From Eunapius fragilis (Eukaryota; Porifera; Demospongiae; Spongillida; Spongillidae), in the NCBI GenBank assembly GCA_963681505.1, contig OY811992.1, forward strand, positions 4,194,889-4,258,888: a DNA stretch of 64,000 bases. Direction: 5' to 3'. How positions within the stretch are numbered: position 1 is the stretch's first letter; every line of letters starts with the position of its first letter. Positions 1-64,000 of the stretch are shown piece after piece. The notes below the pieces were generated by a model that saw only the letters and a list, made by a program, of their open reading frames with translations, had not been told where the DNA came from and did no database searches. A program made the position numbers and the translations under genes.

Positions 1-339
1 AATAATTGTCTTGAACTGATTTCCATTGCAATAACAATGCTCAACATTGTTTGTATTGTAGTATTCAGTAAAAGCTGTAGTATCGTGAAGTGCTGCTTAA
101 AACCCATGCAATTATAGGATATTGCTTTAATGCGACTAGACATTTTGATACAAGAGAAATTACTACACATTTTAAGTGTAGCCATAGTATTTTTAGCTAG
201 AGACTTGTATTGTGTCTGTACTATTCAGCTGTAACTCGACCACTTGCAAGACTCCTACATGCAAATAAAATTTTAATAGGTTCATTAGAATTCAAAAGTG
301 AGTGTCAAATCTTAATAACTGCCAAACCTAATTCTATTA

Positions 340-378
340 CACACACACACACATACACACACACACACGCACACACTC
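340..378. repeat. (AC)n microsatellite
   Basis: An interrupted AC run is shared with copy B near 55117-55138, where it is shorter. Nothing gene-like is seen in 1-888 besides this and two long G runs (near 737-754 and 831-851). Confidence 0.85.
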
Positions 379-888
379 TTAACCCACCTGATTGTTTGAA
401 CAAGCCTTTTTCTATAATGCTGAGTTCTTCCTTCCAACACCATCCTATATCAGCATTGAGTTATTAAGCTTGCTGCCATGGCATTATTTCTTGAAATGTG
501 TAAATTTTGCGAGACAGTTACCACAAAAAAGTCAGTTTCTATAAACTACATGACACACTGTGTCCATTGTCATGGGTACCGTGGGCGTAGGTGGCCATAT
601 TGAAAGCAATTGCATGTGTCAGAGCGATGTGTAATATGAGATGGAGGGAACTAGGGTGTAAGCTACTCGCAACCTAAACAGCTAGAGTATGCAGTAACCA
701 GAGCCAATCACAATATGACACAATAATCGAAGTGGGGGGGGGGGGGGGGGGGGGACAGTATAGCAGAGATTATCTCTTATCCTAACTACCTATTCACAAC
801 TCATGGCAGTAGTCAATCACAAAAATTTGGGGGGGGGGGGGGGGGGGGGGGAGGCTAATTAATATTCATGAGTCATGCTAAAACGATG

Positions 889-1051
889 TGTAGCGATGCT
901 ATATTATTCTGTACTTATATGCGTAGTGCTTGGCCAGCTCCACGCATGCGCTGGTGGATGTATTTAAACCCTGTATTGCCCTTTTAGGGGCAGTCTGCTT
1001 GTAATTTTATATTACAGTGATTTGCTATAGACTCTCGGCAATAGTACTACA
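889..1051 (+). repeat. 5' LTR of the gypsy element
   Basis: The 163-bp direct repeat starts TGTAGCGATGC and ends AGTACTACA. It matches 5365-5527 at every base I compared. A TATA-like stretch (TATTTAAACC near 960) fits an internal promoter. Confidence 0.96.
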
Positions 1052-1053
1052 CG

Positions 1054-1071
1054 TGGCGTAGTCGGCAGGAT
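1054..1071 (+). other. Primer binding site for tRNA-Ser, overlapping the gag start
   Basis: The 18 bases TGGCGTAGTCGGCAGGAT are complementary to the 3' end, including CCA, of a eukaryotic tRNA-Ser of the type ending CTGCCGACTACG-CCA (recalled from vertebrate tRNA-Ser). The site begins two bases after the LTR. Its last two bases are the A and T of the gag ATG at 1070, so primer site and start codon overlap. Confidence 0.85.
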
Positions 1072-1951
1072 GGCGAACGAGAGCGAAGAAGTTGGAGCCA
1101 CTCGGACAACTCAGCTCGAAAGGGTGGCCGCGTCCGTTGGCGCTAGTCGCCCTCTCGTTTCGCCTGATTCTTTCTCAGGTCTGTCTAGTTGGGCGGAGTG
1201 GATAGACCATTTCGAAGCCGTTGCTTTGGTGAACGGTTGGGACGACGAAAAGAAGCGGTTGTGGTTGCCAGTGCGACTAACAGGGAAAGCGCAGACAGCG
1301 TGGAAGCGACTTTCCTCGGAAACCAAAGATGACTACGAAGCAGCAAAGGAAGCGTTACAAAAACGTTTCGAGCCAGAAAGTAAGCGAAAGTTGTATTTTG
1401 TTGAATTTCAGGCCAGGAGACGCAAGAGAGATGAGTCTTGGGGTGATTTCGCAGACGAGCTACGGGTCCTGGCTGAAAAGGCTTTACCAGAGCTGGACGA
1501 TAAAGCAAAAGAATTGCTTGCTCTCGAGAGATACCTAGGTGAGCTTGATAACCCTCAGGTTGCATTTGCTGTTCGACAGCGAGAGCCGAAAACTGTCGAC
1601 GAAGCTGTCACCGCGACGCTGGAGATACAGTCCTATCTCCGCCCGGGATTGCGACAAGAGCTCAATGCATCAGCGGTCGCAGAGGAAGCAGAAGCCCACA
1701 GTATTTCCGTCACGTCTTCCAGTGGTAGCGGACAGGACGCGGTGGTAGAAATGCTGAAAGCATTAACAGAGCGGCTGGAAAGGTTGGAAACTTCGTTAGG
1801 GGGAACGGTGGCTGGCAAGAGACCAATGCGGACGACTGGTACAGGTGGTGGGGGCGGAAGTAAGCGAATTGTATGCTACAGATGTGGGCAGGTGGGCCAT
1901 ATCGCAAGAAACTGCGCTGCTGAGGGCAAATGCTCGAAGCAGGGAAACTAG
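1070..1951 (+). CDS. gag: Gag polyprotein of gypsy element
   Basis: The 293-residue Gag packages element RNA into particles. The central part (about 35-195) is a retrotransposon capsid-like domain rich in W, R and E, with FVEFQARRRKRDESWGDFAD as a recognisable stretch. Near the C terminus a CCHC zinc knuckle reads CYRCGQVGHIARNC (about residues 266-279). The reading frame is uninterrupted and ends in TAG at 1949-1951, directly after a GGGAAAC heptamer. The start chosen is the first ATG after the primer site. Nucleotide use looks intact and young. Confidence 0.93.
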   Translation: MANESEEVGATRTTQLERVAASVGASRPLVSPDSFSGLSSWAEWIDHFEAVALVNGWDDEKKRLWLPVRLTGKAQTAWKRLSSETKDDYEAAKEALQKRFEPESKRKLYFVEFQARRRKRDESWGDFADELRVLAEKALPELDDKAKELLALERYLGELDNPQVAFAVRQREPKTVDEAVTATLEIQSYLRPGLRQELNASAVAEEAEAHSISVTSSSGSGQDAVVEMLKALTERLERLETSLGGTVAGKRPMRTTGTGGGGGSKRIVCYRCGQVGHIARNCAAEGKCSKQGN

Positions 1952-4900
1952 AACCCCTCACCACTAGGGACCAAGTGCATGAGGGACTTAATACAATGGT
2001 CCATTGTAGTTTAGCAATAAACCCCGCATCATCACCTTGTATAACAGCCTGTGTGAAAAATAAGATTGTTAAATGCATGGTTGACACTGGCGCCACAGTG
2101 AGTCTATTTAAGAAGACGGCTTGGAGCCAGCTGGAGGGAGTCAACTATAGCCTAGCACCGTGGGAGGGACACAAATTGGTTGGTGTGGAAGGTAGCCCTG
2201 TTTCAGTATGTGGTGTATCGACGTTGCAATTGGACATTGCTGGTACAACTTTTGTGTCTGACTTTGTTGTTGTTGATATGCTCGGTGTAGATTGCATCGT
2301 TGGATCAGATTTTCTGAAGAAATATGGAGGCGTCATTGACCTGTCAAAGAACACCCTTCAATTCAGAAATGTTATGGTACCACTGGAGGAGGTGACAAGA
2401 AAGACCAGCTCGAACCACACCGACGGATGCAGCCGAGAACATGATGAACTCCAGGTAGCCTTGGTTGAAACCTTGGCTATTCCCCCGTTCAGTGAGGTAC
2501 AAGCAGTAGCTACGGTTTCATCCACTGAGGGAACAGGCACGTGGTTGGTGGAAGGATCACGATTTGACCTTCCAATTCTTGTGGCCGGAGCCCTGGTGAC
2601 ACCATTGCCAGGTGGGCAGGTACCCATACTAATCATAAACCCCCTACCAACAGAGGCAGTCATCTACAAGGGAACAAATGTGGCCACTGCTAAACCGTTT
2701 GATGAAGTGATGGTGGCACCAGTACGTGAAAACAGCAAAGTACCTGGTGACAACGAGGAAGTATCATCTCGTAAGCGCAGTTTGCTGCATGACATAGCGA
2801 ATAAAAGTGCTGGTGATTTAACATCTGAAGAGAAAAATCGCCTTTACGAAGTACTAATGGAATTTGCAGATGTGTTTGCTGAGAATAGTGATGATATGGG
2901 TCGCACAGGTGCTGTTAAACATTCCATCGATACAGGTACTAGTCCCCCGGTCAGGCAGCAGTGCAGACGGGTCCCACCATTTCGGAGAGAACAAGCAAAA
3001 AAGATGATCGATGATATGCTTCAGAAGGATATCATCCAACCATCGTCAAGTCCGTGGGCTTCTCCAATAATCCTAGTTCCGAAAAAGGATGGATCTCTGC
3101 GGTTTTGCATCGACTACCGGAAGCTAAATTCTGTCACACGGAAAGACGCCTACCCCCTACCGAGAGTGGACGATACCTTGGAAGCATTAAGTGGATCGAA
3201 GTGGTTTTCCACTTTGGATCTCATATGCGGCTATTGGCAGGTAGAAATAGAAGAAAAAGATCGGCACAAAACGGCATTCTGCACCCGAGAAGGACTTTTT
3301 GAATTCAAAGTTATGCCGTTCGGATTGTGTAACGCTCCGGCGGTATTCCAGAGGTTGATGGATCTGGTACTCTCCTTGCAGTGGATTTACAGCATGAAGG
3401 AGCCTGAAGGGCAACTGGCGCGATGGCTGGAACAAATCCAAGAATTTGACTTTAAAGTAGTGCATCGCAAGGGGAGCTGCCACCAAAATGCAGATGCCTT
3501 ATCTCGTCTTCATAATTTGGGCGAGAGTGAATCCCCTGGAAAGGTGCTGCAGCTGGAATATCCCGCGCAATCGTGCAGCTGTGCAGTGCAAGACAGCGAC
3601 CAACCGCTTACCGGAATACGAGAGCTCCAGGGTGCCGACGAAGACATTGGACCTGTTCTCCAGTCTGTGATCTCAGGAAAAGTCCCGGAGGCCAGTTTCT
3701 GTAAAGGCAAGAGTAGAGAATTTAACCAGTTAGTACAACAGTGGGAACAGTTGTTGGTGAAGAATGGAGTTCTTTTCAGGCATCGTGAAGACGCAGAAAG
3801 TGTTATTCAGCAAGTTGTGGTTCCGAAGGCAGCCAAGTCCCAGGTATTGAAGCATCTGCACGAAGGTGCGTTCGGTGGTCATCTGGGAGAAGCAAAAACT
3901 CTGGGTCGACTACGTGAGAGGTTCTACTGGCCCGGATTTTCCGAAGATGCAGTGGAATGGTGTAAGACTTGTCCTACTTGTGCAGCAAGAAAGAACCCTT
4001 CTCACAAGAGCAGAGCCCCCCTTCAGAGCATGACAGCAGGCTACCCATTGCAGCTGGTGGCAGTGGACATAGTTGGACCATTAACTCCTTCCAAATCTGA
4101 AAATACGTACATCCTGGTGGCATCTGATTATTTTACCCGATGGGTCGAGGCTTACGCGATCCCCAATCAAGAGGCGGTGACAGTGGCTAATAAATTAGTG
4201 GATGAGTTCTTTTGTAGGTTTTCAGTTCCTGAGCAGCTGCATTCGGACCAAGGGCGACAGTTCGAGGCCAATGTGATGCAGGAAGTCTGTCGTCTTCTTC
4301 AGATTGACAAGACGCGCACTACACCCTACCATCCCCAATCGGATGGACTGGTTGAGCGTTTTAATCGGACGATGTTGGCCATGCTGGCTAGTACCGTGGA
4401 GGAAGACCCGAGTAATTGGGAACAGCATCTCAGGAAGGTATGTATGGCCTACAATACATCCGTTCATCCGTCAACGGGCTATGCACCATTCTACTTAATG
4501 TTTGGTCGCCTTGCTAGACTCCCGGTGGACATTATGTACGGTTCTTGTCCGACAGAACCTGTGTTGCCTCATCAGTATGTGAAAACATTAAAAGCTACCA
4601 TGGAGGGCGCTTATGAGAAGGCCCGAGAACACCTGAAGGCAACAGCTGTCAGATCGGAAGAATTGTACAACAAAAGGGTGCATGGGCGGGAGTTTCAGGT
4701 CGGGGAATTGGTGTGGTTGAACAACCCGGTGGTGCCGAGGGGGAGGTCAAGAAAGCTGCACTGCCCATGGACTGGGCCCTTCAAGGTTATCAAAAAAATA
4801 TCGCCCGTTGTGTACAGGATCCAGGATAAACGCCCTGGCTCACGAAAAAGAGTAGTAGTGCATTTCGATCGGTTGAAACCCTGTCCGGACAATATACGGA

Positions 4901-5313
4901 TAAAACCAGTAGGCGATGAAGTGCAAAATACTGATGCGAGCAGTGATCGTCGTGAGCCTGCACAGCCCCCTGGGAGTCAGCTTCAGTTTTTTGAAGAAGA
5001 CGATCAAGACGTCGTGGTGGATCCCGGGACTCGGAATGAGGAACAAGAGCCGGATGGGTCTGGCCTTGCTGAACTTCCGCCGGCCCCTGGAGAACGTTCA
5101 CACACCGCACCAGAATTGGCTCCTGGTGTGAACCCTGAAGGCGCAGCTCTCGAGTCTGAAACAGCAGTAAGCCCGGCGTCGAGATCTGACGAATCTGGTA
5201 GGTCCAGACATCAGAAACGAGTACGTCAATCGCCACCGGAACAATCGGCCTCCCGCTACCCCAAACGTACACGTAACGCCCCCTCCCGGTATGGCTGGAA
5301 TCCTGTTTGGTGA
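1930..5313 (+). pseudogene. pol: Gypsy Pol (protease, truncated RT, RNase H remnant, integrase), in-frame internal deletion
   Basis: The frame is open for 1127 codons from 1930; translation probably enters by frameshift at 1942-1948. Domains in order: aspartic protease with VDTGATVSLF (near residue 51); RT fingers and palm through WASPIILVPKKDGSLRF, the LDL motif and MPFGLCNAPAVFQRLMDLV; then an abrupt jump near 3372-3390 to RNase H tail residues ending NADALSRL; integrase zinc HHCC (about 3859-3990), catalytic D (near 4069), D in LHSDQG (near 4241) and E in GLVERF (near 4354); and a GPF-type C-terminal module. The YxDD RT active site and most of RNase H are absent, so the product cannot reverse transcribe. 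The reading frame is preserved across the deletion. Confidence 0.93.
1942..1948 (+). promoter_or_regulatory. Probable -1 ribosomal frameshift heptamer at gag/pol junction
   Basis: In the gag frame the bases read G GGA AAC followed at once by the TAG stop. This fits the X XXY YYZ slippery rule. A one-base backward slip enters the frame of pol (GGG AAA CTA GAA), which is open to 5313. I did not model a downstream pseudoknot. Confidence 0.8.
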
Positions 5314-5350
5314 CGTCAAAACTTCGTCCGGATCGTGGAAGTGCCTCTTT

Positions 5351-5361
5351 GAAAAGGGGAG
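5351..5361 (+). other. Polypurine tract of the gypsy element
   Basis: GAAAAGGGGAG lies four bases upstream of the 3' LTR, the usual place for the plus-strand primer. Confidence 0.8.
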
Positions 5362-5364
5362 TAG

Positions 5365-5527
5365 TGTAGCGATGCTATATTATTCTGTACTTATATGCGT
5401 AGTGCTTGGCCAGCTCCACGCATGCGCTGGTGGATGTATTTAAACCCTGTATTGCCCTTTTAGGGGCAGTCTGCTTGTAATTTTATATTACAGTGATTTG
5501 CTATAGACTCTCGGCAATAGTACTACA
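5365..5527 (+). repeat. 3' LTR of the gypsy element
   Basis: This is the second copy of the 163-bp LTR, TG to CA, followed by the target duplication GATG. Confidence 0.96.
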
Positions 5528-7019
5528 GATGCATAAGTAAGTGTGCAGTATAAACAAAAATACAGTGTGGCGGCTTGAATTATCGCTTACGAAGTAATTT
5601 GCCACTGCTTGAAGGTCTAACATATCTGTATCATCTTTATGCATCCATTTGTGGTACCGCTACCGCGTAATTTATTCAATTAGACCATCAACGTGTAGCC
5701 TTTTAATATGATGCTGGCTCAAAATTTTTGGGGACTTAAGCCCCCCCCCCCCCCCCCCCCCCTCCCCCACTATGGCCTTGCAACTCAACTTACACAAACA
5801 AGTCTTTCTGTCTATAAGAGAAGCCGCTTCAATTCCATATAGCGCTCGCTATTCAGCTTAAAATGCGCATGCGCTAAATCGGATGTGAAGATGGGGAATT
5901 GTCTAAGAAAAGGCAATGCGCGTGTGTGGGTGTGTTTGTGTGTATACGGCGTACGTACTCTGTGCTACGCACAAGATAATGCTAGTCGCTCTCACCCTTA
6001 TAGAATCCGAAGTAGTTCAGCCTGTCGTTCACCTACCTGTAAAAGTACATGATAGTCAGGAGAGTATATATGCGTTATATGCTTTTTATTTTCACGTAGA
6101 AAGTACACTGGGAAGAGTATCCAGCTCAGGCTGTACAGGTATTTATGATACAGCTCTGTGCTGTTTTATATGGTGTTATGATACCACATGTATTATCACA
6201 TTCCCAGCTAGAGCTTGAAGATGGGGAGTTTGGATATCTGGTTTGTGTGGGGATTATGTGAAGTGATATCATTTCTGTTGTTTGTATGTGGATGTGAGCA
6301 GTGCATGCAAAGTTAAATGATTTTAACCCAGATGCCAGGAAAGCTTGCATGTAAGCTATGAGTGTCTGTATATATCCAGCTGTGTTTCTGACATGAACAT
6401 GCAAGTGTGTGTGTTGTATGATGGGCATTTTTCGTTTCACATGCACATACATACATGTACGGGGAGTGCAAACCCACTCAAACAGTGTGTGGTCACATGC
6501 TTATAAGCACCCATAAATCACATGCATACACCATGCCTCATCACATCTACTCTTCTCACATGAACACCCCACACCTCGTCTCCATTCAAAGGTCTAACAG
6601 TAACCTTATGGTCACCTTTCATTTCAGAAAGAAAACCCTGCTCCATGACTTCGAATGGGAGGTGTCCTGTAACTGTTAGTCACTTGCTGCCTGTGATCAA
6701 ACACTATCCACTTATATACATGTTGCAATTCTGTTGTGGAAGACATCAAGCTTGCCTCTGCAAGGGTAAAATAGCGCCTTAGTTTGTTATCTTCATTTAT
6801 TGTATGCTATTTGTATTCTGCTAGTGTCTTTCATTTTTTGTTGGTAATGAAAAAAAATTCTTTCCGGAAAAAAAAATCAGTGACCTGGACGGAGAGAGAG
6901 AGAGACAATGGATAAATGGAGAAGACATCTAAGCTCTCCACTGGCATAAGGTTCTTTTGCCCATGCAGCACATTAAGGATGCTATCATTAAACACCGGGC
7001 GGTCAATATCACAGCTGTC
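5528..7019. other. Duplicated non-coding stretch
   Basis: The stretch is nearly identical to 55628-57889 once the MITE there is removed. It contains a C run near 5743-5762 and no convincing coding region. Short open frames are not supported by motifs. Confidence 0.5.
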
Positions 7020-7420
7020 ATTGAGAATCAAAAGAATTTGTACAATTTTGAAATCCTATTGAATTGAAATATTTTGGATTTAGATTCAATTATCAGAACT
7101 CTTCTGCTCAGTCCATAGTTTTCAATGTTACCAATGCTGATGATGAGCAATGTGTCATGAAATTTGTTGGCAGTAAGTCACAAAAAAGATTATCTTTGTG
7201 GGTGAAACATATCATAACAGATTCTGTACTTCATTTCATTGAACACTTTGATATACTACAAACCCTTCTTTGACCTGTTGTATGTAAAGACTGACTGCCA
7301 AGGTGCTTTGATTAACTTAGATGAAATGAAGTTCTACAATCTTTCATGGTTGTGGATTTGAGCACTGTGACCTATGACTTGAAATCATTTGTTTTCGTCG
7401 CAGTAGCCCTTAATTAATTA
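7020..7420 (+). pseudogene. Unidentified coding relic (copy A)
   Basis: The peptide frame beginning KYFGFRFNYQNS is open to about 7273, then breaks. Copy B (57933-58280) stays open for 115 residues. Copy A has a one-base insertion (CACTTTGATA against CACTTGATA) and a further insertion near 7325. I do not recognise the family. Its persistence in B but not A suggests former coding content. Confidence 0.35.
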
Positions 7421-7595
7421 AGTCCCACTTTTCTATAGGGCGTGGTAATGCATCACAAAGCAAAGCAAAGTTGGCAATTAATGAAAGCCAGTTGCAGATA
7501 CCAGCGGACACCATCAGTTTAGTTTTATATTTATATTTCATATCCTCTAATTATTATTGTATTGCTTTCTCATATTGAAAGGGAAGAGGTATTTT

Positions 7596-7752
7596 GAGGG
7601 AGGCAGGGGATGAGGGAGGCAGGGGGTGAGGGAGGCAGGGGATGAGGGAGGCAGGAGATGAGGGAGGCAGGGATGAGGGAGGCAGGGGGTGAGGGAGGCA
7701 GGGGATGAGGGAGGCAGGGGATGAGGAAGGCAGGAGATGAGGGAGGCAGGGG
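7596..7752. repeat. 17-bp minisatellite, copy A
   Basis: Tandem units of GATGAGGGAGGCAGGGG, with some AGAT and GGGT variants, run for about 9 copies. The same array has about 11 copies in B (58456-58649) and about 34 in copy C (26319-26902). Confidence 0.9.
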
Positions 7753-9002
7753 ATGGACGTCTTTGCTTTCCAACTTTATCGCGATTTTTCAAGTTCAGAA
7801 TCCTCCAGGATGATGAGGCCAACACATGAAGGAACACAAGGTGCCAAGAGAGATAGCCCTGATAGATGCATAGTCCTTGCTTGTATCTTTGGTGCATGTT
7901 GTGAGGGTGGGCTGATTATCCGAAAAAGTGTTTTGCTTAGGTGGTGGATGAAACGAGGAAATTATGCGCGTCTGTCGTAAATCCGGTGTTAAAATTTTGC
8001 TTTTATCATGTATGCTAAAATGTCGGATAAGGTAGCGAACAAGAGGGAACCCGTTCCTGACTACAACGTATGGTCATGTGATGCTAAGTTACTTGTACAC
8101 ATTTGCCAGTAAATTAAATCAAGCATGCTTTGGAGATATTAATAAATAGATTACTTTAGGTGCGCCTGTTTATTGAGAGGGAGGTGGGATGGCAGTATTA
8201 AACCTCCAACTTTTTAGAACTCAACATGTTCTCATACAATCAAGTTGCCTTGTGATGTAGATATGTATTGTGTTGTACCGTACTATGAAATGACCACAAC
8301 CTGCGATTGTTGCAGAGCCTCTTCCAAAAGAATGAGTGTGGGTTTGTGGGATGTGGCTCAACTTTTAGGTTTCAATCCTTGATGAAAGGAGGCACTAGTT
8401 GAGGGAAGGAGCTCTCACAAGAGTGTAGGCTTGCGTTCTCTGTCACTGCACACCCTCACAACAGCATCAACCTTCCCCAGATGTGGATTGCTACTAGTTC
8501 AAAACATAATTGCAGCTGTAAATCAGTACAAAAAAAAGTTGCATCTCCAGTGAGAATTCATGCAAAAATAGTTGAGCTTGTGTAAGCTGCTGAGCCCTTG
8601 AGCTTTATGTCAGTAGATACCTCAGTCAATGAAGAACTTTTTCATCAAGAACCAGGGTTTTGTTAGGTGGGCTACCATACAATGATACTGATAGAGCAGG
8701 GGCAGTGCAATTTAGGGATCACAAAGTTTTGGCAGCATGTTTCATTTTTCCTGGATGAATTTTTGGGCTCCCTAATCTGGGCACCTAAGGTATCAGTGTT
8801 TCTAACTAACTGAGTTTAAGTGGTCATGTAAACTAATTAAAACTAGAGTGTGCAACTGATTTTCAGGTTTTAAGGTTATTTAAATAACTGTTTGTAAATT
8901 TCTTTTTTCTTTGTCACAATTAGTCAGCATTTTTTTTGTCGTTCCAACAAATTTTAATCCACATACTATACAAAACAATGCAAAAGTGTTACTGATAGAT
9001 TT
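7753..9002. other. Duplicated stretch with no recognised gene
   Basis: The stretch is shared with 58650-59921, and its first part with 26903-27715. I see no domain or splice pattern worth calling. Confidence 0.5.
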
Positions 9003-9540
9003 TTAGACTGAGGATGGCATCTTACTCTCAACAGTGGCAAGGGTAAGGTCATGTTCATAAATAGGGTGGCGATGTGATGACCTGCTTCCCCAAATGCACA
9101 GAACAGCAGCACGAAGGGAAGCATAAGAGAGTCGAGTGTGTAGCCAGCTAACTACAAGAGAATATGGTTTGTCATGCTTGATGGAAATCATGTCTGCCAA
9201 ACGCCTGTAAAATGTTGAACACTCACGAGCCATTCCTCATGTTGTATTAAAACCCAGTGGTGTAAAAGACCCCACGCTCAACCTCTTTCACCCTTTGACT
9301 ACATTGTCACTTTTTTTCTGATTCATGTCTGTGGTATATTGCTGGCAAGTCCATGGAACGGTAGCTTGGAGCATTGGAGTGGAAAACCCTTACATCAAAG
9401 TAAGCATCCTGACCACGATTCCAAAAACCCCTGGCACGTATATCGAGATGTGAATTCTCATCAGTGTTGGCAGATTTGTGGTGAAAGCCTTCACCATTCA
9501 GTGGTTGTAAATGAGCCAGAAAATTGGAAATCTTTATGAT
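9003..9540 (-). pseudogene. Retroelement C-terminal relic (nuclease-like plus tail), copy A
   Basis: On the minus strand, segments resemble a family of retroelement ends: first a stretch with RLDIRARGFWNRGQDAYFDV, whose D-x-FDV pattern suggests a PD-(D/E)XK nuclease, then MARECSTFYRRLADMIS through a CIWGSRSSH motif. The two parts are closer together than in intact relatives I know, and a piece near 9310-9370 is extra compared with copy B. It is a decayed relic. The family name is an inference from pattern memory. Confidence 0.55.
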
Positions 9541-9544
9541 CTTG

Positions 9545-10658
9545 ATGCTACTACTGCCCAGTCTTGGGTTTACTAATGGGTATCATAATGGCTCAATGTT
9601 AATCATACATGTATAAACATGAGCTTGTTGTAATTGTGCACAGGAGGGCAGAGCAAGATGGCTTATATGTGGGTGTGCGCATCCACAAAACTTTCTGTGC
9701 GAGTCTCATGTAATAAGGTCACCCGTATTGTTTAATAAATTGGGAGGGGCTTATATGTCTTTGCAATCAAACAGAAATGGACCATCAACATTAGTTATGT
9801 CATCATTTGAAAACCACACAAATGATAACTGCATTAGTGGGATTATGCCTCAAGATACTACCTTATAGAGTTGTATGTATGAATGGGCACAAAAAGTAAC
9901 TTCACTGCGTTTGACAAAATATGAATTAAACAGCTTTTCTATGTACAATTGGTTAGGTCAGTTGGTCCCCCCTCACTCCATGAACGTAAAAGTAAATTAG
10001 TTGATTATATTTGCCATGCAATGATTTTATATTGTATAGGAGATCAAAATTTCTGTTACACTGTCCTTTGTCTGGCTGTTCATCTTGAAACTTTTAAGTT
10101 GTTAAGTCACAGTGCTTCACCACAAGAAGTAAATCCAATCCACTTTGAGCAAGATTGCAACATGTTTTCAAGATATTCTGTTTGTTAATGAAGGTTAAGG
10201 TTATGAAAAACTTTTTAAAGATTGTTCAATTACTGAGGTTTGTTCCTTACTTGATATTCAAGTTGATACCCAGTGGAAAAAAGAAAGGTCTGAAATGATT
10301 GTTGCAATTGGTATAGCTACATATCCAAAGGTGGCAATGGATTAACCATCATCACTGAGCCAAATGAGGGAATTCCGAAGGTTAAAGGTGCAATCTTGGA
10401 CTCAGGTTTCAATGGCAGTGTTGTCAAGTGTTCCCTGACGACATGGTTGGGAGGCTTGTAGTGTACATTGAGGTAGGTTTCCGAGTTGCTCTAATAAAAT
10501 CTTTACACTTCAAAATCCTGATTAAGTATGTATATTTGCATAGGCTTTCAATTTTGAACTTCTTAACAGTACCCATGCACTGAATGGTACCTTTAAAAAT
10601 CCTGGATATGCGCCTGCGCACACACATAACAAACACATCGCTCCCATCAACAAAGCGC
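9545..10658. other. Duplicated stretch with a possible coding relic near 10290-10470
   Basis: Copy B at 61128-61308 has an open frame reading MIGAIGIATYPKGVNG and on to a stop. Copy A carries a one-base change of length near 10332 that breaks it. The family is unknown. The rest shows no gene. Confidence 0.35.
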
Positions 10659-10666
10659 TTTATAAC

Positions 10667-10900
10667 CAGTGTTGCCGCGGTTGACCGGTTGGAGGAAGTC
10701 ACGGACGGCCAGTTGACCGGAATAGACCTCTGGCGGTCACGGTCACGGCTAGAGATAGCCGTGACCAGCCCATACGGTCACGACCACGGGCAGGCCGTTT
10801 GAAACTTATCCGGCACGGTCACGGTCAGTTTTGGACCGTCAAAAACCGCCAGTTCATACTTACCGGTCACGGCAGACGGTCTTAGTCGGTCAAAGCTTGC
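10667..10900. repeat. Left subterminal repeats of the hAT element
   Basis: Many copies of GGTCACGG, GACCGG and related words occur in both orientations. Clustered short motifs at hAT ends commonly serve as transposase binding sites. That role here is an inference. Confidence 0.7.
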
Positions 10901-11141
10901 ATACGTGTAGATCTATTACTGTATTGGCAGCGTATATGTACAATAATAACTCTGCGCACGCACTGCTGGAGTGCTAGTCGCAATTTGCACATTGGTATAT
11001 GTATAGATGCGGCCTTATACTGATGATACCAGATGCAATAAATATAGCAATCATTCAACGGATAAATGCAAAGAATGAATATATATGGACATAATGGAAA
11101 CAGCCTGCATGAAGAGAATTAAGCATAGGTGAGGATGGAAA

Positions 11142-13245
11142 TTAGGCATTGAAGTTCTTGTTGCAGCGTAAAAGCAAAATCCTTTCAAGCCTGTCTGCAT
11201 CAATTCTCCACCTCTTTCTGTCAAGGATTAGCTTCAATTGAGAAAAAACACGTTCAGAAGGTGCACTTGATGCTGGAACAGCCAAATATTTTAGTGCCAT
11301 CTTTGCTATATTTGGAAAATATGCTCCACCAGTCCATGACATTATTGACACGCCAATTGGTGGATTCTGCAGTTAGGTATCGACGAAACTCATCGTCAAC
11401 CATCTCTTTGCTGGTTACAGTAGCCAAACGCTCTGCGTCGTGTTTATCAAACTCAAAAAAAACATCCAATGCAATTGTTGTGTCATCTCCGGTCAACTGG
11501 ACATCTGCAGGTGCATCATCAGTACCTATATACCAGCAATATTGTAAAGCTCTTCCTTGAACCTGGCATGAGCCTGTGTTTTCTGGGCAACTGTCAACCA
11601 TGATAAATTCTTGTGCCCTGGATGGACAAGAGCTGCATCAGTGAGGAGATGTGAAAATGGATCAAATCGTGTTTGGAACCCTGATTTCAATAACAGGTAG
11701 CATTCAAACACTTCTGCAGGAAGATGGTTCCAGTTCTGTACTTCCAGGTTCCAGGAAGGTGGAGGGCCAGCATTGGCAAATGCAGAATTTAAGGTAGTTA
11801 TTAGCCTTGAAATGCTGCATAGGGTCGGGTACTTTTCACCTTCGAAAAAAACTGACATCTCCCGAAGTGGCTTTAAAAGCTTACAAAGCTTGGAGGCAGT
11901 TTCCCATTGCTGAGTACTTGGAGCTGGCTGCATGTTAAATTCTCTGCATACCACTTTTATGAAGGGCTCCAGTGTCATGCATCGCTCCAACATGTAATAG
12001 GTAGAGTTCCATCGGGTAATGATATCTTTGATCACTGTTAAAGCCACTGAGTGGTCGTACTTCCCTTCTAAACCTGCAGGGAGGACATCATCACTACATA
12101 ATTCAAGCAATTCCTTGTCAGATTTCATTTTCTCCCTCTGCAATTGCTTTAGACATTCCAATCTCTGAGAGCTGTTCCTGATGCTACTGGTAATTGTACG
12201 AAACAAGTGAACCAGATCACTAGTTAAGGAACCTGCAACCTTTGGATCAAGTGCATTTTTAACAGAGCTCTGTATGCGATTCATTGTCTACTTTCACTGC
12301 TAGAACAGCTGACACCAATTTCCAGGAGAATTTTCCAACTACAGGTGAAGGCTGCCTGTCAATCCAGTGCCCAGTCACACCAACATATGATTCACCAGTA
12401 TGAGCAAGAACGCTGTCAGTGGTTAACGATATTGATGCAGCCTGCAAAGTTGATGCTCTGATCTGTAGTAAAGTTTTGTAAGCATGTAAAATGGCATTGA
12501 TCTATAAACACTTACAGCAATACATATTACCTTGTCTACAATTTCACTAGCTGCTTCATCATGTAGCTCTGTGGTCTTGGTACGATGTGGCAGAACATAA
12601 GCACCACGGGAGATGAATTCTATGTACTCTCGATATTCTGGTATGTCGTTTACCAAGGGAGGCAAAAGTGCTGCACAGTGTGCTCGAATCATCAACGTAT
12701 ATGCTTTCTTATGCTCTTCAACAGACATACTGGGAACAAAGTGCTTAGTAATTAATCCTGCATGAGACGAAGTGGCTGCCTCTTTCCCACCATTGCTGGA
12801 TCGTTCCTGCATGCATTCCTTCAGATCTCTGGAGTAAGTGGAGGAACGATACTTTAAACAATTGTAAAGCAGCGTTAGTCTGGGGACCAGACCTAAAATA
12901 AATTGTCTGGTCCTCAGGCACACAAAACTGCACGCATATAAATTTTAATTTGACATACAATTTGTGCTCATCTGTCAAGTGCTTCCTCATCTTTGAAGTA
13001 GAACCATCAACTCTGGATATCCATGTAATCCTTTTCTCCTGTTCACAGAGAGTGCACAAACTCCATTCGTTGAACTGGGCCGCCCGAGCCAACTTGAAGT
13101 GTTTCCACAACTTAGTGTTAAGAAACTTTGAACCGGATGGATGGTAAGCACTTTTCACACAGCTGTCTGGTGGTTTATCCAATTTCAGCTTTTTAGAAAC
13201 CGGTTCAGCTATCGTTATGGGTTCTGCTTCGATATCGTCAGCCAT
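11142..13245 (-). pseudogene. hAT transposase (ZBED type), broken
   Basis: The start at 13245 gives MADDIEAEP, then a BED zinc finger (CTLCEQ ... HLTDEH) near residues 60-95. A canonical 68-bp intron lies at 12463-12530 (GTAATA...CTACAG), and splicing joins the frame through SISLTTDSVLAHTGESY, which carries the first catalytic Asp. Near 12284 the frame shifts and the region expected to hold the second Asp is missing. The large helical domain follows (12280-11530) and the C-terminal dimerisation motif is PASSAPSERVFS (near 11250). A second one-base frameshift lies near 11335. A small palindrome at 12876-12919 sits between the BED exon and the next segment. The element is non-autonomous as it stands. 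Confidence 0.88.
12463..12530 (-). other. Intron of the hAT transposase
   Basis: On the minus strand, GACAAG is followed by GTAATATG and the intron ends TTACTACAG before ATCAGAGC. Removing it keeps the frame. Confidence 0.8.
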
Positions 13246-13254
13246 ATTGTTGTT

Positions 13255-13437
13255 GCTAATTGACCGTCAGTGACCGGATAATATTTTTTACGGTCAGCCG
13301 TAAAATTCTGACGGTCACCCTACTTTGACGGCTCAGACGGCCAGGCACATTGACGGCCCGCGGACGATGGCGGTCAGCACATATTTTGGCAAATTTTGGC
13401 GGCTGCCGGACGGCCAAGGCTGGCCGCGGCAACACTG
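13255..13437. repeat. Right subterminal repeats of the hAT element
   Basis: Clustered GACGGTCA, GACCG and GGCGG words mirror the left end, followed by the TIR at 13424-13437. Confidence 0.7.
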
Positions 13438-13730
13438 TTTATAACTTCCCCCTTAAGGTTGAGGCGGCGTGTGATTAGCAATATTATGACGTTGCATTCT
13501 GATTTGTGCCACCGCAGCTGTGACGTAGGCGGGTCTGGTAGGAAACGGGCCATAATTAGCAGTGGTTCGATCTAAATATGCAGCACGCAGTACATAGCCC
13601 CGCTACAGGAAAAAGTATTGTGTTCCCGAACACGATTATATGAAACGTAGAAGTATAAAATCGATGACATAACTGAGCTCAATTAGTGAAGGTCAGTCAC
13701 GTGCGTTATTACTACAAGAGCGCTCGCAAG

Positions 13731-13797
13731 ATGATGGTCCTCGACTTGGTGGTGGTGGTGGTGATACAATTATTACTCACCATGTGCAGTTCAAGTA
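13731..13797 (+). CDS. Receptor A exon 1, signal peptide
   Basis: MMVLDLVVVVVIQLLLTMCS is a clear hydrophobic leader. The donor is GTAAGC after the first base of a codon. The 67-bp length equals copy B exon 1. Confidence 0.8.
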
Positions 13798-16700
13798 GTA
13801 AGCAGACGAATACCATATGTTTGTACATACGTTCGTGAACCACCGTGTGCGCGTACAAACTCCAGCGTGGGAGCCTGTTAAGGCGTTTGAGTTTTATGAA
13901 CCGTGCTCACGCGAGTGCGTGTTTATGTGAGTATACATGTATAGACATTCATTAGGGTACATTGTTTGAATGCACGTTTTATGAACTGACATTGCTACAA
14001 GTATATGTAAAATTATGTGCATACGCGGCGGGTAGGTTTATTCCGGTTCTTTAAAAGCAGCCCAACCACCTCTGAGTGCTGTGAGCCTGAGGGGACCCCA
14101 GTACTTTGATGAAATCAGCGATAACTCGAGCAGTGGGATAGTAGCGGGATCAGTCATCCAGCTCGTCTGTTCAGCCAGTGGACAGTTCACTGCTCCCCAC
14201 ATACAGTGGACCAGGAATAATATCACCATTCCAGAGACTGCACAGTTGCCTCACCTGATGGTAAAGAGTAGGACAGAGAACACCATCACTTCCTCAGTCC
14301 TCACTATCTATGGTTTCTCATCAAGTGATAATGGAAGCTATCAGTGTTGTGCTTCGGACAGTACTTTGAGTAAACCATTACTGCTAACAGGTTAGTGTCA
14401 CATCAGATCCTTTACTTCAATTACCCGTCCTTTACTCTGCAGCTATCGATGGCTCCAACGTATTGAGAATAACACGAGAACTTAGTAACTCCACATCAGA
14501 CAGAACATCTGTTCCTCTTGGAAGTTCAAATATTTCAACCAATGGATCCTTTCTGAGATGTTCAGCTGAACAGCCTTCTTCATCCTCTCTTGCTGCACCC
14601 AGTGTGATATGGTTGAAGGATGGGACACAGCTATCTGGTGATGGGGTTAGAGTTGTTGTGACAACTACCAATACCACTATCATGGGATCAAACAGGACTG
14701 TAAGCTTTGTCAAAATCTTCAACTTCAGCCAGTCTGATGCTGGAGTGTACCAGTGTGTGTTCTATGACACTCCATCCCAGGGAGGAGAGGTCGTTACCAC
14801 TAGACCATACAAAGTGGACACAGGTATGGACAGCTACTTTTCATGTGCTGGAATGAATGTGTTTTATCGTTATTTGTTAGGTCCAGTCTTCATTACTGCT
14901 GCTTCCCCTTTATCATTCACCCTCTGTCCCCCTGAGCCTCTGGTCCTCCAAATGAAGGCAGGAGGGGAGTATGCTGGTATTCAGTGGACCAGGACACCAA
15001 TAGCTCTGAATGTCAGCAGTGATGAACTGGTGGACTTTCAGCAGACATTTGTGAGGACTGTGACATCAGAGCAGGACTGGGGACTATACTTGGCGTCCAT
15101 TATCTTGCCCAATATTTCATCTTCCAACTTCACAATCGCAATCAACATATCTTGTAATACCACTGTTCCCAGTAAGTCAATAGACAAGACTGAATAAGAG
15201 TACTGGAATGTTTATTGATAGAAAAAATGTAAAACAAAAAATGGATGGACACTATTATTGTTTAGAACTCTGTAAGCAGTTGTCTGGGAATCATAACCCC
15301 TCCCTTTTTTCATCTGTGGCAGAGGCCACACCCCAACACAGAGTCACCTTGTCAGGTTGGAAACATTTTGGGTCATTCCATAACCTGTGGGACTCAAATT
15401 GGATGCTATAGTTTAGATTTAGTGCAAATACTCATATTTGTCTGACCTAATATGAAGGTTAGTTTGGTCCAAATAAAGTTTAAAAACGTGAATGGTTTAC
15501 GAAATACACCATCATGAATAATTTAATTTTTTTCTTACTGAAAATTTTGACTTTGGAATGTCATAACTCCCTTCTCACAAACTTTGGCATCACATCGATG
15601 CTCGCAATAATATGTGTTTATGGGGCAGTGAAAGGGTTAACAATAAATGTGTATATAGCATGGTTTTCAATATTTAGGTCATTTGCAGAAATAATAAATA
15701 TTTTACTGAATGGAAGCCCTTCATGTATGAGTATGAGCTAGTTCTGGGAACCACAGAGGATTTAACAGTAAGACGCCTTTTTTTCTTTCTTCATGGTTGT
15801 TTATAGTACTAATTAAACGTAAGTGTTGTTTACATATGTCTCAGGTGATATTACACAATAGTTACCCAACCTAAGTAAACTGTGGTTTATGGTATGGAAC
15901 ATGACTCAGCACATGTTGTATATCCTCCGTACGTGTCACGTCCTAATAACGCACTCAGTTGTTTTGTTCAAGCGGTGGTTTGTAAAGCGATGTCAAAAAA
16001 CCTGTTGTGACCCATTCAAAACTTATCAGTACATGTATCGTGTATACTACATCTACGGAAAGGCTACTATGCCCCGCCCTCCTCCCCTGCCACCTATTTG
16101 GGGGTTATACTAGGCTACAGCTAGTCTGGGGACCCGACTGATGGTTGTACTACTATCATTCTGGAGACGTGCTCGCAACCGTGCGCTACATGTAGTGCAC
16201 GAATTCGTGTAGCATGAATCTGAGTTGAAGCCCCACATATGAGCATGTAGTCATTAACTATAAGCCATAAGGTTATGAAACATATAAATGTGTATTTGTA
16301 ATGGCCGATTTACGTTGATGCTATCCATTACGCTGCGGAAAGACTTGGGGTTTACCGAGTTAAAGACCCCCAGCATAGGCGGCCCCTGGAGTGGGCCGCC
16401 AGTGTTCATAGCGGTTGCTATGAACACTGATGGTTTCTTTAGTTACCAATGTATGCGCTTTATTTTCTCTATGAATCGAGCTCCGAATTTTTTCTATGAC
16501 CGAGCCGGTACTGTATAGTGCACAAAACGGATGCGATCATGTCTCCAGACTGAGAGTTAGTAGTACAACCATCAGTCGTTTCCCCAGGGTACCTAACAGC
16601 GTCACGTCGTGGGAAAGGCTAGTAGGGCCTGCAGCTTCGTGTGAAAGGCTGTTAGGGCTTTCGGTAACTATTTATGGATTGCGCTCACGAATTTTCCTCA

Positions 16701-19274
16701 GGCATGTTAAATCTCCGATGCGCGCGAATCGGAACCTACGTGAGTAGGTTCCATATAGGAATCCTGTAGTATCATGAAGTCATTAAAAAAACGTCACTCG
16801 CGTCTAGCGGGACAGCCAAGAGTCGGGTCACTTCGCTTTTAGTGGCAATCGAGCAATATCAAAAAGGAGAACAGTTCTGCGTTATACATATGTCATAAGA
16901 CGGTGTACTTTTAGAGAACAAAAATACTCGTCCCCATCGTCCGTACCCAGTCCCACCTAAAATTTCTCCTCCGTCGTCGTCGTCGTCTTCTTCTTCTTCC
17001 TTCGGGATAGCATAACTCACGACAGGAACGTTTGTAAAGCACGCCATGTGTACCAATCGCTTCAGGATGTGTCAGCATGTTATCTTCAGGTGTCTGTTAC
17101 TTAGACGCCTAACCGATCGGGCAATTAGCTGAAGCTAGTAGTACCTTATTTGGTGTTGATCTACAAATAGCACATTACATCAGCTATCACAATGTTCATG
17201 ACGCACCAGTATAAAATAACCAGCGTTATCAAATTCGATGGTTTTACCATACAATCTCAAGGACAATTCTGATTCCACTCGAGCATCTAAAAGTGGAAAG
17301 ATCCAGATGCTGCCAGATCTGCCAAACGTGCATGCGTATGTGAAGCGTGGTACCGAAAGGAACAACATAACGACCACCCAAAGGTACATTACGGCATCGA
17401 TAAATGTTGGATTGATAAATTATGGGCGTACATGGTATATCGCTAAAATGGAAGGAATAGTTTTTACAGCGGTAGACACTGCGTCTCTCCGTTTTATAGT
17501 AATATGCGCTGTTTAAAATGTGTGCATAACGCCAAAGTTGCTTACGTCAATTTGGTCATGTATTGTGGTGCATGGTTTATCTGATAATAGCGTGAGATCA
17601 GTTTACTTACAGTACATTTATCCTATGTATTATATGGCTTCGCTTTTAACCTTTATCAATCCTTTGCTCCTCAATGCATGGAGATAGTCTGGGAACAGTG
17701 TAATATTTGGTACACACCTCAACAGAATTGCAGATTCTAAAATAAACCTGTCATGATCGCGCAAGTTGACGTTTATGCTACCTGATTCTATGCGTTTCAA
17801 GAACTAAATACCAAACTGATCCACCAGAAAAATTTAGGAAACAAGTAATAAAAACATTCTCTACACGTGCACGAGAAGGTTGGTGGTATATAGGAATCAA
17901 AGGTGATGGTGGTGTAAAAAGCAAGGGAACAAGGCTTCTGATTGAAAAGGAAAAATTAAATAGACCTATATTAGCACGCACATTTCAAGTATATATGACA
18001 ACATGTTGCTAATATAGGTCTATTTCATTTTTCCTTTTCAATCAGAAGCTTTGTTCCCTTGCTTTTTACACCACCATCACCTTTGATTCCTATATACCAT
18101 GCACCAACCTTCTCGTGTAGAGAATGTTTTTATTACTTGTATAGAGAGAGATGGATATTCGGCGATTATTGTTGCTGGTACAACTTGAAGATACAAGTGC
18201 ACGTATACACGACGTCGCTGAAGAGTTTTTAATGGGTCACAACAGAAATCCTGAAGTTTTTTTGACATCGCATTACAAAACTGCCGCTTGATAAAAAGAA
18301 GTGCACAATTGAGCGTTATTCGTGACGGAGTGTCCGCTGAGTCATGTTCCATACCATATAAACCACAGTTTACTTAGGTATGGGTAATTGTTACAGTCAT
18401 CAGCACTTTCATATAATGATTTCGCTGCGCGTAAACGGTGAAATCAGTAGATTGGATAGAGAGCGTTTGCAAAGAAAGCTAACAATTTCTACAAATTTCT
18501 TGTGAATGTATGTATTTTGTGTTGATTTGCGAATTGTGAAAGTGCCGCTTTGTATGTAATATCCGCATATGTAAATAACACTTACTTTAAATTAGTGCTA
18601 AAAACAATCATGAAGAAATTAATATGGTGTCTTGCTGTTTAACCTTCTGTGGTTCCCCAGAACTAGCTCATACTCAGTGGTGGCCCTAGGTGTTTCAAAA
18701 GGGGGGGGGGGGGGGGGGGGGGGGGGCTAATCAAACAGAGGGGCGCCATGGGGGAGTGGCTCTGACTAATCTATGAGGCATACAAAATAAATTTTTTATC
18801 ACAGTATGGTTAGGTTGTGAAATTATCCCTATTCCATAAGCAGATTTGTTCTTCTTGGAGGCATCTTGAGAAAGAACTCCACCGCTGTGTCGTAGTTTAC
18901 TGATAAGTGTAATGAATATTCATAAGTACTAGCGAAGAAAGCCGTCTACAGGTCATAGAGGACCTTAACCAGTTTCTCAGATGGCGCAAGGTAGAAAAGC
19001 TTCTCTCGCAGCTGCAACTAGTAATTGGAAGCGTGCAACCAATTTTTATCAAGCGGAAAATATTAGAAAAACGCTCTCATCACAACTGATTAGTGCCGAT
19101 GCAGTTGACGTTGCAATTTAGATTTTCGATTCTAAGCCCCGCTTAGCTTTCGCTTTGTGTTCGACATTGTATTCGAAACCAACGATATATTTTGAATGAC
19201 GTAATACGGGCGGTAACTTCACTCGGGCCCAGACAGAGGCGCTTAATTAATCGACGAGGATTGTGTGCGTGTTA

Positions 19275-19322
<48 letters not shown>

Positions 19323-19323
19323 G

Positions 19324-19366
<43 letters not shown>

Positions 19367-22300
19367 AGGGGGGGGCGCCATAAAACGGGGAGGGGGGCAT
19401 CTGCCCCAAATGCCCCCCCCCCCCCCCCCCCCCCCTCCCCCATGCGGACGCCACTGATATTACTCCGACTTCTGATTTTGTAAATACATGAAGACAATGA
19501 ATGGTTTCCATTCAGCAAAAGTATATATTAGGGTACCATTCTGCAAAAGACCTAAATATTGAAAACCGTGCCCGTGCTATGTACAAATTTATTCTTTAAC
19601 CCTTTCGCCTCTCCCATAAACACATATTATTGTTGGGTTGTACACTAAGAGAGCATCGATGTGATGCCAAATAAAGCCATACACACTTTGTGAGAAGGGA
19701 GTTGTGACTCTCCAACTGAGTGGAAATTAATTAATTTTCCTGACAATTAATTTTGTAAACCATTCACGTTATCAAACTGTTTTTGGGACCAAACTAACCT
19801 TCATATTAGGTCAGACAAATATGAGTATTTGCACCAAAATCTAAAGCATAGCATCCAGTTTGAGTCCCACAGGATATGGAATGAACCTCTTGGCTTGTTT
19901 GTTTCTGAGGGAAGAGGGTAGGGCTGCTGCCTTTTTGGTTCTCCTGGAGGTATAAGAAATCCACTCCCCCACTGCTAAGGTGTGTGGCAGTTTGTTGTGG
20001 GTTGTGTGATTTACCTTTTTGGTTACCCTAGGTTGCAGGTGATGCTAAATATTTCCTGTAACTGAATGCTGGTGGATCTGTTTGGGGCTGGGTGGGGATG
20101 TCTCCACCTGCCCACCTGATGGGTGTGGTTTCATGGCTTTGTGGTCTGTGGTGTGGTCAAATCAATGCACTACACATCCTGTTACCACTGGAACCCCAAA
20201 TCCTACTCCTCCTTTTTACTCCAAATGACTTGATGACATATATACATGTAGGGAGTTGTCCCTTCCCCCCCCCCCCCTCCACACTATTCACTTTGACTGC
20301 TGGTATGTGGGCTTCTGTAGATAGTTCCCCAAGTGGCATTTGCACTCACCACCACGCTGCCATAGTGATGTCTAAGGCGATGGTACAAGCCATAAAGATT
20401 GTGTATTATAGGCGGTGTGGTGATGTAATTCTTTGCGAATTGTTGGCCGTGATGTGAAAGAAAAACTTCTACACTGTTTTACATGGTACAGATGTGTATG
20501 TGTCAGGGATACCTGGGTCATAAGATTGTTATGATCTGATGCTCCTTGCATTGGTTTGCAGTAGTCGTTTTAAGAATCTTGAGGTGGAGGTGTACCAGAG
20601 ATGTGTGCAGGTGTACCTAGGGTGTGCTCAGGTGTACCAGGGATGTGTGCAGGTGTACCAGGGATGTGTGGATGTGTACCAGGAATGTGTTCAGGTGTAC
20701 CAGGGATGTGTGGAGGTGTACCAGGGATGTGTACAGGTGTACCAGGGATGTGTGGATGTGTACCAGGGATGTGTTCAGGTGTACCAGGGATGTGTGCAGG
20801 TGTACCAGGGATGTGTGCAGGTGTACCAGGGGTGTGCTCACGTGTACCAGGGATGTGTGCAGATGTACCAGGGATGTATGGATGTGTACCAGGAATGTGT
20901 TCAGGTGTACCAGGGATGTGTGGAGGTGTACCAGGGATGTGTGGAGGTGTACCAGTGATGTGTGCAGGTGTACCAGGGATGTGTGCAGGTGTACCAGGGA
21001 TGTGTGCAGGTGTACCATGGATGTGTGCAGGTGTACCAGGGATGTGTGCAGGTGTACCAGGGATGTGTGCAGGTGTACCATGGATGTGTGCAGGTGTACC
21101 AGGGATGTGTGGAGGTGTACCAGGGATGTGTGCAGGTGTACCAGGGATGTGTGGAGGTGTACCAGGGATGTGTGCAGGTGTACCAGGGATGTGTGCAGGT
21201 GTACCAATGATGTGTGGAGGTGTACCAGGGATGTGTGCAGGTGTACCAGGGATGTGTGCAGGTGTACCAGGGATGTGTGCAGGTGTACCAGGGATGTGCT
21301 CACGGGTACCAGGGATGTGTGGAGGTGTACCAGGGGTGTGTGCAGGTGTACCAGGGATGAGTGCAGGTGTACCAGGGATGTGTACCAGGGATGTGTACCA
21401 GGGATGTGTACCAGGGATGTGTGCAGGTGTACCAGGGACGTGTGCAGGTGTACCAGGGATGTGTGCAGGTGTACCAGGGATGTGTACCAGGGATGTGTAC
21501 CAGGGATGTGTGCAGGTGTACCAGGGATGTGTACCAGGGATGTGTACCAGGGATGTGTGCAGGTGTACCAGGGATGTGTACCAGGGATGTGTACCAGGAA
21601 TGTGTGCAGGTGTACCAGGGATGTGTGCAGGTGTACCAGGGATGTGTGCAGGTGTACCAGGGATGTGTACCAGGGATGTGTACCAGGGATGTGTGCAGGT
21701 GTACCAGGGATGTGTACCAGGGATGTGTACCAGGGATGTGTGCAGGTGTACCAGGGATGTGTGCAGGTGTACCAGGGATGTGTGGAGGTGTACCAGGGAT
21801 GTGTGCAGGTGTACCAGGGATGTGTGCAGGTGTACCAGGGATGTGTGCAGGTGTACCAGGGATGTGTGCAGGTGTACCAGGGATGTGTTCAGGTGTACAA
21901 GGGATGTGTGGAGGTGTACCAGGGATGTGTGCAGGTGTACCTAGGGTGTGCTCAGGTGTACCAGGGATGTGTGGAGGTGTACCAGGGATGTGTGCAGGTG
22001 TACCAGGGATGTGTGCAGGTGTACCAGGGATGTGTGGATGTGTACCAGGAATGTGTTCAGGTGTACAAGGGATGTGTGGAGGTGTACCAGGGATGTGTGC
22101 AGGTGTACCAGGGATGTGCTCAGGTGTACCAGGGATGTGTGCAGGTGTACCAGGGATGTGTACAGGTGTACCAGGGATGTGTGGATGTGTACCAGGAATG
22201 TGTTCAGGTGTACCAGGAATGTGTGGAGGTGTACCAGGGATGTGTGCAGGTGTACCAGGGATGTGTGCAGGTGTACCAGGGATGTGTGCAGGTGTACCAG

Positions 22301-25300
22301 GGATGTGTGCAGGTGTACCAGGGATGTGTGCAGGTGTACCAGGGATGTGTGCAGGTGTACCAGGGATGTGTGCAGGTGTACCATGGATGTGTGCAGGTGT
22401 ACCAGGGATGTGTGCAGGTGTACCATGGATGTGTGCAGGTGTACCAGGGATGTGTGGAGGTGTACCAGTGATGTGTGCAGGTGTACCAGGGATGTGTGGA
22501 GGTGTACCAGGGATGTGTGCAGGTGTACCAGGGATGTGTGCAGGTGTACCAGGGATGTGTGCAGGTGTACCAGGGATGTGTACAGGTGTACCAGGGATGT
22601 GTGGATGTGTACCAGGGATGTGTGCAGGTGTACCAGGGATGTGTGCAGGTGTACCAGGGATGTGTGCAGGTGTACCATGGATGTGTGCAGGTGTACCAGG
22701 GATGTGTGGAGGTGTACCAGGGATGTGTGCAGGTGTACCAGGGATGTGTGCAGGTGTACCAGGGATGTGTGCAGGTGTACCAGGGATGTGTGCAGGTGTA
22801 CCAGGGATGTGTGCAGGTGTACCAGGGGTGTGCTCACGTGTACCAGGGATGTGTGCAGATGTACCAGGGATGTGTGGATGTGTACCAGGAATGTGTTCAG
22901 GTGTACCAGGGATGTGTTCAGGTGTACCAGGGATGTGAGCAGGTGTACCAGGGATGTGAGCAGGTGTACCAGGGATGTGTGCAGGTGTACCAGGGATGTG
23001 TGCAGGTGTACCAGGGATATGTGGAGGTGTACCAGGGATGTGTGCAGGTGTACCAGGGATGTGTGCAGGTGTACCAGGGATGTGTGCAGGTGTACCAGGG
23101 ATGTGTGCAGGTGTACCAGGGATGTGTGCAGGTGTACCAGGGATGTGTGCAGGTGTACCAGGGATGTGTGCAGGTGTACCAGGGATGTGTGCAGGTGTAC
23201 CAGGGATGTGTGGAGGTGTACCAGGGATGTGTGCAGGTGTACCAGGGATGTGTGCAGGTGTACCAGGGATGTGTGGAGGTGTACCAGGGATGTGTGGAGG
23301 TGTACCAGGGATGTGTGCAGGTGTACCAGGGATGTGTGCAGGTGTACCAGGGATGTGTGCAGGTGTACCAGGGATGTGTGCAGGTGTACCAGGGGTGTGC
23401 TCACGTGTACCAGGGATGTGTGCAGATGTACCAGGGATGTGTGGATGTGTACCAGGAATGTGTTCAGGTGTACCAGGGATGTGTTCAGGTGTACCAGGGA
23501 TGTGAGCAGGTGTACCAGGGATGTGAGCAGGTGTACCAGGGATGTGTGCAGGTGTACCAGGGATGTGTGCAGGTGTACCAGGGATATGTGGAGGTGTACC
23601 AGGGATGTGTGCAGGTGTACCAGGGATGTGTGCAGGTGTACCAGGGATGTGTGCAGGTGTACCAGGGATGTGTGCAGGTGTACCAGGGATGTGTGCAGGT
23701 GTACCAGGGATGTGTGCAGGTGTACCAGGGATGTGTACAGGTGTACCAGGGATGTGTGCAGGTGTACCAGGGATGTGTGGAGGTGTACCAGGGATGTGTG
23801 CAGGTGTACCAGGGATGTGTGCAGGTGTACCAGGGATGTGTGGAGGTGTACCAGGGATGTGTGGAGGTGTACCAGGGATGTGTGCAGGTGTACCAGGGAT
23901 GTGTGCAGGTGTACCAGGGATGTGTGCAGGTGTACCAGGGATGTGTGCAGGTGTACCAGGGATGTGTGCAGGTGTACCAGGGATATGTGGAGGTGTACCA
24001 GGGATGTGTCCAGGTGTACCAGGGATGTGTGGAGGTGTACCAGGGATGTGTGCAGGTGTACCAGGGATGTGTGCAGGTGTACCAGGGATGTGTGCAGGTG
24101 TACCAGGGATGTGTGCAGGTGTACCAGGGATGTGTGGATGTGTACCAGGGATGTGTCCAGGTGTACCAGGGATGTGTGCAGGTGTACCAGGGATGTGTGC
24201 AGGTGTACCAGGGATGTGTGCAGGTGTACCAGGGATGTCTGGAGGTGTACCAGGGATGTGTGCAGGTGTACCAGGGATGTGTGCAGGTGTACCAGGGATG
24301 TGTGCAGGTGTACCAGGGATGTGTTCAGGTGTACCAGGGATGTGTGCAGGTGTACCAGGGATGTGTGGAGGTGTACCAGGGACGTGTGCAGGTGTACCAG
24401 GGATGTGTGGAGGTGTACCAGGGATGTGTGCAGGTGTACCAGGGATGTGTGGAGGTGTACCAGGGATGTGTGGAGGTGTACCAGGGATGTGTGCAGGTGT
24501 ACCAGGGATGTGTGCAGGTGTACCAGGGATGTGTGTAGGTGTACCAGCGATGTGTGCAGGTGTACCAGGGATATGAGGAGGTGTACCAGGGATGTGTGCA
24601 GGTGTACCAGGGATGTGTGCAGGTGTACCAGGGATTTGTGCAGGTGTACCAGGGATGTGTGGAGGTAGCATTATACTTTTACTTTTATCGCTCCAATCAC
24701 CAGATGGGCCTGCCTCATTCCACAGTTCGCCATCCATATACAGCTCCACCCCTGTCTCCACCCCGTACTTCGTCTCCACCCCCTACTTCGCCACCACCCC
24801 CCTACCAACCAGAGCAGTCCCCCTGGTTAATGGAGCTGCTATCATGCCACTGGTAGCAACAACAGTGGGTGTTGTGGGCGGAGTCTTCATCATTGCTATA
24901 CTGGTTATTGTGGTCTGCACAGCAGTAGGCGTGGCTCATGCAAGGAGGTCTGGAAACAATAGCAGGTATAGCAGAAATGGTATAAGATTTGTGTTGCATC
25001 CAGGTCCAACTATATTCCACACATTAGAGGATGAGGGTTGGTGTTAAATCTAGACTAGGAAACAAGAAAATATAGTGTCACGTTTGCTGACCCCTATTGA
25101 GGCGTATGGTAAAAGAAGATATATTTGCTCTCAAAACACAATCCAATTTCTCTTTTCGTCTTTAACCACCACTGCAATATAAGATGATACTGATCATTAA
25201 TAGCCGTTCTGTAATATGAATCAACTTGCATGAGATTGTATACATGGTGCAAACCTCAGCCATTAGTAACATTCCAGAGAAGGGCTGCATATAAATATCC

Positions 25301-25988
25301 TAGTGGCATGCAAATTCACATGCAAGCACTTTGTCTTCAGCACTTTCTAATACCAACCAGATCAGTGACATCTTTGATCATATGCAAACAGTTACCATAC
25401 ACAAAATATTGATGATCCTTTTACAGAACTGTCAAGCGTATGAAGTGTGGATTGATATGGATAACATATAGATAGTTATGTGCCACTACATAACACTACA
25501 CCAGTACTTGAGGATCAAAAATTTTAGCACAGAGAACTAAATTGTAGTCTCAGGATTTGGGGCAAATGCAGTCTGGGCCAACTGAAATAGTCCCCAGGAG
25601 TGACAGAAATGACTGATCTCCTCCATGTCCATACTTTGTCATGGCAATTATTGGTGTAACACACACACACACACATACACACACACACCTGCACACACAC
25701 ACGCACACACACATTCACACACACACACACACAAGTGCCACAGAGGCAGTGCAGATGTATGAGACTATCCAAGAGGTTAACCACACTCTATATCAGAAGA
25801 ATGAAGAACTGCCTCCTAACCTTATCTCCAAGGACTACGAGGAGGCTCTTGACATGACACTGAATGATGCATATGGACCACATCAGGGCAATGAAGGACA
25901 AGCTTCCCCTCAAATGTCCAAGGGCTGTGACATGACACTGAATGATGCATATGACTATGCAAGCACACAAGTCACCTCAAAGGACTAG
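13731..25988 (+). CDS. Ig-superfamily type I membrane receptor gene A (spliced model)
   Basis: Proposed exons: 13731-13797 (signal), 14061-14390, 14443-14823, 14881-15171 (three Ig-type domains), 24704 to about 24979 (stalk and membrane span) and 25744-25988 (cytoplasmic tail, stop TAG). Each junction checked is phase 1, so the exons join in frame and could be shuffled. The product would be a secretory-pathway cell-surface protein with an N-glycosylated ectodomain and a tail rich in Tyr. The ectodomain and membrane parts are joined only by inference across a 9.5-kb intron full of repeats. They could instead belong to neighbouring copies. Copy B at 61812 repeats the first four exons. A ligand cannot be told from sequence. 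Confidence 0.7.
14061..14390 (+). CDS. Receptor A exon 2, Ig domain 1
   Basis: A 110-codon phase 1-1 exon. The Ig signature is visible as LVCSASG, IQWTR and DNGSYQCCAS: first Cys, core Trp, then the DxGxYxC motif. The acceptor is AAAAGCAG and the donor GTTAGT. Copy B has three extra codons near the end (INGS context). N-glycosylation sequons are present. Confidence 0.9.
14443..14823 (+). CDS. Receptor A exon 3, Ig domain 2
   Basis: A 127-codon phase 1-1 exon with FLRCSAEQ, VIWLKDGTQL and SQSDAGVYQCVF, a complete C-W-C Ig pattern. The acceptor is TTTACTCTGCAG and the donor GTATGG. It is three codons longer than copy B because of an ISTNGS difference. Confidence 0.9.
14881..15171 (+). CDS. Receptor A exon 4, divergent Ig-like domain
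   Basis: A 97-codon phase 1-1 exon. It has FTLCPPEP, GIQWTR and EQDWGLYLAS, so the place of the second core Cys is Ser. A later Cys in INISCNTT may substitute. The donor is GTAAGT at 15172. If the donor were not used, the frame would stop at 15195. Confidence 0.8.
15370..15728 (+). repeat. Left outer arm of a large inverted duplication
   Basis: The sequence around GTCATTCCATAACCTGTGGG returns in reverse complement at 19465-19890. Copy B holds the direct copy at 63460-63820. Confidence 0.8.
16117..16580. repeat. Pair of AGTCTGGGGACC-type motifs and short hairpins
   Basis: AGTCTGGGGACCCGACTGATG near 16120 faces a related inverse near 16533-16575. Between them a 13-bp perfect inverted repeat (CAGTGTTCATAGC) with a 4-base loop lies at 16400-16429. 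Confidence 0.5.
17841..18140. repeat. Near-perfect 300-bp palindrome
   Basis: The left arm 17841-17975 and right arm 18008-18140 match with few differences around a 32-base spacer. It would fold into a long hairpin. Confidence 0.9.
18981..19121 (+). other. Small open frame, 46 residues, unknown
   Basis: ATG GCG CAA begins MAQGRKASLAAATSNWKRAT and ends in TAG. The frame is basic then acidic and sits inside the putative MITE, so it may be a transposase remnant. There is no recognisable domain. Confidence 0.25.
19276..19365. repeat. (GT)n microsatellite followed by G and C runs
   Basis: About 45 GT units with a few CG interruptions. A run of about 24 C follows near 19412-19435. Confidence 0.9.
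19465..19890 (-). repeat. Right outer arm of the large inverted duplication
   Basis: Reverse complement of 15370-15728 with moderate divergence. Positions 19890-20585, next to it, show no recognisable gene. Confidence 0.8.
20586..24668. repeat. 21-bp minisatellite, about 195 units
   Basis: The unit contains GTGTACCAGGGATGTGTG plus CAG, GAG or TCA variants. Because 21 is a multiple of three and stops are rare, several frames on both strands stay open for hundreds of codons. These should not be taken as genes. A block near 21371-21760 holds 13-bp shortened units that shift frame. A 567-bp higher-order repeat (27 units) is seen at 22821 and 23388. The array lies just before the transmembrane exon, probably inside an intron. 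Confidence 0.95.
24704..24979 (+). CDS. Receptor A transmembrane exon
   Basis: The acceptor CAATCACCAG gives phase 1 and a Ser/Thr/Pro-rich stalk (SSTPVSTPYFVSTPYF). The membrane span is VATTVGVVGGVFIIAILVIV, followed by basic HARRSGNN. The donor is uncertain: GTATAAG at 24980 keeps phase 1, while the related exon at 45971 ends earlier at CACAG/GTATGT. At the homologous point this copy reads CACAGCAGTAGG, losing that donor. Topology is type I. Confidence 0.75.
25048..25640. other. Intron-like spacer
   Basis: Shares about 600 bp with 46200-46860. No gene was seen. Confidence 0.5.
25660..25735. repeat. (AC)n microsatellite before the tail exon
   Basis: An AC run directly precedes the acceptor at 25743. 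A longer, more degenerate run holds the same position at 46891-47070. Confidence 0.85.
25744..25988 (+). CDS. Receptor A cytoplasmic tail exon
   Basis: Acceptor GCCACAG, phase 1, 81 codons to TAG. Tyrosines occur in QMYETIQEV, TLYQKN, KDYEEAL and twice in MTLNDAY (YGPH and YDYA). YETI resembles an SH2-binding site. None is a textbook ITIM. The repeated DMTLNDAY block is an internal duplication. Signalling is an inference from position and Tyr content. Confidence 0.7.
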
Positions 25989-26159
25989 CAGATGTGATGC
26001 ATTAACAAATTAAAACAAAGCTGGATTACAGACTTTTTATAAAGTTTCAAGCAGACTTTTAAATTTTTTTCTCAATATTTTATTGTGTTTGGACAGAGGT
26101 ACACACACTACACATACAAACAGCTACACATAACGTTCATCCGCCTGCTGCACGGAGTG

Positions 26160-26310
26160 AGGGCATGAGAGTGAGGATGGCATGAGCATTAGCTCTAATT
26201 AAGGAGTACCATAAAGATCACCCAACAACTTGGATTTACAGGCATTCGCACGAATGACCAAGTTGTGAAATGGCCTTGAGAGCCTCTGGACTCCAGGCTC
26301 CATGACTCTC
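26160..26310 (-). pseudogene. Retroelement C-terminal relic
   Basis: The minus strand reads ESHGAWSPEALKAISQLGHS, matching the ETYGAWG-type motif seen at 37780-37970 and 47500-48000. It is a short decayed fragment. Confidence 0.45.
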
Positions 26311-26318
26311 TATGAGGA

Positions 26319-26902
26319 TGAGAGAGGCAGGGGATGAGGGAGGCAGGGGGTGAGGGAGGCAGGGGATGAGGGAGGCAGGGGATGAGGGAGGCAGGAGATG
26401 AGGGAGGCAGAGGATGAGGGAGGCAGGGGATGAGGGAGGCAGGGGATGAAGGAGGCAGGGGATGAGGGAGGCAGGGGATGAGGGAGGCAGGGGATGAGGG
26501 AGGCAGGGGATGAGGGAGGCAGGGGATGAGGGAGGCAGGGGATGAGGGAGGCAGGGGATGAGGGAGTGAGGAAGGCAGGGGATGAGGGAGGCAGGGGATG
26601 CGGGAGGCAGGGGATGAGGGAGGCAGGGGATGAAGGAGGCAGGGGATGAGGGAGGCAGGAGATGAGGGAGGCAGAGGATGAGGGAGGCAGGGGATGAGGG
26701 AGGCAGGGGATGAGGGAGGCAGGGGATGAGGGAGGCAGGGGATGAGGGAGGCAGGGATGAGGGAGGCAGGAGATGAGGGAGGCAGGGGGTGAGGGAGGTA
26801 GGAGATGAGGGAGGCAGGGGATGAGGGAAGTAGGGGATGAGGAAGGCAGGAGATGAGGGAGGCAGGGGATGAGGGAGGCAGGAGATGAGGGAGACAGGGG
26901 AT
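26319..26902. repeat. 17-bp minisatellite, copy C (expanded)
   Basis: About 34 units of GATGAGGGAGGCAGGGG, compared with about 9 and 11 in copies A and B. Confidence 0.92.
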
Positions 26903-27715
26903 GGACGTCTTTGCTTTCCATCTCTATCGTGATTTTTCAAGTTCAGAATCCTCCAGGATGATGAGGCCAACACATGAAGGAACACAAGGTGTCAAGAGAG
27001 ATAGCCCTGATAGATGAATAATCTATGATTGTATCTTTGGCGCATGTTGTGAGGGTGGGCTGATTATCCGAAAAAATGTTTTGCTTAGGTAGTGGATGAA
27101 ACGAGGAAATAATGCGCGTCTGTCGTAAATCCGATGTTAAAATTTATCATGTATGCTAAAATGTCGGATAAGGTAGCGAACAAGAGGGAACCCGTTCCTG
27201 ACTACAACGTATGGTCATGTGATGCTAAATTACTTGTACACATTTGCCAGTAAATTAAATCAAACATGCTTTGGAGATATTGATAAATAGGTTATTTTAG
27301 GTACACCTAAAATAACCTATTTATCAATAAGAGGGAGGTGGGATGGCAGTATAAAACCTCCAACTTTTTAAAACTCAACATGTTCTCATGTGATCAAGTT
27401 GTCTTGTGATGTAAATATGTATTGTGTTGTACCACACTATGAAATGACCACTACCTGTGATTGTTGCAGAGCCTCTTCCAAAGAATGAGTGTGGGTTTGT
27501 GGGATGTGGCTCAACTTTCAGGTTTCAATCTTTGTTGAAAGGAGGCACTAGTTGAGGGAAGGAGCTCTCATGAGAGTGTATGTTTGCATTCTCTGTCACC
27601 TTACACCCTCACAACAGCATCAACCTTCCCAGATGTGGATTGCTACTGGTTTAAAGCATATAATTGCAGCTGTAGATCAGTACAGAAAACTATCAAAAGT
27701 TCTATGTCATCTCCA
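26903..27715. repeat. Segmental duplication, partial copy C
   Basis: Matches 7753-8560 and 58650-59440 and ends abruptly at the gypsy fragment. It contains a 48-bp palindrome absent from the other copies. Confidence 0.85.
27280..27327. repeat. 48-bp perfect palindrome
   Basis: TTGATAAATAGGTTATTTTA is mirrored around GGTACACC. Copies A and B have only the left half at this place. Confidence 0.9.
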
Positions 27716-29412
27716 GTGGGTTGACATATGAACAGTGCTTGATATACATAGATGACATCATTGTGTTTAGTGCCACATTTCCGCAACATTTGGAACGGTT
27801 AAAAACTGTTCTTGAACATTTGGCTGCAGCAGGACTTAGACTTAAGCCTAGCAAGTGCCATTTTGCTCAAAACCAGATATGCTACCTGGGGCACATTGTC
27901 TCCCAGCAAGGAGTCCAAGCTGATCCAGAAAAATTGAGAGCTATCTCGATGTATCCTGCTCCCCACAACATCAAAGAACTGCGCCATTTCCTTGGTTTAG
28001 CAAACTACTATCGGCGATTCATTGAAGGCTATTCTGCTATTGCTGAACCCCTCCACAAGCTCACTCGAAAAACAGCTGGAGGCTACAAGTGGAGTAATGA
28101 ATGCGACGATGCATTTTCACTGTTGAAGCAAAAGCTCACAATGTCACCAATTTTGGCCTACCCTTGCTTTCAGCAACCATTCATCCTAGCAACTGATGCT
28201 TCAGAGTTTGCAGTAGGCGGTGTCTATAGTCAGAAAATCAATGGTGTAGAGAGGGTCATATCTTACTGGAGTCGTCAGTTGAATAAGGCTGAGCGTAATA
28301 ATTCAACTGTGGAGAGGGAAGCTTTAGCAGTCGTTGCAGCTGTTAAAGAATTTTACCCATACCTGTATGGCCGAACCTTCACCTTGTTTACTGACCATAA
28401 CCCACTAACCTCTCTCCAGGGTCTCAAGGACACAGGGGGACGTATAACTAGATGGCTTCTTTTCCTGCAGCAGTTTGATATGAAGGTGCTGTACAGACCA
28501 GGCAGAAATAATGGGAATGCTGATGGCCTGTCACGAAGACCACAAGGTACGGAGGATCCACCACAGTCCCAGTTACATGATGATAAGGTGAGAGAGGTGT
28601 GTGGAATAACCTGCATTGAAGACACAGAGAAGCTAAGGCAAGAACAGGTCAGAGATGTGTTCACTTCTCAGATCATCGAGGTGCTAAAAAATGGGGAGTC
28701 GACAGATAAGAGAGGGAAGTACAGGTACTTAATGAATGATGGTGTTTTGTGTCGTCTCTTGATTGGTGGTAGCCACCCCCCTCAAGTAGTAGTACCAGTT
28801 ACCTTGCGGCCACTTGTCATTGAGCAGTTGCATGACAAGTCAGGGCATTTGGGTATTCATAAAACTCTAGAAAAACTGAGAGAGCGTTTCTACTGGCCTG
28901 AGTGTGACCTTGATGTAAAGAATGCTATACAGCAGTGTGATCGTTGTCAGAAGAGCCCTAAACAGCATTCGCCTATTGGTACCATCAAGAGCAACTATCC
29001 ATTTGAAAAGCTGTCATGGGATATTATGGGCCCCTTGCCTACGTCTTCCTGTGGAAATAAATACATCCTGGTAGTGACCGATCTTTTCACCAAATGGGTA
29101 GAAGCCTTTCCTTTGGCCAAAACTGACAGTGTCACTCTAGCTAAAGTGTTGGTGAATGAGATTGTGTACCGTTATGGGGTACCACGGTATCTACACAGTG
29201 ATCAGGGCCGGGGCCAAACTTGTGAGTGAAGTAATTAAATCTCTTTGTGCAACACTGGGCATTAATATAGGACACAAACCACAGCATACCACCCAGAGGG
29301 AAATGGCCAGGTAGAACGGTTCAATCGTACTCTTGAATCAATGCTAGCAAAGGTTATTGCTGACCATCAAAGAGATTGGGATGAGCATATACATAATGCA
29401 TTATTTGCATCC
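27716..29412 (+). pseudogene. pol: Ty3/gypsy pol fragment (RT to integrase), no LTRs
   Basis: Starts within RT just before CLIYIDDIIVFS, which holds the YxDD active site. RNase H follows (ILATDASEFAVGG, EREALAVVAAVKEF, TDHNPL, NADGLSR), then the integrase zinc module (HLGIHKTLEKLRERFYWPE ... CDRCQ) and catalytic core (WDIMGPLP, HSDQG). A frameshift near 29205-29275 separates the HPEGNGQVERFNRTLES part. It is cut at about 29412 by a CT-rich minisatellite. The lineage differs from the element at 889. No LTR, gag or protease was seen. Confidence 0.92.
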
Positions 29413-30284
29413 CTCCCCTCCACATCCTTCACCCCTTCCCTCCACATCATTACCCCTCCCCTCCACATCCTTCACCCGTCCCCTCCACATCTTTCACCCC
29501 TCACCTCTCCTCCACATCCTTCAAACATCCCCTCCACATCCTTCACCCATCCCCTCCACATCCTTCTCCCCTCCCCTCCACATCCTTCTCCCCTCCCCTC
29601 CACATCCTTCTCCTTCCCCTCCACATCCTTCTCCCCTCCCCTCCACATCCTTCTCCCCTCCCCTCCACATCCTTCTCCCCTCCCCTCCACATCCTTCTCC
29701 CTCCCCTCCACATCCTTCTCCCCTCCCCTCCACATCTTCTCCCCTCCCCTCCCCTCCACATCCTTCTCCCCTCCCCTCCACATCCTTCTCCCCTCCCCAC
29801 CACATCCTTCTCCTCTCCCCTCCACATCCCTCTCCCCTCCCTTCCACATGCCAATATAAATTTGAACATGGTGATTTGAATCCATAACTACTGTATGTAT
29901 AACTACAAGTATCATGTTGTAATGACTGATTACACAGTACACAGCAATCATGAAACTAAATTGAAGCAAAATTTATATTAAAGAAAGGACAGCATTGATG
30001 ATGATTCAGTTCCATTACAAAAAGGGGGATGGGGGCATGGTTAGGGTGGAGTCAAAAAGGTGACGTGGGCATTATATGTCAATGTCTGACATGGGCATCA
30101 GTTTTTGGTGGCCATGTTGTTCACATCTTCATACATTGGCTGGCCCCATGCATACCGCCCAAGGTTGCCATGCGACCCATGGACATTACCCGGGAAGAGG
30201 TGGGAGGCAGCTGCCGTGGGCAGGACCCCCTTGACGTAACGATGGAGGGAGGCTGAGGCTACAACCTCTGTCTCTTTGTGCGTG

Positions 30285-30358
<74 letters not shown>

Positions 30359-31387
30359 CGTGCATGGCATATGGTATGGAAGTAGGCATTTCAAAAATCC
30401 AAATGGATTACACGACACCTGAGATGGCTATCTGGAGCTTCCTTCATGCCCCAAGGTTTGACACACCAATCTCTTTGAGATCTTCCCCTGTCATGGTCAG
30501 TTGTGAAATCCACCTGTAGAGCCCAAGGAGGGGAATGGAGAGGTGAAAGATGTTGAGGGGGAGAAGGATGTGGAGTGTAATGGAAAAGAATGTGGAGGGG
30601 AGGGGAGAAGGATGTGGAGGGGAGGGGTGAAGGATGTGGAGGGGAAGGGAGAAGGATGGAGAGGGGAAAGGTGAAAAATGGGGAGGGGAGGGGAAAGATG
30701 TGGAGGGGAGGGGAGAAGGATGTGGAGGGTAGGGGAGGGGAGAAGGATGTGGAGAGGAGGGATGAAGGATGTGGAGGGGAGGGGTGAAGGATGTGGAGGG
30801 GAGGGGAGAAGGATGTGGAGGGGAGGGGAGAAGGATGTGGAGGGTAGGGGAGAAGGATGTGGAGGGGAGGGGAGAAGGATATGGAGGGGAGGTTTGAAGG
30901 ATGTGGAGGGGAGGGTGAAGGATGTGGAGGAAGGATGAGGATGGATCCACATAACATGGTGAAGTACAAAGCACATATGCCACACAGATCTATGCATCAT
31001 ACAACACATGTGCACATCCGCCATCCCCTACACACCTCCACTATCCCCTCCACACACCTACACTATTCCCTACACATACCTCCACCATCACCTCCACCAT
31101 CCCCTACACACCTCCACCATCCCATTCACACACCTCTACCATTTGTCTGCCTGCCTGCCGTATATATCGCCCCAATAACTACTTCCGTTGTCCGATATCC
31201 GGTCCGGGCAACGCCCATAAACGTTTTGCGCCAAATAAACGCTTTGCGCCAATTCCGTCATACGCTTTGCGCCAAATCCGATCTGGTCTCTGTGTCATAT
31301 GTTTTGCGCCAAATACGATTTGGTTTTACGCCATATCGCTCTTACATGTATGTCTAATGGTTTGTTACGCGACCTACCGGGCCACCG
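29405..31387 (+). mobile_element. Fold-back TA element, left-truncated copy
   Basis: Comprises CT-rich minisatellite, a unique core (near 29850-30560), GT repeat, GA-rich minisatellite, an ACACCTCC minisatellite and a terminal block of TTTGCGCCAAATCCG repeats ending in CTACCGGGCCACCG at 31387, then TA. It is a direct copy, about 2.64-2.70 kb apart, of the right part of 31460-34027. Confidence 0.75.
30283..30362. repeat. (GT)n microsatellite inside the fold-back element
   Basis: About 40 units. The sister copy is shorter, near 32979-33032. Confidence 0.9.
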
Positions 31388-31740
31388 TACCCTTAGGTTT
31401 TTAAATCTGGGGGGCTGCACCATGGGACAATAGGGAAACCAGAGTGCAAGTCTTTTTTACGGTGGCCCGGTAGGTCGCGTACCAAAACATTAGACATAAG
31501 AGCGATTTGGCGTAAAACCAAATCGGATTTGGCGCAAAACGTATGACGGATTTGGCGCAAAGTGTATGTCGCGCAAAGCGTATGTCGGATTTGGCGCAAA
31601 GCGTATGTCGGATTTGGCGCAAAGCGTATGACGGATTTGGCGCAAAACGTTTTTGGAGCGAAACGTTTTTGGGCGTTGCCCCGGACCGGATGTCGGACAA
31701 CAGAAGTAGTTATTGGAGCGATATATAAGGCAGGCTAGCA
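31150..31740. repeat. Head-to-head TIRs forming a large palindrome
   Basis: The right TIR of the truncated copy (to 31387) and the left TIR of the complete copy (from 31460) are inverted about a 72-base unique spacer (31388-31459). Confidence 0.85.
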
Positions 31741-32977
31741 GACAAATGGTGGAGGTGTGTGTATGGGATAGTGGAGGTGTGTGTATGGGATAGTGGAGGT
31801 GTGTGTAGGGGAGATGGTGGAGGTGTGTGTAAGGGATGGTGGAGGTGTGTGTAGGGGATGGTGAGGTGTGTGTAGGGGATAGTGGAGGTGTGTGTAGGGG
31901 ATAGTGGAGGTGTGTGTAGGGGATAGTGGAGGTGTGTGTAGGGGATAGTGGAGGTGTGTGTAGGGATGGTGGAGGTGTGTGTAGGGATGGTGGAGATGTG
32001 TGAATGGGATAGTGGAAGTGTGTGTAGGGGATGGTGGAGGTGTGTGGAAGGGATGGTATAGGTGTGTGTAGGGAAGGGTGTAGGTGTAGGGGATGGTGGG
32101 GGTGTGTGGAGGAGATGGTGGAGATGTCTATGGGATAGGTGGAGGTGTGTAGGGGATGGCAGATGTGCACATGTGTTGGGTGATGCATATATCTGTGTGG
32201 CATATGTGCTTTGTACTTCACCATGTTATGTGGATCTATCCTCATCCTTTATTCCTCCCCTCCACATTCTTCAACCCCTCTCCTCCACATCCATCAGCCC
32301 TCCCCTCCACATCCTTCACCCCTCCTCTCCACATCATTCACCCCTCCTCTCCACATCCTTCACCCCTCCTCTCCACATCATTCACCCCTCCCCTCCCCTC
32401 CACATCCTTCACCCCTCCTCTCCACATCCATCAGCCCTCCCCTCCACATTCTTCACCCCTCCCCTCCACATCATTCACCCCTCCTCTCCACATCCTTCAC
32501 CCCTCCTCTCCACATCCTTCACCCCTCCCCTCCCCTCCACATCCTTCTCCCTCCAAGAAACATGCCAATATTAATTTGAACATGGTGATTTGTACCCATA
32601 TGTACTGTACGTATAACTACAACGTGTAAACTGAATGTATTGTAATGACACACTGCAATCATGAAACAAAATTGAAGCAAACTTAAAAAAGGACAGCATT
32701 GATGATGATTCAGTTCCATTACAAAAAGAGGCATGGGGCGTGGTTAGGGTGGAGTCAAAAAGGTGACGGGGCATTATATGTCAATGTCTGACAAGGGCAT
32801 CAGTTTTTGGTGGCCATGTTGTTCACATCTTCATACATTGGCTGGCCCCATGCATACCGCCCAAGGTTGCCATGCGACCCATGGACATTACCCGGGAAGA
32901 GGTGGGAGGCAGCTGCTGTGGACAGAACCCCCTTGACGTAACGATGTGAGGGAGGCTGAGGCTACAACCTCTGTCTC

Positions 32978-33011
<34 letters not shown>

Positions 33012-34027
33012 TGTGTGTGTATGTGTGTGTGCATGCGTGCATGGCATATGGTATGGAAGTAGGCATTTCAAAAATCCAAATGGAGCACACCACACCTGAG
33101 ATGCTATCTGGAGCTTCCTTCATGCCCCAAGGGTTGACACACCAATCTCTTTGAGATCTTCCTCTGTCTGAGCGTCATGGTCAGGAAAGTGGTGAAATCC
33201 ACCTGTAGGGCCCAAGGAGGGGAATGGAGAGGTGAAGGATGTTGAGGGGTGAAGGATGGGGAGGAGAGGGTGAAGGATGTGGAGGGGAGGGGAGAAGGAG
33301 AGGGGGAAAGATGTGGAGGAGAGGGGAGAAGGATGGGGAGGGGAGGGGAGAAGGATATGGAGAGGAGGGGTGAAGGATGTGGAGAGGAGGGGTGAAGGAT
33401 GTGGAGGGGAGGAGTAAAGGATGAGGATGGATCCACAGAACATAGTAAAGTACAAAGCACATATGCCACACAGATATATGCATCACCCAACACATGTGCA
33501 CATCCGCCATCCCCTACACACCTCCACCTATCCCATAGACATCTCCACCATCTCCACACACCCCAACACCTACACCATTCCCTAACACACCTCTACCATC
33601 CCTTCCACACACCTCCACCATCCCCTACACACCCCTCCACCATCCCCTACACACACCTCCACCATCCCCTATACACACCTCCACTATCCCCTACGCACAC
33701 CTCCACTATCCCCTACACACACCTCCACCATCCCCTACACACACCTTCACCTACCCCTACACACACCTCCACCATCCCATCCATACACTCCACCATTTGT
33801 CTGCCTGCCTACCGTATATATCGCTCCAATAACTACTTCCGTTGTCCGAAATCCGGTCCGGGGCAACGCCCAAAAACGTTTTGCGCCAAATCCGACATAC
33901 GCTTTGCGCCAAATCCGACATACGCTTTGCGCCAAATCCGTCATACGTTTTGCGCCAAATCCGATTTGGTTTTACGCCAAATCGCTCACATGTCTAATGT
34001 TTTGGTACGCGACCTACCGGGCCACCG
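31460..34027. mobile_element. Fold-back TA element, complete copy (2568 bp)
   Basis: The left end CGGTGGCCCGGTAGGTCGCG is mirrored at the right end, each bordered by TA. The inverted arms are long: about 280 bp of GCGCAAAACG/GGATTTGG subrepeats, then a minisatellite and shared unique sequence, roughly 31460-32250 against 33430-34027. No transposase was seen. TA borders and long inverted arms suggest a non-autonomous Tc1/mariner-like or fold-back element. The superfamily is uncertain. Confidence 0.75.
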
Positions 34028-34271
34028 TATAAGGGTGCATGGAGGGGTGTGATGCATGCATGTTTCGGTTTCCGGACCGCTAACCGGTTGTGCTGTATTT
34101 AATGTATGTACACGTGTCGCATTGGCTTTTCGTCCCAGTTGTAAAGAACCAATTGTGAGTACTCAGCGTACATTGCATTACTTGTACAAGTTGAATTCAA
34201 ACTATTGTCACTACACAGCTTAGAGCAGTTACAGCAGCCATTATGTCTCTTCAAGGTTCTCAGTGCCTATT

Positions 34272-34275
<4 letters not shown>

Positions 34276-34363
<88 letters not shown>
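34276..34363. repeat. (AC)n microsatellite, uninterrupted
   Basis: About 44 perfect AC units just beyond the 3' end of the micro-exon gene. Confidence 0.95.
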
Positions 34364-34364
<1 letters not shown>

Positions 34365-34426
34365 GGAATGTAATGGTTTTATACAAAACACACATCAAAT
34401 GTAAACAATTATTCAGTTAAACTTAC

Positions 34427-34443
34427 AATTACGGCTTGGTTGG
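34427..34443 (-). CDS. Micro-exon gene last coding exon with stop
   Basis: The acceptor TTTTCACTTCACTGCAG is the best pyrimidine tract of the locus. The 17-nt exon reads CCA ACC AAG CCG TAA in phase 0, then a GTAAGTTT donor follows the stop, so a 3' UTR exon may lie further on, past the AC repeat. Confidence 0.6.
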
Positions 34444-37152
34444 CTGCAGTGAAGTGAAAATTTAACACAACGTGACAGCAGTAAACGAATAAATAACTCA
34501 AAAGAACTTGATTAAAAACTTACCTTCGATTCAGTATTGTGTGTCCATGGTTGCATGACATTGTTAGTCAGTTGGGTTAAGTGTTATGGGAAATGTATAC
34601 TTACACACTATGCAATATCCATTGTGATGAGGGATAAAATAAGGAGTTATGGGAAACACAAAAGTATTGTTACTTACACACTGCATTACGCATAATAGCA
34701 TTCATGTTGACAAAGAGTAAGTAGGCATGTTAATGTGCAATGAAAATTGCAGAATTGGTTATACTTACGCACTGCATGAATTGTCAATAATAGTGTCATT
34801 GACAAGGAATAAGCAGGTTTGTTAAGGTGCAGTGGGAAATGTAATATCATTGATACTTACTAACTGCATTGCATGTTCATAAGTATAAATGCATGGTAAA
34901 GTTCAATGGGAAATGCAACATGACTGATATACTTACGACCTGAATTGTTCATATTAGTAATAGCAATAAGGAGCATTGCCCGAAATAATCATAGTAACAA
35001 GAAAAAAAAAGAAGAAGTAAAATGCAATGGAAAATGCAACATCATTCAATGATACTTACGACGTCCTGCCGGGTGAATTGTTCATTATAGTGCCCATGCC
35101 AACAAGTTAAGTAATAATCGAAGTGCAAAGGAAAGTGCATTGTTCATAATACCATCCATGGCAACAAGGCACAAGTAAAGTGCAATGAGCTAGAAATGTG
35201 GCAATATCATTGCAATATACTTACGCCGCCCTGCGGGGTGAATTTTTCATAATAGTACCCATGCCAACAAGTTAAGTATAAAGTGAAGTGCAAAGGAAAG
35301 TTAACATCATTGATACTTACAGGCTGCAGTTTTTCACAATGCATCCAGGGCAACAAGCAATAGGTAAAGTACAATGGGAAATGCACGATACTTACACTCT
35401 GCATTGTTCATAATAGCATCCATGACAGCATGCAAGCACAGTAATGTGCAATGGAAATTGCAAGATCACTGATACTTACTGTCTGCATTGTTCATAATAG
35501 TAAAGTAGGCATGATAAAAACAGTGGGAAATGCAACATAAATCGATTCTTACAGTCTGCAATGTTCATAATAGTGTTCGTGCCAAAAGAGTTATAAGTAG
35601 GTGTGGTATGCAATGGGAAATGCTGCATCACTCGTACTTACCCTCTGCATTATGCGTGGTGACAAGGTCCGAAAAAATTTAAGACATCTTACAGTGCAGA
35701 AATATAACATCCAATGGTACTTACACACTGGATTGTATAAGTATATTTTCATAGTTCCATGATGACAAGGTCAAAATAATACATAACCCATGTCAAGATG
35801 CAATTGGAAAATGAGAATCCAACATCATTGATACTTACAGGCTGTATTGCATCCATGGTGACAGAAGATTAGTATGCGTGTTAATGAAATGCAACATCAT
35901 TGATACTTACGGGCTTCTATAGCATAGTTCATAACAGTACCATGGTGACAAGGAATTTAATTTTATGCATGTTAAAGACGACGAAATGTTACTACCTTCT
36001 GCATTGTTATCACCGGAAATAGTTTACATGGTGGCAAGGAATTAGTGGGCATGGTAACGGTGCAGTGGGGAATGCTTTACCACTGAAACTTACGCACTAC
36101 ATCATTCGTATAATTGCATGGCGGAAAGGAATAAGTAGGCATATTAAGGAAATGCAATATCATTGGAAGAAATTAGAAGGCATGGTATTGAGGCATGGGA
36201 ACTGCTACGATATACTTACTCCACCTACTCCCTGCAACAAGAATAATAGGTCATTGATACGGTATATCGGAGGAAATGCAACATATTAGATACTTACGGT
36301 CAGCTTTGTTCATAACAATATCCATGGTAACAAGGAATAAGTAGGGAATGTATAATGGTGCAATGGGAAACACCACGTGACTTATACTTACATGATACTG
36401 CATAAATCACAGCAACAAGAAGTATGTAGGGCAGTAAAACAATGGGAATTGTAACACCATTGATTCTTACCACCTTGATTTTTCACAATAGCATCCAGCG
36501 TGGTAACGAGAATTATAAATGGTTGGAAATGCAACCTCGTCCGTATACTTACCGTCTGCAGCGTTTTTAAAAAATCAATCAGCGGCAACAAGAAATACGT
36601 ATATTTTCATTATAAAGCGCAAAGATTGTTGATACATACACACTGAATTGTTGATATTTGCATCCATGTTGACAAGGAACAAGTGCAATAGTAATTGAAA
36701 ATGCAACAACGTTGATACTTACTTTCTCCTTCTTCATATTTAGTATCAATGCCGGTGCACGGCAGTACGTGAAGATGATTTCAATTGTTCATATCACACA
36801 TAAAAACGCTAATTCTGACCTGGGCTTCTCCACTCAAGTAATTATTCATCATTTCTTTGAGTATAGAAAAAATTTACATAATTATACCGGTATTGATTAT
36901 AAATCAATCACGCCTAACAGCAGCGCACTAATCTTACCGTTCGCAGGAACGTCGACGTCGTCACGGTTAGTCAAAAACTTGCCGCTGTCACTGATATCGA
37001 CCACTTTGTCTGTATATTTCTGCTGCTGTTGCAAGTGAAACAATCGTTGGCTCTCTCAGATGACGCTTGCGATGGCAAACCTCATAGCTCGAAAGACGGG
37101 CGTCAGCGAAAAACGCCAGTAACGTCGCAAGAACAGCCAGTTCCTTCAGCAT
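34427..37152 (-). CDS. Micro-exon gene: secreted Cys-rich peptide assembled from one-codon exons (proposed)
   Basis: Minus-strand model: exon 1 37081-37152 (signal peptide), exon 2 36938-37025 (acidic spacer), a small phase-correcting exon at 36820-36824 or 36820-36827, 24 micro-exons of 3-12 nt from 36731 to 34605, and a last exon with TAA at 34427-34443. Every micro-exon sits between AG and a GTAAGTAT-like donor, and all lengths are multiples of three (sum 99 nt). In phase 0 there is no stop; the other two phases meet TGA in 36298-36303 or TAG at 35642-35644. The product would be about 92 residues: leader, acidic pro-region, then a short domain with six Cys spaced C-x10-C-x3-C-x11-CCC. Schistosome micro-exon genes are a loose analogue, but 3-nt exons in such number are not something I know of. 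The role of the peptide is unknown. The unit is tandemly duplicated, with introns about 65-160 bp. Confidence 0.7.
34518..34525 (-). other. Zero-length exon / recursive splice site (AG directly on GTAAGT)
   Basis: The minus strand reads CGAAG/GTAAGTTT with no bases between acceptor AG and donor GT. No other AG is near enough to serve. This is the form of a recursive splice site and fits as a degenerate last unit of the array. Confidence 0.5.
34605..35230 (-). CDS. Micro-exons 18-24 of the array
   Basis: In transcript order: 35230-35225 GGC GGC Gly-Gly; 35065-35060 GAC GTC Asp-Val; 34939-34937 GTC Val; 34863-34861 TTA Leu; 34771-34769 TGC Cys; 34680-34678 TGT Cys; 34607-34605 TGT Cys. The two 6-nt units share an expanded acceptor context (CACCCCGCAG and CACCCGGCAG), showing that they are sister duplicates. 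Confidence 0.68.
35321..35998 (-). CDS. Micro-exons 9-17 of the array, all three bases long
   Basis: In transcript order: 35998-35996 AAG Lys (donor GTAGTAAC, the weakest); 35913-35911 CCC Pro; 35841-35839 CCT Pro; 35727-35725 TGT Cys; 35644-35642 AGG Arg; 35555-35553 ACT Thr (donor GTAAGAAT); 35482-35480 ACA Thr; 35398-35396 AGT Ser; 35323-35321 CCT Pro. Most acceptors are in an AACAATGCAG-like context preceded by CTATTATG. The triplets vary freely while the AG and donor do not. Confidence 0.68.
36094..36731 (-). CDS. Micro-exons 1-8 of the array
   Basis: In transcript order (minus strand): 36731-36723 AAG GAG AAA Lys-Glu-Lys, with three in-frame AG choices; 36642-36640 TGT Cys; 36555-36553 ACG Thr; 36473-36471 GTG Val; 36397-36392 TAT CAT Tyr-His; 36303-36298 CTG ACC Leu-Thr; 36231-36220 GGA GTA GGT GGA Gly-Val-Gly-Gly, after a pyrimidine-rich TTCTTGTTGCAG; 36096-36094 TGC Cys. 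Donors read GTAAGTAT, except GTATGTAT (36640), GTAAGAAT (36471) and GTAAGTTT (36094). Confidence 0.68.
36820..36827 (-). CDS. Candidate phase-correcting micro-exon (5 or 8 nt)
   Basis: The minus strand shows GAGAAG/CCCAG/GTCAGA, or the AG three bases earlier. Either choice adds a length of 2 modulo 3 and would move the frame from phase 1 to phase 0, as the array needs. The donor GTCAGA is weak, so this is the least certain piece of the model. Confidence 0.35.
36938..37025 (-). CDS. Micro-exon gene exon 2, acidic spacer
   Basis: The acceptor CACTTGCAACAG is followed by CAGCAG (tandem NAG choices). 29 codons plus one base include TDKVVDISDSGKF and DDVDVPAN, rich in Asp. The donor GTAAGATT is strong. 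It ends in phase 1. The 55-bp upstream intron is 37026-37080. Confidence 0.65.
37081..37152 (-). CDS. Micro-exon gene exon 1, signal peptide
   Basis: 24 codons, MLKELAVLATLLAFFADA then RLSSYE. The hydrophobic core and small residues before Arg suggest cleavage after ADA. The donor GAG/GTTTGC keeps phase 0. The ATG is the first after the TATA-like box. Confidence 0.65.
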
Positions 37153-37209
37153 TATTGCCGGTTCAGTCGGTTATCGCAAAGGTATATGAAATGTGACTGG
37201 AACAAACTG

Positions 37210-37217
37210 TTTAAATA
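37210..37217 (-). promoter_or_regulatory. TATA-like box of the micro-exon gene
   Basis: The minus strand reads GTGTATTTAAACAG, placing TATTTAAA about 58 bases before the ATG at 37152. Plausible but untested. Confidence 0.4.
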
Positions 37218-37229
37218 CACTTGTCCAAA

Positions 37230-37779
37230 CGGAAATTGCGGAATAATACTGCATGCCGCGGTTACACTGCTTTGATGCATGGTTGCTGCCCGAGGACATG
37301 CTGCCTTGTTTATTTGAGCACTATAATATTATACCAAATAAGGTATACTACTCGCTTTGTATTTTGCTCGCGATGTATTTTGCGTCTATCGGACCCATGC
37401 GGATGATACACTGTTCAAATCTGTTCCAAGCTTGAGTTACATACGTAAGCTGTCTGTATGTGTTTGTTTTATCGTTCGATAGCGGGCAAACGATTCCGCA
37501 TGTGGTCGCGATTTTTAAAATGAACGTCATTTAATATACTGCATTATTCCTGAAATGTAACCCTGCTCGATTAGGTCACTCCGATAAAATGTTTAGTTTC
37601 TGATTTTTTATGCACGTTTTTTTAGAGACTGAACAAAAGGGACTGTTCGGGTAGTAGATACAAGCTGAATCCTTGATAATATACTAAATAATATAATAGT
37701 TTTATATTTATTATTATTATACATATAAAATAACATGAATATACAGAAACAACACTGATTAAATACATTGAACAGCTCT
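37230..37779. other. No gene recognised
   Basis: AT-rich spacer with short frames and no motif support. Positions 37680-37740 are very AT-rich. Confidence 0.5.
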
Positions 37780-37970
37780 ACAGTACACGAGCTATCCTAG
37801 AGAGGATAGCTGTAGCATTAGCCCTGACCAGGTGGAGATTCAGTCGGCCATAGATCTCATTAAGTACGATGGACTTTGGCCGGCACATGGAGGTGGCAAG
37901 TCTAGAGGTCACAGAGGAGATGATAGCAGTGGCTTCTTTTCCCCAAGCTCCATATGTTTCAACTACCAGT
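37780..37970 (-). pseudogene. Retroelement C-terminal relic
   Basis: The minus strand reads VETYGAWGKEATAIIS and LNEIYGRLNLHLVRANA, the last part of a reverse-transcriptase family whose other relics lie at 38064-38360 and 47500-48000. Cut off upstream by AT-rich sequence. Confidence 0.6.
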
Positions 37971-38063
37971 TTTATAATTATAAAAATTATTATTAAAAAT
38001 TATTATTTTAAAAATAATGATAACTAACTTACATTAGATGCCGCTAACAAACCTACAGTTCTA

Positions 38064-38360
38064 CTAACTTATCTGGACATTTTCTCTCCCCATGATGGCC
38101 CTAGCTACTGACCTCACCAGTGACATGTTGAGGTGGCCATAGATGTCACCCAGCATTTTGGGTTTGGGAATGGCCTGGCCGATGGCAAGTAGAAAGGTGA
38201 GACGGGAAAAAACACTCTGAGCCTCCATCCCCCAGTTACCGCATGTTTCTACGGCTAGGGGGATACATGTCCAGCCCAACTCCTGGCATCTGGTGTCATT
38301 GGCCACATGCTTTCTAAGTTCAGCAGCATAGGCTGCTGCTCCCACAGATGTAAATAATAA
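38064..38360 (-). pseudogene. Retroelement C-terminal relic
   Basis: Contains AAELRKHVANDTRCQELGW, then PLAVETCGNWGMEAQSVFSRL and LGDIYGHLNMSLVRSVARAI. The family is widespread in invertebrate genomes, downstream of RT. An ATT/AAT triplet repeat follows at 38348-38385. Confidence 0.65.
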
Positions 38361-38489
38361 TAATAATAATAATAGTAATAAAAATGTCCAGATACTTTTG
38401 CACCATCTTACTCTGCAATTGCTGCACAACAAGTTGGCGCAGTTGCTCAACAGGCTGAAGAAAAGAAAATACATAAATACCTTGATTCA

Positions 38490-39560
38490 TGCCACCACTA
38501 TTTCACTCCAGTGGCAATAAAGACAACTGGAGTGTTTGGACCAAGGACAACTGAGGAGCACTGGTCAGATGACAACTTTGTGGCATTCAAGGTAGACATG
38601 AAAAAAACTTTTAATGCTGTATCGGTTGTGGAGGAATGTGCCACCTTTTGAACTTCTGTCTTGGGTATCTTGGTGTTACGGGTCACATCTATGGCTCCCT
38701 CTAGGACAAATCAGTTCAGATTCAGCGGGTCAACAGGGGGATCCCCTGGGTCGCCTTACTTTTTGCACTGCTTAATTTACAGTGTGGACACTGATGATGA
38801 ATGCATGGACCTCCTCTATGCAGGCATGGTAGCTCAATGATGGTGCCTTAACTGGAAACTGTCCAGCTGTATTGTGGGCCATGCACATCATTGAAGAGAT
38901 GGGACCTACCTTTACATCAAATTTGCCAAATGTGAACTCTTCAGCAGTAAAGGCAACACCTCTTTCCCACCAGCCATGAAGTGCTTGACATCCTTGGTGC
39001 TCCTGTTGGCGACTACTTACACTGTTGTAGATCTATCGCTGATGAGTGTACTGAATCCAAGAAATTGCTCTCAAGTCTGGTAGATGCTGATCTCCAGGAT
39101 TGCGCATATGTGTGGAGGTTTTTGCAAATTGCATGGTCCACCTAACCAGGGTCAGTGTTCTTCAATGAAGATGTGAGGCAGTGTTTTGTGCTCTGCTCAG
39201 CCATTGAAGTCTCAGATACTGCCTGGAAACAGGCTCAGCTTAGTTTGATATTCGAGGGCTTAGGCTTTTGTTCCCTCTCTTGCCATGCTGCTGCCGCCTT
39301 TATTGCCTCACATTCCTCATCAGGTCTGGGCCAACCCAACAATCATCTTCTTCAGCAGGCAGTCATAATCTATAACTCCAAGGTCTGCCCTTACTTCTCC
39401 CACCACTCAGAGAGAGCTGCCCAGCAAGATTGATGAGGATCAATTCAAACCTTTGTTGGGAGCATCCACAAAGCCAGACTTCTGTCTGTTTCAGCCCCTC
39501 ATTCATCTTAAGGACTTCGAAGTTTGGCTCATGTGACACCTTCATTTTCTGAGGAAATCC
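38490..39560 (+). pseudogene. Reverse transcriptase relic
   Basis: Plus-strand frames broken by stops and shifts: DNFVAFKVDMKKTFNAVSV (motif A, near 38560), the GDPLGSP turn (near 38740), TYLYIKFAKCELFSS (near 38910) and a post-RT stretch WKQAQLSLIFEGLGFCSLS with HAAAAFIAS (39220-39330). It is non-LTR-type. The order matches an intact RT but the YxDD box is not seen here. Confidence 0.65.
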
Positions 39561-40388
39561 CGACAAGACAGTAAAAGAGAACAGTTCACACTTGGCAGGG
39601 GGACCTAGCTTATGAATGAGAGTAATAGCATGACGGGTATTGCTGCATCTTTAGTCCTGAAAAAGAAGGTCATCATGTAGATACCATGAATTAAGTTGTC
39701 TGAGAGCATTCTTCTTTTATCCACGACTCAATTCTCGAAACGTCTTCACCTCGAAGTTTTAGCAACTGAAAAAGTTTGATTTTGTTTTGTCATCATGCCC
39801 TCTTAGGGGCAACCCTTGTCTTGCTAATAAAAATCTCATATTCGAAAGAACACTGCTGCTACCTCTCTTTGCATTCTACTTTGTGTTGCAAGGAGAGGCT
39901 GGAAGCAACTGATGTATAGTTGATGGCAAAATGATGACCTTTAGACAGGCTTCTTTATGACAAATCGTAACCTCGTGTATCAGAAATTTCTTCGCAGCGT
40001 CTTTCCAATTGCTAAAACCTATTGATATGAATGGACTCAGGAACAACTTACTGGGCTTCCCAGCAATCCAAGCCCTTCATCTACTCACAGGGTAGTAGCA
40101 TCCAGTCCGGCCAGTCCGGCCATGGGCGGGCCGGTTTAGCCCAGCTCACGAGAACGTATAGTACGCGTTACAGTACCGTCCAGAGCCAAGTTAAAAGCAT
40201 TAAATAAATTTTGTGGGCGTTGTTCGTTTCCTGCGACTCATTGGCCACGATCGGTATACCATGCGCGTGACTGTTATTAATACTTTAGTTTAGAAGCTCA
40301 TAAGTTTACGATGGATTTACCATGTCCTATCATGTATGCAGCTTGAATATATATTTGATCATGCTCATCGATAGAGGTTTCCGTCCGG
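39561..40388. other. No gene recognised
   Basis: Mixed spacer with a GGCCAGTCCGGCC inverted repeat near 40110-40135. No coding support. Confidence 0.5.
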
Positions 40389-40536
40389 CACAGCAAAAAA
40401 ACGCGTCGAATCAATTTTTGATTTGCAATTGATTGATCAATGACATTCTGATACTGGATTGATACAACATTCTGTATCAGAATGTCATTGATCAATCAAT
40501 TGCAAATCAAAATTTGATTCGACGCGTTTTTTTGCT
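40389..40536. repeat. 148-bp near-perfect palindrome (possible tiny MITE)
   Basis: The ends CAGCAAAAAAACGCGTCGAA are mirrored with arms of about 65 bp. No clear target duplication was found. Confidence 0.85.
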
Positions 40537-40899
40537 GTGATCCACCCTTGCTATTTCAAGGTTAAATAATATGCAGTAGTGAAACTGACAGGGAAAATAT
40601 CGAATTCCCATGCAGCCTGCGTCAACTCCGGTTTTTGCGACGATCCCTGGTTGATAACAACTGAACCAATCATTGAGGGTGAGAAAGTTAACCGTGAATT
40701 TTGTTCCAAAACTAATCAACCCCAGGATATTTTTCGCTGTGTCTGACACGCATTGCGTAATTTAATAGCATGGGATCTAATCAGTCCGCCATACTGTGCT
40801 CGTTTACTATAGAGAAGTATGAGCTTATGCCTGTATGTAGTTCAGAGCTTCATAGATTATGGCATTTACTTGTGGCCTAGGAACCGGCGTAACTTTCCA

Positions 40900-41420
40900 A
40901 ACCGAGCATAAGCCCATATAACATTTCCACAGTAAACCTAGCATAGGTTGATACAACATTTCTACAGTAAATCCCATACAAGTCGATACAAAATTTCAAC
41001 AGTAAACCGAGCATAAGCCCATACAAGTTGATACAGCATTTCAACAGTAAACCGAGCACACAGAACATACAACATTTCCAGAGTAAACCAAGCTAGTATA
41101 ACCAATACAATATTTCCACAGTAAACCGAGCATAAGCCCATACAAGTTCGTCTGTTGATACAGCATTTCAACAGTAAACCGAGCACACACAACATACAAC
41201 ATTTCCAGAGTAAACTAAGCTAGTATAACCAATACAATATTTCCACAGTAAACCGAGCATAAGCCCATACAAGTTCGTCTGTTGATACAGCATTTCAACA
41301 GTAAACCGAGCACACACAACATACAACATTTCCAGACTAAACCATGTATAAGCCAATACAATATTTCCACAGTAAACCGAGCATAAGCCCATCATGCAAC
41401 ATTTCCACAGTAAACCGAGC
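40900..41420. repeat. 127-bp tandem repeat with about 35-bp subunits
   Basis: The landmark TCAACAGTAAACCGAGCACA recurs at about 41041, 41168 and 41295, exactly 127 apart. Subunits carry CATTTCCACAGTAAACCGAG. The frames it opens are repeat artefacts. Confidence 0.85.
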
Positions 41421-41597
41421 ACCAATATGGAGGACAACAAATATAACCCCAGGCGTTATGAAAGATCTCCAGCAATTGATTGCGAGGACGTGGTGTAAGC
41501 GACCTCCCTGGGACTTTTGACGTATGCATTTTCACTGTGACCGGACCGGTTCTTTTATCGATGCTACGGTCCTATAAGTCTTACCCAAGTTAATGTC

Positions 41598-41738
41598 ATC
41601 GAGGACTATGGAAAGAACATCTATGAACGTTTCCCAAAGTTGTTTCAGGGTCTAGGCACATTGGAGGAACCATGCCACATAAAACTCAAAGCAAATGCCA
41701 CTCCGTTTGCATTGTTTACTGCTAGACGCACTTATAGG
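41598..41738 (+). pseudogene. Gypsy pol fragment upstream of RT
   Basis: The frame reads VIEDYGKNIYERFPKLFQGL then HIKLKANATPFALFTARR, typical of the segment just before the RT fingers of Ty3/gypsy. About 47 codons, cut on both sides. Confidence 0.6.
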
Positions 41739-41778
41739 AGCATAAATAGCTTCAACCGTGCCCCCTCAGTAATATGAT

Positions 41779-41956
41779 CAGTGGCGGATCCAGGGGGGGG
41801 GGGGGGGGGGGGGGCACCGGGGGCACGTGCCCCCCCCTTTCGTTCGTCTAATTATTATATTCATAGTTGCGCAATATAGCGTTTTAAATTGCAATTTGAA
41901 GGTACAGCAACAAAAAAAGGCGTCCGCGCTTCGCGCGGGAGCAGTGGCGGATGCTT

Positions 41957-41990
<34 letters not shown>

Positions 41991-43367
41991 GTTTGATTGA
42001 TGTACAGATGCTTCAACAGCAAGAAAGTGAATTCTCTTTTAACAAAGCAGCTTTACAAAGCATTGCTGATTGTTTAGTGTACTGTGGTAAGCAAGGAATT
42101 GCACTTAGAGGCCACCGGGATGATAGTACTGCCAATGAAAGTGCTAACAAAGGAAATTTCTAAGCATTTTTTTTTGCGGAATCAGTAGTCACAGTATGTG
42201 AACTGATTATCAGATTATCTCACCTCACTTTTTACACTAATAATGAAGATTATGAAGGCTGCATAAATGGCTGGAGTTGGGACTCTGACACTAAAACTAG
42301 AGCTCAAGGTATTTTAGCCTCATTTAGGAATTTCGAGTTTTCTGTTTGTATTGTTGCACTGAAGAACATTTTGATGCCTTTACGTGATATAACATCCAAG
42401 CTTCAAAAGCGAGATCTGGATATATATGAAGCATTCTGTGATGTTGAAAGCGTGGTCAAAGATGTTGAGACCATACGTAGAGGCATTGATGAGAGATATG
42501 AAAGTTGGTACGAAGAAATTCTTCATATTACGAGATGCACTGGAGGCGAAGAAAAACAACCTCGAGTAGTTGGACGGCAGCAGAACAGATCCAATCACCA
42601 AGCAAATAGTCCTAAGGAATACTACAAAATTGCAATTATGGTTCCATTCTGCGATGAAGTCTTAATGCAGTTAAGTAGTCGTTTCTCTGAAGATTCTAAG
42701 TTATAAGTATTAGAGGTCTCTTAAGACTTGCCCCTCCTCTGTTAGTGAAATGTGATGACAGTGTCTTGAAATCTGTAATGTAGTCAATGATTTAAATCGA
42801 ACTGCCAAGATATGAAAGCTTCTTTTTAGAGCTTCAAATTTGGAGGGATAGGTGGTTGAGGTGCAGCACCAAGATACCCGATACTCTTCATGGGGCTTTA
42901 ACTTTGTGTGACCAGCAGTTGTTTCCCAATGTTCATCATTGCTACAGCTAGGATGTGTTCTTCCTGTTACAAGCTGTGAGGCAGAGCGTTAATTCATTCT
43001 CTGCATTTCGAAGGGTGAAAACTGTTTTGCGTTTAATGTAACACTGTAAATGATCGTGATGCGCATGCATGCATGCACATTAATTTTATCCGCTCCAACA
43101 CACTTAAGGTCCGGCACATACGTAGCATTCATGGCACCTTTGCCAGCATACTTACATGATAATCGAGTTATATCAATTTTTGAATTAAAAAAAAACCTGT
43201 ACACATGTTCGTGTGTATGAAAAGTAGTTAATTTTGCATGCAATGCCAGCCCGTCTAATCTATGATTTCAAAGGCTTCCGCGCTTCGCGCGGGAGGGGGC
43301 ACACCCCCCTCCCGCACCCACCCCCTGTGGTGACCCCCCCTTCGAAAATTCCTGCATCCTCCCCTGA
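41779..43367 (+). mobile_element. Degenerate hAT element with DUF4371-type transposase relic
   Basis: The left end CAGTGGCGGATCCAGG and right end near CCTGCATCCTCCCCTG are inverted repeats. Flanks share ATATGA. Plus-strand pieces: GKQGIALRGHRDD (near 42090), AESVVTVCELIIRLS, NFEFSVCIVALKNILMPLRD (near 42330-42390), DERYESWYEEIL and, after frameshifts, ELQIWRDRW, PDTLHGALTLCDQQLFPNVHH and SFSAFRRVKT (near 42830-43025), the dimerisation end. Internal deletion and stops make it inactive. A second poly-G start near 41945 may be a nested copy of an end. Confidence 0.65.
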
Positions 43368-43559
43368 TATGAAGGATTACACTTCTCAACAAAGCTCTTG
43401 CGAATGCTGCTGGTCTGGCATTGGCAGGAACAAAGTGCAGAGTAGGAATATTCAGCTCACAAACCTGTTCATATCCTGATTAGTTATGGTTACAGGGTAG
43501 CAAGGCATAATTAATGTGCACATGCATGTGTTGCCACCACCTTGTCTCAGCAATTCATA

Positions 43560-43990
43560 ATCAATTTTGATAATGAAATTGGGGGCAAAATGACAACATG
43601 AAAATGAAAACACAGTTTGAGAGTTTGGCTGGGCCGTTTTCGACATTAGTGGGCTCTTTCAATTCCTTTCTACGATGCGCAGACAGTGACGGACTTCTTT
43701 TTTGCATAGCACCATAGCACCAGGAAACCCAAGGAATTAATTCTGGGAAATGAGTTGCACATTCCTCAAGGTGTGCCTGGCGAGAGACCATGCAATTATC
43801 TTTTCAGCTTGGTGTGGCATGGTCCAAAAAAATCAGATGCTTTGTCTTTGGAGGCCATACAAAGGCACTTCCCTGTCAGTCTTCTTATTGCCTCCCCAAC
43901 TGCAATGGGGCAGATGTCGAAGGGCAGACCCTCTTTGTCTTTGATCAGTGCTGCATGCGAGTGAACCACCAGCAAGGTACCTGGATATTG
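43560..43990 (-). pseudogene. Reverse transcriptase relic (N-terminal RT part)
   Basis: The minus strand carries DICPIAVGEAIRRLTGKCLC (near 43920), then, after a frameshift, VSRQAHLEECATHFPELIPW. This is the RT part preceding and following motif A of the same family as 38490-39560. Confidence 0.65.
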
Positions 43991-43999
43991 GGATTGGAG

Positions 44000-44635
44000 C
44001 TTTACCGCTTGCCTAGACGCACTTTGGCAGCAAGAATTGCCTTACCCACGCCTCCTCTGTGTTGGATAGTCTGACAGGACTCGAGCAAATGATGGTCTCA
44101 CTTTGTGAGGTATGTGACAAACTGTGGCACACTGTGTGCCCTCACCACTTTCGAAGAAGGCATTCAACCAGAAACTACAAATTTTATCGGAGTTGCCTTA
44201 CTTGAGTGCTAACGGGATGTGGCACATCCCCTTACCGCACACCTGACGAGGTTGCTGATGCGCATTAAAGGACAACAATACCATTGGTTGACCATTATAA
44301 TACGAGTGTGCATTCCTTGGCGTTATATAAAGACTAGGTCACACTCTTAATTAGACAATTCTATGATTACTGCATGTTATACATTTCAACCCTTCAATGC
44401 TCTGTGCAATGTTTTGATCTGCAATGTTTAGGGAACGTATAAAACGTCTTGTATACTCTACACAAGGTCGAGAGCACATTTCTTGGTTTATCAGGGTATC
44501 ATACTTTTGCATGTGACTAAATATCCTGCGGTTCGGGGGTTTACCACTACAATTAAGGGGTTAACTAGAACTGACCTATTACTATAACACGAATTACTAC
44601 ACTACAGGAGTAATTACGATCATATCGTAAAATGC
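44000..44635. other. No gene recognised
   Basis: Spacer without coding support. Confidence 0.45.
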
Positions 44636-44790
44636 GTGCGGAAATATAACAATAACTTTCACTTGTTTGTGGATGATGCAGTAATAGCTGGCAAGAGGTC
44701 TGATGTTCAACGTGCTCTTTCCCACCTTGACGAGTTTGGATCTACCCTTGGGTATTTAAATAATAAGCTCCAAGTGCATGTAGCCCTTAT
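44636..44790 (+). pseudogene. RT active-site fragment
   Basis: HLFVDDAVIAGKRSDVQRAL contains the xVDD box of the RT family above. Followed by FGSTLGYLNNKLQ and then lost. Confidence 0.65.
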
Positions 44791-44829
44791 CACGTACAGC
44801 GTGCATATGCAGAGACTACTTGTGTAGAT

Positions 44830-45544
44830 GGACGTATATGCGGTGCATACGCCAAGCCACGGAGAGATGTTCGAATCTTAAATCCCACTACGTTTGTGTT
44901 AAATAATTTTTAACCAGCTATCGGTCTATAACTGTATTACAATTATGGGGTCGCAATTATAGATTTTGGACATGCGCTCACAGTAACAAATAAGACAGCA
45001 TGTGTTTTAGACCGTATTCACTGAAGAATAGTTGAATCTACGTTACGTTTTTCTAGAGGAAATAGAGTTATAAACATAGTAATTGTGAGGTTTGCTGAAA
45101 GCCTATGGTTAACCACATGCACATTTGCCGTATCGTAAGTTCTATGTGGTAAGTGTCACGAATACTCGATTAGCAAAATACTCCTGTGATCTGTATACTG
45201 TTCCCCCACACTTCGATTATTGTGTCATGTTGTGATTGACTCTGGTTACTGCATTCTCTAGCTGTTTAGGTTGCGAGTAGCTTAGACCCTAGTTCCCTCC
45301 ATCTCATATTACACATCGCTCTGACACATGCATATGTTTGGTTCTTTCATAAGCCTTCGCATCGAATTATCGGATTTATATCGATTATCGATTATCGGTC
45401 ACCAATATATATCGATGTTCGGGTATCATATATAGGCTACCACCTGAATCGATAAACAGCCTTAGCGATAGTTCGATATGTACGTACCAGGAGCTCTAGT
45501 GTCGCAACTTAATTAAATATCGTTAATCGTAGCTTAGACCCTTA
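44830..45544. other. Spacer, partly duplicated
   Basis: Positions 45220-45345 are the inverse of the text near 620-735. A TATCGAT-rich stretch lies at 45360-45480. No gene. Confidence 0.45.
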
Positions 45545-45712
45545 CTTTTAGCACTGCTTGCAGAAACTAATTTCCAATGTGGACGATGATGATGAATGCA
45601 TGGACCTCCTCTATGCCGGCATGGTAGCTCGATTAACTGGAAACCGTCCAGCTGTGTTGTGGTCCATGCACATCATTGAAGAGATGAGATCTGCCTTTAC
45701 ATCAAATTTTCA
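45545..45712 (+). pseudogene. RT fragment fused to minisatellite
   Basis: Nearly the same sequence as 38755-38925 (DDDECMDLLYAGMVARLTG). It stops exactly where a short 21-bp minisatellite begins. Confidence 0.7.
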
Positions 45713-45715
45713 GAT

Positions 45716-45925
45716 GTACCAGGTGTACCAGGGATGTGTGCAGGTGTACCAGGGATGTGTGCAGGTGTACCAGGGATGTGTGGAGGTGTACCAGGGGTGT
45801 GTGCAGGTGTGCCAGGGATGTGTGCAGGTGTACCAGGGATGTGTGGAGGTGTACCAGGGATGTGTGGAGGTGTACCAGGGATTTGTGCAGGTGTACCAGG
45901 GGTGTGTGCAGGTGTACCAGGATGT
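45716..45925. repeat. 21-bp minisatellite, short array
   Basis: About 10 units of the GTGTACCAGGGATGTGTG type, placed before a transmembrane exon just as at 20586-24668. Confidence 0.93.
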
Positions 45926-45970
45926 TTAAATGTAGTATTATACTTTTACTGTTATCACTCCAATCACCAG

Positions 45971-46153
45971 ATGGGCCTGCCTCATTCCCCACATCCTCCC
46001 TCTACCTACCTCCACAGTCCCCCCTACCAACCAGAGCAGTCTCCCTGGCCAATGGGTCTGCTGTCATGCCACTGGTAGTCATAGTAGCAACAACGGTGGG
46101 TGTTGTGGGCGGAGTCATCATCATTATTATACTAGTTATTGTGGTCTGCACAG
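45971..46153 (+). CDS. Second receptor transmembrane exon (partial gene copy)
   Basis: The same CAATCACCAG acceptor and phase 1 end at CACAG/GTATGT. Encodes a short Pro-rich stalk then VATTVGVVGGVIIIIILVIV. The stalk is shorter than at 24704. No Ig exons are found upstream in the window, so this is an orphan 3' half. Confidence 0.65.
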
Positions 46154-46199
46154 GTATGTTTTTACTGCCAGAAACTGTGTAGGATTTGTGTTGCATCCA

Positions 46200-46890
46200 A
46201 GTCTAACTACATTCCACACACTAGCAGATAGGGTTGGCGTTTCTAGACTAGGAAGCAAGAAAACAAAAGTGAACAGTGTCACTTTGTCAACCCCTATTGC
46301 CGCATAAGGTTTGAAAGCATTAATAGAAAATGAATTTGCTCTCATAACCCAGTACAATTTCTCGTTTCGTCTTTAACCTGCACTGCAATATAAAATGATA
46401 CTGATCATTTGTATGGGCGTAATCATCTAAGAGCTGGGCTGTTATAAGAATCAACTTGCATGAGATTGTATACATGGTGCAAACCTCAGCCATTGGTAAC
46501 ATTCCAGAGAAGGGCTGCATACAAATATCATAGTGGCATGCAAATTCACATGCAAGCACTTTGTCTTCAGCACTTTCTAATACCAACCAGATCAGTGACA
46601 TCTTTGATCATATGCAAACAGTTGCCACACACAAAATATGGATGATCCTTTTACAGAACTGTCAAGCGTATGAAGTGTTGATTGATATGGATAACATATA
46701 GATAGTTATGTGCCGCTATATAACACTACACCAGTGCTTGAGAATCAAAAATTTTAGCACAGAGAACTAAAATGTAGTCTCTGGATTTGGGGCAAATGCA
46801 GCCTGGGCCAACTGAAATAGTCCCCAGGAGTGACAGAAATGACTGATCTCCTCCATGTCCATAATTTGTCATGCCAATTATTGGTGTAAC
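46200..46890. other. Intron-like spacer shared with 25048-25640
   Basis: Close copy, no gene. Confidence 0.55.
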
Positions 46891-47020
46891 ACACACACAC
46901 ACACACACGCACGCACACGCACACAAGCACACACAAACACACACACATGCACGCACACACACAAGCACACACAAACACACACACACACAAACACGCACAA
47001 ACACACACACACACACACGT

Positions 47021-47051
<31 letters not shown>

Positions 47052-47070
47052 CACACGTACACACACACAC
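46891..47070. repeat. Degenerate (AC)n microsatellite
   Basis: AC units interrupted by CG and AA, more than twice the length of the copy at 25660-25735. Confidence 0.9.
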
Positions 47071-47079
47071 GTGCCACAG

Positions 47080-47237
47080 AGGCAGTGCAGATGAATGAGA
47101 CTATCCAGGAGGTTAACCACATGCTATATCAAAAGAATGAAGAGCTACCTCCCAATCATATCTCCAAGGACTATGAGGAGACACTTGACGTGACACTGAA
47201 TGATGCATATGGACCACATCAGGGCAATGAAGGATAA
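47080..47237 (+). pseudogene. Second receptor tail exon, truncated
   Basis: The acceptor GCCACAG is kept. The YETI tyrosine is replaced by Asn (MNETIQEV). GGA TAA ends the frame at 47235-47237, where the other copy reads GGA CAA, removing the second MTLNDAY block. It probably no longer works, or has altered signalling. Confidence 0.65.
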
Positions 47238-47499
47238 AAACTTCACCTCAAATCTCCAAGGGCTGAGACATGACACTGAATAATGCGTATGACTATGCAG
47301 GCACACAAGTCACCTCAAAGGCCTAGCAGATGTAATTCATAAGCAAATTAAAACAAAGCCGAATTTTAAAAAAATTTCATACATATTTTTTTTCTGTACT
47401 TAATTGTGAGAGGTACACACACTACACATACAAACAGCTACACATAACGTTCATCTGCCTGCTGCACAGAGTGAGGGTATGAGTGAGTGAGGATGGCAT

Positions 47500-48000
47500 G
47501 AGTGAGTGAGGATGGCATGAGCATTAACTCTAATTAAGTTCTAAATGATTGAGTCGACCATAAAGATCGCCCAACACCTTGGATTTACAGGCTTTCCACG
47601 AATGACCAAGTGTGTGGCTACTTGTGAAAAGGCCTCAGTGAGAGCCTCTGGACTCCAGGCTCCACGACTCTCTCTCCACCAATGGCATACACTTCAACCC
47701 AATTCTCTGTATTTCGTGTCATTTTCAGAGTGGAATTCACCTGTTCTTGCAGTAACACCTGAGTACATGTCCACTTGCATAATAATAGTATAATTGAGTG
47801 CGGATGTAACAGTGACATCGACAGCTGCTGAGGTGCCATTTTCCCAATTTGTGATCAAGATGTCTGCTGCTTGAGTCCTTGAGCTGCCTAGACCCCAGCC
47901 ACTACCAATTTCAAGATGTGGAGACCAGTCAACTCTATGGAAAGTATTGAAGTGCACATCATGTATGGGGCTATGCCTCAAGGTGACATCACCTCCTCTC
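47500..48000 (-). pseudogene. Retroelement C-terminal relic with nuclease-like motif
   Basis: The minus strand reads TQAADILITNWENG and AAVDVTVTSALN (D-x-DVTV, PD-(D/E)XK-like), then ENDTKYRELGW, then, after a shift, YAIGG and LGDLYGRLN. Same family as 38064-38360. Confidence 0.6.
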
Positions 48001-49242
48001 TTTCAGGTAACACAATGATGCCCCCAAGGGGTCCAGTGAGTCACCTGAGCAAAGGGGGCAAGCCATCAAGTTTGCATCTAAATCCACAGAGGAAGACACC
48101 ATTTAACTGCTATGATATGTTAAATACTTGTGATTCAAAGTGCAAACCCATGCTGACTGATTGCTCTACAGAGATCGACGCTGAAGACTATGTTTTGTAT
48201 CAGTTGTTGATTGATTGTGTGTATTTTTTTTGAAAACCGGGTGATTCTCCCAATTGGAGGATTTTGCAAGGAGTTTTTTTTGTTTTGCTTTATCGCCATT
48301 GGTAAGTTCAAGTAGATGGATAACTCGTACAAACCTTAGGCCGACGGTAGACTATGCCGTCCACTTTATGTAGTTAGTCTAGTCCCCAGCCTGTATGCTA
48401 TCCACTATATTAGGTTCTGGGGAAGAGACTAGCGTATAGGCTATAATTAACCGCGCTTCGATCCCGAGCGCAGTGCAAGTGTGTGCGATGTATACGGAAT
48501 TTCATGGGAGCAGCAATGGCAGAGATAGATCATATACACTACGATAATGAAGTAAATCTGCAGTGCATAATAATTTGGATTTACTGTTAAATGTGATGCA
48601 AATGTGTTAGTGAATATAGTATGCGATATCAACACTTTAGTAAATATAAGTTAACACTTTAACTTAAACGTCACGTATACAATATCATCTGCACTGATTT
48701 GCACTGCATTTGATAAACTAGAGTCCTGTTGCAGCCCTGCATGTATTTTTAATCTATCTTATAAGGTACGCTAGCATAAGCGCGTATACTGCCCACGTGA
48801 ACTGATTTTCCCAATTAATAACTATATCTAGCTAAATTAAATATATCACATACAAGTCTTTTCTTGCATAACATATAAAATTATGGACAACTGTTCATTA
48901 GGAGAAAATAATACAGAGCTGAAAGTAAAATGTAAACACCTGTGCATGTGTTCACACGGATGTACATAGACACTAACAGTAAAAGATTTACCACAGCATC
49001 CATATATTTGTAAATAACCTATGAGAAAGTTGGTGGCATATAGGCAATAGTGGTGTAATGAGGAAGGGACAAGCTAGGGTTAAATAATAAATAATTTGAT
49101 ACATTTCCTTAAACCATGCCCAATTTTTTCAGCCCCTGACTTACAAGCAACCCCAAATAGCAGTGGTTGAAAAAAAAAATCAGAGTTTTGTTCTTCAGGA
49201 TGCAGCATCAATCAAATGTTGGGCAGAAAGTCCTCAATATGC
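48001..49242. other. No gene recognised
   Basis: Spacer. An imperfect hairpin with AGTCCCCAGCC and TTCTGGGGAAGAGACTAG lies near 48376-48432. Confidence 0.45.
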
Positions 49243-49985
49243 ATGGGTGGGGTAGAGGAGTTAGGTAAGGGGGTGGGAGGAGTTAGGTAAGGAGGTGGAG
49301 TAGAGGAGTTAGGTAAGGGGGTGGGGTAGAGGAGCTAGGTAACGGGGTGGGGTAGAGGAGTTTGGTAATGGGGTGGGGTAGAGGAGTTAGGTAAGGGGGT
49401 GGAGTAGAGGAGTTAGGTAATGGGGTGGGGTAGAGGAGTTAGGTAAGGGGGTGGGGTAGAGGAGTTAGGTAAGGGTGCAATGAGTTAAATGGATCAGTTA
49501 GCCTTGGGGGCTGTGTCTGACCAAACCATTTTACTACCTCTCCTCATTATGGAGGTGGTTAGTCAACTTATCTAACTCCACTACCTCACCCCCTTACCCA
49601 ACTCCTCCGCTTAACTCCTCTACTCCACCCCCTTACCTAACTCCACTACCCCACCCCCTTACCTAACTCCTCTACTCCATCCCCTTACCTAACTCCTCTA
49701 CTCCACCCCCTTACCTAACTCCTCTACCACCCCCTTACCTAACTCCTCTACCCCACCCCCTTACCTAACTCCTCTACCACCCCCTTACCTAACTCCTCTA
49801 CTCCACCCCCTTACCTAACTCCTCTACCACCCCCTTACCTAACTCCTCTACCCCACCCCCTTACCTAACTCCTCTACCACCCCCTTACCTAACTCCTCTA
49901 CTCCACCCCCTTACCTAACTCCTCTACCACCCCCTTACCTAACTCCTCTACCCCATCCCCTTACCTAACTCCTCTACTACATCTA
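49243..49985. repeat. Inverted pair of about 25-26-bp minisatellite arrays
   Basis: GGTAGAGGAGTTAGGTAAGG units at 49250-49470 face the reverse complement CTTACCTAACTCCTCTAC at 49575-49985. The arms could pair across a spacer of about 100 bp. Confidence 0.88.
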
Positions 49986-51020
49986 CTACACTGCCTTACC
50001 CTTACCTAACTACTTATCTATCTAATCATTACCCATCCCTTCGCTTCACTTACCTAGGAGCAAGGGATGCCATCCCTCCCCCGGCCCCAAAGGGGGGATT
50101 TGGGAGAGGGATGGAGAAAATTTTAACTTACATGTACCTGTCTCTAACCACAAAATTTCTTTGAATTAATTTAAGTACTTGTGGGTTGTGCACGTACATA
50201 CACTTCGTTGTAGATTAATTAGTAAACTGGCCGGTGTAGGTTTAATTGAATTCATAACAATACTTTTGTAGATTCTGTGCCCATGACGCATTATTAAATA
50301 ATATGCATTGCACCTATCATTGTCCTATGTTGTATCCATTTTCTATAAGGCTGTTAGAAGCTGTTGCAAAGTGTGGTTTTGTTTTAAAACTGGACTTGGT
50401 CACTGTCAGTGGTTGCAGGCTGTCAGACAATAGTAAAAGTTGATTATGAGAAGTTACAAGGAGTAGAGACCATTGAATTGTTCTGTTTTTATTCATAAAC
50501 TACTGAGATTGCATGTACAACTGTACAAAGCGTGTGCACAGCTGAAGGACCTCAGGTTTTGGTTTTCAGTCTCTTGTCTCAGCAATTCACAATCAATTTT
50601 GATAATGAAATTGGGGGTAAAATGGCAACATGAAAATGAAAACACAGTGGGGGGGGGGGGGGATCATACCAGCAGGACAGCATCAATGCATCCATCATTC
50701 TGGATTGTTAATGGTCAATTTTAAAACAATAAACAGGGGGTAACACATGTGCACATTATATGCCTTGCTACCCTGTAACCATAACTAATCAGGATATGAA
50801 CAGGTTTGTGAGCTGAATATTCCTACTCTGTGCTTTGTTCCTGCCAATGCCAGACCAGCAGCATTCGCAAGAGCTTTGTCGTCTAGAGATGTAATCCTTC
50901 ATAATACTAAGGAGGCACAGTTGAAGCTGTTTATGCTCCCCTTATAAGAGCGTCCTTCCATCCTTGTTTCTCACATTTCACACATCTCCATTGTATTAAA
51001 GAAGATGCCCATGCAACCCT
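49986..51020. other. Spacer with fragments copied from 43370-43620
   Basis: 50575-50650 repeats 43540-43615 in direct orientation. 50745-50910 is the reverse complement of about 43375-43530. No gene. Confidence 0.5.
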
Positions 51021-51335
51021 CTTACCTAACTCCTCTACTCCACCCCCTTACCTAACTCCTCTACCCCACCCCCTACCTCCTCTACTCCACCCCCTTACCT
51101 AACTCCTCTACTCCACCCCTCTTACCTAACTCCTCTACTCCATCCCCTTACCTAACTCCTCTACCCCACCCCCTTACCTAACTCCTCTACCCCACCCCCT
51201 TACCTAACTCCTCTACCCCACCCCCTTACCTAGCTCCTCTACTCCATCCCCTTACCTAACTCCTCTACTCCACCCCCTTACCTAACTCCTCTACTCCACC
51301 CCCTTACCTAACTCCTCTACTCCACCCCTTGCCTA
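51021..51335. repeat. 25-26-bp minisatellite, third array
   Basis: About 12 units of CTTACCTAACTCCTCTAC in the orientation of 49575-49985. Confidence 0.9.
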
Positions 51336-51816
51336 ACTATCATACTCATCCCGGGATGGGGAAAATTCTCACCTGGAATAAGCTTAACTACAAAATTTAC
51401 TTTGAACTAATTGAAGTACTTGTGGGTTGTGCACATACGTTATACTTCGTTGTAAGATTTCAATTCGATTAATTTGTAAACTGGTCAGTGTACCGTAACA
51501 ATACTTATTTTATTATATAGGTTCTGTGCTCTAGGACGCGCTATTAAATTGACCTCATTTTCTATAAAGCTGGTAACTTAGATGCTGCTGCAAAGTGTGT
51601 TTTTTTTAATTTTTATTTGAACTGGTCACTGTTTGTGGTTGCATGCTGTTAGTTGGACTCAGAAAAATAGGTTAAGTTAATGATGAAAAGCTACAAGGAC
51701 CTTGAGAAGTTATTTCTACACATGCCATCTTCAGTTCAATTCATTTGATGCACACAGAAACTTCAAAGGGATATATAGAGTGGTGGGGTTAGAGACAGAA
51801 AGTGAGAGGGAGATGT

Positions 51817-52110
51817 TCACATTCGCTTTACTTGTCCAGTGTAGTCAGTATTGGTGTGAGGAAGGAATGTTCGGCTTAGAAAGTTGACATACGAGACACC
51901 TAGATTGGTGCGAAGGAACTCATCCTTCTCCACCTGCACAGTGAGGGTGGTTACACCTCTTTCCTTCAGAAAGCTGGTAACCATGGCAGTGACCTTCTGC
52001 TGATTAGCCGAAGGGGCAACCTGAACGTGCAATGTCCTGGCAACGCTGTGAAAACCAAGGAGCCAGAAGTGAGCATCAGAGTAACCAAGGACACCGTCCA
52101 GCACGCGAAG
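51817..52110 (-). CDS. SLC30A5: ZnT5-like zinc transporter, last exon (cytosolic domain)
   Basis: The acceptor CTTTTTATCCCGCACAG is followed by LRVLDGVLGYSDAHFW and RTLHVQVAPSANQQKV, then TLTVQVEKDEF, the ferredoxin-like C-terminal domain of the ZnT5/7 branch of cation diffusion facilitators, which load zinc into Golgi compartments. Phase 0 fits the previous exon (ASLEK). The tail after QVEKDEF is unlike that of vertebrate ZnT5, and the stop lies at 51817-51819. A further exon is possible if the GTGTCTCG site near 51900 is a donor. Confidence 0.75.
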   Translation of the reverse strand, partial: LRVLDGVLGYSDAHFWLLGFHSVARTLHVQVAPSANQQKVTAMVTSFLKERGVTTLTVQVEKDEFLRTNLGVSYVNFLSRTFLPHTNTDYTGQVKRM

Positions 52111-52287
52111 CTGTGCGGGATAAAAAGGGTTAATGTAAAAACAGGCACGTTTCCAGATTACTTTGCAGTGGAGGGGGTTAAGTTTAAATAGCTAGACAAG
52201 AAGATCCCAATTGCATGCACTTTTTACTAATGTGGGCGTGACCACTTACTTGGAGAGATAGAGGCATGTGATTTTCGAGAGGACTAC

Positions 52288-52500
52288 CTTCTCCAGAGAT
52301 GCATTTAGCTCCTCAGGACTGGGTGTGGCCAGGAGCAGGATGTGGGCGGACTCCTTGAGGAGGGGTATGACAGAGATGATGATCATTGCAGCGATGAACA
52401 CTGAGCAGGCAGCGTCAGCGGCAACCCACCCCAGCTGCTCAACAAGGACCGAGGAGATGATCACACCTACGTCAGCCAACACATAGGCATAATGAGACCT
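52288..52500 (-). CDS. SLC30A5: ZnT5-like zinc transporter, penultimate exon (TM V-VI)
   Basis: Reads GVIISSVLVEQLGWVAADAAC, then SVFIAAMIIISVIPLLKES and ATPSPEELNASLEK, ending at donor GTAGTC. The D of AADAAC matches the TM V zinc site region. Upstream bases read YVLAD where relatives have HVLAD, giving either an exon start at about 52500 with the zinc-binding His replaced by Tyr, or a shorter exon starting after GACGTAG at 52466. No earlier ZnT exon was recognised up to 54774, so the gene may be a 3' fragment. Confidence 0.65.
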
Positions 52501-52519
52501 TTTTTCTCTCATTTTCTTA

Positions 52520-53177
52520 CTAACTTGACATAGTTAAACTTAGCGCTTACATGTATCGAATAGCCACAAAAATGAGAAACATGCTGACCTTTTAGCAAGG
52601 TTATGCTGTGATTTGTGCAAAGTTCTGGGAGTAGCACACCTTGAGGTGGAGCAGCTGGACTAATAAGAAGAGGATGCAGTGTGGGAGGAGGACAGAGGAG
52701 GTGTGGGAGAACTGGAGCATGGCATCCACCATGAGGGGCTCATAGTAGCCAAGGTACTAGATTGCTGACTGTTGTGTGGTGATGTGTGTGTAAGGGAGGG
52801 AGGGAGGATGACGATAAATGAGCGGGTGTGGTGAGGTGCTGTCAGGAGGTCTGATGTGGTGAGGTTATGAGGTGTTATGGTAAGTGATGTGGCCTAGATA
52901 GAGGACTCCTCACAATGTGTATGTACACACACACCACATGTTAAGATGTTTAGTTGCTGTAGCAGAAACAAATATTTATGACCTACGGTATGCACACATG
53001 TATGAGATACACATCTATACATAATGCATGTACTACTGCAAGTCAAGAAATCAATGATGCTTCAAGTCTAACAATTAACCTCCAGTATCTGCAAAATCAA
53101 ATACGGTTTATTATATTGTCTCATCACCAACAAGAGAATTACTGCTCCAACCTGCTGTAGGTAAACTCAAAAACAAA
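52520..53177. other. Spacer with one possible minus-strand exon
   Basis: Near 52640-52765 the minus strand reads GYYEPLMVDAMLQFSHTSSV before a CAAG/GTGTGC donor. It may be an exon of an unidentified gene. No family recognised. Confidence 0.3.
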
Positions 53178-53447
53178 AAGATAAAATTTAATATAAATTA
53201 AACTGGGGAAGTAGGATTTGTAAGCATCAACTGTGTAAAAAGCAAGAAAACTAGGCATTTGTGCCATTATGAAATCATAATTATTACATACCAACATTCA
53301 TGGAATAAAATGGGTTAATGCGGTATGTAATCATTATAAATTCATAATGGCACAAATTAGTGTAATCCCTTGTTTTCTTACTTTTTACACAATTGATACT
53401 TACAAATCCTAAACCCCCAATTTAATTTATATTTAAAATTTTATGTC
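53178..53447. repeat. Palindromic MITE-like repeat
   Basis: Arms of about 100 bp (53178-53285 and 53317-53447) include AAGTAGGATTTGTAAG and its inverse CTTACAAATCCTAA. No coding. Confidence 0.8.
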
Positions 53448-54774
53448 TTGTTTCACTCATTTTTTAATGTATGCAGCTGGGTGTGGGGAGCAACACAACG
53501 GTGACAGTGCTTGCATATGTGTAACTGACCACACGATTAGCTGTATATGTTAAATCTGTTGTCCATGCTGATGATCGGCTGGTAGTGGGCCTTTTCACAA
53601 GCCTTCTTACTTTCAGGTTGGCTTTCAAAGGGAGAAAAAAAGAATAGTGCAAAGAATATTAAACGTTACTTGTGCTGACAAGTGGCATGAGGAGACTCAG
53701 AGTGCAAGCCCATTGATGAGAAGGAGCAATATGAACCGTCCACATTCGAAACGTGACTAAAGTTTATCTGGTATAATTATATAGAGACATACACAACGTG
53801 GTCAACTACAGACCCTGGTATGGTTTCTATGTGTTCACGTACCAACCCCGCTTGCAGACCCCACTTTTATGGCTTAGCTTGTGCTTTGCTAATTTATGAA
53901 TTTCAATGACAATAACTACATGTATTACAGCTAAATTTATTAAAATCAAGCTTTTACCTTCACTTTGAAATTTGTATCGAAGTTCAGAACGTGGCAATAC
54001 CAAACAAACTTGGCAGACTTGTCTTGTCCAGTGCCTTCCATAACCGCTAACATAACTACTAACATATGGATTATCTCTACTATCTTAAGGAACAAGTTGG
54101 CCTTTAAAGTCCAACAAGTTGGGTTTCAAGCGGCCCATGATAATTTCTGCCAAACAGCCATTAAATTTAACCATCTAGAGGCTTCGGGCACTAAATGTAC
54201 TCCATAGTAGATGTGATATGTGCTACTAATTTGATGATAGGGTCTAAGTAAATTAATCCAATGATGATGTACATGTACATTTGGGCAGCTGGGAAATAAA
54301 GCATGCAGTGGGTGTGATGGCGAGGAGGAATCAAATGAAGGAAGGTCTAGTATGAAGTATACAACAAAAATGCAGAGAGTAAAACAAAACACGGCTCAAT
54401 TGCAAGACTGAAATAGAAGCTGGACCCAAACTTGTGACAAAAGCTGAAGGTCGTGTGTGAGTGAAGCGTAGTGACATAATTAATTACTGGTAGGAGGAAG
54501 GTTTATGATATGACCCCACCTCTGCTTGTTGCCCAGAAATTGGCCAGACACAAGTAAACAAAATGTGAAGAACACAAAAGGAATCCTCACACATGCACCC
54601 CTATGTTGTCACCATGGATACCTCAACTTGTGCTGGTGAAGACCTGAATGTGTTCCTTGGACATAATGGAGAGATCCTTGTGTGTACCAGTTGAGCCCAG
54701 GGAATGTGTCTACCAGGTTCCGCTGTGGAATGTGGTTTCTAAACATCCACATATTTTTGTGTCTGGAGGTAGAT
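53448..54774. other. No gene recognised
   Basis: Unique spacer up to the start of copy B. Short frames lack support. Confidence 0.45.
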
Positions 54775-54990
54775 TGAACTGATTGCAATAACTTAATGCT
54801 CAACATTGTTTGTATTGTAGTATTCAGTAAAAGCTGTAGTATCGTGAAGTGTTGCTTAAAACCCATGCAATTATAGGATGTTGCTTTAATGCGACTAGAC
54901 ATTTTGATACAAGAGAAATTACTATACGTTACAAGTGTAGCCATAGTATTTTTAGCTAGAGACTTGTATTGTGTCTGTACTATTCAGCTG

Positions 54991-55010
54991 TTAGGGTTAG
55001 GGTTAGGGTT
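54991..55010 (+). repeat. Interstitial telomeric repeat, 3.3 units of TTAGGG
   Basis: TTAGGG occurs three times plus TT, between TTCAGCTG and ACTCGACC. Copy A reads TTCAGCTGTAACTCGACC, with no repeat. Confidence 0.95.
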
Positions 55011-55877
55011 ACTCGACCACTTGTAAGACTCCTACATGTACAAATAAAATTTTAATAGGTTCATTAGAATTCAAAAGTGAGTGTCAAATCTTAATAACTG
55101 CCAAACCTAATTCTATTACACACACACACATGCACACACCCTTAACCCACCTGATTGTTTGAACAAGCCTTTTTCTATAATGCTGAGTTCTTCCTTCCAA
55201 CACCATCCTATATCAGCATTGAGTTATTAAGCTTGCTACCATGGCAAAATGTGTGTGTGTGTGTGTAAATTTTGCAAGACAGTTACCACAAAAAGTCAGT
55301 TTCTATAAACTACATCACACACTGTGTCCATTGTCATGGGTACCGTGGGCGTAGGTGGCCATATTGAAAGCAATTGCATGTGTCAGAGCGATGTGTAATA
55401 TGAGATGGAGGGAACTAGGGTGTAAGCTACTCGCAACCTAAACAGCTAGAGAATGCAGTAACCAGAGTCAATCACAACATGACACAATAATCGAAGTGGG
55501 GGAGGGGGGGGGGACAGTATAGCAGAGATTATCTCTTATCCTAACTACCTATTCACAACTCATGGCAGTAGTCAATCACAAAAATTTGGGGGGCTAATTA
55601 ATATTCATGAGTCATGATAAAACGATGCATAAGTGTGCAGTTGCATGAAACAAAAATACAGTGTGGTGGCTTGAATTATCGCTTACGAAGTAATTTGCCA
55701 CTGCTTGAAGGTCTAACATATCTGTATCATCTTTATGCATCCATTTGTGGTACCGCTACCGCGTAATTAATTCGATTAGACCATCAACGTGTAGCCTTTT
55801 AATATGATGCTGGCTCAAAAATTTTGGGGGTTTAAGCCCCCCCCCCCCCCCCCCCTCCCCCACTACGGCCTTGCAAC

Positions 55878-56652
55878 CAGTGGCGTAGCGAGGGGGGGGC
55901 AGGGGGGGACATATGTCCCCGGGCGCAGGGGTTTAGGGGGCGCCAAAATAGACAATTTGCAATTATCGCGTTACGCGAACGGGCCCGCGGGGCGCGGGCA
56001 CATTTTGAGTCTTGTTAACAAACGATCTGTAGTCTGGGGACCCGATAGTACAGCCATCAGTCGGGTCCCCAGACTACTCGATCTGCAACGCAAACTTTTA
56101 AATTTATTTCTAATCACCGACATTGAAGATACGGTATCCAATCGTCACCTCCATAATCTGTTGGAATAAACAGTTCCAACTTCAGGGTTATCGCTCGCTG
56201 CCATTGTGAGCCTGTTATGCACAGGCTCACAATGGCAGTGAGCGGTTAGCCATTATCGTACAGACAGTACACATAGCGCCAGTCATAGCGCGAGGGTAGT
56301 TTTGCGGGGGCGGATACTTCCCCAAACTAAATTTCCTAATGTAATAGATTGAAGGTACGTGCGAAGGCATAGGTTGCTTGCGGAAGCAAATGCAGTGTAT
56401 GCGAAAGTATCATGTTTTTGTGGCTTAAAAAGTGGTAAAGTTGCAAAGCGGCTGGGGCTCCGCCCCAGACCCTTTGGGTGAGCTTTGCATACTCCCTTGC
56501 TGGTATGATCGAGGCCCGGCATACCCCTCTCCGCCCTTGCAGCTACCTACCAAACCTCGCTGCAAAATCCTAGATCCACCCCTTTATTTGTAGGGGGGGG
56601 CGCCATTATTGCATTATGTCCCCGGGCGCTCAACCACCACACTACGCCACTG
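55878..56652. mobile_element. hAT-like MITE, 775 bp
   Basis: The terminal inverted repeats CAGTGGCGTAGCG and CACTACGCCACTG are flanked by the 8-bp duplication CTTGCAAC (55870-55877 and 56653-56660). Copy A has the empty site at 5777-5784. No transposase inside. It holds a nested 47-bp inverted repeat (AGTCTGGGGACCCGA) at 56030-56076. Confidence 0.95.
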
Positions 56653-57932
56653 CTTGCAACTCAACTTACACAAACAAGTCTTTCTGTCTATAAGAGAAGC
56701 CGCTTCAATTCCATATAGCGCTCGCTATTCAGCTTAAAATGCGCATGCGCTAAATCGGATGGGAAGATGGGGAATTGTCTAAGAAAAGGCAATGCGCGTG
56801 TGTGGATGTGTTTGTGTGTATGCGGCGTACGTACTGTGCTACGCACAAGATAATGCTAGTCGCTCTCACCCTTATAGAATCCGAAGTAGTTCAGCCTGTC
56901 GTCCACCTACCTGTAAAAGTACATGATAGTCAAGAAAGTATATATGCGTATGTGCTCTTTCTTTTCACGTAGAAAGTACACTGGGAAGAGTATCCAGCTC
57001 AGGCTGTACAGGTATTTATGATACAGCTCTGTGCTGTTTTATATGGTGTTATGATACCACATGTATTATCACATTCCCAGCTAGAGCTTGAAGATGGGGA
57101 GTTTGGATATCTGGTTTGTGTGGGGATTATATGAAGTGATATCATTTCTGTTTGTATGGGGATGTGAGCAGTGCATGCAAAGTTAAATGATTTTAACCCA
57201 GATGCCAGGAAAGCTTGCATGTAAGCTATGAGTGTCTGTATATATCCAGCTGTGTTTCTGACATGAACATGCAAGTGTGTGTGTTGTATGATGGGCATTT
57301 TTCGTTTCACATGCACATACATACATGTACGGGGAGTGCAAACCCACTCAAACAGTGTGTGGTCATATGCTTATAAGCACCCATAAATCACATGCATACA
57401 CCATGCCTCATCACATCTACTCTTATCACATGAACATCTCACACCTCGTCTCCAATTCAAAGGTCTAACAGTAACCTTATGGTCACCTTTCATTTCAGAA
57501 AGAAAACCCTGCTCCATGACTTCTAATGGGAGGTGTCCTGTAACTGTTAGTCACTTGCTCCTGTGATCAAACACTATCCACTTATATACATGTTGCAATT
57601 CTGTTGTGGAAGACATCAAGCTTGCCTCTGCAAGGGTAAAATAGCGCCTTAGTTTGTTATCTTCATTTATTGTATGCTATTTGTATTCTGCTAGTGTCTT
57701 TCATTTTTGGTTGGTAATGAAAAAAAATTCTTTCCGGAAAAAAAAATCTGTGACCTGGACGGAGAGAGAGAGAGAAATGGATAAATGGAGAAGACATCTA
57801 AGCTCTCCACTGGCATAAGGTTCTTTTGCCCATGCAGGACATTAAGGATGCTATCATTAAACATCGGGCGGTCAACATCACAGCTGTCATTGAGAATCAA
57901 AAGAATTTGTACAATTTTGAAATCCTATTGAA

Positions 57933-58280
57933 TTGAAATATTTTGGATTTAGATTCAATTATCAGAACTCTTCTGCTCGGTCCATAGTTCTCAATGTTAC
58001 CAATGCTGATGATGAGCAATGCGTCATGAAATTTGTTGGCAGTAAGTCACAGAAAGGATTATCTTTGTGGGAGAAACATATCATAACAGATTCTGTACTT
58101 CATTTCATTGAACACTTGATATACTACAAACCCTTCTTTGACCTGTTGTATGTAAAGACTGACTGCCAAGGTGCTTTGATTAACTTAGATGAAGTTCTAC
58201 AATCTTTCATGGTTGTGGGTTTGAGCACTGTGACCTACGACTTGAAATCATTTGTTTTCGTTGCAGTAGCCCTTAATTAA
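57933..58280 (+). CDS. Unidentified open frame of 115 residues (copy B)
   Basis: Starts MKYFGFRFNYQNSSARS and ends FVFVAVALN. The sister in copy A is frameshifted. No signal peptide or known motif. A preceding stretch (near 57840-57930) reads DIKDAIIKHRAVNITAVIEN in another frame, so it may be the end of a larger decayed gene. Confidence 0.3.
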   Translation: MKYFGFRFNYQNSSARSIVLNVTNADDEQCVMKFVGSKSQKGLSLWEKHIITDSVLHFIEHLIYYKPFFDLLYVKTDCQGALINLDEVLQSFMVVGLSTVTYDLKSFVFVAVALN

Positions 58281-58455
58281 TTAAGTCACACTTTTCTATA
58301 GGGCGTGGTAATGCATCACGAAGCAAAGCAAAGATGGCAATTAATGAAAGGCAGATGCAGATACCAGCGGACACTATCCATTCAGTTTTATATTTATATT
58401 TCATATCCTCTAATTATTATTGTATTGTTTTCTCATATTGAAAGGGAAGAGGTAT

Positions 58456-58649
58456 TTTGAGGGAGGCAGGAAATGAGGGAGGCAGGGGATGAGGGAGGCA
58501 GGGGGTGAGGGAGGCAGGGGATGAGGGAGGCAGGGGATGAGGGAGGCAGGGGATGAGGGAGGCAGGGGTGAGGGAGGCAGGGGATGAGGGAGGCAGGGGA
58601 TGAGGGAGGCAGGGGATGAGGGAGGCAGGAGATGAGGGAGGCAGGGGAT
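58456..58649. repeat. 17-bp minisatellite, copy B
   Basis: About 11 units of GATGAGGGAGGCAGGGG, same place as 7596-7752. Confidence 0.9.
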
Positions 58650-59921
58650 GTACGTCTTTGCTTTCCATCTTTATCGCGATTTTTCAAGTTCAGAATCCTC
58701 CAGGATGATGAGGCCAACACATTAAGGAACACAAGGTGCCAAGAGAGATAGCCCTGATAGATGCATAGTCCTTGCTTGTATCTTTGGTGCATGTTGTGAG
58801 GGTGGGCTGGTTATCCAAAAAAGTGTTTTGCTTAGGTGGGGGATGAAACAAGGAAATTATGCGCGTCTGTCATATATCCGGTGTTAAAAATTTGCTTTTA
58901 TCAGGTATATTGAAATGTCGGATAAGGTAGCGAACAAGGGAACCCGTTCCTGACTACAACGTATGGTCATGTGATGCTAAATTACTTGTACACATTTGCC
59001 AAGTAAATTAAATCAAACATGCTTTGGAGATTTTAATAAATAGGTTACTTTAGGTGCGCCTGTTTATTGAGAGGGAGGTGGGATGGCAGTATAAGACCTC
59101 CAACTTTTTAGAACTCAACATGTTCTCATACAATCAAGTTGCCTTGTGATGTAAATATGTATTGTGTTGTACAGCACTATGAAATGACCACTACCTGTGA
59201 TTGTTGCAGAGCCTCTTCCAAAAGAATGAGTGTGGGTTTGTGGGATGTGGCTCAATTTTCAGGTTTCAATCTTTGTTGAAAGGAGGCACTAGTTGAGGGA
59301 AGGAGCTCTCACAGGAGTGTAGGTTTGCGTTCTCTGTCACTGCACACCCTCACAACAGCATCAACCTTCCCCAGATGTGGATTGCTACTAGTTCAAAACA
59401 TAATTGCAGCTGTAGATCAGTACAAAAAAAAAGTTGCATCTCCAGTGAGAATTTATGCAAAAATAGTTGAGCTTGTGTAAGCTGCTGAGCCCTTGAACTC
59501 TATGTCAGTAGATACCTCAGCCAATGAAGAACTTTTTCATCAAGAACCAGGGTATTGTTAGGTGGGCTACCATATAATGATACTGATAGAGCAGGGACAG
59601 TGCAATTTAGGGATCACAAAGTTTTGGCAGCAAGCTCTGCAACTGACCATCTTTGATTCATTATTCCTGGATGAATTTTTGGGCTCCCTAATCTGGACAC
59701 CTAAGGTATCAGTTGTTCTAACTAACTGAGTTTAAGTGGTCATGTAAACTAAACTAAAGTGTGCAACTGATTTTCAGGTTTTTAGGTTATTTAAATAACT
59801 GTTTGTAAATTTCTTTTTTCTTTGTCACAATTAGTCAGCATTTTTTTTGTCGTTGCAACAAATTTTAATCCACATACTATGCAAAACAATGCATAAAAAC
59901 AAAAGTGTTACTGATAGATTT

Positions 59922-60395
59922 TTAGACAGAGGATGGTATCTTACCCTCAACAGTGGCAAGGGTAAGGTCATGTTCGTAAATAGGGTGGGGATGTGATGAC
60001 CTGCTTCCACGAATGCACGGAACAGCAGCATGAAGGAAAGCATAAGAGGGTCGAGTGCGTAGCCAGCTAACTACAAGAGAATATGGTTTGTCCTGCTTGA
60101 TGGAAATCATGTCTGCCAAACGCCTGTAAAATGTTGAACACTCACGAGCCATTCCTCGTGTTGTACTAAAACTCAGTGGTGTAAAAGACCCCACGCTCAA
60201 CCTCTTTCACCCGTTGACTATATTGTCGCAAACCCTTACATCAAAGTAAGCATCCTGACCACGATTCCAAAAACCCCTGGCACGTATATCGAGACGTGAA
60301 TTCTCATCAGTGTTGGCAGATTTGTGGTGAAAGCCTTCACCATTCAGTGGTTGTAAGTGCTGCCCAGTCTTGGGTTTACTAATGGGTACCATAAT
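59922..60395 (-). pseudogene. Retroelement C-terminal relic, copy B
   Basis: The minus strand has HHKSANTDENSRLDIRARGF and AYFDVRV, a stop, then FSTTRGMARECSTFYRRLAD through PSYAFLHAAVPCIRGSRSSH. The stretch between the nuclease-like part and the tail is missing. Better preserved than copy A (9003-9540). Confidence 0.55.
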
Positions 60396-61127
60396 GACTT
60401 ATGTTTAATGTTAATCATACATGTATAAACATGAGCTTGTTGTATTTGTGCACGGGAGGGCAGAGCAGGATGGCTTATATGTGGTACGCATCCACAAAAC
60501 TTCCTGTGCGAGTCACATGTAATAAGGTCACCCGTATTGTTTAATAAATTGGGAGGGGCTTATACGTCTATGCAATCAAACAGAAATGGACCATCAACAT
60601 TAGTTATGTCATCATTTGAAAACCACACAATGATAACTGCATTAGTGGGATTATGCCTTAAGATACTACCTTAGAGAGTTGTATGTATGGATGGGCACAG
60701 AAAATACCTTCACTGCGTTTGACAAAATATGAATTAAACAGCTTTTCTATGTACAATTGGTTAGGTCAGTTGGTCCCCCCTCACTCCATGAACGTAAAAG
60801 TATATTGGTTGATTATATCTGCCATGCAATGATTTTATATTGTATAGGAGATCAAAATTTCTGTTACACTGTCCTTTGTCTGGACCTATGTCTAAGAAAT
60901 CCTGTTCATCTTGAAACTTTTAAGTTGTTAAGTCACAGTGCTTCACCACAAGTAGTAAATCCAATCCCAGCCTCAACTTTGAGCATGATTGCAACATGTT
61001 TTCAATATATTCTGTTTGTTAATGAAGGTTAAAGTTATGCAAAACTTTTTAAAGATTGTTCAATTTCTGAGGCTTGTTCCTTACTTGATATTCAAGTTGA
61101 TACCCAGTGGAAAAGAGAAAGGTCTGA

Positions 61128-61308
61128 AATGATTGGTGCAATTGGTATAGCTACATATCCAAAGGGTGTCAATGGATTAACCATCATCACTGAGCCAATT
61201 GAGGGAATTCCGAAGGTTAAAGGTGCAATCTTGGACTCAGGTTTCAATAGCAGTGTTGTCAAGTGTTCCCTGACGACATGGTTGGGAGGCTTGTATAGTG
61301 TACATTGA
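61128..61308 (+). other. Unidentified open frame (copy B)
   Basis: MIGAIGIATYPKGVNGLTII then a stop after LYSVH. Frameshifted in copy A. Family unknown. Confidence 0.3.
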
Positions 61309-61811
61309 GGTAGGTTTCTGAGTTGCTCTAACAAAATCTTCACACTTCAAAATCCTGATTAAGTATGTATATTTGCATAGGCTTTCAATTTTGAACTTCT
61401 TAACAGTACCCACTGAATGGTACCTTTAAAAATCCTGGATATGCGCCTGCGCACACAAATAACAAACACATCGCTCCCATCAACAAAGCGCTTTATAACT
61501 TCCCCCTTAAGGTTGAGGCGGTGTGTGATTTGCAATATTATGACGTTACGATTCTGATTTGTGCCACCGCATCTGTGACGTAGGCGGGTCTGGTAGGAGA
61601 CGGGCCATAATTAGAAGTGGTTCGATCTAAATATGCAGCACGCAGTACATAGCCACGCTACAGGAAAAAGTATTGTGTTCCCGAACACGATTATATCAAA
61701 CGTTTTATCGTCGATACAAGCTCATGAAATATAAAAAATCGATGACATAACTGAGCTCAATTAGTGAAGGTCAGTCACGTGCATTATTACTATTACAAGA
61801 GCGCTCACAAG

Positions 61812-61878
61812 ATGATGGTCCTCCGCTTGGTGGTTGTGGTGGTGATACAATTATTACTCACCATGTGCAGCTCAAGTA
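61812..61878 (+). CDS. Receptor B exon 1, signal peptide
   Basis: MMVLRLVVVVVIQLLLTMCS, with Arg where A has Asp. Donor GTAAGC. Confidence 0.8.
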
Positions 61879-63257
61879 GTAAGCAGACGAATACCATACG
61901 TTTGTACATACGTTCGTGAGCCACCGTGTGCGCGTACATGCAGACTCCAGCGTGGGAGCCTGTTAAGGCGTTTGAGTTATGAACCGTGCTCACGCGAGTG
62001 CGTGTTTATGTGAGTATACATGTATAGACATTCATTAGGGTACATTGTTTGAATGCACGTTTTATGAACTTACATTGCTACAAATATATGTATAATTATG
62101 TGCATACGGCGGGTAGGTTTATTCCGGTTCTCTATTTAGCAGCCCAACCACCTCTGAATGCTGTGAGCCTGAGGGGACCCCAGTACTTTGATGAAATCAG
62201 CGATAACTCGAGCAGTGTGATAGTAGCGGGATCAGTCATCCAGCTCTTCTGTTCAGCCAGTGGACAGTTCACTGCTCCCCACATACAGTGGACCAGGAAT
62301 AATATCACCATTCCAGAGACTGCACAGTTGCCTCATCTGATGGTTAAGAGTAGGACAGAGAACACCATCACTTCCTCAGTCCTCACTATCTATGGTTTCT
62401 CATCAAGTGATAATGGAAGCTATCAGTGTTGTGCTTCTGACATCAATGGCAGTACTTTGAGTAAACCATTACTGCTAACAGGTTAGTGTCACAGATGTAT
62501 TACTTCAATCACCCATCCTTTACTCTGCAGCTATCAATGGCTCCAACATGTTGAAGATAACACGAGAACTTAGTAACACCACATCAGACAGAACATCTGT
62601 TCCTCTTGGAAGTTCAACCATTGGAACCTTTCTGAGATGTTCAGCTGAACAGCCTTCTTCATCCTCTCTTGCTGCACCCAGTGTGATATGGTTGAAGGAT
62701 GGGACACAGCTATCTGGTGATGGGGTTAGGGTTGTTGTGACAACTACCAATACCACTATCATGGGATCAAACAGGACTGTAAGCTTTGTCAAAATCTTCA
62801 ACTTCAGTCAGTCTGATGCTGGAGTGTACCAGTGTGTGTTCTATGACACACCATCCCAGGGAGGAGAGGTCATCACCACTAGACCATACAAAGTAGACAC
62901 AGGTATGGACAGCCACTTTTCATGTGTAGGCTATGTATGCTGGAATGAATGTGTTTTATCTTTAATTGTTAGGTCCAGTCTTCATTACTGCTGCTTCCCC
63001 TTTATCAGTCACCCTCTGTCCCCCTGAGCCTCTGGTCCTCCAAGTGGAGGCAGAAGGAGAGTATGCTGGTATTCAATGGAGCAGGACACCAATAGTTCTG
63101 AATATCACTAGTGATGAATTGGTGGACTTCCAGCAGACATTTGTGAGGACTGAGACATCAGAGCAGGATTGGGGACTATACTTGGTTTCCATTATGATGC
63201 CCAATAATTCATCTTCCAATATCGCAATCAACATATCTTGTAACACCACTGTGCCCA
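61812..63257 (+). CDS. Ig-superfamily receptor gene B, 5' part (spliced model)
   Basis: Exons 61812-61878 (signal), 62143-62481, 62531-62902 and 62973-63257 mirror gene A with the same phase 1 junctions and donors (GTAAGC, GTTAGT, GTATGG, GTAAGT). Exon lengths differ only by multiples of three (339 against 330, 372 against 381, 285 against 291), so both copies stayed under coding constraint. Domains 1 and 2 keep C-W-C; domain 3 lacks the second Cys as in A. Membrane and tail exons would lie beyond the window. Start chosen as the first of two ATGs. Confidence 0.78.
62143..62481 (+). CDS. Receptor B exon 2, Ig domain 1
   Basis: 113 codons with LFCSASG, IQWTR, DNGSYQCCASDINGS. Acceptor CTATTTAGCAG. 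Confidence 0.9.
62531..62902 (+). CDS. Receptor B exon 3, Ig domain 2
   Basis: 124 codons with FLRCSAEQ, VIWLKDG, SDAGVYQCVF. Donor GTATGG. Confidence 0.9.
62973..63257 (+). CDS. Receptor B exon 4, divergent Ig-like domain
   Basis: 95 codons with VTLCPPEP, GIQWSR, EQDWGLYLVS. Second core Cys absent as in A. Confidence 0.8.
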
Positions 63258-63304
63258 GTAAGTCAATAGACAAGACTGAATAATAGTACTGGAATGTTTA
63301 TTGA

Positions 63305-64000
63305 TGGGAAAACAAAAAAAAAAAAAAAAAAAAAGGGGTTGACACTGTTATTGTTTAGAATCCTGTAAAGCAGTGTCTGGGAATCATAACCCCTCTCCTT
63401 TTCATCTGTGGCAGAGGCCACACCCCAGCACATGGTCACCATGTCAGGTTGGAACCATCTTGGGTCATTCCATAACCTGTGGAACTCAAACTGGATGCTA
63501 TACTTTAGATTTTGGTGCAAATACTCATATTTGTATGACCTATAATATGAAGGTTAGTTCGTCCCAAAAAAGTTTAATAATGTGAATGGTTTACTAAATA
63601 CACCATCATGAATAATGAATTTTTTCCTCGAATTTTCCACTTCGGAGAAGTCACAAATTCCTTCTCACAAAATTATAAATGTGTGTATATAATACGACAC
63701 AGTTTTCAATATGAAGGCCATTTGCAGAATGAGACACTGATATATATACATTTTTTACTAAATGGAAGCCATTCATTGTCTGCATGTATTTACAAAATCC
63801 GCGCAGAAGTCAGAGTACGAGCTAGTTCTGGGAAACATAGAAGCAAGACGCCATTTTTTTTTCTTCCCGGTTAAAGCACTAATTAAAAGTAATTGGTGCT
63901 TACATATGTCTACATAACAGCCAACCTAAGTAAACGATACGGAACATGACTCAGCACATGTTGTACTCATCCGTCACGTTTTTTTCCCCTAATAACGCTG
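63305..64000. other. Intron B start with A run, duplicated text and left arm of the long-TIR element
   Basis: A run of about 22 A lies near 63313-63334. Text then follows 15280-15990. From about 63817 it matches the left TIR of the element at 15729. Confidence 0.7.

Follow-up and report, generated by a model that had tools for sequence, protein, structure and literature searches.

One gene on the minus strand of the window, the stretch of 64,000 nucleotides of the Eunapius fragilis genome analysed here, very probably codes for a short secreted peptide, belongs to a large gene family and has an array of micro-exons spliced codon by codon through a sequential ratchet. Nearly every residue of the peptide lies in its own three-letter exon, thus the message would need to be spliced one codon at a time. 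Direct reading of the strand bore out the original prediction of 24 micro-exons between 34605 and 36731, as well as its claim that all 24 have lengths divisible by three (3, 6, 9 or 12 nt). Its inference of codon-by-codon splicing is supported by such lengths arising without any frame preference in the model, by the absence of stop codons from exact units across the genome and by avoidance of AG before acceptors, and further by conserved splice flanks, entry into the array in phase 0, a phase-0 stop kept in close paralogs and the size of the family.

Gene model and proposed splicing

The window model has 29 predicted exons including the 24 micro-exons, the rest being exon 1 (72 nt), exon 2 (85 nt), exon 3 (35 nt), a terminal coding exon (17 nt) and a last exon. 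The stretch from the ATG through the terminal exon covers 2,726 genomic bases, of which 311 nt (72+85+35+102+17) would be left after splicing, or 209 nt if the array were skipped. The outer exons first proposed, at 37081-37152 and 34427-34443, fit this model together with the array, but several features went unrecognised in that outline: a pair of exons lying between exon 1 and the array (36938-37022 and 36820-36854), the phase in which the gene is read, the terminal exon's stop codon and membership in a large gene family. The donor type said to be shared by every unit is GTAAG in 22 of the 24, and the other two have weaker donors (TGT/GTATGT and AAG/GTAGTA). The predicted features are as follows.

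37209..37217, minus strand: TATA-like element TATTTAAAC upstream of the gene, putative promoter; TATTTAAA in five aligned close paralogs and L023
37081..37152, minus strand: exon 1, ATG and signal peptide MLKELAVLATLLAFFADARLSSYE (judged by eye); phase 0 exit, donor GTTTGC
36938..37022, minus strand: exon 2, putative propeptide QKYTDKVVDISDSGKFLTNRDDVDVPAN(G); phase 1 exit; similar exon 1/exon 2 join in E. muelleri proteins, P0003 and P0006 among them
36820..36854, minus strand: exon 3, (E)MMNNYLSGEAQ; phase 1 to phase 0, donor GTCAGA; like exon in L022, L024, L025 and E. muelleri P0003 and P0006
36723..36731, minus strand: micro-exon 1, AAGGAGAAA (KEK)
36640..36642, minus strand: micro-exon 2, TGT (C), donor GTATGTAT; TGT in 5/5 close paralogs, donor GTATTT in L021
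36553..36555, minus strand: micro-exon 3, ACG (T)
36471..36473, minus strand: micro-exon 4, GTG (V)
36392..36397, minus strand: micro-exon 5, TATCAT (YH); 3 nt in L020, L021 and L022
36298..36303, minus strand: micro-exon 6, CTGACC (LT); 3 nt in L020, L021 and L022
36220..36231, minus strand: micro-exon 7, GGAGTAGGTGGA (GVGG); GGA in L019, a 9-nt difference; internal AGs leave the boundaries ambiguous
36094..36096, minus strand: micro-exon 8, TGC (C)
35996..35998, minus strand: micro-exon 9, AAG (K), uncertain; weak donor GTAGTA, identical bases in 5/5 close paralogs, missed by the unit-finding models
35911..35916, minus strand: micro-exon 10, AAGCCC (KP); weak acceptor, under the threshold of one unit-finding model
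35839..35841, minus strand: micro-exon 11, CCT (P)
35725..35727, minus strand: micro-exon 12, TGT (C)
35642..35644, minus strand: micro-exon 13, AGG (R)
35553..35555, minus strand: micro-exon 14, ACT (T)
35480..35482, minus strand: micro-exon 15, ACA (T)
35396..35398, minus strand: micro-exon 16, AGT (S)
35321..35323, minus strand: micro-exon 17, CCT (P)
35225..35230, minus strand: micro-exon 18, GGCGGC (GG)
35060..35065, minus strand: micro-exon 19, GACGTC (DV)
34937..34939, minus strand: micro-exon 20, GTC (V)
34861..34863, minus strand: micro-exon 21, TTA (L)
34769..34771, minus strand: micro-exon 22, TGC (C)
34678..34680, minus strand: micro-exon 23, TGT (C); TGC in L020 and L022
34605..34607, minus strand: micro-exon 24, TGT (C); under the threshold of one unit-finding model
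34523..34524, minus strand: zero-length AG/GTAAGT site between micro-exon 24 and the terminal exon, putatively used; in 5/5 close paralogs
34427..34443, minus strand: terminal coding exon, CCA ACC AAG CCG TAA TT (PTKP); stop at 34429-34431, phase-0 TAA kept in 5/5 close paralogs
34100..34266, minus strand: last exon, modelled as 3' UTR, acceptor ..AATAG/GCACTGAG; the 34100 end is arbitrary; by eye, similar sequence follows other loci's arrays

The array stands out in the window by its splice motifs: AGNNNGTAAGTA occurs 14 times, always inside the array (expected 0.49; none of 100 shuffles reaches 14), and AGNNNGTAAG is matched 22 times (expected 6.9), 17 times inside the array and five times elsewhere.

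In the proposed model, exon 1 would encode the signal peptide and exons 2 and 3 a propeptide, while the 24 symmetric micro-exons, mostly of a single codon and in phase 0-0, would supply nearly the whole mature peptide KEKCTVYHLTGVGGCKKPPCRTTSPGGDVVLCCCPTKP, with the stop carried by the short terminal exon. The introns of about 84 nt would be removed by the ordinary spliceosome, presumably one after another, since both splice sites of a 3-nt exon could hardly be occupied at once. At each step an acceptor would be used, three bases would stay and the adjoining GTAAGT donor would serve the next intron, a ratchet of the recursive type that advances one codon per step; the zero-length site at 34523..34524 resembles a ratchet point of recursive splicing. 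Because the bases that define the donor are intronic, the codon itself would be free. Gain or loss of whole exon-intron units would then add or drop one residue and leave the frame intact.

Two other readings of this region were tried and set aside. If the micro-exons are read in phase 1, the window's last exon opens, but the window array then contains two stops. The last exon was also considered as a coding, cysteine-rich tail, but its frame varies among paralogs (by eye) and it is thus treated as 3' UTR, with the alternative reading kept.

Unit lengths, reading phase and stop codons

The array model permitted all lengths from 1 to 15 nt with no frame preference, and in 21 loci 569 of 572 micro-exons proved divisible by three (545 of 3 nt, 12 of 6, 10 of 9 and 2 of 12), leaving three that break the rule; the antisense control yielded one unit. 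At the loosest thresholds the count was 649 of 703, with 82 in the antisense control. An earlier model, built on longer matrices and tighter cut-offs, gave 501 units, 500 of them divisible by three, and was replaced, as it missed many visible units. The same rule is seen genome-wide: the exact pattern GCAG-N3-GTAAGTATCAATG occurs 383 times, whereas N1-2 spacing does not occur and N4-5 spacing occurs once, in a decayed array that has lost splice sites. Spacings of N6-14 occur ten times, eight of them in or beside family loci (6, 6, 6, 6, 9, 9, 9 and 12).

None of the 383 exact triplets is a stop codon, and 59 of the 61 sense codons are used. Across the modelled arrays, phase 0 has one stop in 642 codons, in a terminal exon, whereas phases 1 and 2 have 12 and 67 stops in 621 codons (22.3 expected); with near-identical loci removed, the stops number 1, 10 and 60 for phases 0, 1 and 2 in 564 codons. 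Arrays free of stops number 12/21 in phase 1 and 1/21 in phase 2. The near-identical loci L019, L022 and L029 were kept in the counts of micro-exon lengths, codons and stops by phase, and AG before acceptors, but left out of the pairwise significance tests and the count of donor consensus. Unit counts are not independent, because the units are related by descent.

A large family of array genes

The window gene belongs to a set of at least 53 related loci that share a signal-peptide exon in the 219-Mb genome, a number counted by hand (35 + 15 + 3) with exon-1 and exon-2 matches merged and C1:22384520 (E 2.7) left out. All 21 loci chosen solely by the signal-peptide exon carry a micro-exon array, preceded in each by the exon-1-like exon on which they were selected. 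These arrays have 15 to 60 modelled units of predicted exons, separated by introns with a median of 84 nt; the units have arisen by tandem duplication, and their introns can be aligned. In addition, clusters of units without a listed signal exon alongside lie at C3:9108 kb, C7:2611 kb, and C11:6864 and 6872 kb. Upstream exons were modelled in 14 of the 21 loci (7 left out), with the boundaries of exons 1 to 3 set by eye, and the array is entered in phase 0 in all 14 precursors.

The predicted peptides are often cysteine-rich (C..C..C..CCC, a recurrent six-cysteine pattern) or rich in proline and arginine, and their most plausible interpretation is as diversifying defence or toxin-like peptides. 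One precursor tested had no Pfam match, and there was no credible PDB match. C-terminal amidation, suggested by G-K-stop ends in L033 and L037, was dropped, as a further donor follows the lysine codon in L025 and L028.

Annotated proteins of Ephydatia muelleri, a freshwater sponge, contain homologous exons 1 to 3 with like joins. A profile search gave 38 matches at E<=1, 13 of them named as E. muelleri (eight spelled out, five by Em codes) and 25 unnamed ENA entries; no flatworm protein was among the 38 by name, and, judged by these match names, no sequence relation to schistosome and tapeworm micro-exon genes appeared. By eye, the array product was found neither in searches of 5.8 billion proteins nor in the 13 E. 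muelleri matches, and its absence from the latter is consistent with the difficulty that 3-nt exons pose for gene finders. One of them, P0012, was first read as a micro-exon product because of its C-terminal end NYCCCFRI, but frame analysis by eye led this to be dropped: exon 3 is followed by one unit intron, apparently retained, and then by sequence like the last exon. Residues 136-176 of P0012 are a repeat present at many places.

Constraint on splice sites

In 10 of 11 paralog pairs the splice flanks have changed less than the introns, and the remaining pair is identical; in the three pairs tested, the difference has p values of 2e-4, 1e-6 and 2e-5. Donors are near consensus, with 464 of 526 matching GTAAGTAT at seven or eight of eight positions. 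Pairing of GTAAGTAT with U1 over all eight positions was not retained: the single U1 copy read (1 of 13) starts TAACTTACC, which supports pairing from +1 to +6 only. Upstream of the acceptor, an AG within 45 nt is present in 24 of 445 distinct introns (26 AGs, vs 687 in shuffles). The unit consensus includes GA, making the GA count an unfair control for this zone, and a context test was therefore used on 407 units, each matching the consensus at 13 or more of 20 bases: A-to-G changes number 2 in 840 where an AG would arise vs 169 in 1,815 elsewhere (summed by hand).

Divergence of codons between family members

Among diverged members of the window's clade, codon differences are 3-5 times intron differences. 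Between the window gene (WIN) and L020, orthologous units at alignable positions differ by.085 in introns and.377 in codons (Fisher p=1.2e-10). In two further clades the codon excess is not significant: L026-L038 has none (p=1), L032-L036 falls short of significance (p=.21) and L032-L034 shows the reverse (.036 v.067). Nor is it seen in the closest pairs, L020-L022 (.033 v.026) and WIN-L019 (0 v.007). In aligned unit pairs, cysteine codons are kept, with changes only between TGT and TGC.

One may argue that the rapid change of codons stems from gene conversion between units, which homogenises the introns, together with purifying selection that keeps the codons different, rather than from diversifying selection on codons. 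Within genes, flanks that differ by 3.7% accompany codons that differ by 39.8% (133 pairs), and flanks at 0.9% accompany codons at 14.7% (43 pairs), a ratio exceeding that between genes; the difference between orthologous units of WIN and L020 speaks against conversion, and we regard this account as somewhat unlikely.

Alternative readings and significance

That the array is a non-coding tandem repeat with splice-like motifs arising by chance is extremely unlikely: the units are plainly copies of one another in tandem and their introns align, as in such a repeat, but stop avoidance, the rule of three, the agreement of phase, the signal-peptide exon at the family loci and the decayed control array combine into sequence tests that weigh strongly against it. 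The gene could also be real with its units acting as ratchet points that aid removal of a long intron, the triplets being skipped and the mRNA consisting of exons 1-3 and the last exon. The conserved zero-length site at 34523/34524, the first 55 codons of the window's last exon, which are open, and E. muelleri P0012, in which, by eye, exons 1-3 lead to a last-exon-like tail and the array is missing, all fit such a scheme. However, skipped triplets would not be free of stops, would not hold a length divisible by three (N1-2 plus N4-5 = 1 vs 383) and would not keep cysteine codons or a downstream phase-0 stop, and the entire span of 2.7 kb leaves no long intron to remove, making this reading very unlikely.

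Alternative splicing as the main mode, in which symmetric codon exons are skipped in subsets and each gene yields many in-frame peptides, is a reading that starts from the same gene. Nearly all units are divisible by three and in phase 0-0, thus any subset stays in frame, and flatworm micro-exon genes are stated, in the available part of one source, to give single-residue variants by exon skipping (PMC7653826). Against this, cysteine codons in the aligned unit pairs are preserved as constitutive inclusion would predict and donors are uniformly near consensus, and we consider it rather unlikely. Codon-by-codon splicing of the array remains the preferred reading. It is possible, though we put it forward tentatively, that this exon = codon architecture of 15 to 60 tandem, ratchet-spliced single-codon exons is an evolvable, perhaps combinatorial, way for a sponge lineage to make peptides, in which residues are added, dropped or replaced through duplication, deletion or skipping of units, any subset staying in frame.

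If spliced in this way, the arrays would represent spliceosomal splicing at its limit, with at least two dozen consecutive exons below exon-definition size and codons unconstrained by splice sites. They offer a ready system for studying tiny-exon recognition and the order of splicing, and also suit the study of peptide evolution residue by residue without frameshifts. Array genes are hard for gene finders, thus a class of animal-encoded peptides may be overlooked in sponges and elsewhere.

Comparison with known systems

No comparable architecture was found in the open-licence PMC literature, a collection without preprints and with few subscription papers. Among sponge products, barrettides, asteropsins, stryphnines and halichondamide are likewise short and cysteine-rich, and the available excerpts on them do not mention a codon-exon structure. 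Barrettides and stryphnines, as far as the accessible text goes, have precursors with a signal, a spacer and a C-terminal core (PMC8713285, PMC13418204, PMC11382151). By eye, the excerpted barrettide signal peptide MATKVALLVVSALIAVAAA differs from MLKELAVL.. here, and the core bonds Cys5-Cys23/Cys7-Cys18 differ from the C-C-C-CCC framework, which places the array peptides outside the barrettides.

According to the available portions of the sources, spliceosomes can use tiny exons, such as the 3-nt exon of homothorax and the 1-nt exon of Arabidopsis APC11 (PMC7392893), but these are single exons in otherwise ordinary genes, whereas the sponge arrays have 15-60 in succession. Recursive splicing in Drosophila Ubx and kuz, as described in the accessible part of one paper, relies on a juxtaposed acceptor and donor and on stepwise removal (PMC8605326). 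The sponge genes resemble it in their tandem acceptor-donor sites, with the zero-length AG/GTAAGT in 5/5 paralogs and AG-N3-GTAAGT units throughout. In contrast, Drosophila ratchets, in the same text, usually leave nothing and act in long introns, while a sponge step would leave one codon and the introns are very short.

The closest parallel is with the micro-exon genes of schistosomes and tapeworms, which, in the available parts of the sources, have secreted products, runs of micro-exons mostly divisible by three and large, fast-evolving families (PMC10526429, PMC7653826, PMC4350168). The sponge genes likewise form a large family with runs of micro-exons divisible by three and probably secreted products. 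In the excerpts at hand, most schistosome micro-exons measure 15 bp, the smallest being given as 6 bp or 3 bp, and introns reach 5 kb (PMC10526429); unlike the flatworm genes, the sponge genes have 545 of 572 micro-exons of exactly 3 nt, a median intron of 84 nt and units that are tandem duplicates. The working definition of a micro-exon gene, as worded in the accessible text, is at least seven exons of which at least half are micro-exons (<70 nt, divisible by three) (PMC7653826), and 24 of the 29 exons predicted for the window gene, from DNA rather than RNA, are of this kind. Thus, the array gene falls within a published definition of micro-exon genes, with exon = codon as an added trait.

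Anatomy of the window gene

The original prediction had proposed 24 units of 3, 6, 9 or 12 nt between an AG and a donor, and the same 24 units are recovered on the minus strand, within a gene with the following predicted parts:

Upstream of the ATG, minus strand: promoter-like TATTTAAAC
ATG at 37152, minus strand: exon 1, 72 nt, encoding MLKELAVLATLLAFFADARLSSYE
36938-37022 and 36820-36854, minus strand: two ordinary exons between exon 1 and the array
Minus strand: array of 24 units, each an acceptor AG, 3, 6, 9 or 12 nt, and a donor
3' of the array, minus strand: terminal coding exon, 17 nt, CCA ACC AAG CCG TAA
From 34266, minus strand: last exon, after the 17-nt exon

The donor is GTAAG in 22 of the 24 units, and AGNNNGTAAGTA occurs 14 times in the 64 kb, every time inside the array (0.49 expected). 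Read from its first base, the last exon (34266 down to about 34100, minus strand) has no stop for 55 codons (ALRTLKRHNGCCNCSKLCSDN..). Other arrays are also followed by TGC-rich sequence resembling it, in frames that vary among paralogs (by eye). Skipping of the stop exon would result in an alternative Cys-rich tail from the last exon.

Other features of the window are as follows:

1031-5313: Ty3/gypsy-like retroelement, reverse transcriptase and integrase domains in 1924-5313
14388-15194, plus strand: Ig-domain exon, receptor-like gene (Pfam Ig, below the curated cut-off)
20584-24666: 4-kb minisatellite of a 21-bp unit (GTGCAGGTGTACCAGGGATGT), several frames open on both strands
27676-29859: Ty3/gypsy-like retroelement (by eye), frames continuing into a 22-bp minisatellite
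45720-45925: short array of the GTGCAGGTGTACCAGGGATGT unit
62028-62483, plus strand: Ig-domain exon, receptor-like gene (Pfam Ig)
62479-63027, plus strand: Ig-domain exon, receptor-like gene (by eye, resembles 14388-15194)

The three Ig-domain exons belong to duplicated receptor-like genes. The 4-kb minisatellite directly precedes an exon reading SPDGPASFHSSPSIYSS, and the short array is followed by an exon like it at 45.9 kb; two related genes thus seem to carry the same 21-bp repeat.

A gene family with predicted codon-sized exons

Among the matches listed, in a union of searches made by hand, no fewer than 53 loci, on 13 of the 24 contigs of the 219-Mb genome, match the signal-peptide exon or its promoter. 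The 21 loci read here, the window included, are the best-scoring of the signal-exon search, and all 21, selected by the signal exon, have an array. Clusters of units found at C3:9108 kb, C7:2611 kb, and C11:6864 and 6872 kb (among the first 100 places listed) have no listed signal-peptide exon adjoining, and may be additional genes whose signal exon has diverged, or else remnants.

As read from the sequence, the triplets of the units are codons. TAA, TAG and TGA are absent from the 383 exact units found genome-wide, where TGG occurs four times. The 21 arrays hold 642 phase-0 codons (the frame in which micro-exons are whole codons), using 59 of the 61 sense codons and containing one stop, in a terminal exon, against 22.3 expected under independence of the three positions; stops number 12/621 in phase 1 and 67/621 in phase 2. 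Without three near-identical loci, the counts in 564 codons are 1, 10 and 60 for phases 0, 1 and 2. Over all 21 arrays, those free of stops number 20, 12 and 1 in phases 0, 1 and 2, respectively. The terminal exon translates in five close paralogs as PTKP*, PIKP*, PPKL* or PLKL*, with a phase-0 TAA every time. Precursor models, which cover 14 of the 21 loci, reach the array in phase 0 in every case despite exon 1-3 lengths as varied as 72+85+35, 72+109+53, 184+23 and 72+66, which is supporting rather than independent evidence because exon boundaries were picked by eye with paralogs in view.

Exon length was assessed at the 21 loci with a dynamic-programming model permitting all lengths of 1-15 nt and favouring no frame. 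At strict thresholds it returns 572 micro-exons (545 of 3 nt, 12 of 6, 10 of 9, 2 of 12, and three of 5, 7 and 8 nt) and one on the antisense strand. At looser thresholds the share of multiples of three drops because noise enters: 592/601 (antisense 12), 603/626 (31), 621/645 (40) and 649/703 (82). Since 3-nt units served to train the splice-site matrices, that length might be favoured; independently of the matrices, exact GCAG-N3-GTAAGTATCAATG occurs at 383 places genome-wide, with none for N1-2 and one for N4-5, counts that are not independent since units descend from one another. N6-14 gives 10 places, eight in or beside family loci (6, 6, 6, 6, 9, 9, 9 and 12 nt) and two elsewhere (11 and 12 nt). 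The only N4-5 match, a 4-nt unit, sits in a decayed array (L043, G000:C13:3917901-3920900) in whose donors GT has become AT or GA, and which has no listed signal-peptide match; it is a natural control for an array without selection.

Constraint and divergence

Judged by comparison among paralogs and units, the splice sites of the array are under constraint. The 14 nt flanking each codon are less diverged than the remaining intron in 10 of 11 paralog pairs, the eleventh being identical; in the three pairs tested, divergence is.024 vs.085 (WIN-L020, the window gene and a close paralog; p 2e-4),.017 vs.073 (L032-L036; p 1e-6) and.043 vs.098 (L026-L038; p 2e-5). The 45 nt leading up to the acceptor are nearly free of AG, with 26 AGs, in 24 of 445 distinct introns, vs 687 in shuffles. 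Because units are related by descent, a test for mutation-made AGs was added: in 407 units near consensus, G replaces the consensus A in the last 20 nt in 2/840 cases after an A vs 169/1,815 after other bases (summed by hand).

The donor signal sits on the intron side: 464 of 526 donors agree with GTAAGTAT at 7 or 8 of 8 positions, and in 486 of 526 the three exonic positions agree with CAG at 0 or 1 of 3. Unit introns measure 55-115 nt (median 84), and retention would add an in-frame stop in 331/496 and a frame-shifting length in 354/496. Several 12-nt micro-exons of L026 and L038, e.g. TTTAAAAAGCTG (FKKL), hold an internal AG 3 bases before the donor, so that splicing could yield either FKKL or just L. 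The canonical U1 5' end is AUACUUACC; the one U1 snRNA copy read of 13 (L050, contig 15) begins TAACTTACC and departs from it at the first two bases.

Paralogs gain and lose whole units while the frame stays intact. In the more diverged pairs of the window's clade, codons differ more than introns while Cys codons are kept: WIN-L020 (.377 vs.085, p=1.2e-10), WIN-L021 (.253 vs.087), L020-L021 (.31 vs.079) and L019-L022 (.409 vs.083). The closest pairs of that clade show little codon excess (L020-L022,.033 vs.026; WIN-L019, 0 vs.007). Elsewhere there is no significant excess in L032-L036 (.111 vs.073, p=.21) or L026-L038 (.09 vs.098, p=1); L034-L036 gives.148 vs.077 (no p value), and in L032-L034 codons are less diverged than introns (.036 vs.067). 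Within genes, codon divergence is 39.8% for unit pairs with flanks 3.7% apart (133 pairs) and 14.7% for those 0.9% apart (43 pairs). Diversifying selection and intron homogenisation could each contribute to codon divergence.

Predicted products and relatives

The predicted precursor consists of a signal peptide, a propeptide (often acidic) and the array-encoded peptide, KEKCTVYHLTGVGGCKKPPCRTTSPGGDVVLCCCPTKP in the window. By eye, the window's clade and L023, L027, L031, L032, L034 and L036 show a recurring arrangement of six cysteines, C..C..C..CCC; among the other products some are rich in Pro and Arg (L033, LRRRPRPRPDPLRRLLPPLLPPIRGK) and some look like repeats (L035, PTTPTT). The one precursor searched against Pfam matched no family, and the PDB gave no credible match.

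At E<=1, a profile of eight precursors matched 38 proteins, of which 13 carry names from Ephydatia muelleri, a freshwater sponge (8 spelled out, 5 as Em codes), and the other 25 are ENA entries without a name. By eye, the exon 1/2/3 joins of P0003 and P0006 agree with models from the window's genome (..PQPYK/LKDTVEMSDKV../DMIISYVRAKNAEGLKTQ), and P0019 and P0029 continue past exon 3 into a unit intron. P0012 has no close full match in the window's genome. A papain-family protein at L042 (G000:C11:8684022), one of four peptidases read, has CGSSVSF instead of the active-site Cys motif, a silicatein-like Cys-to-Ser change. Together with the E. muelleri matches, this peptidase makes the window's genome probably that of a sponge close to Ephydatia. 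The E. muelleri proteins are no proof of array splicing, because the published gene models are AUGUSTUS predictions trained with RNA-seq (PMC7385117).

Proposed splicing and comparison with known systems

Array anatomy, phase and splice-site constraint are documented here, and from sequence we infer the steps of splicing: the spliceosome would recognise each ~84-nt intron as one unit and remove those on either side of a codon one after another, leaving one codon per step. The conserved zero-length AG/GTAAGT at 34523/34524 fits such stepwise, codon-by-codon removal. Juxtaposed acceptor-donor pairs are used by recursive splicing (PMC8605326).

A working definition of micro-exon genes, as given in PMC7653826, asks for at least seven exons, micro-exons making up half or more, and runs of four or more; under it the window gene, with its predicted exons, is a micro-exon gene. 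The micro-exons of flatworm genes of this kind are mostly 15 bp (PMC10526429), and those genes differ from the sponge arrays in exon size, intron size and tandem-unit origin; no sequence relation was found between the two. Since the window gene falls under this definition, exon and intron sizes differ, and no report of arrays of single-codon exons was found in the open-licence literature searched, we regard the sponge arrays as a new and extreme form of micro-exon gene.
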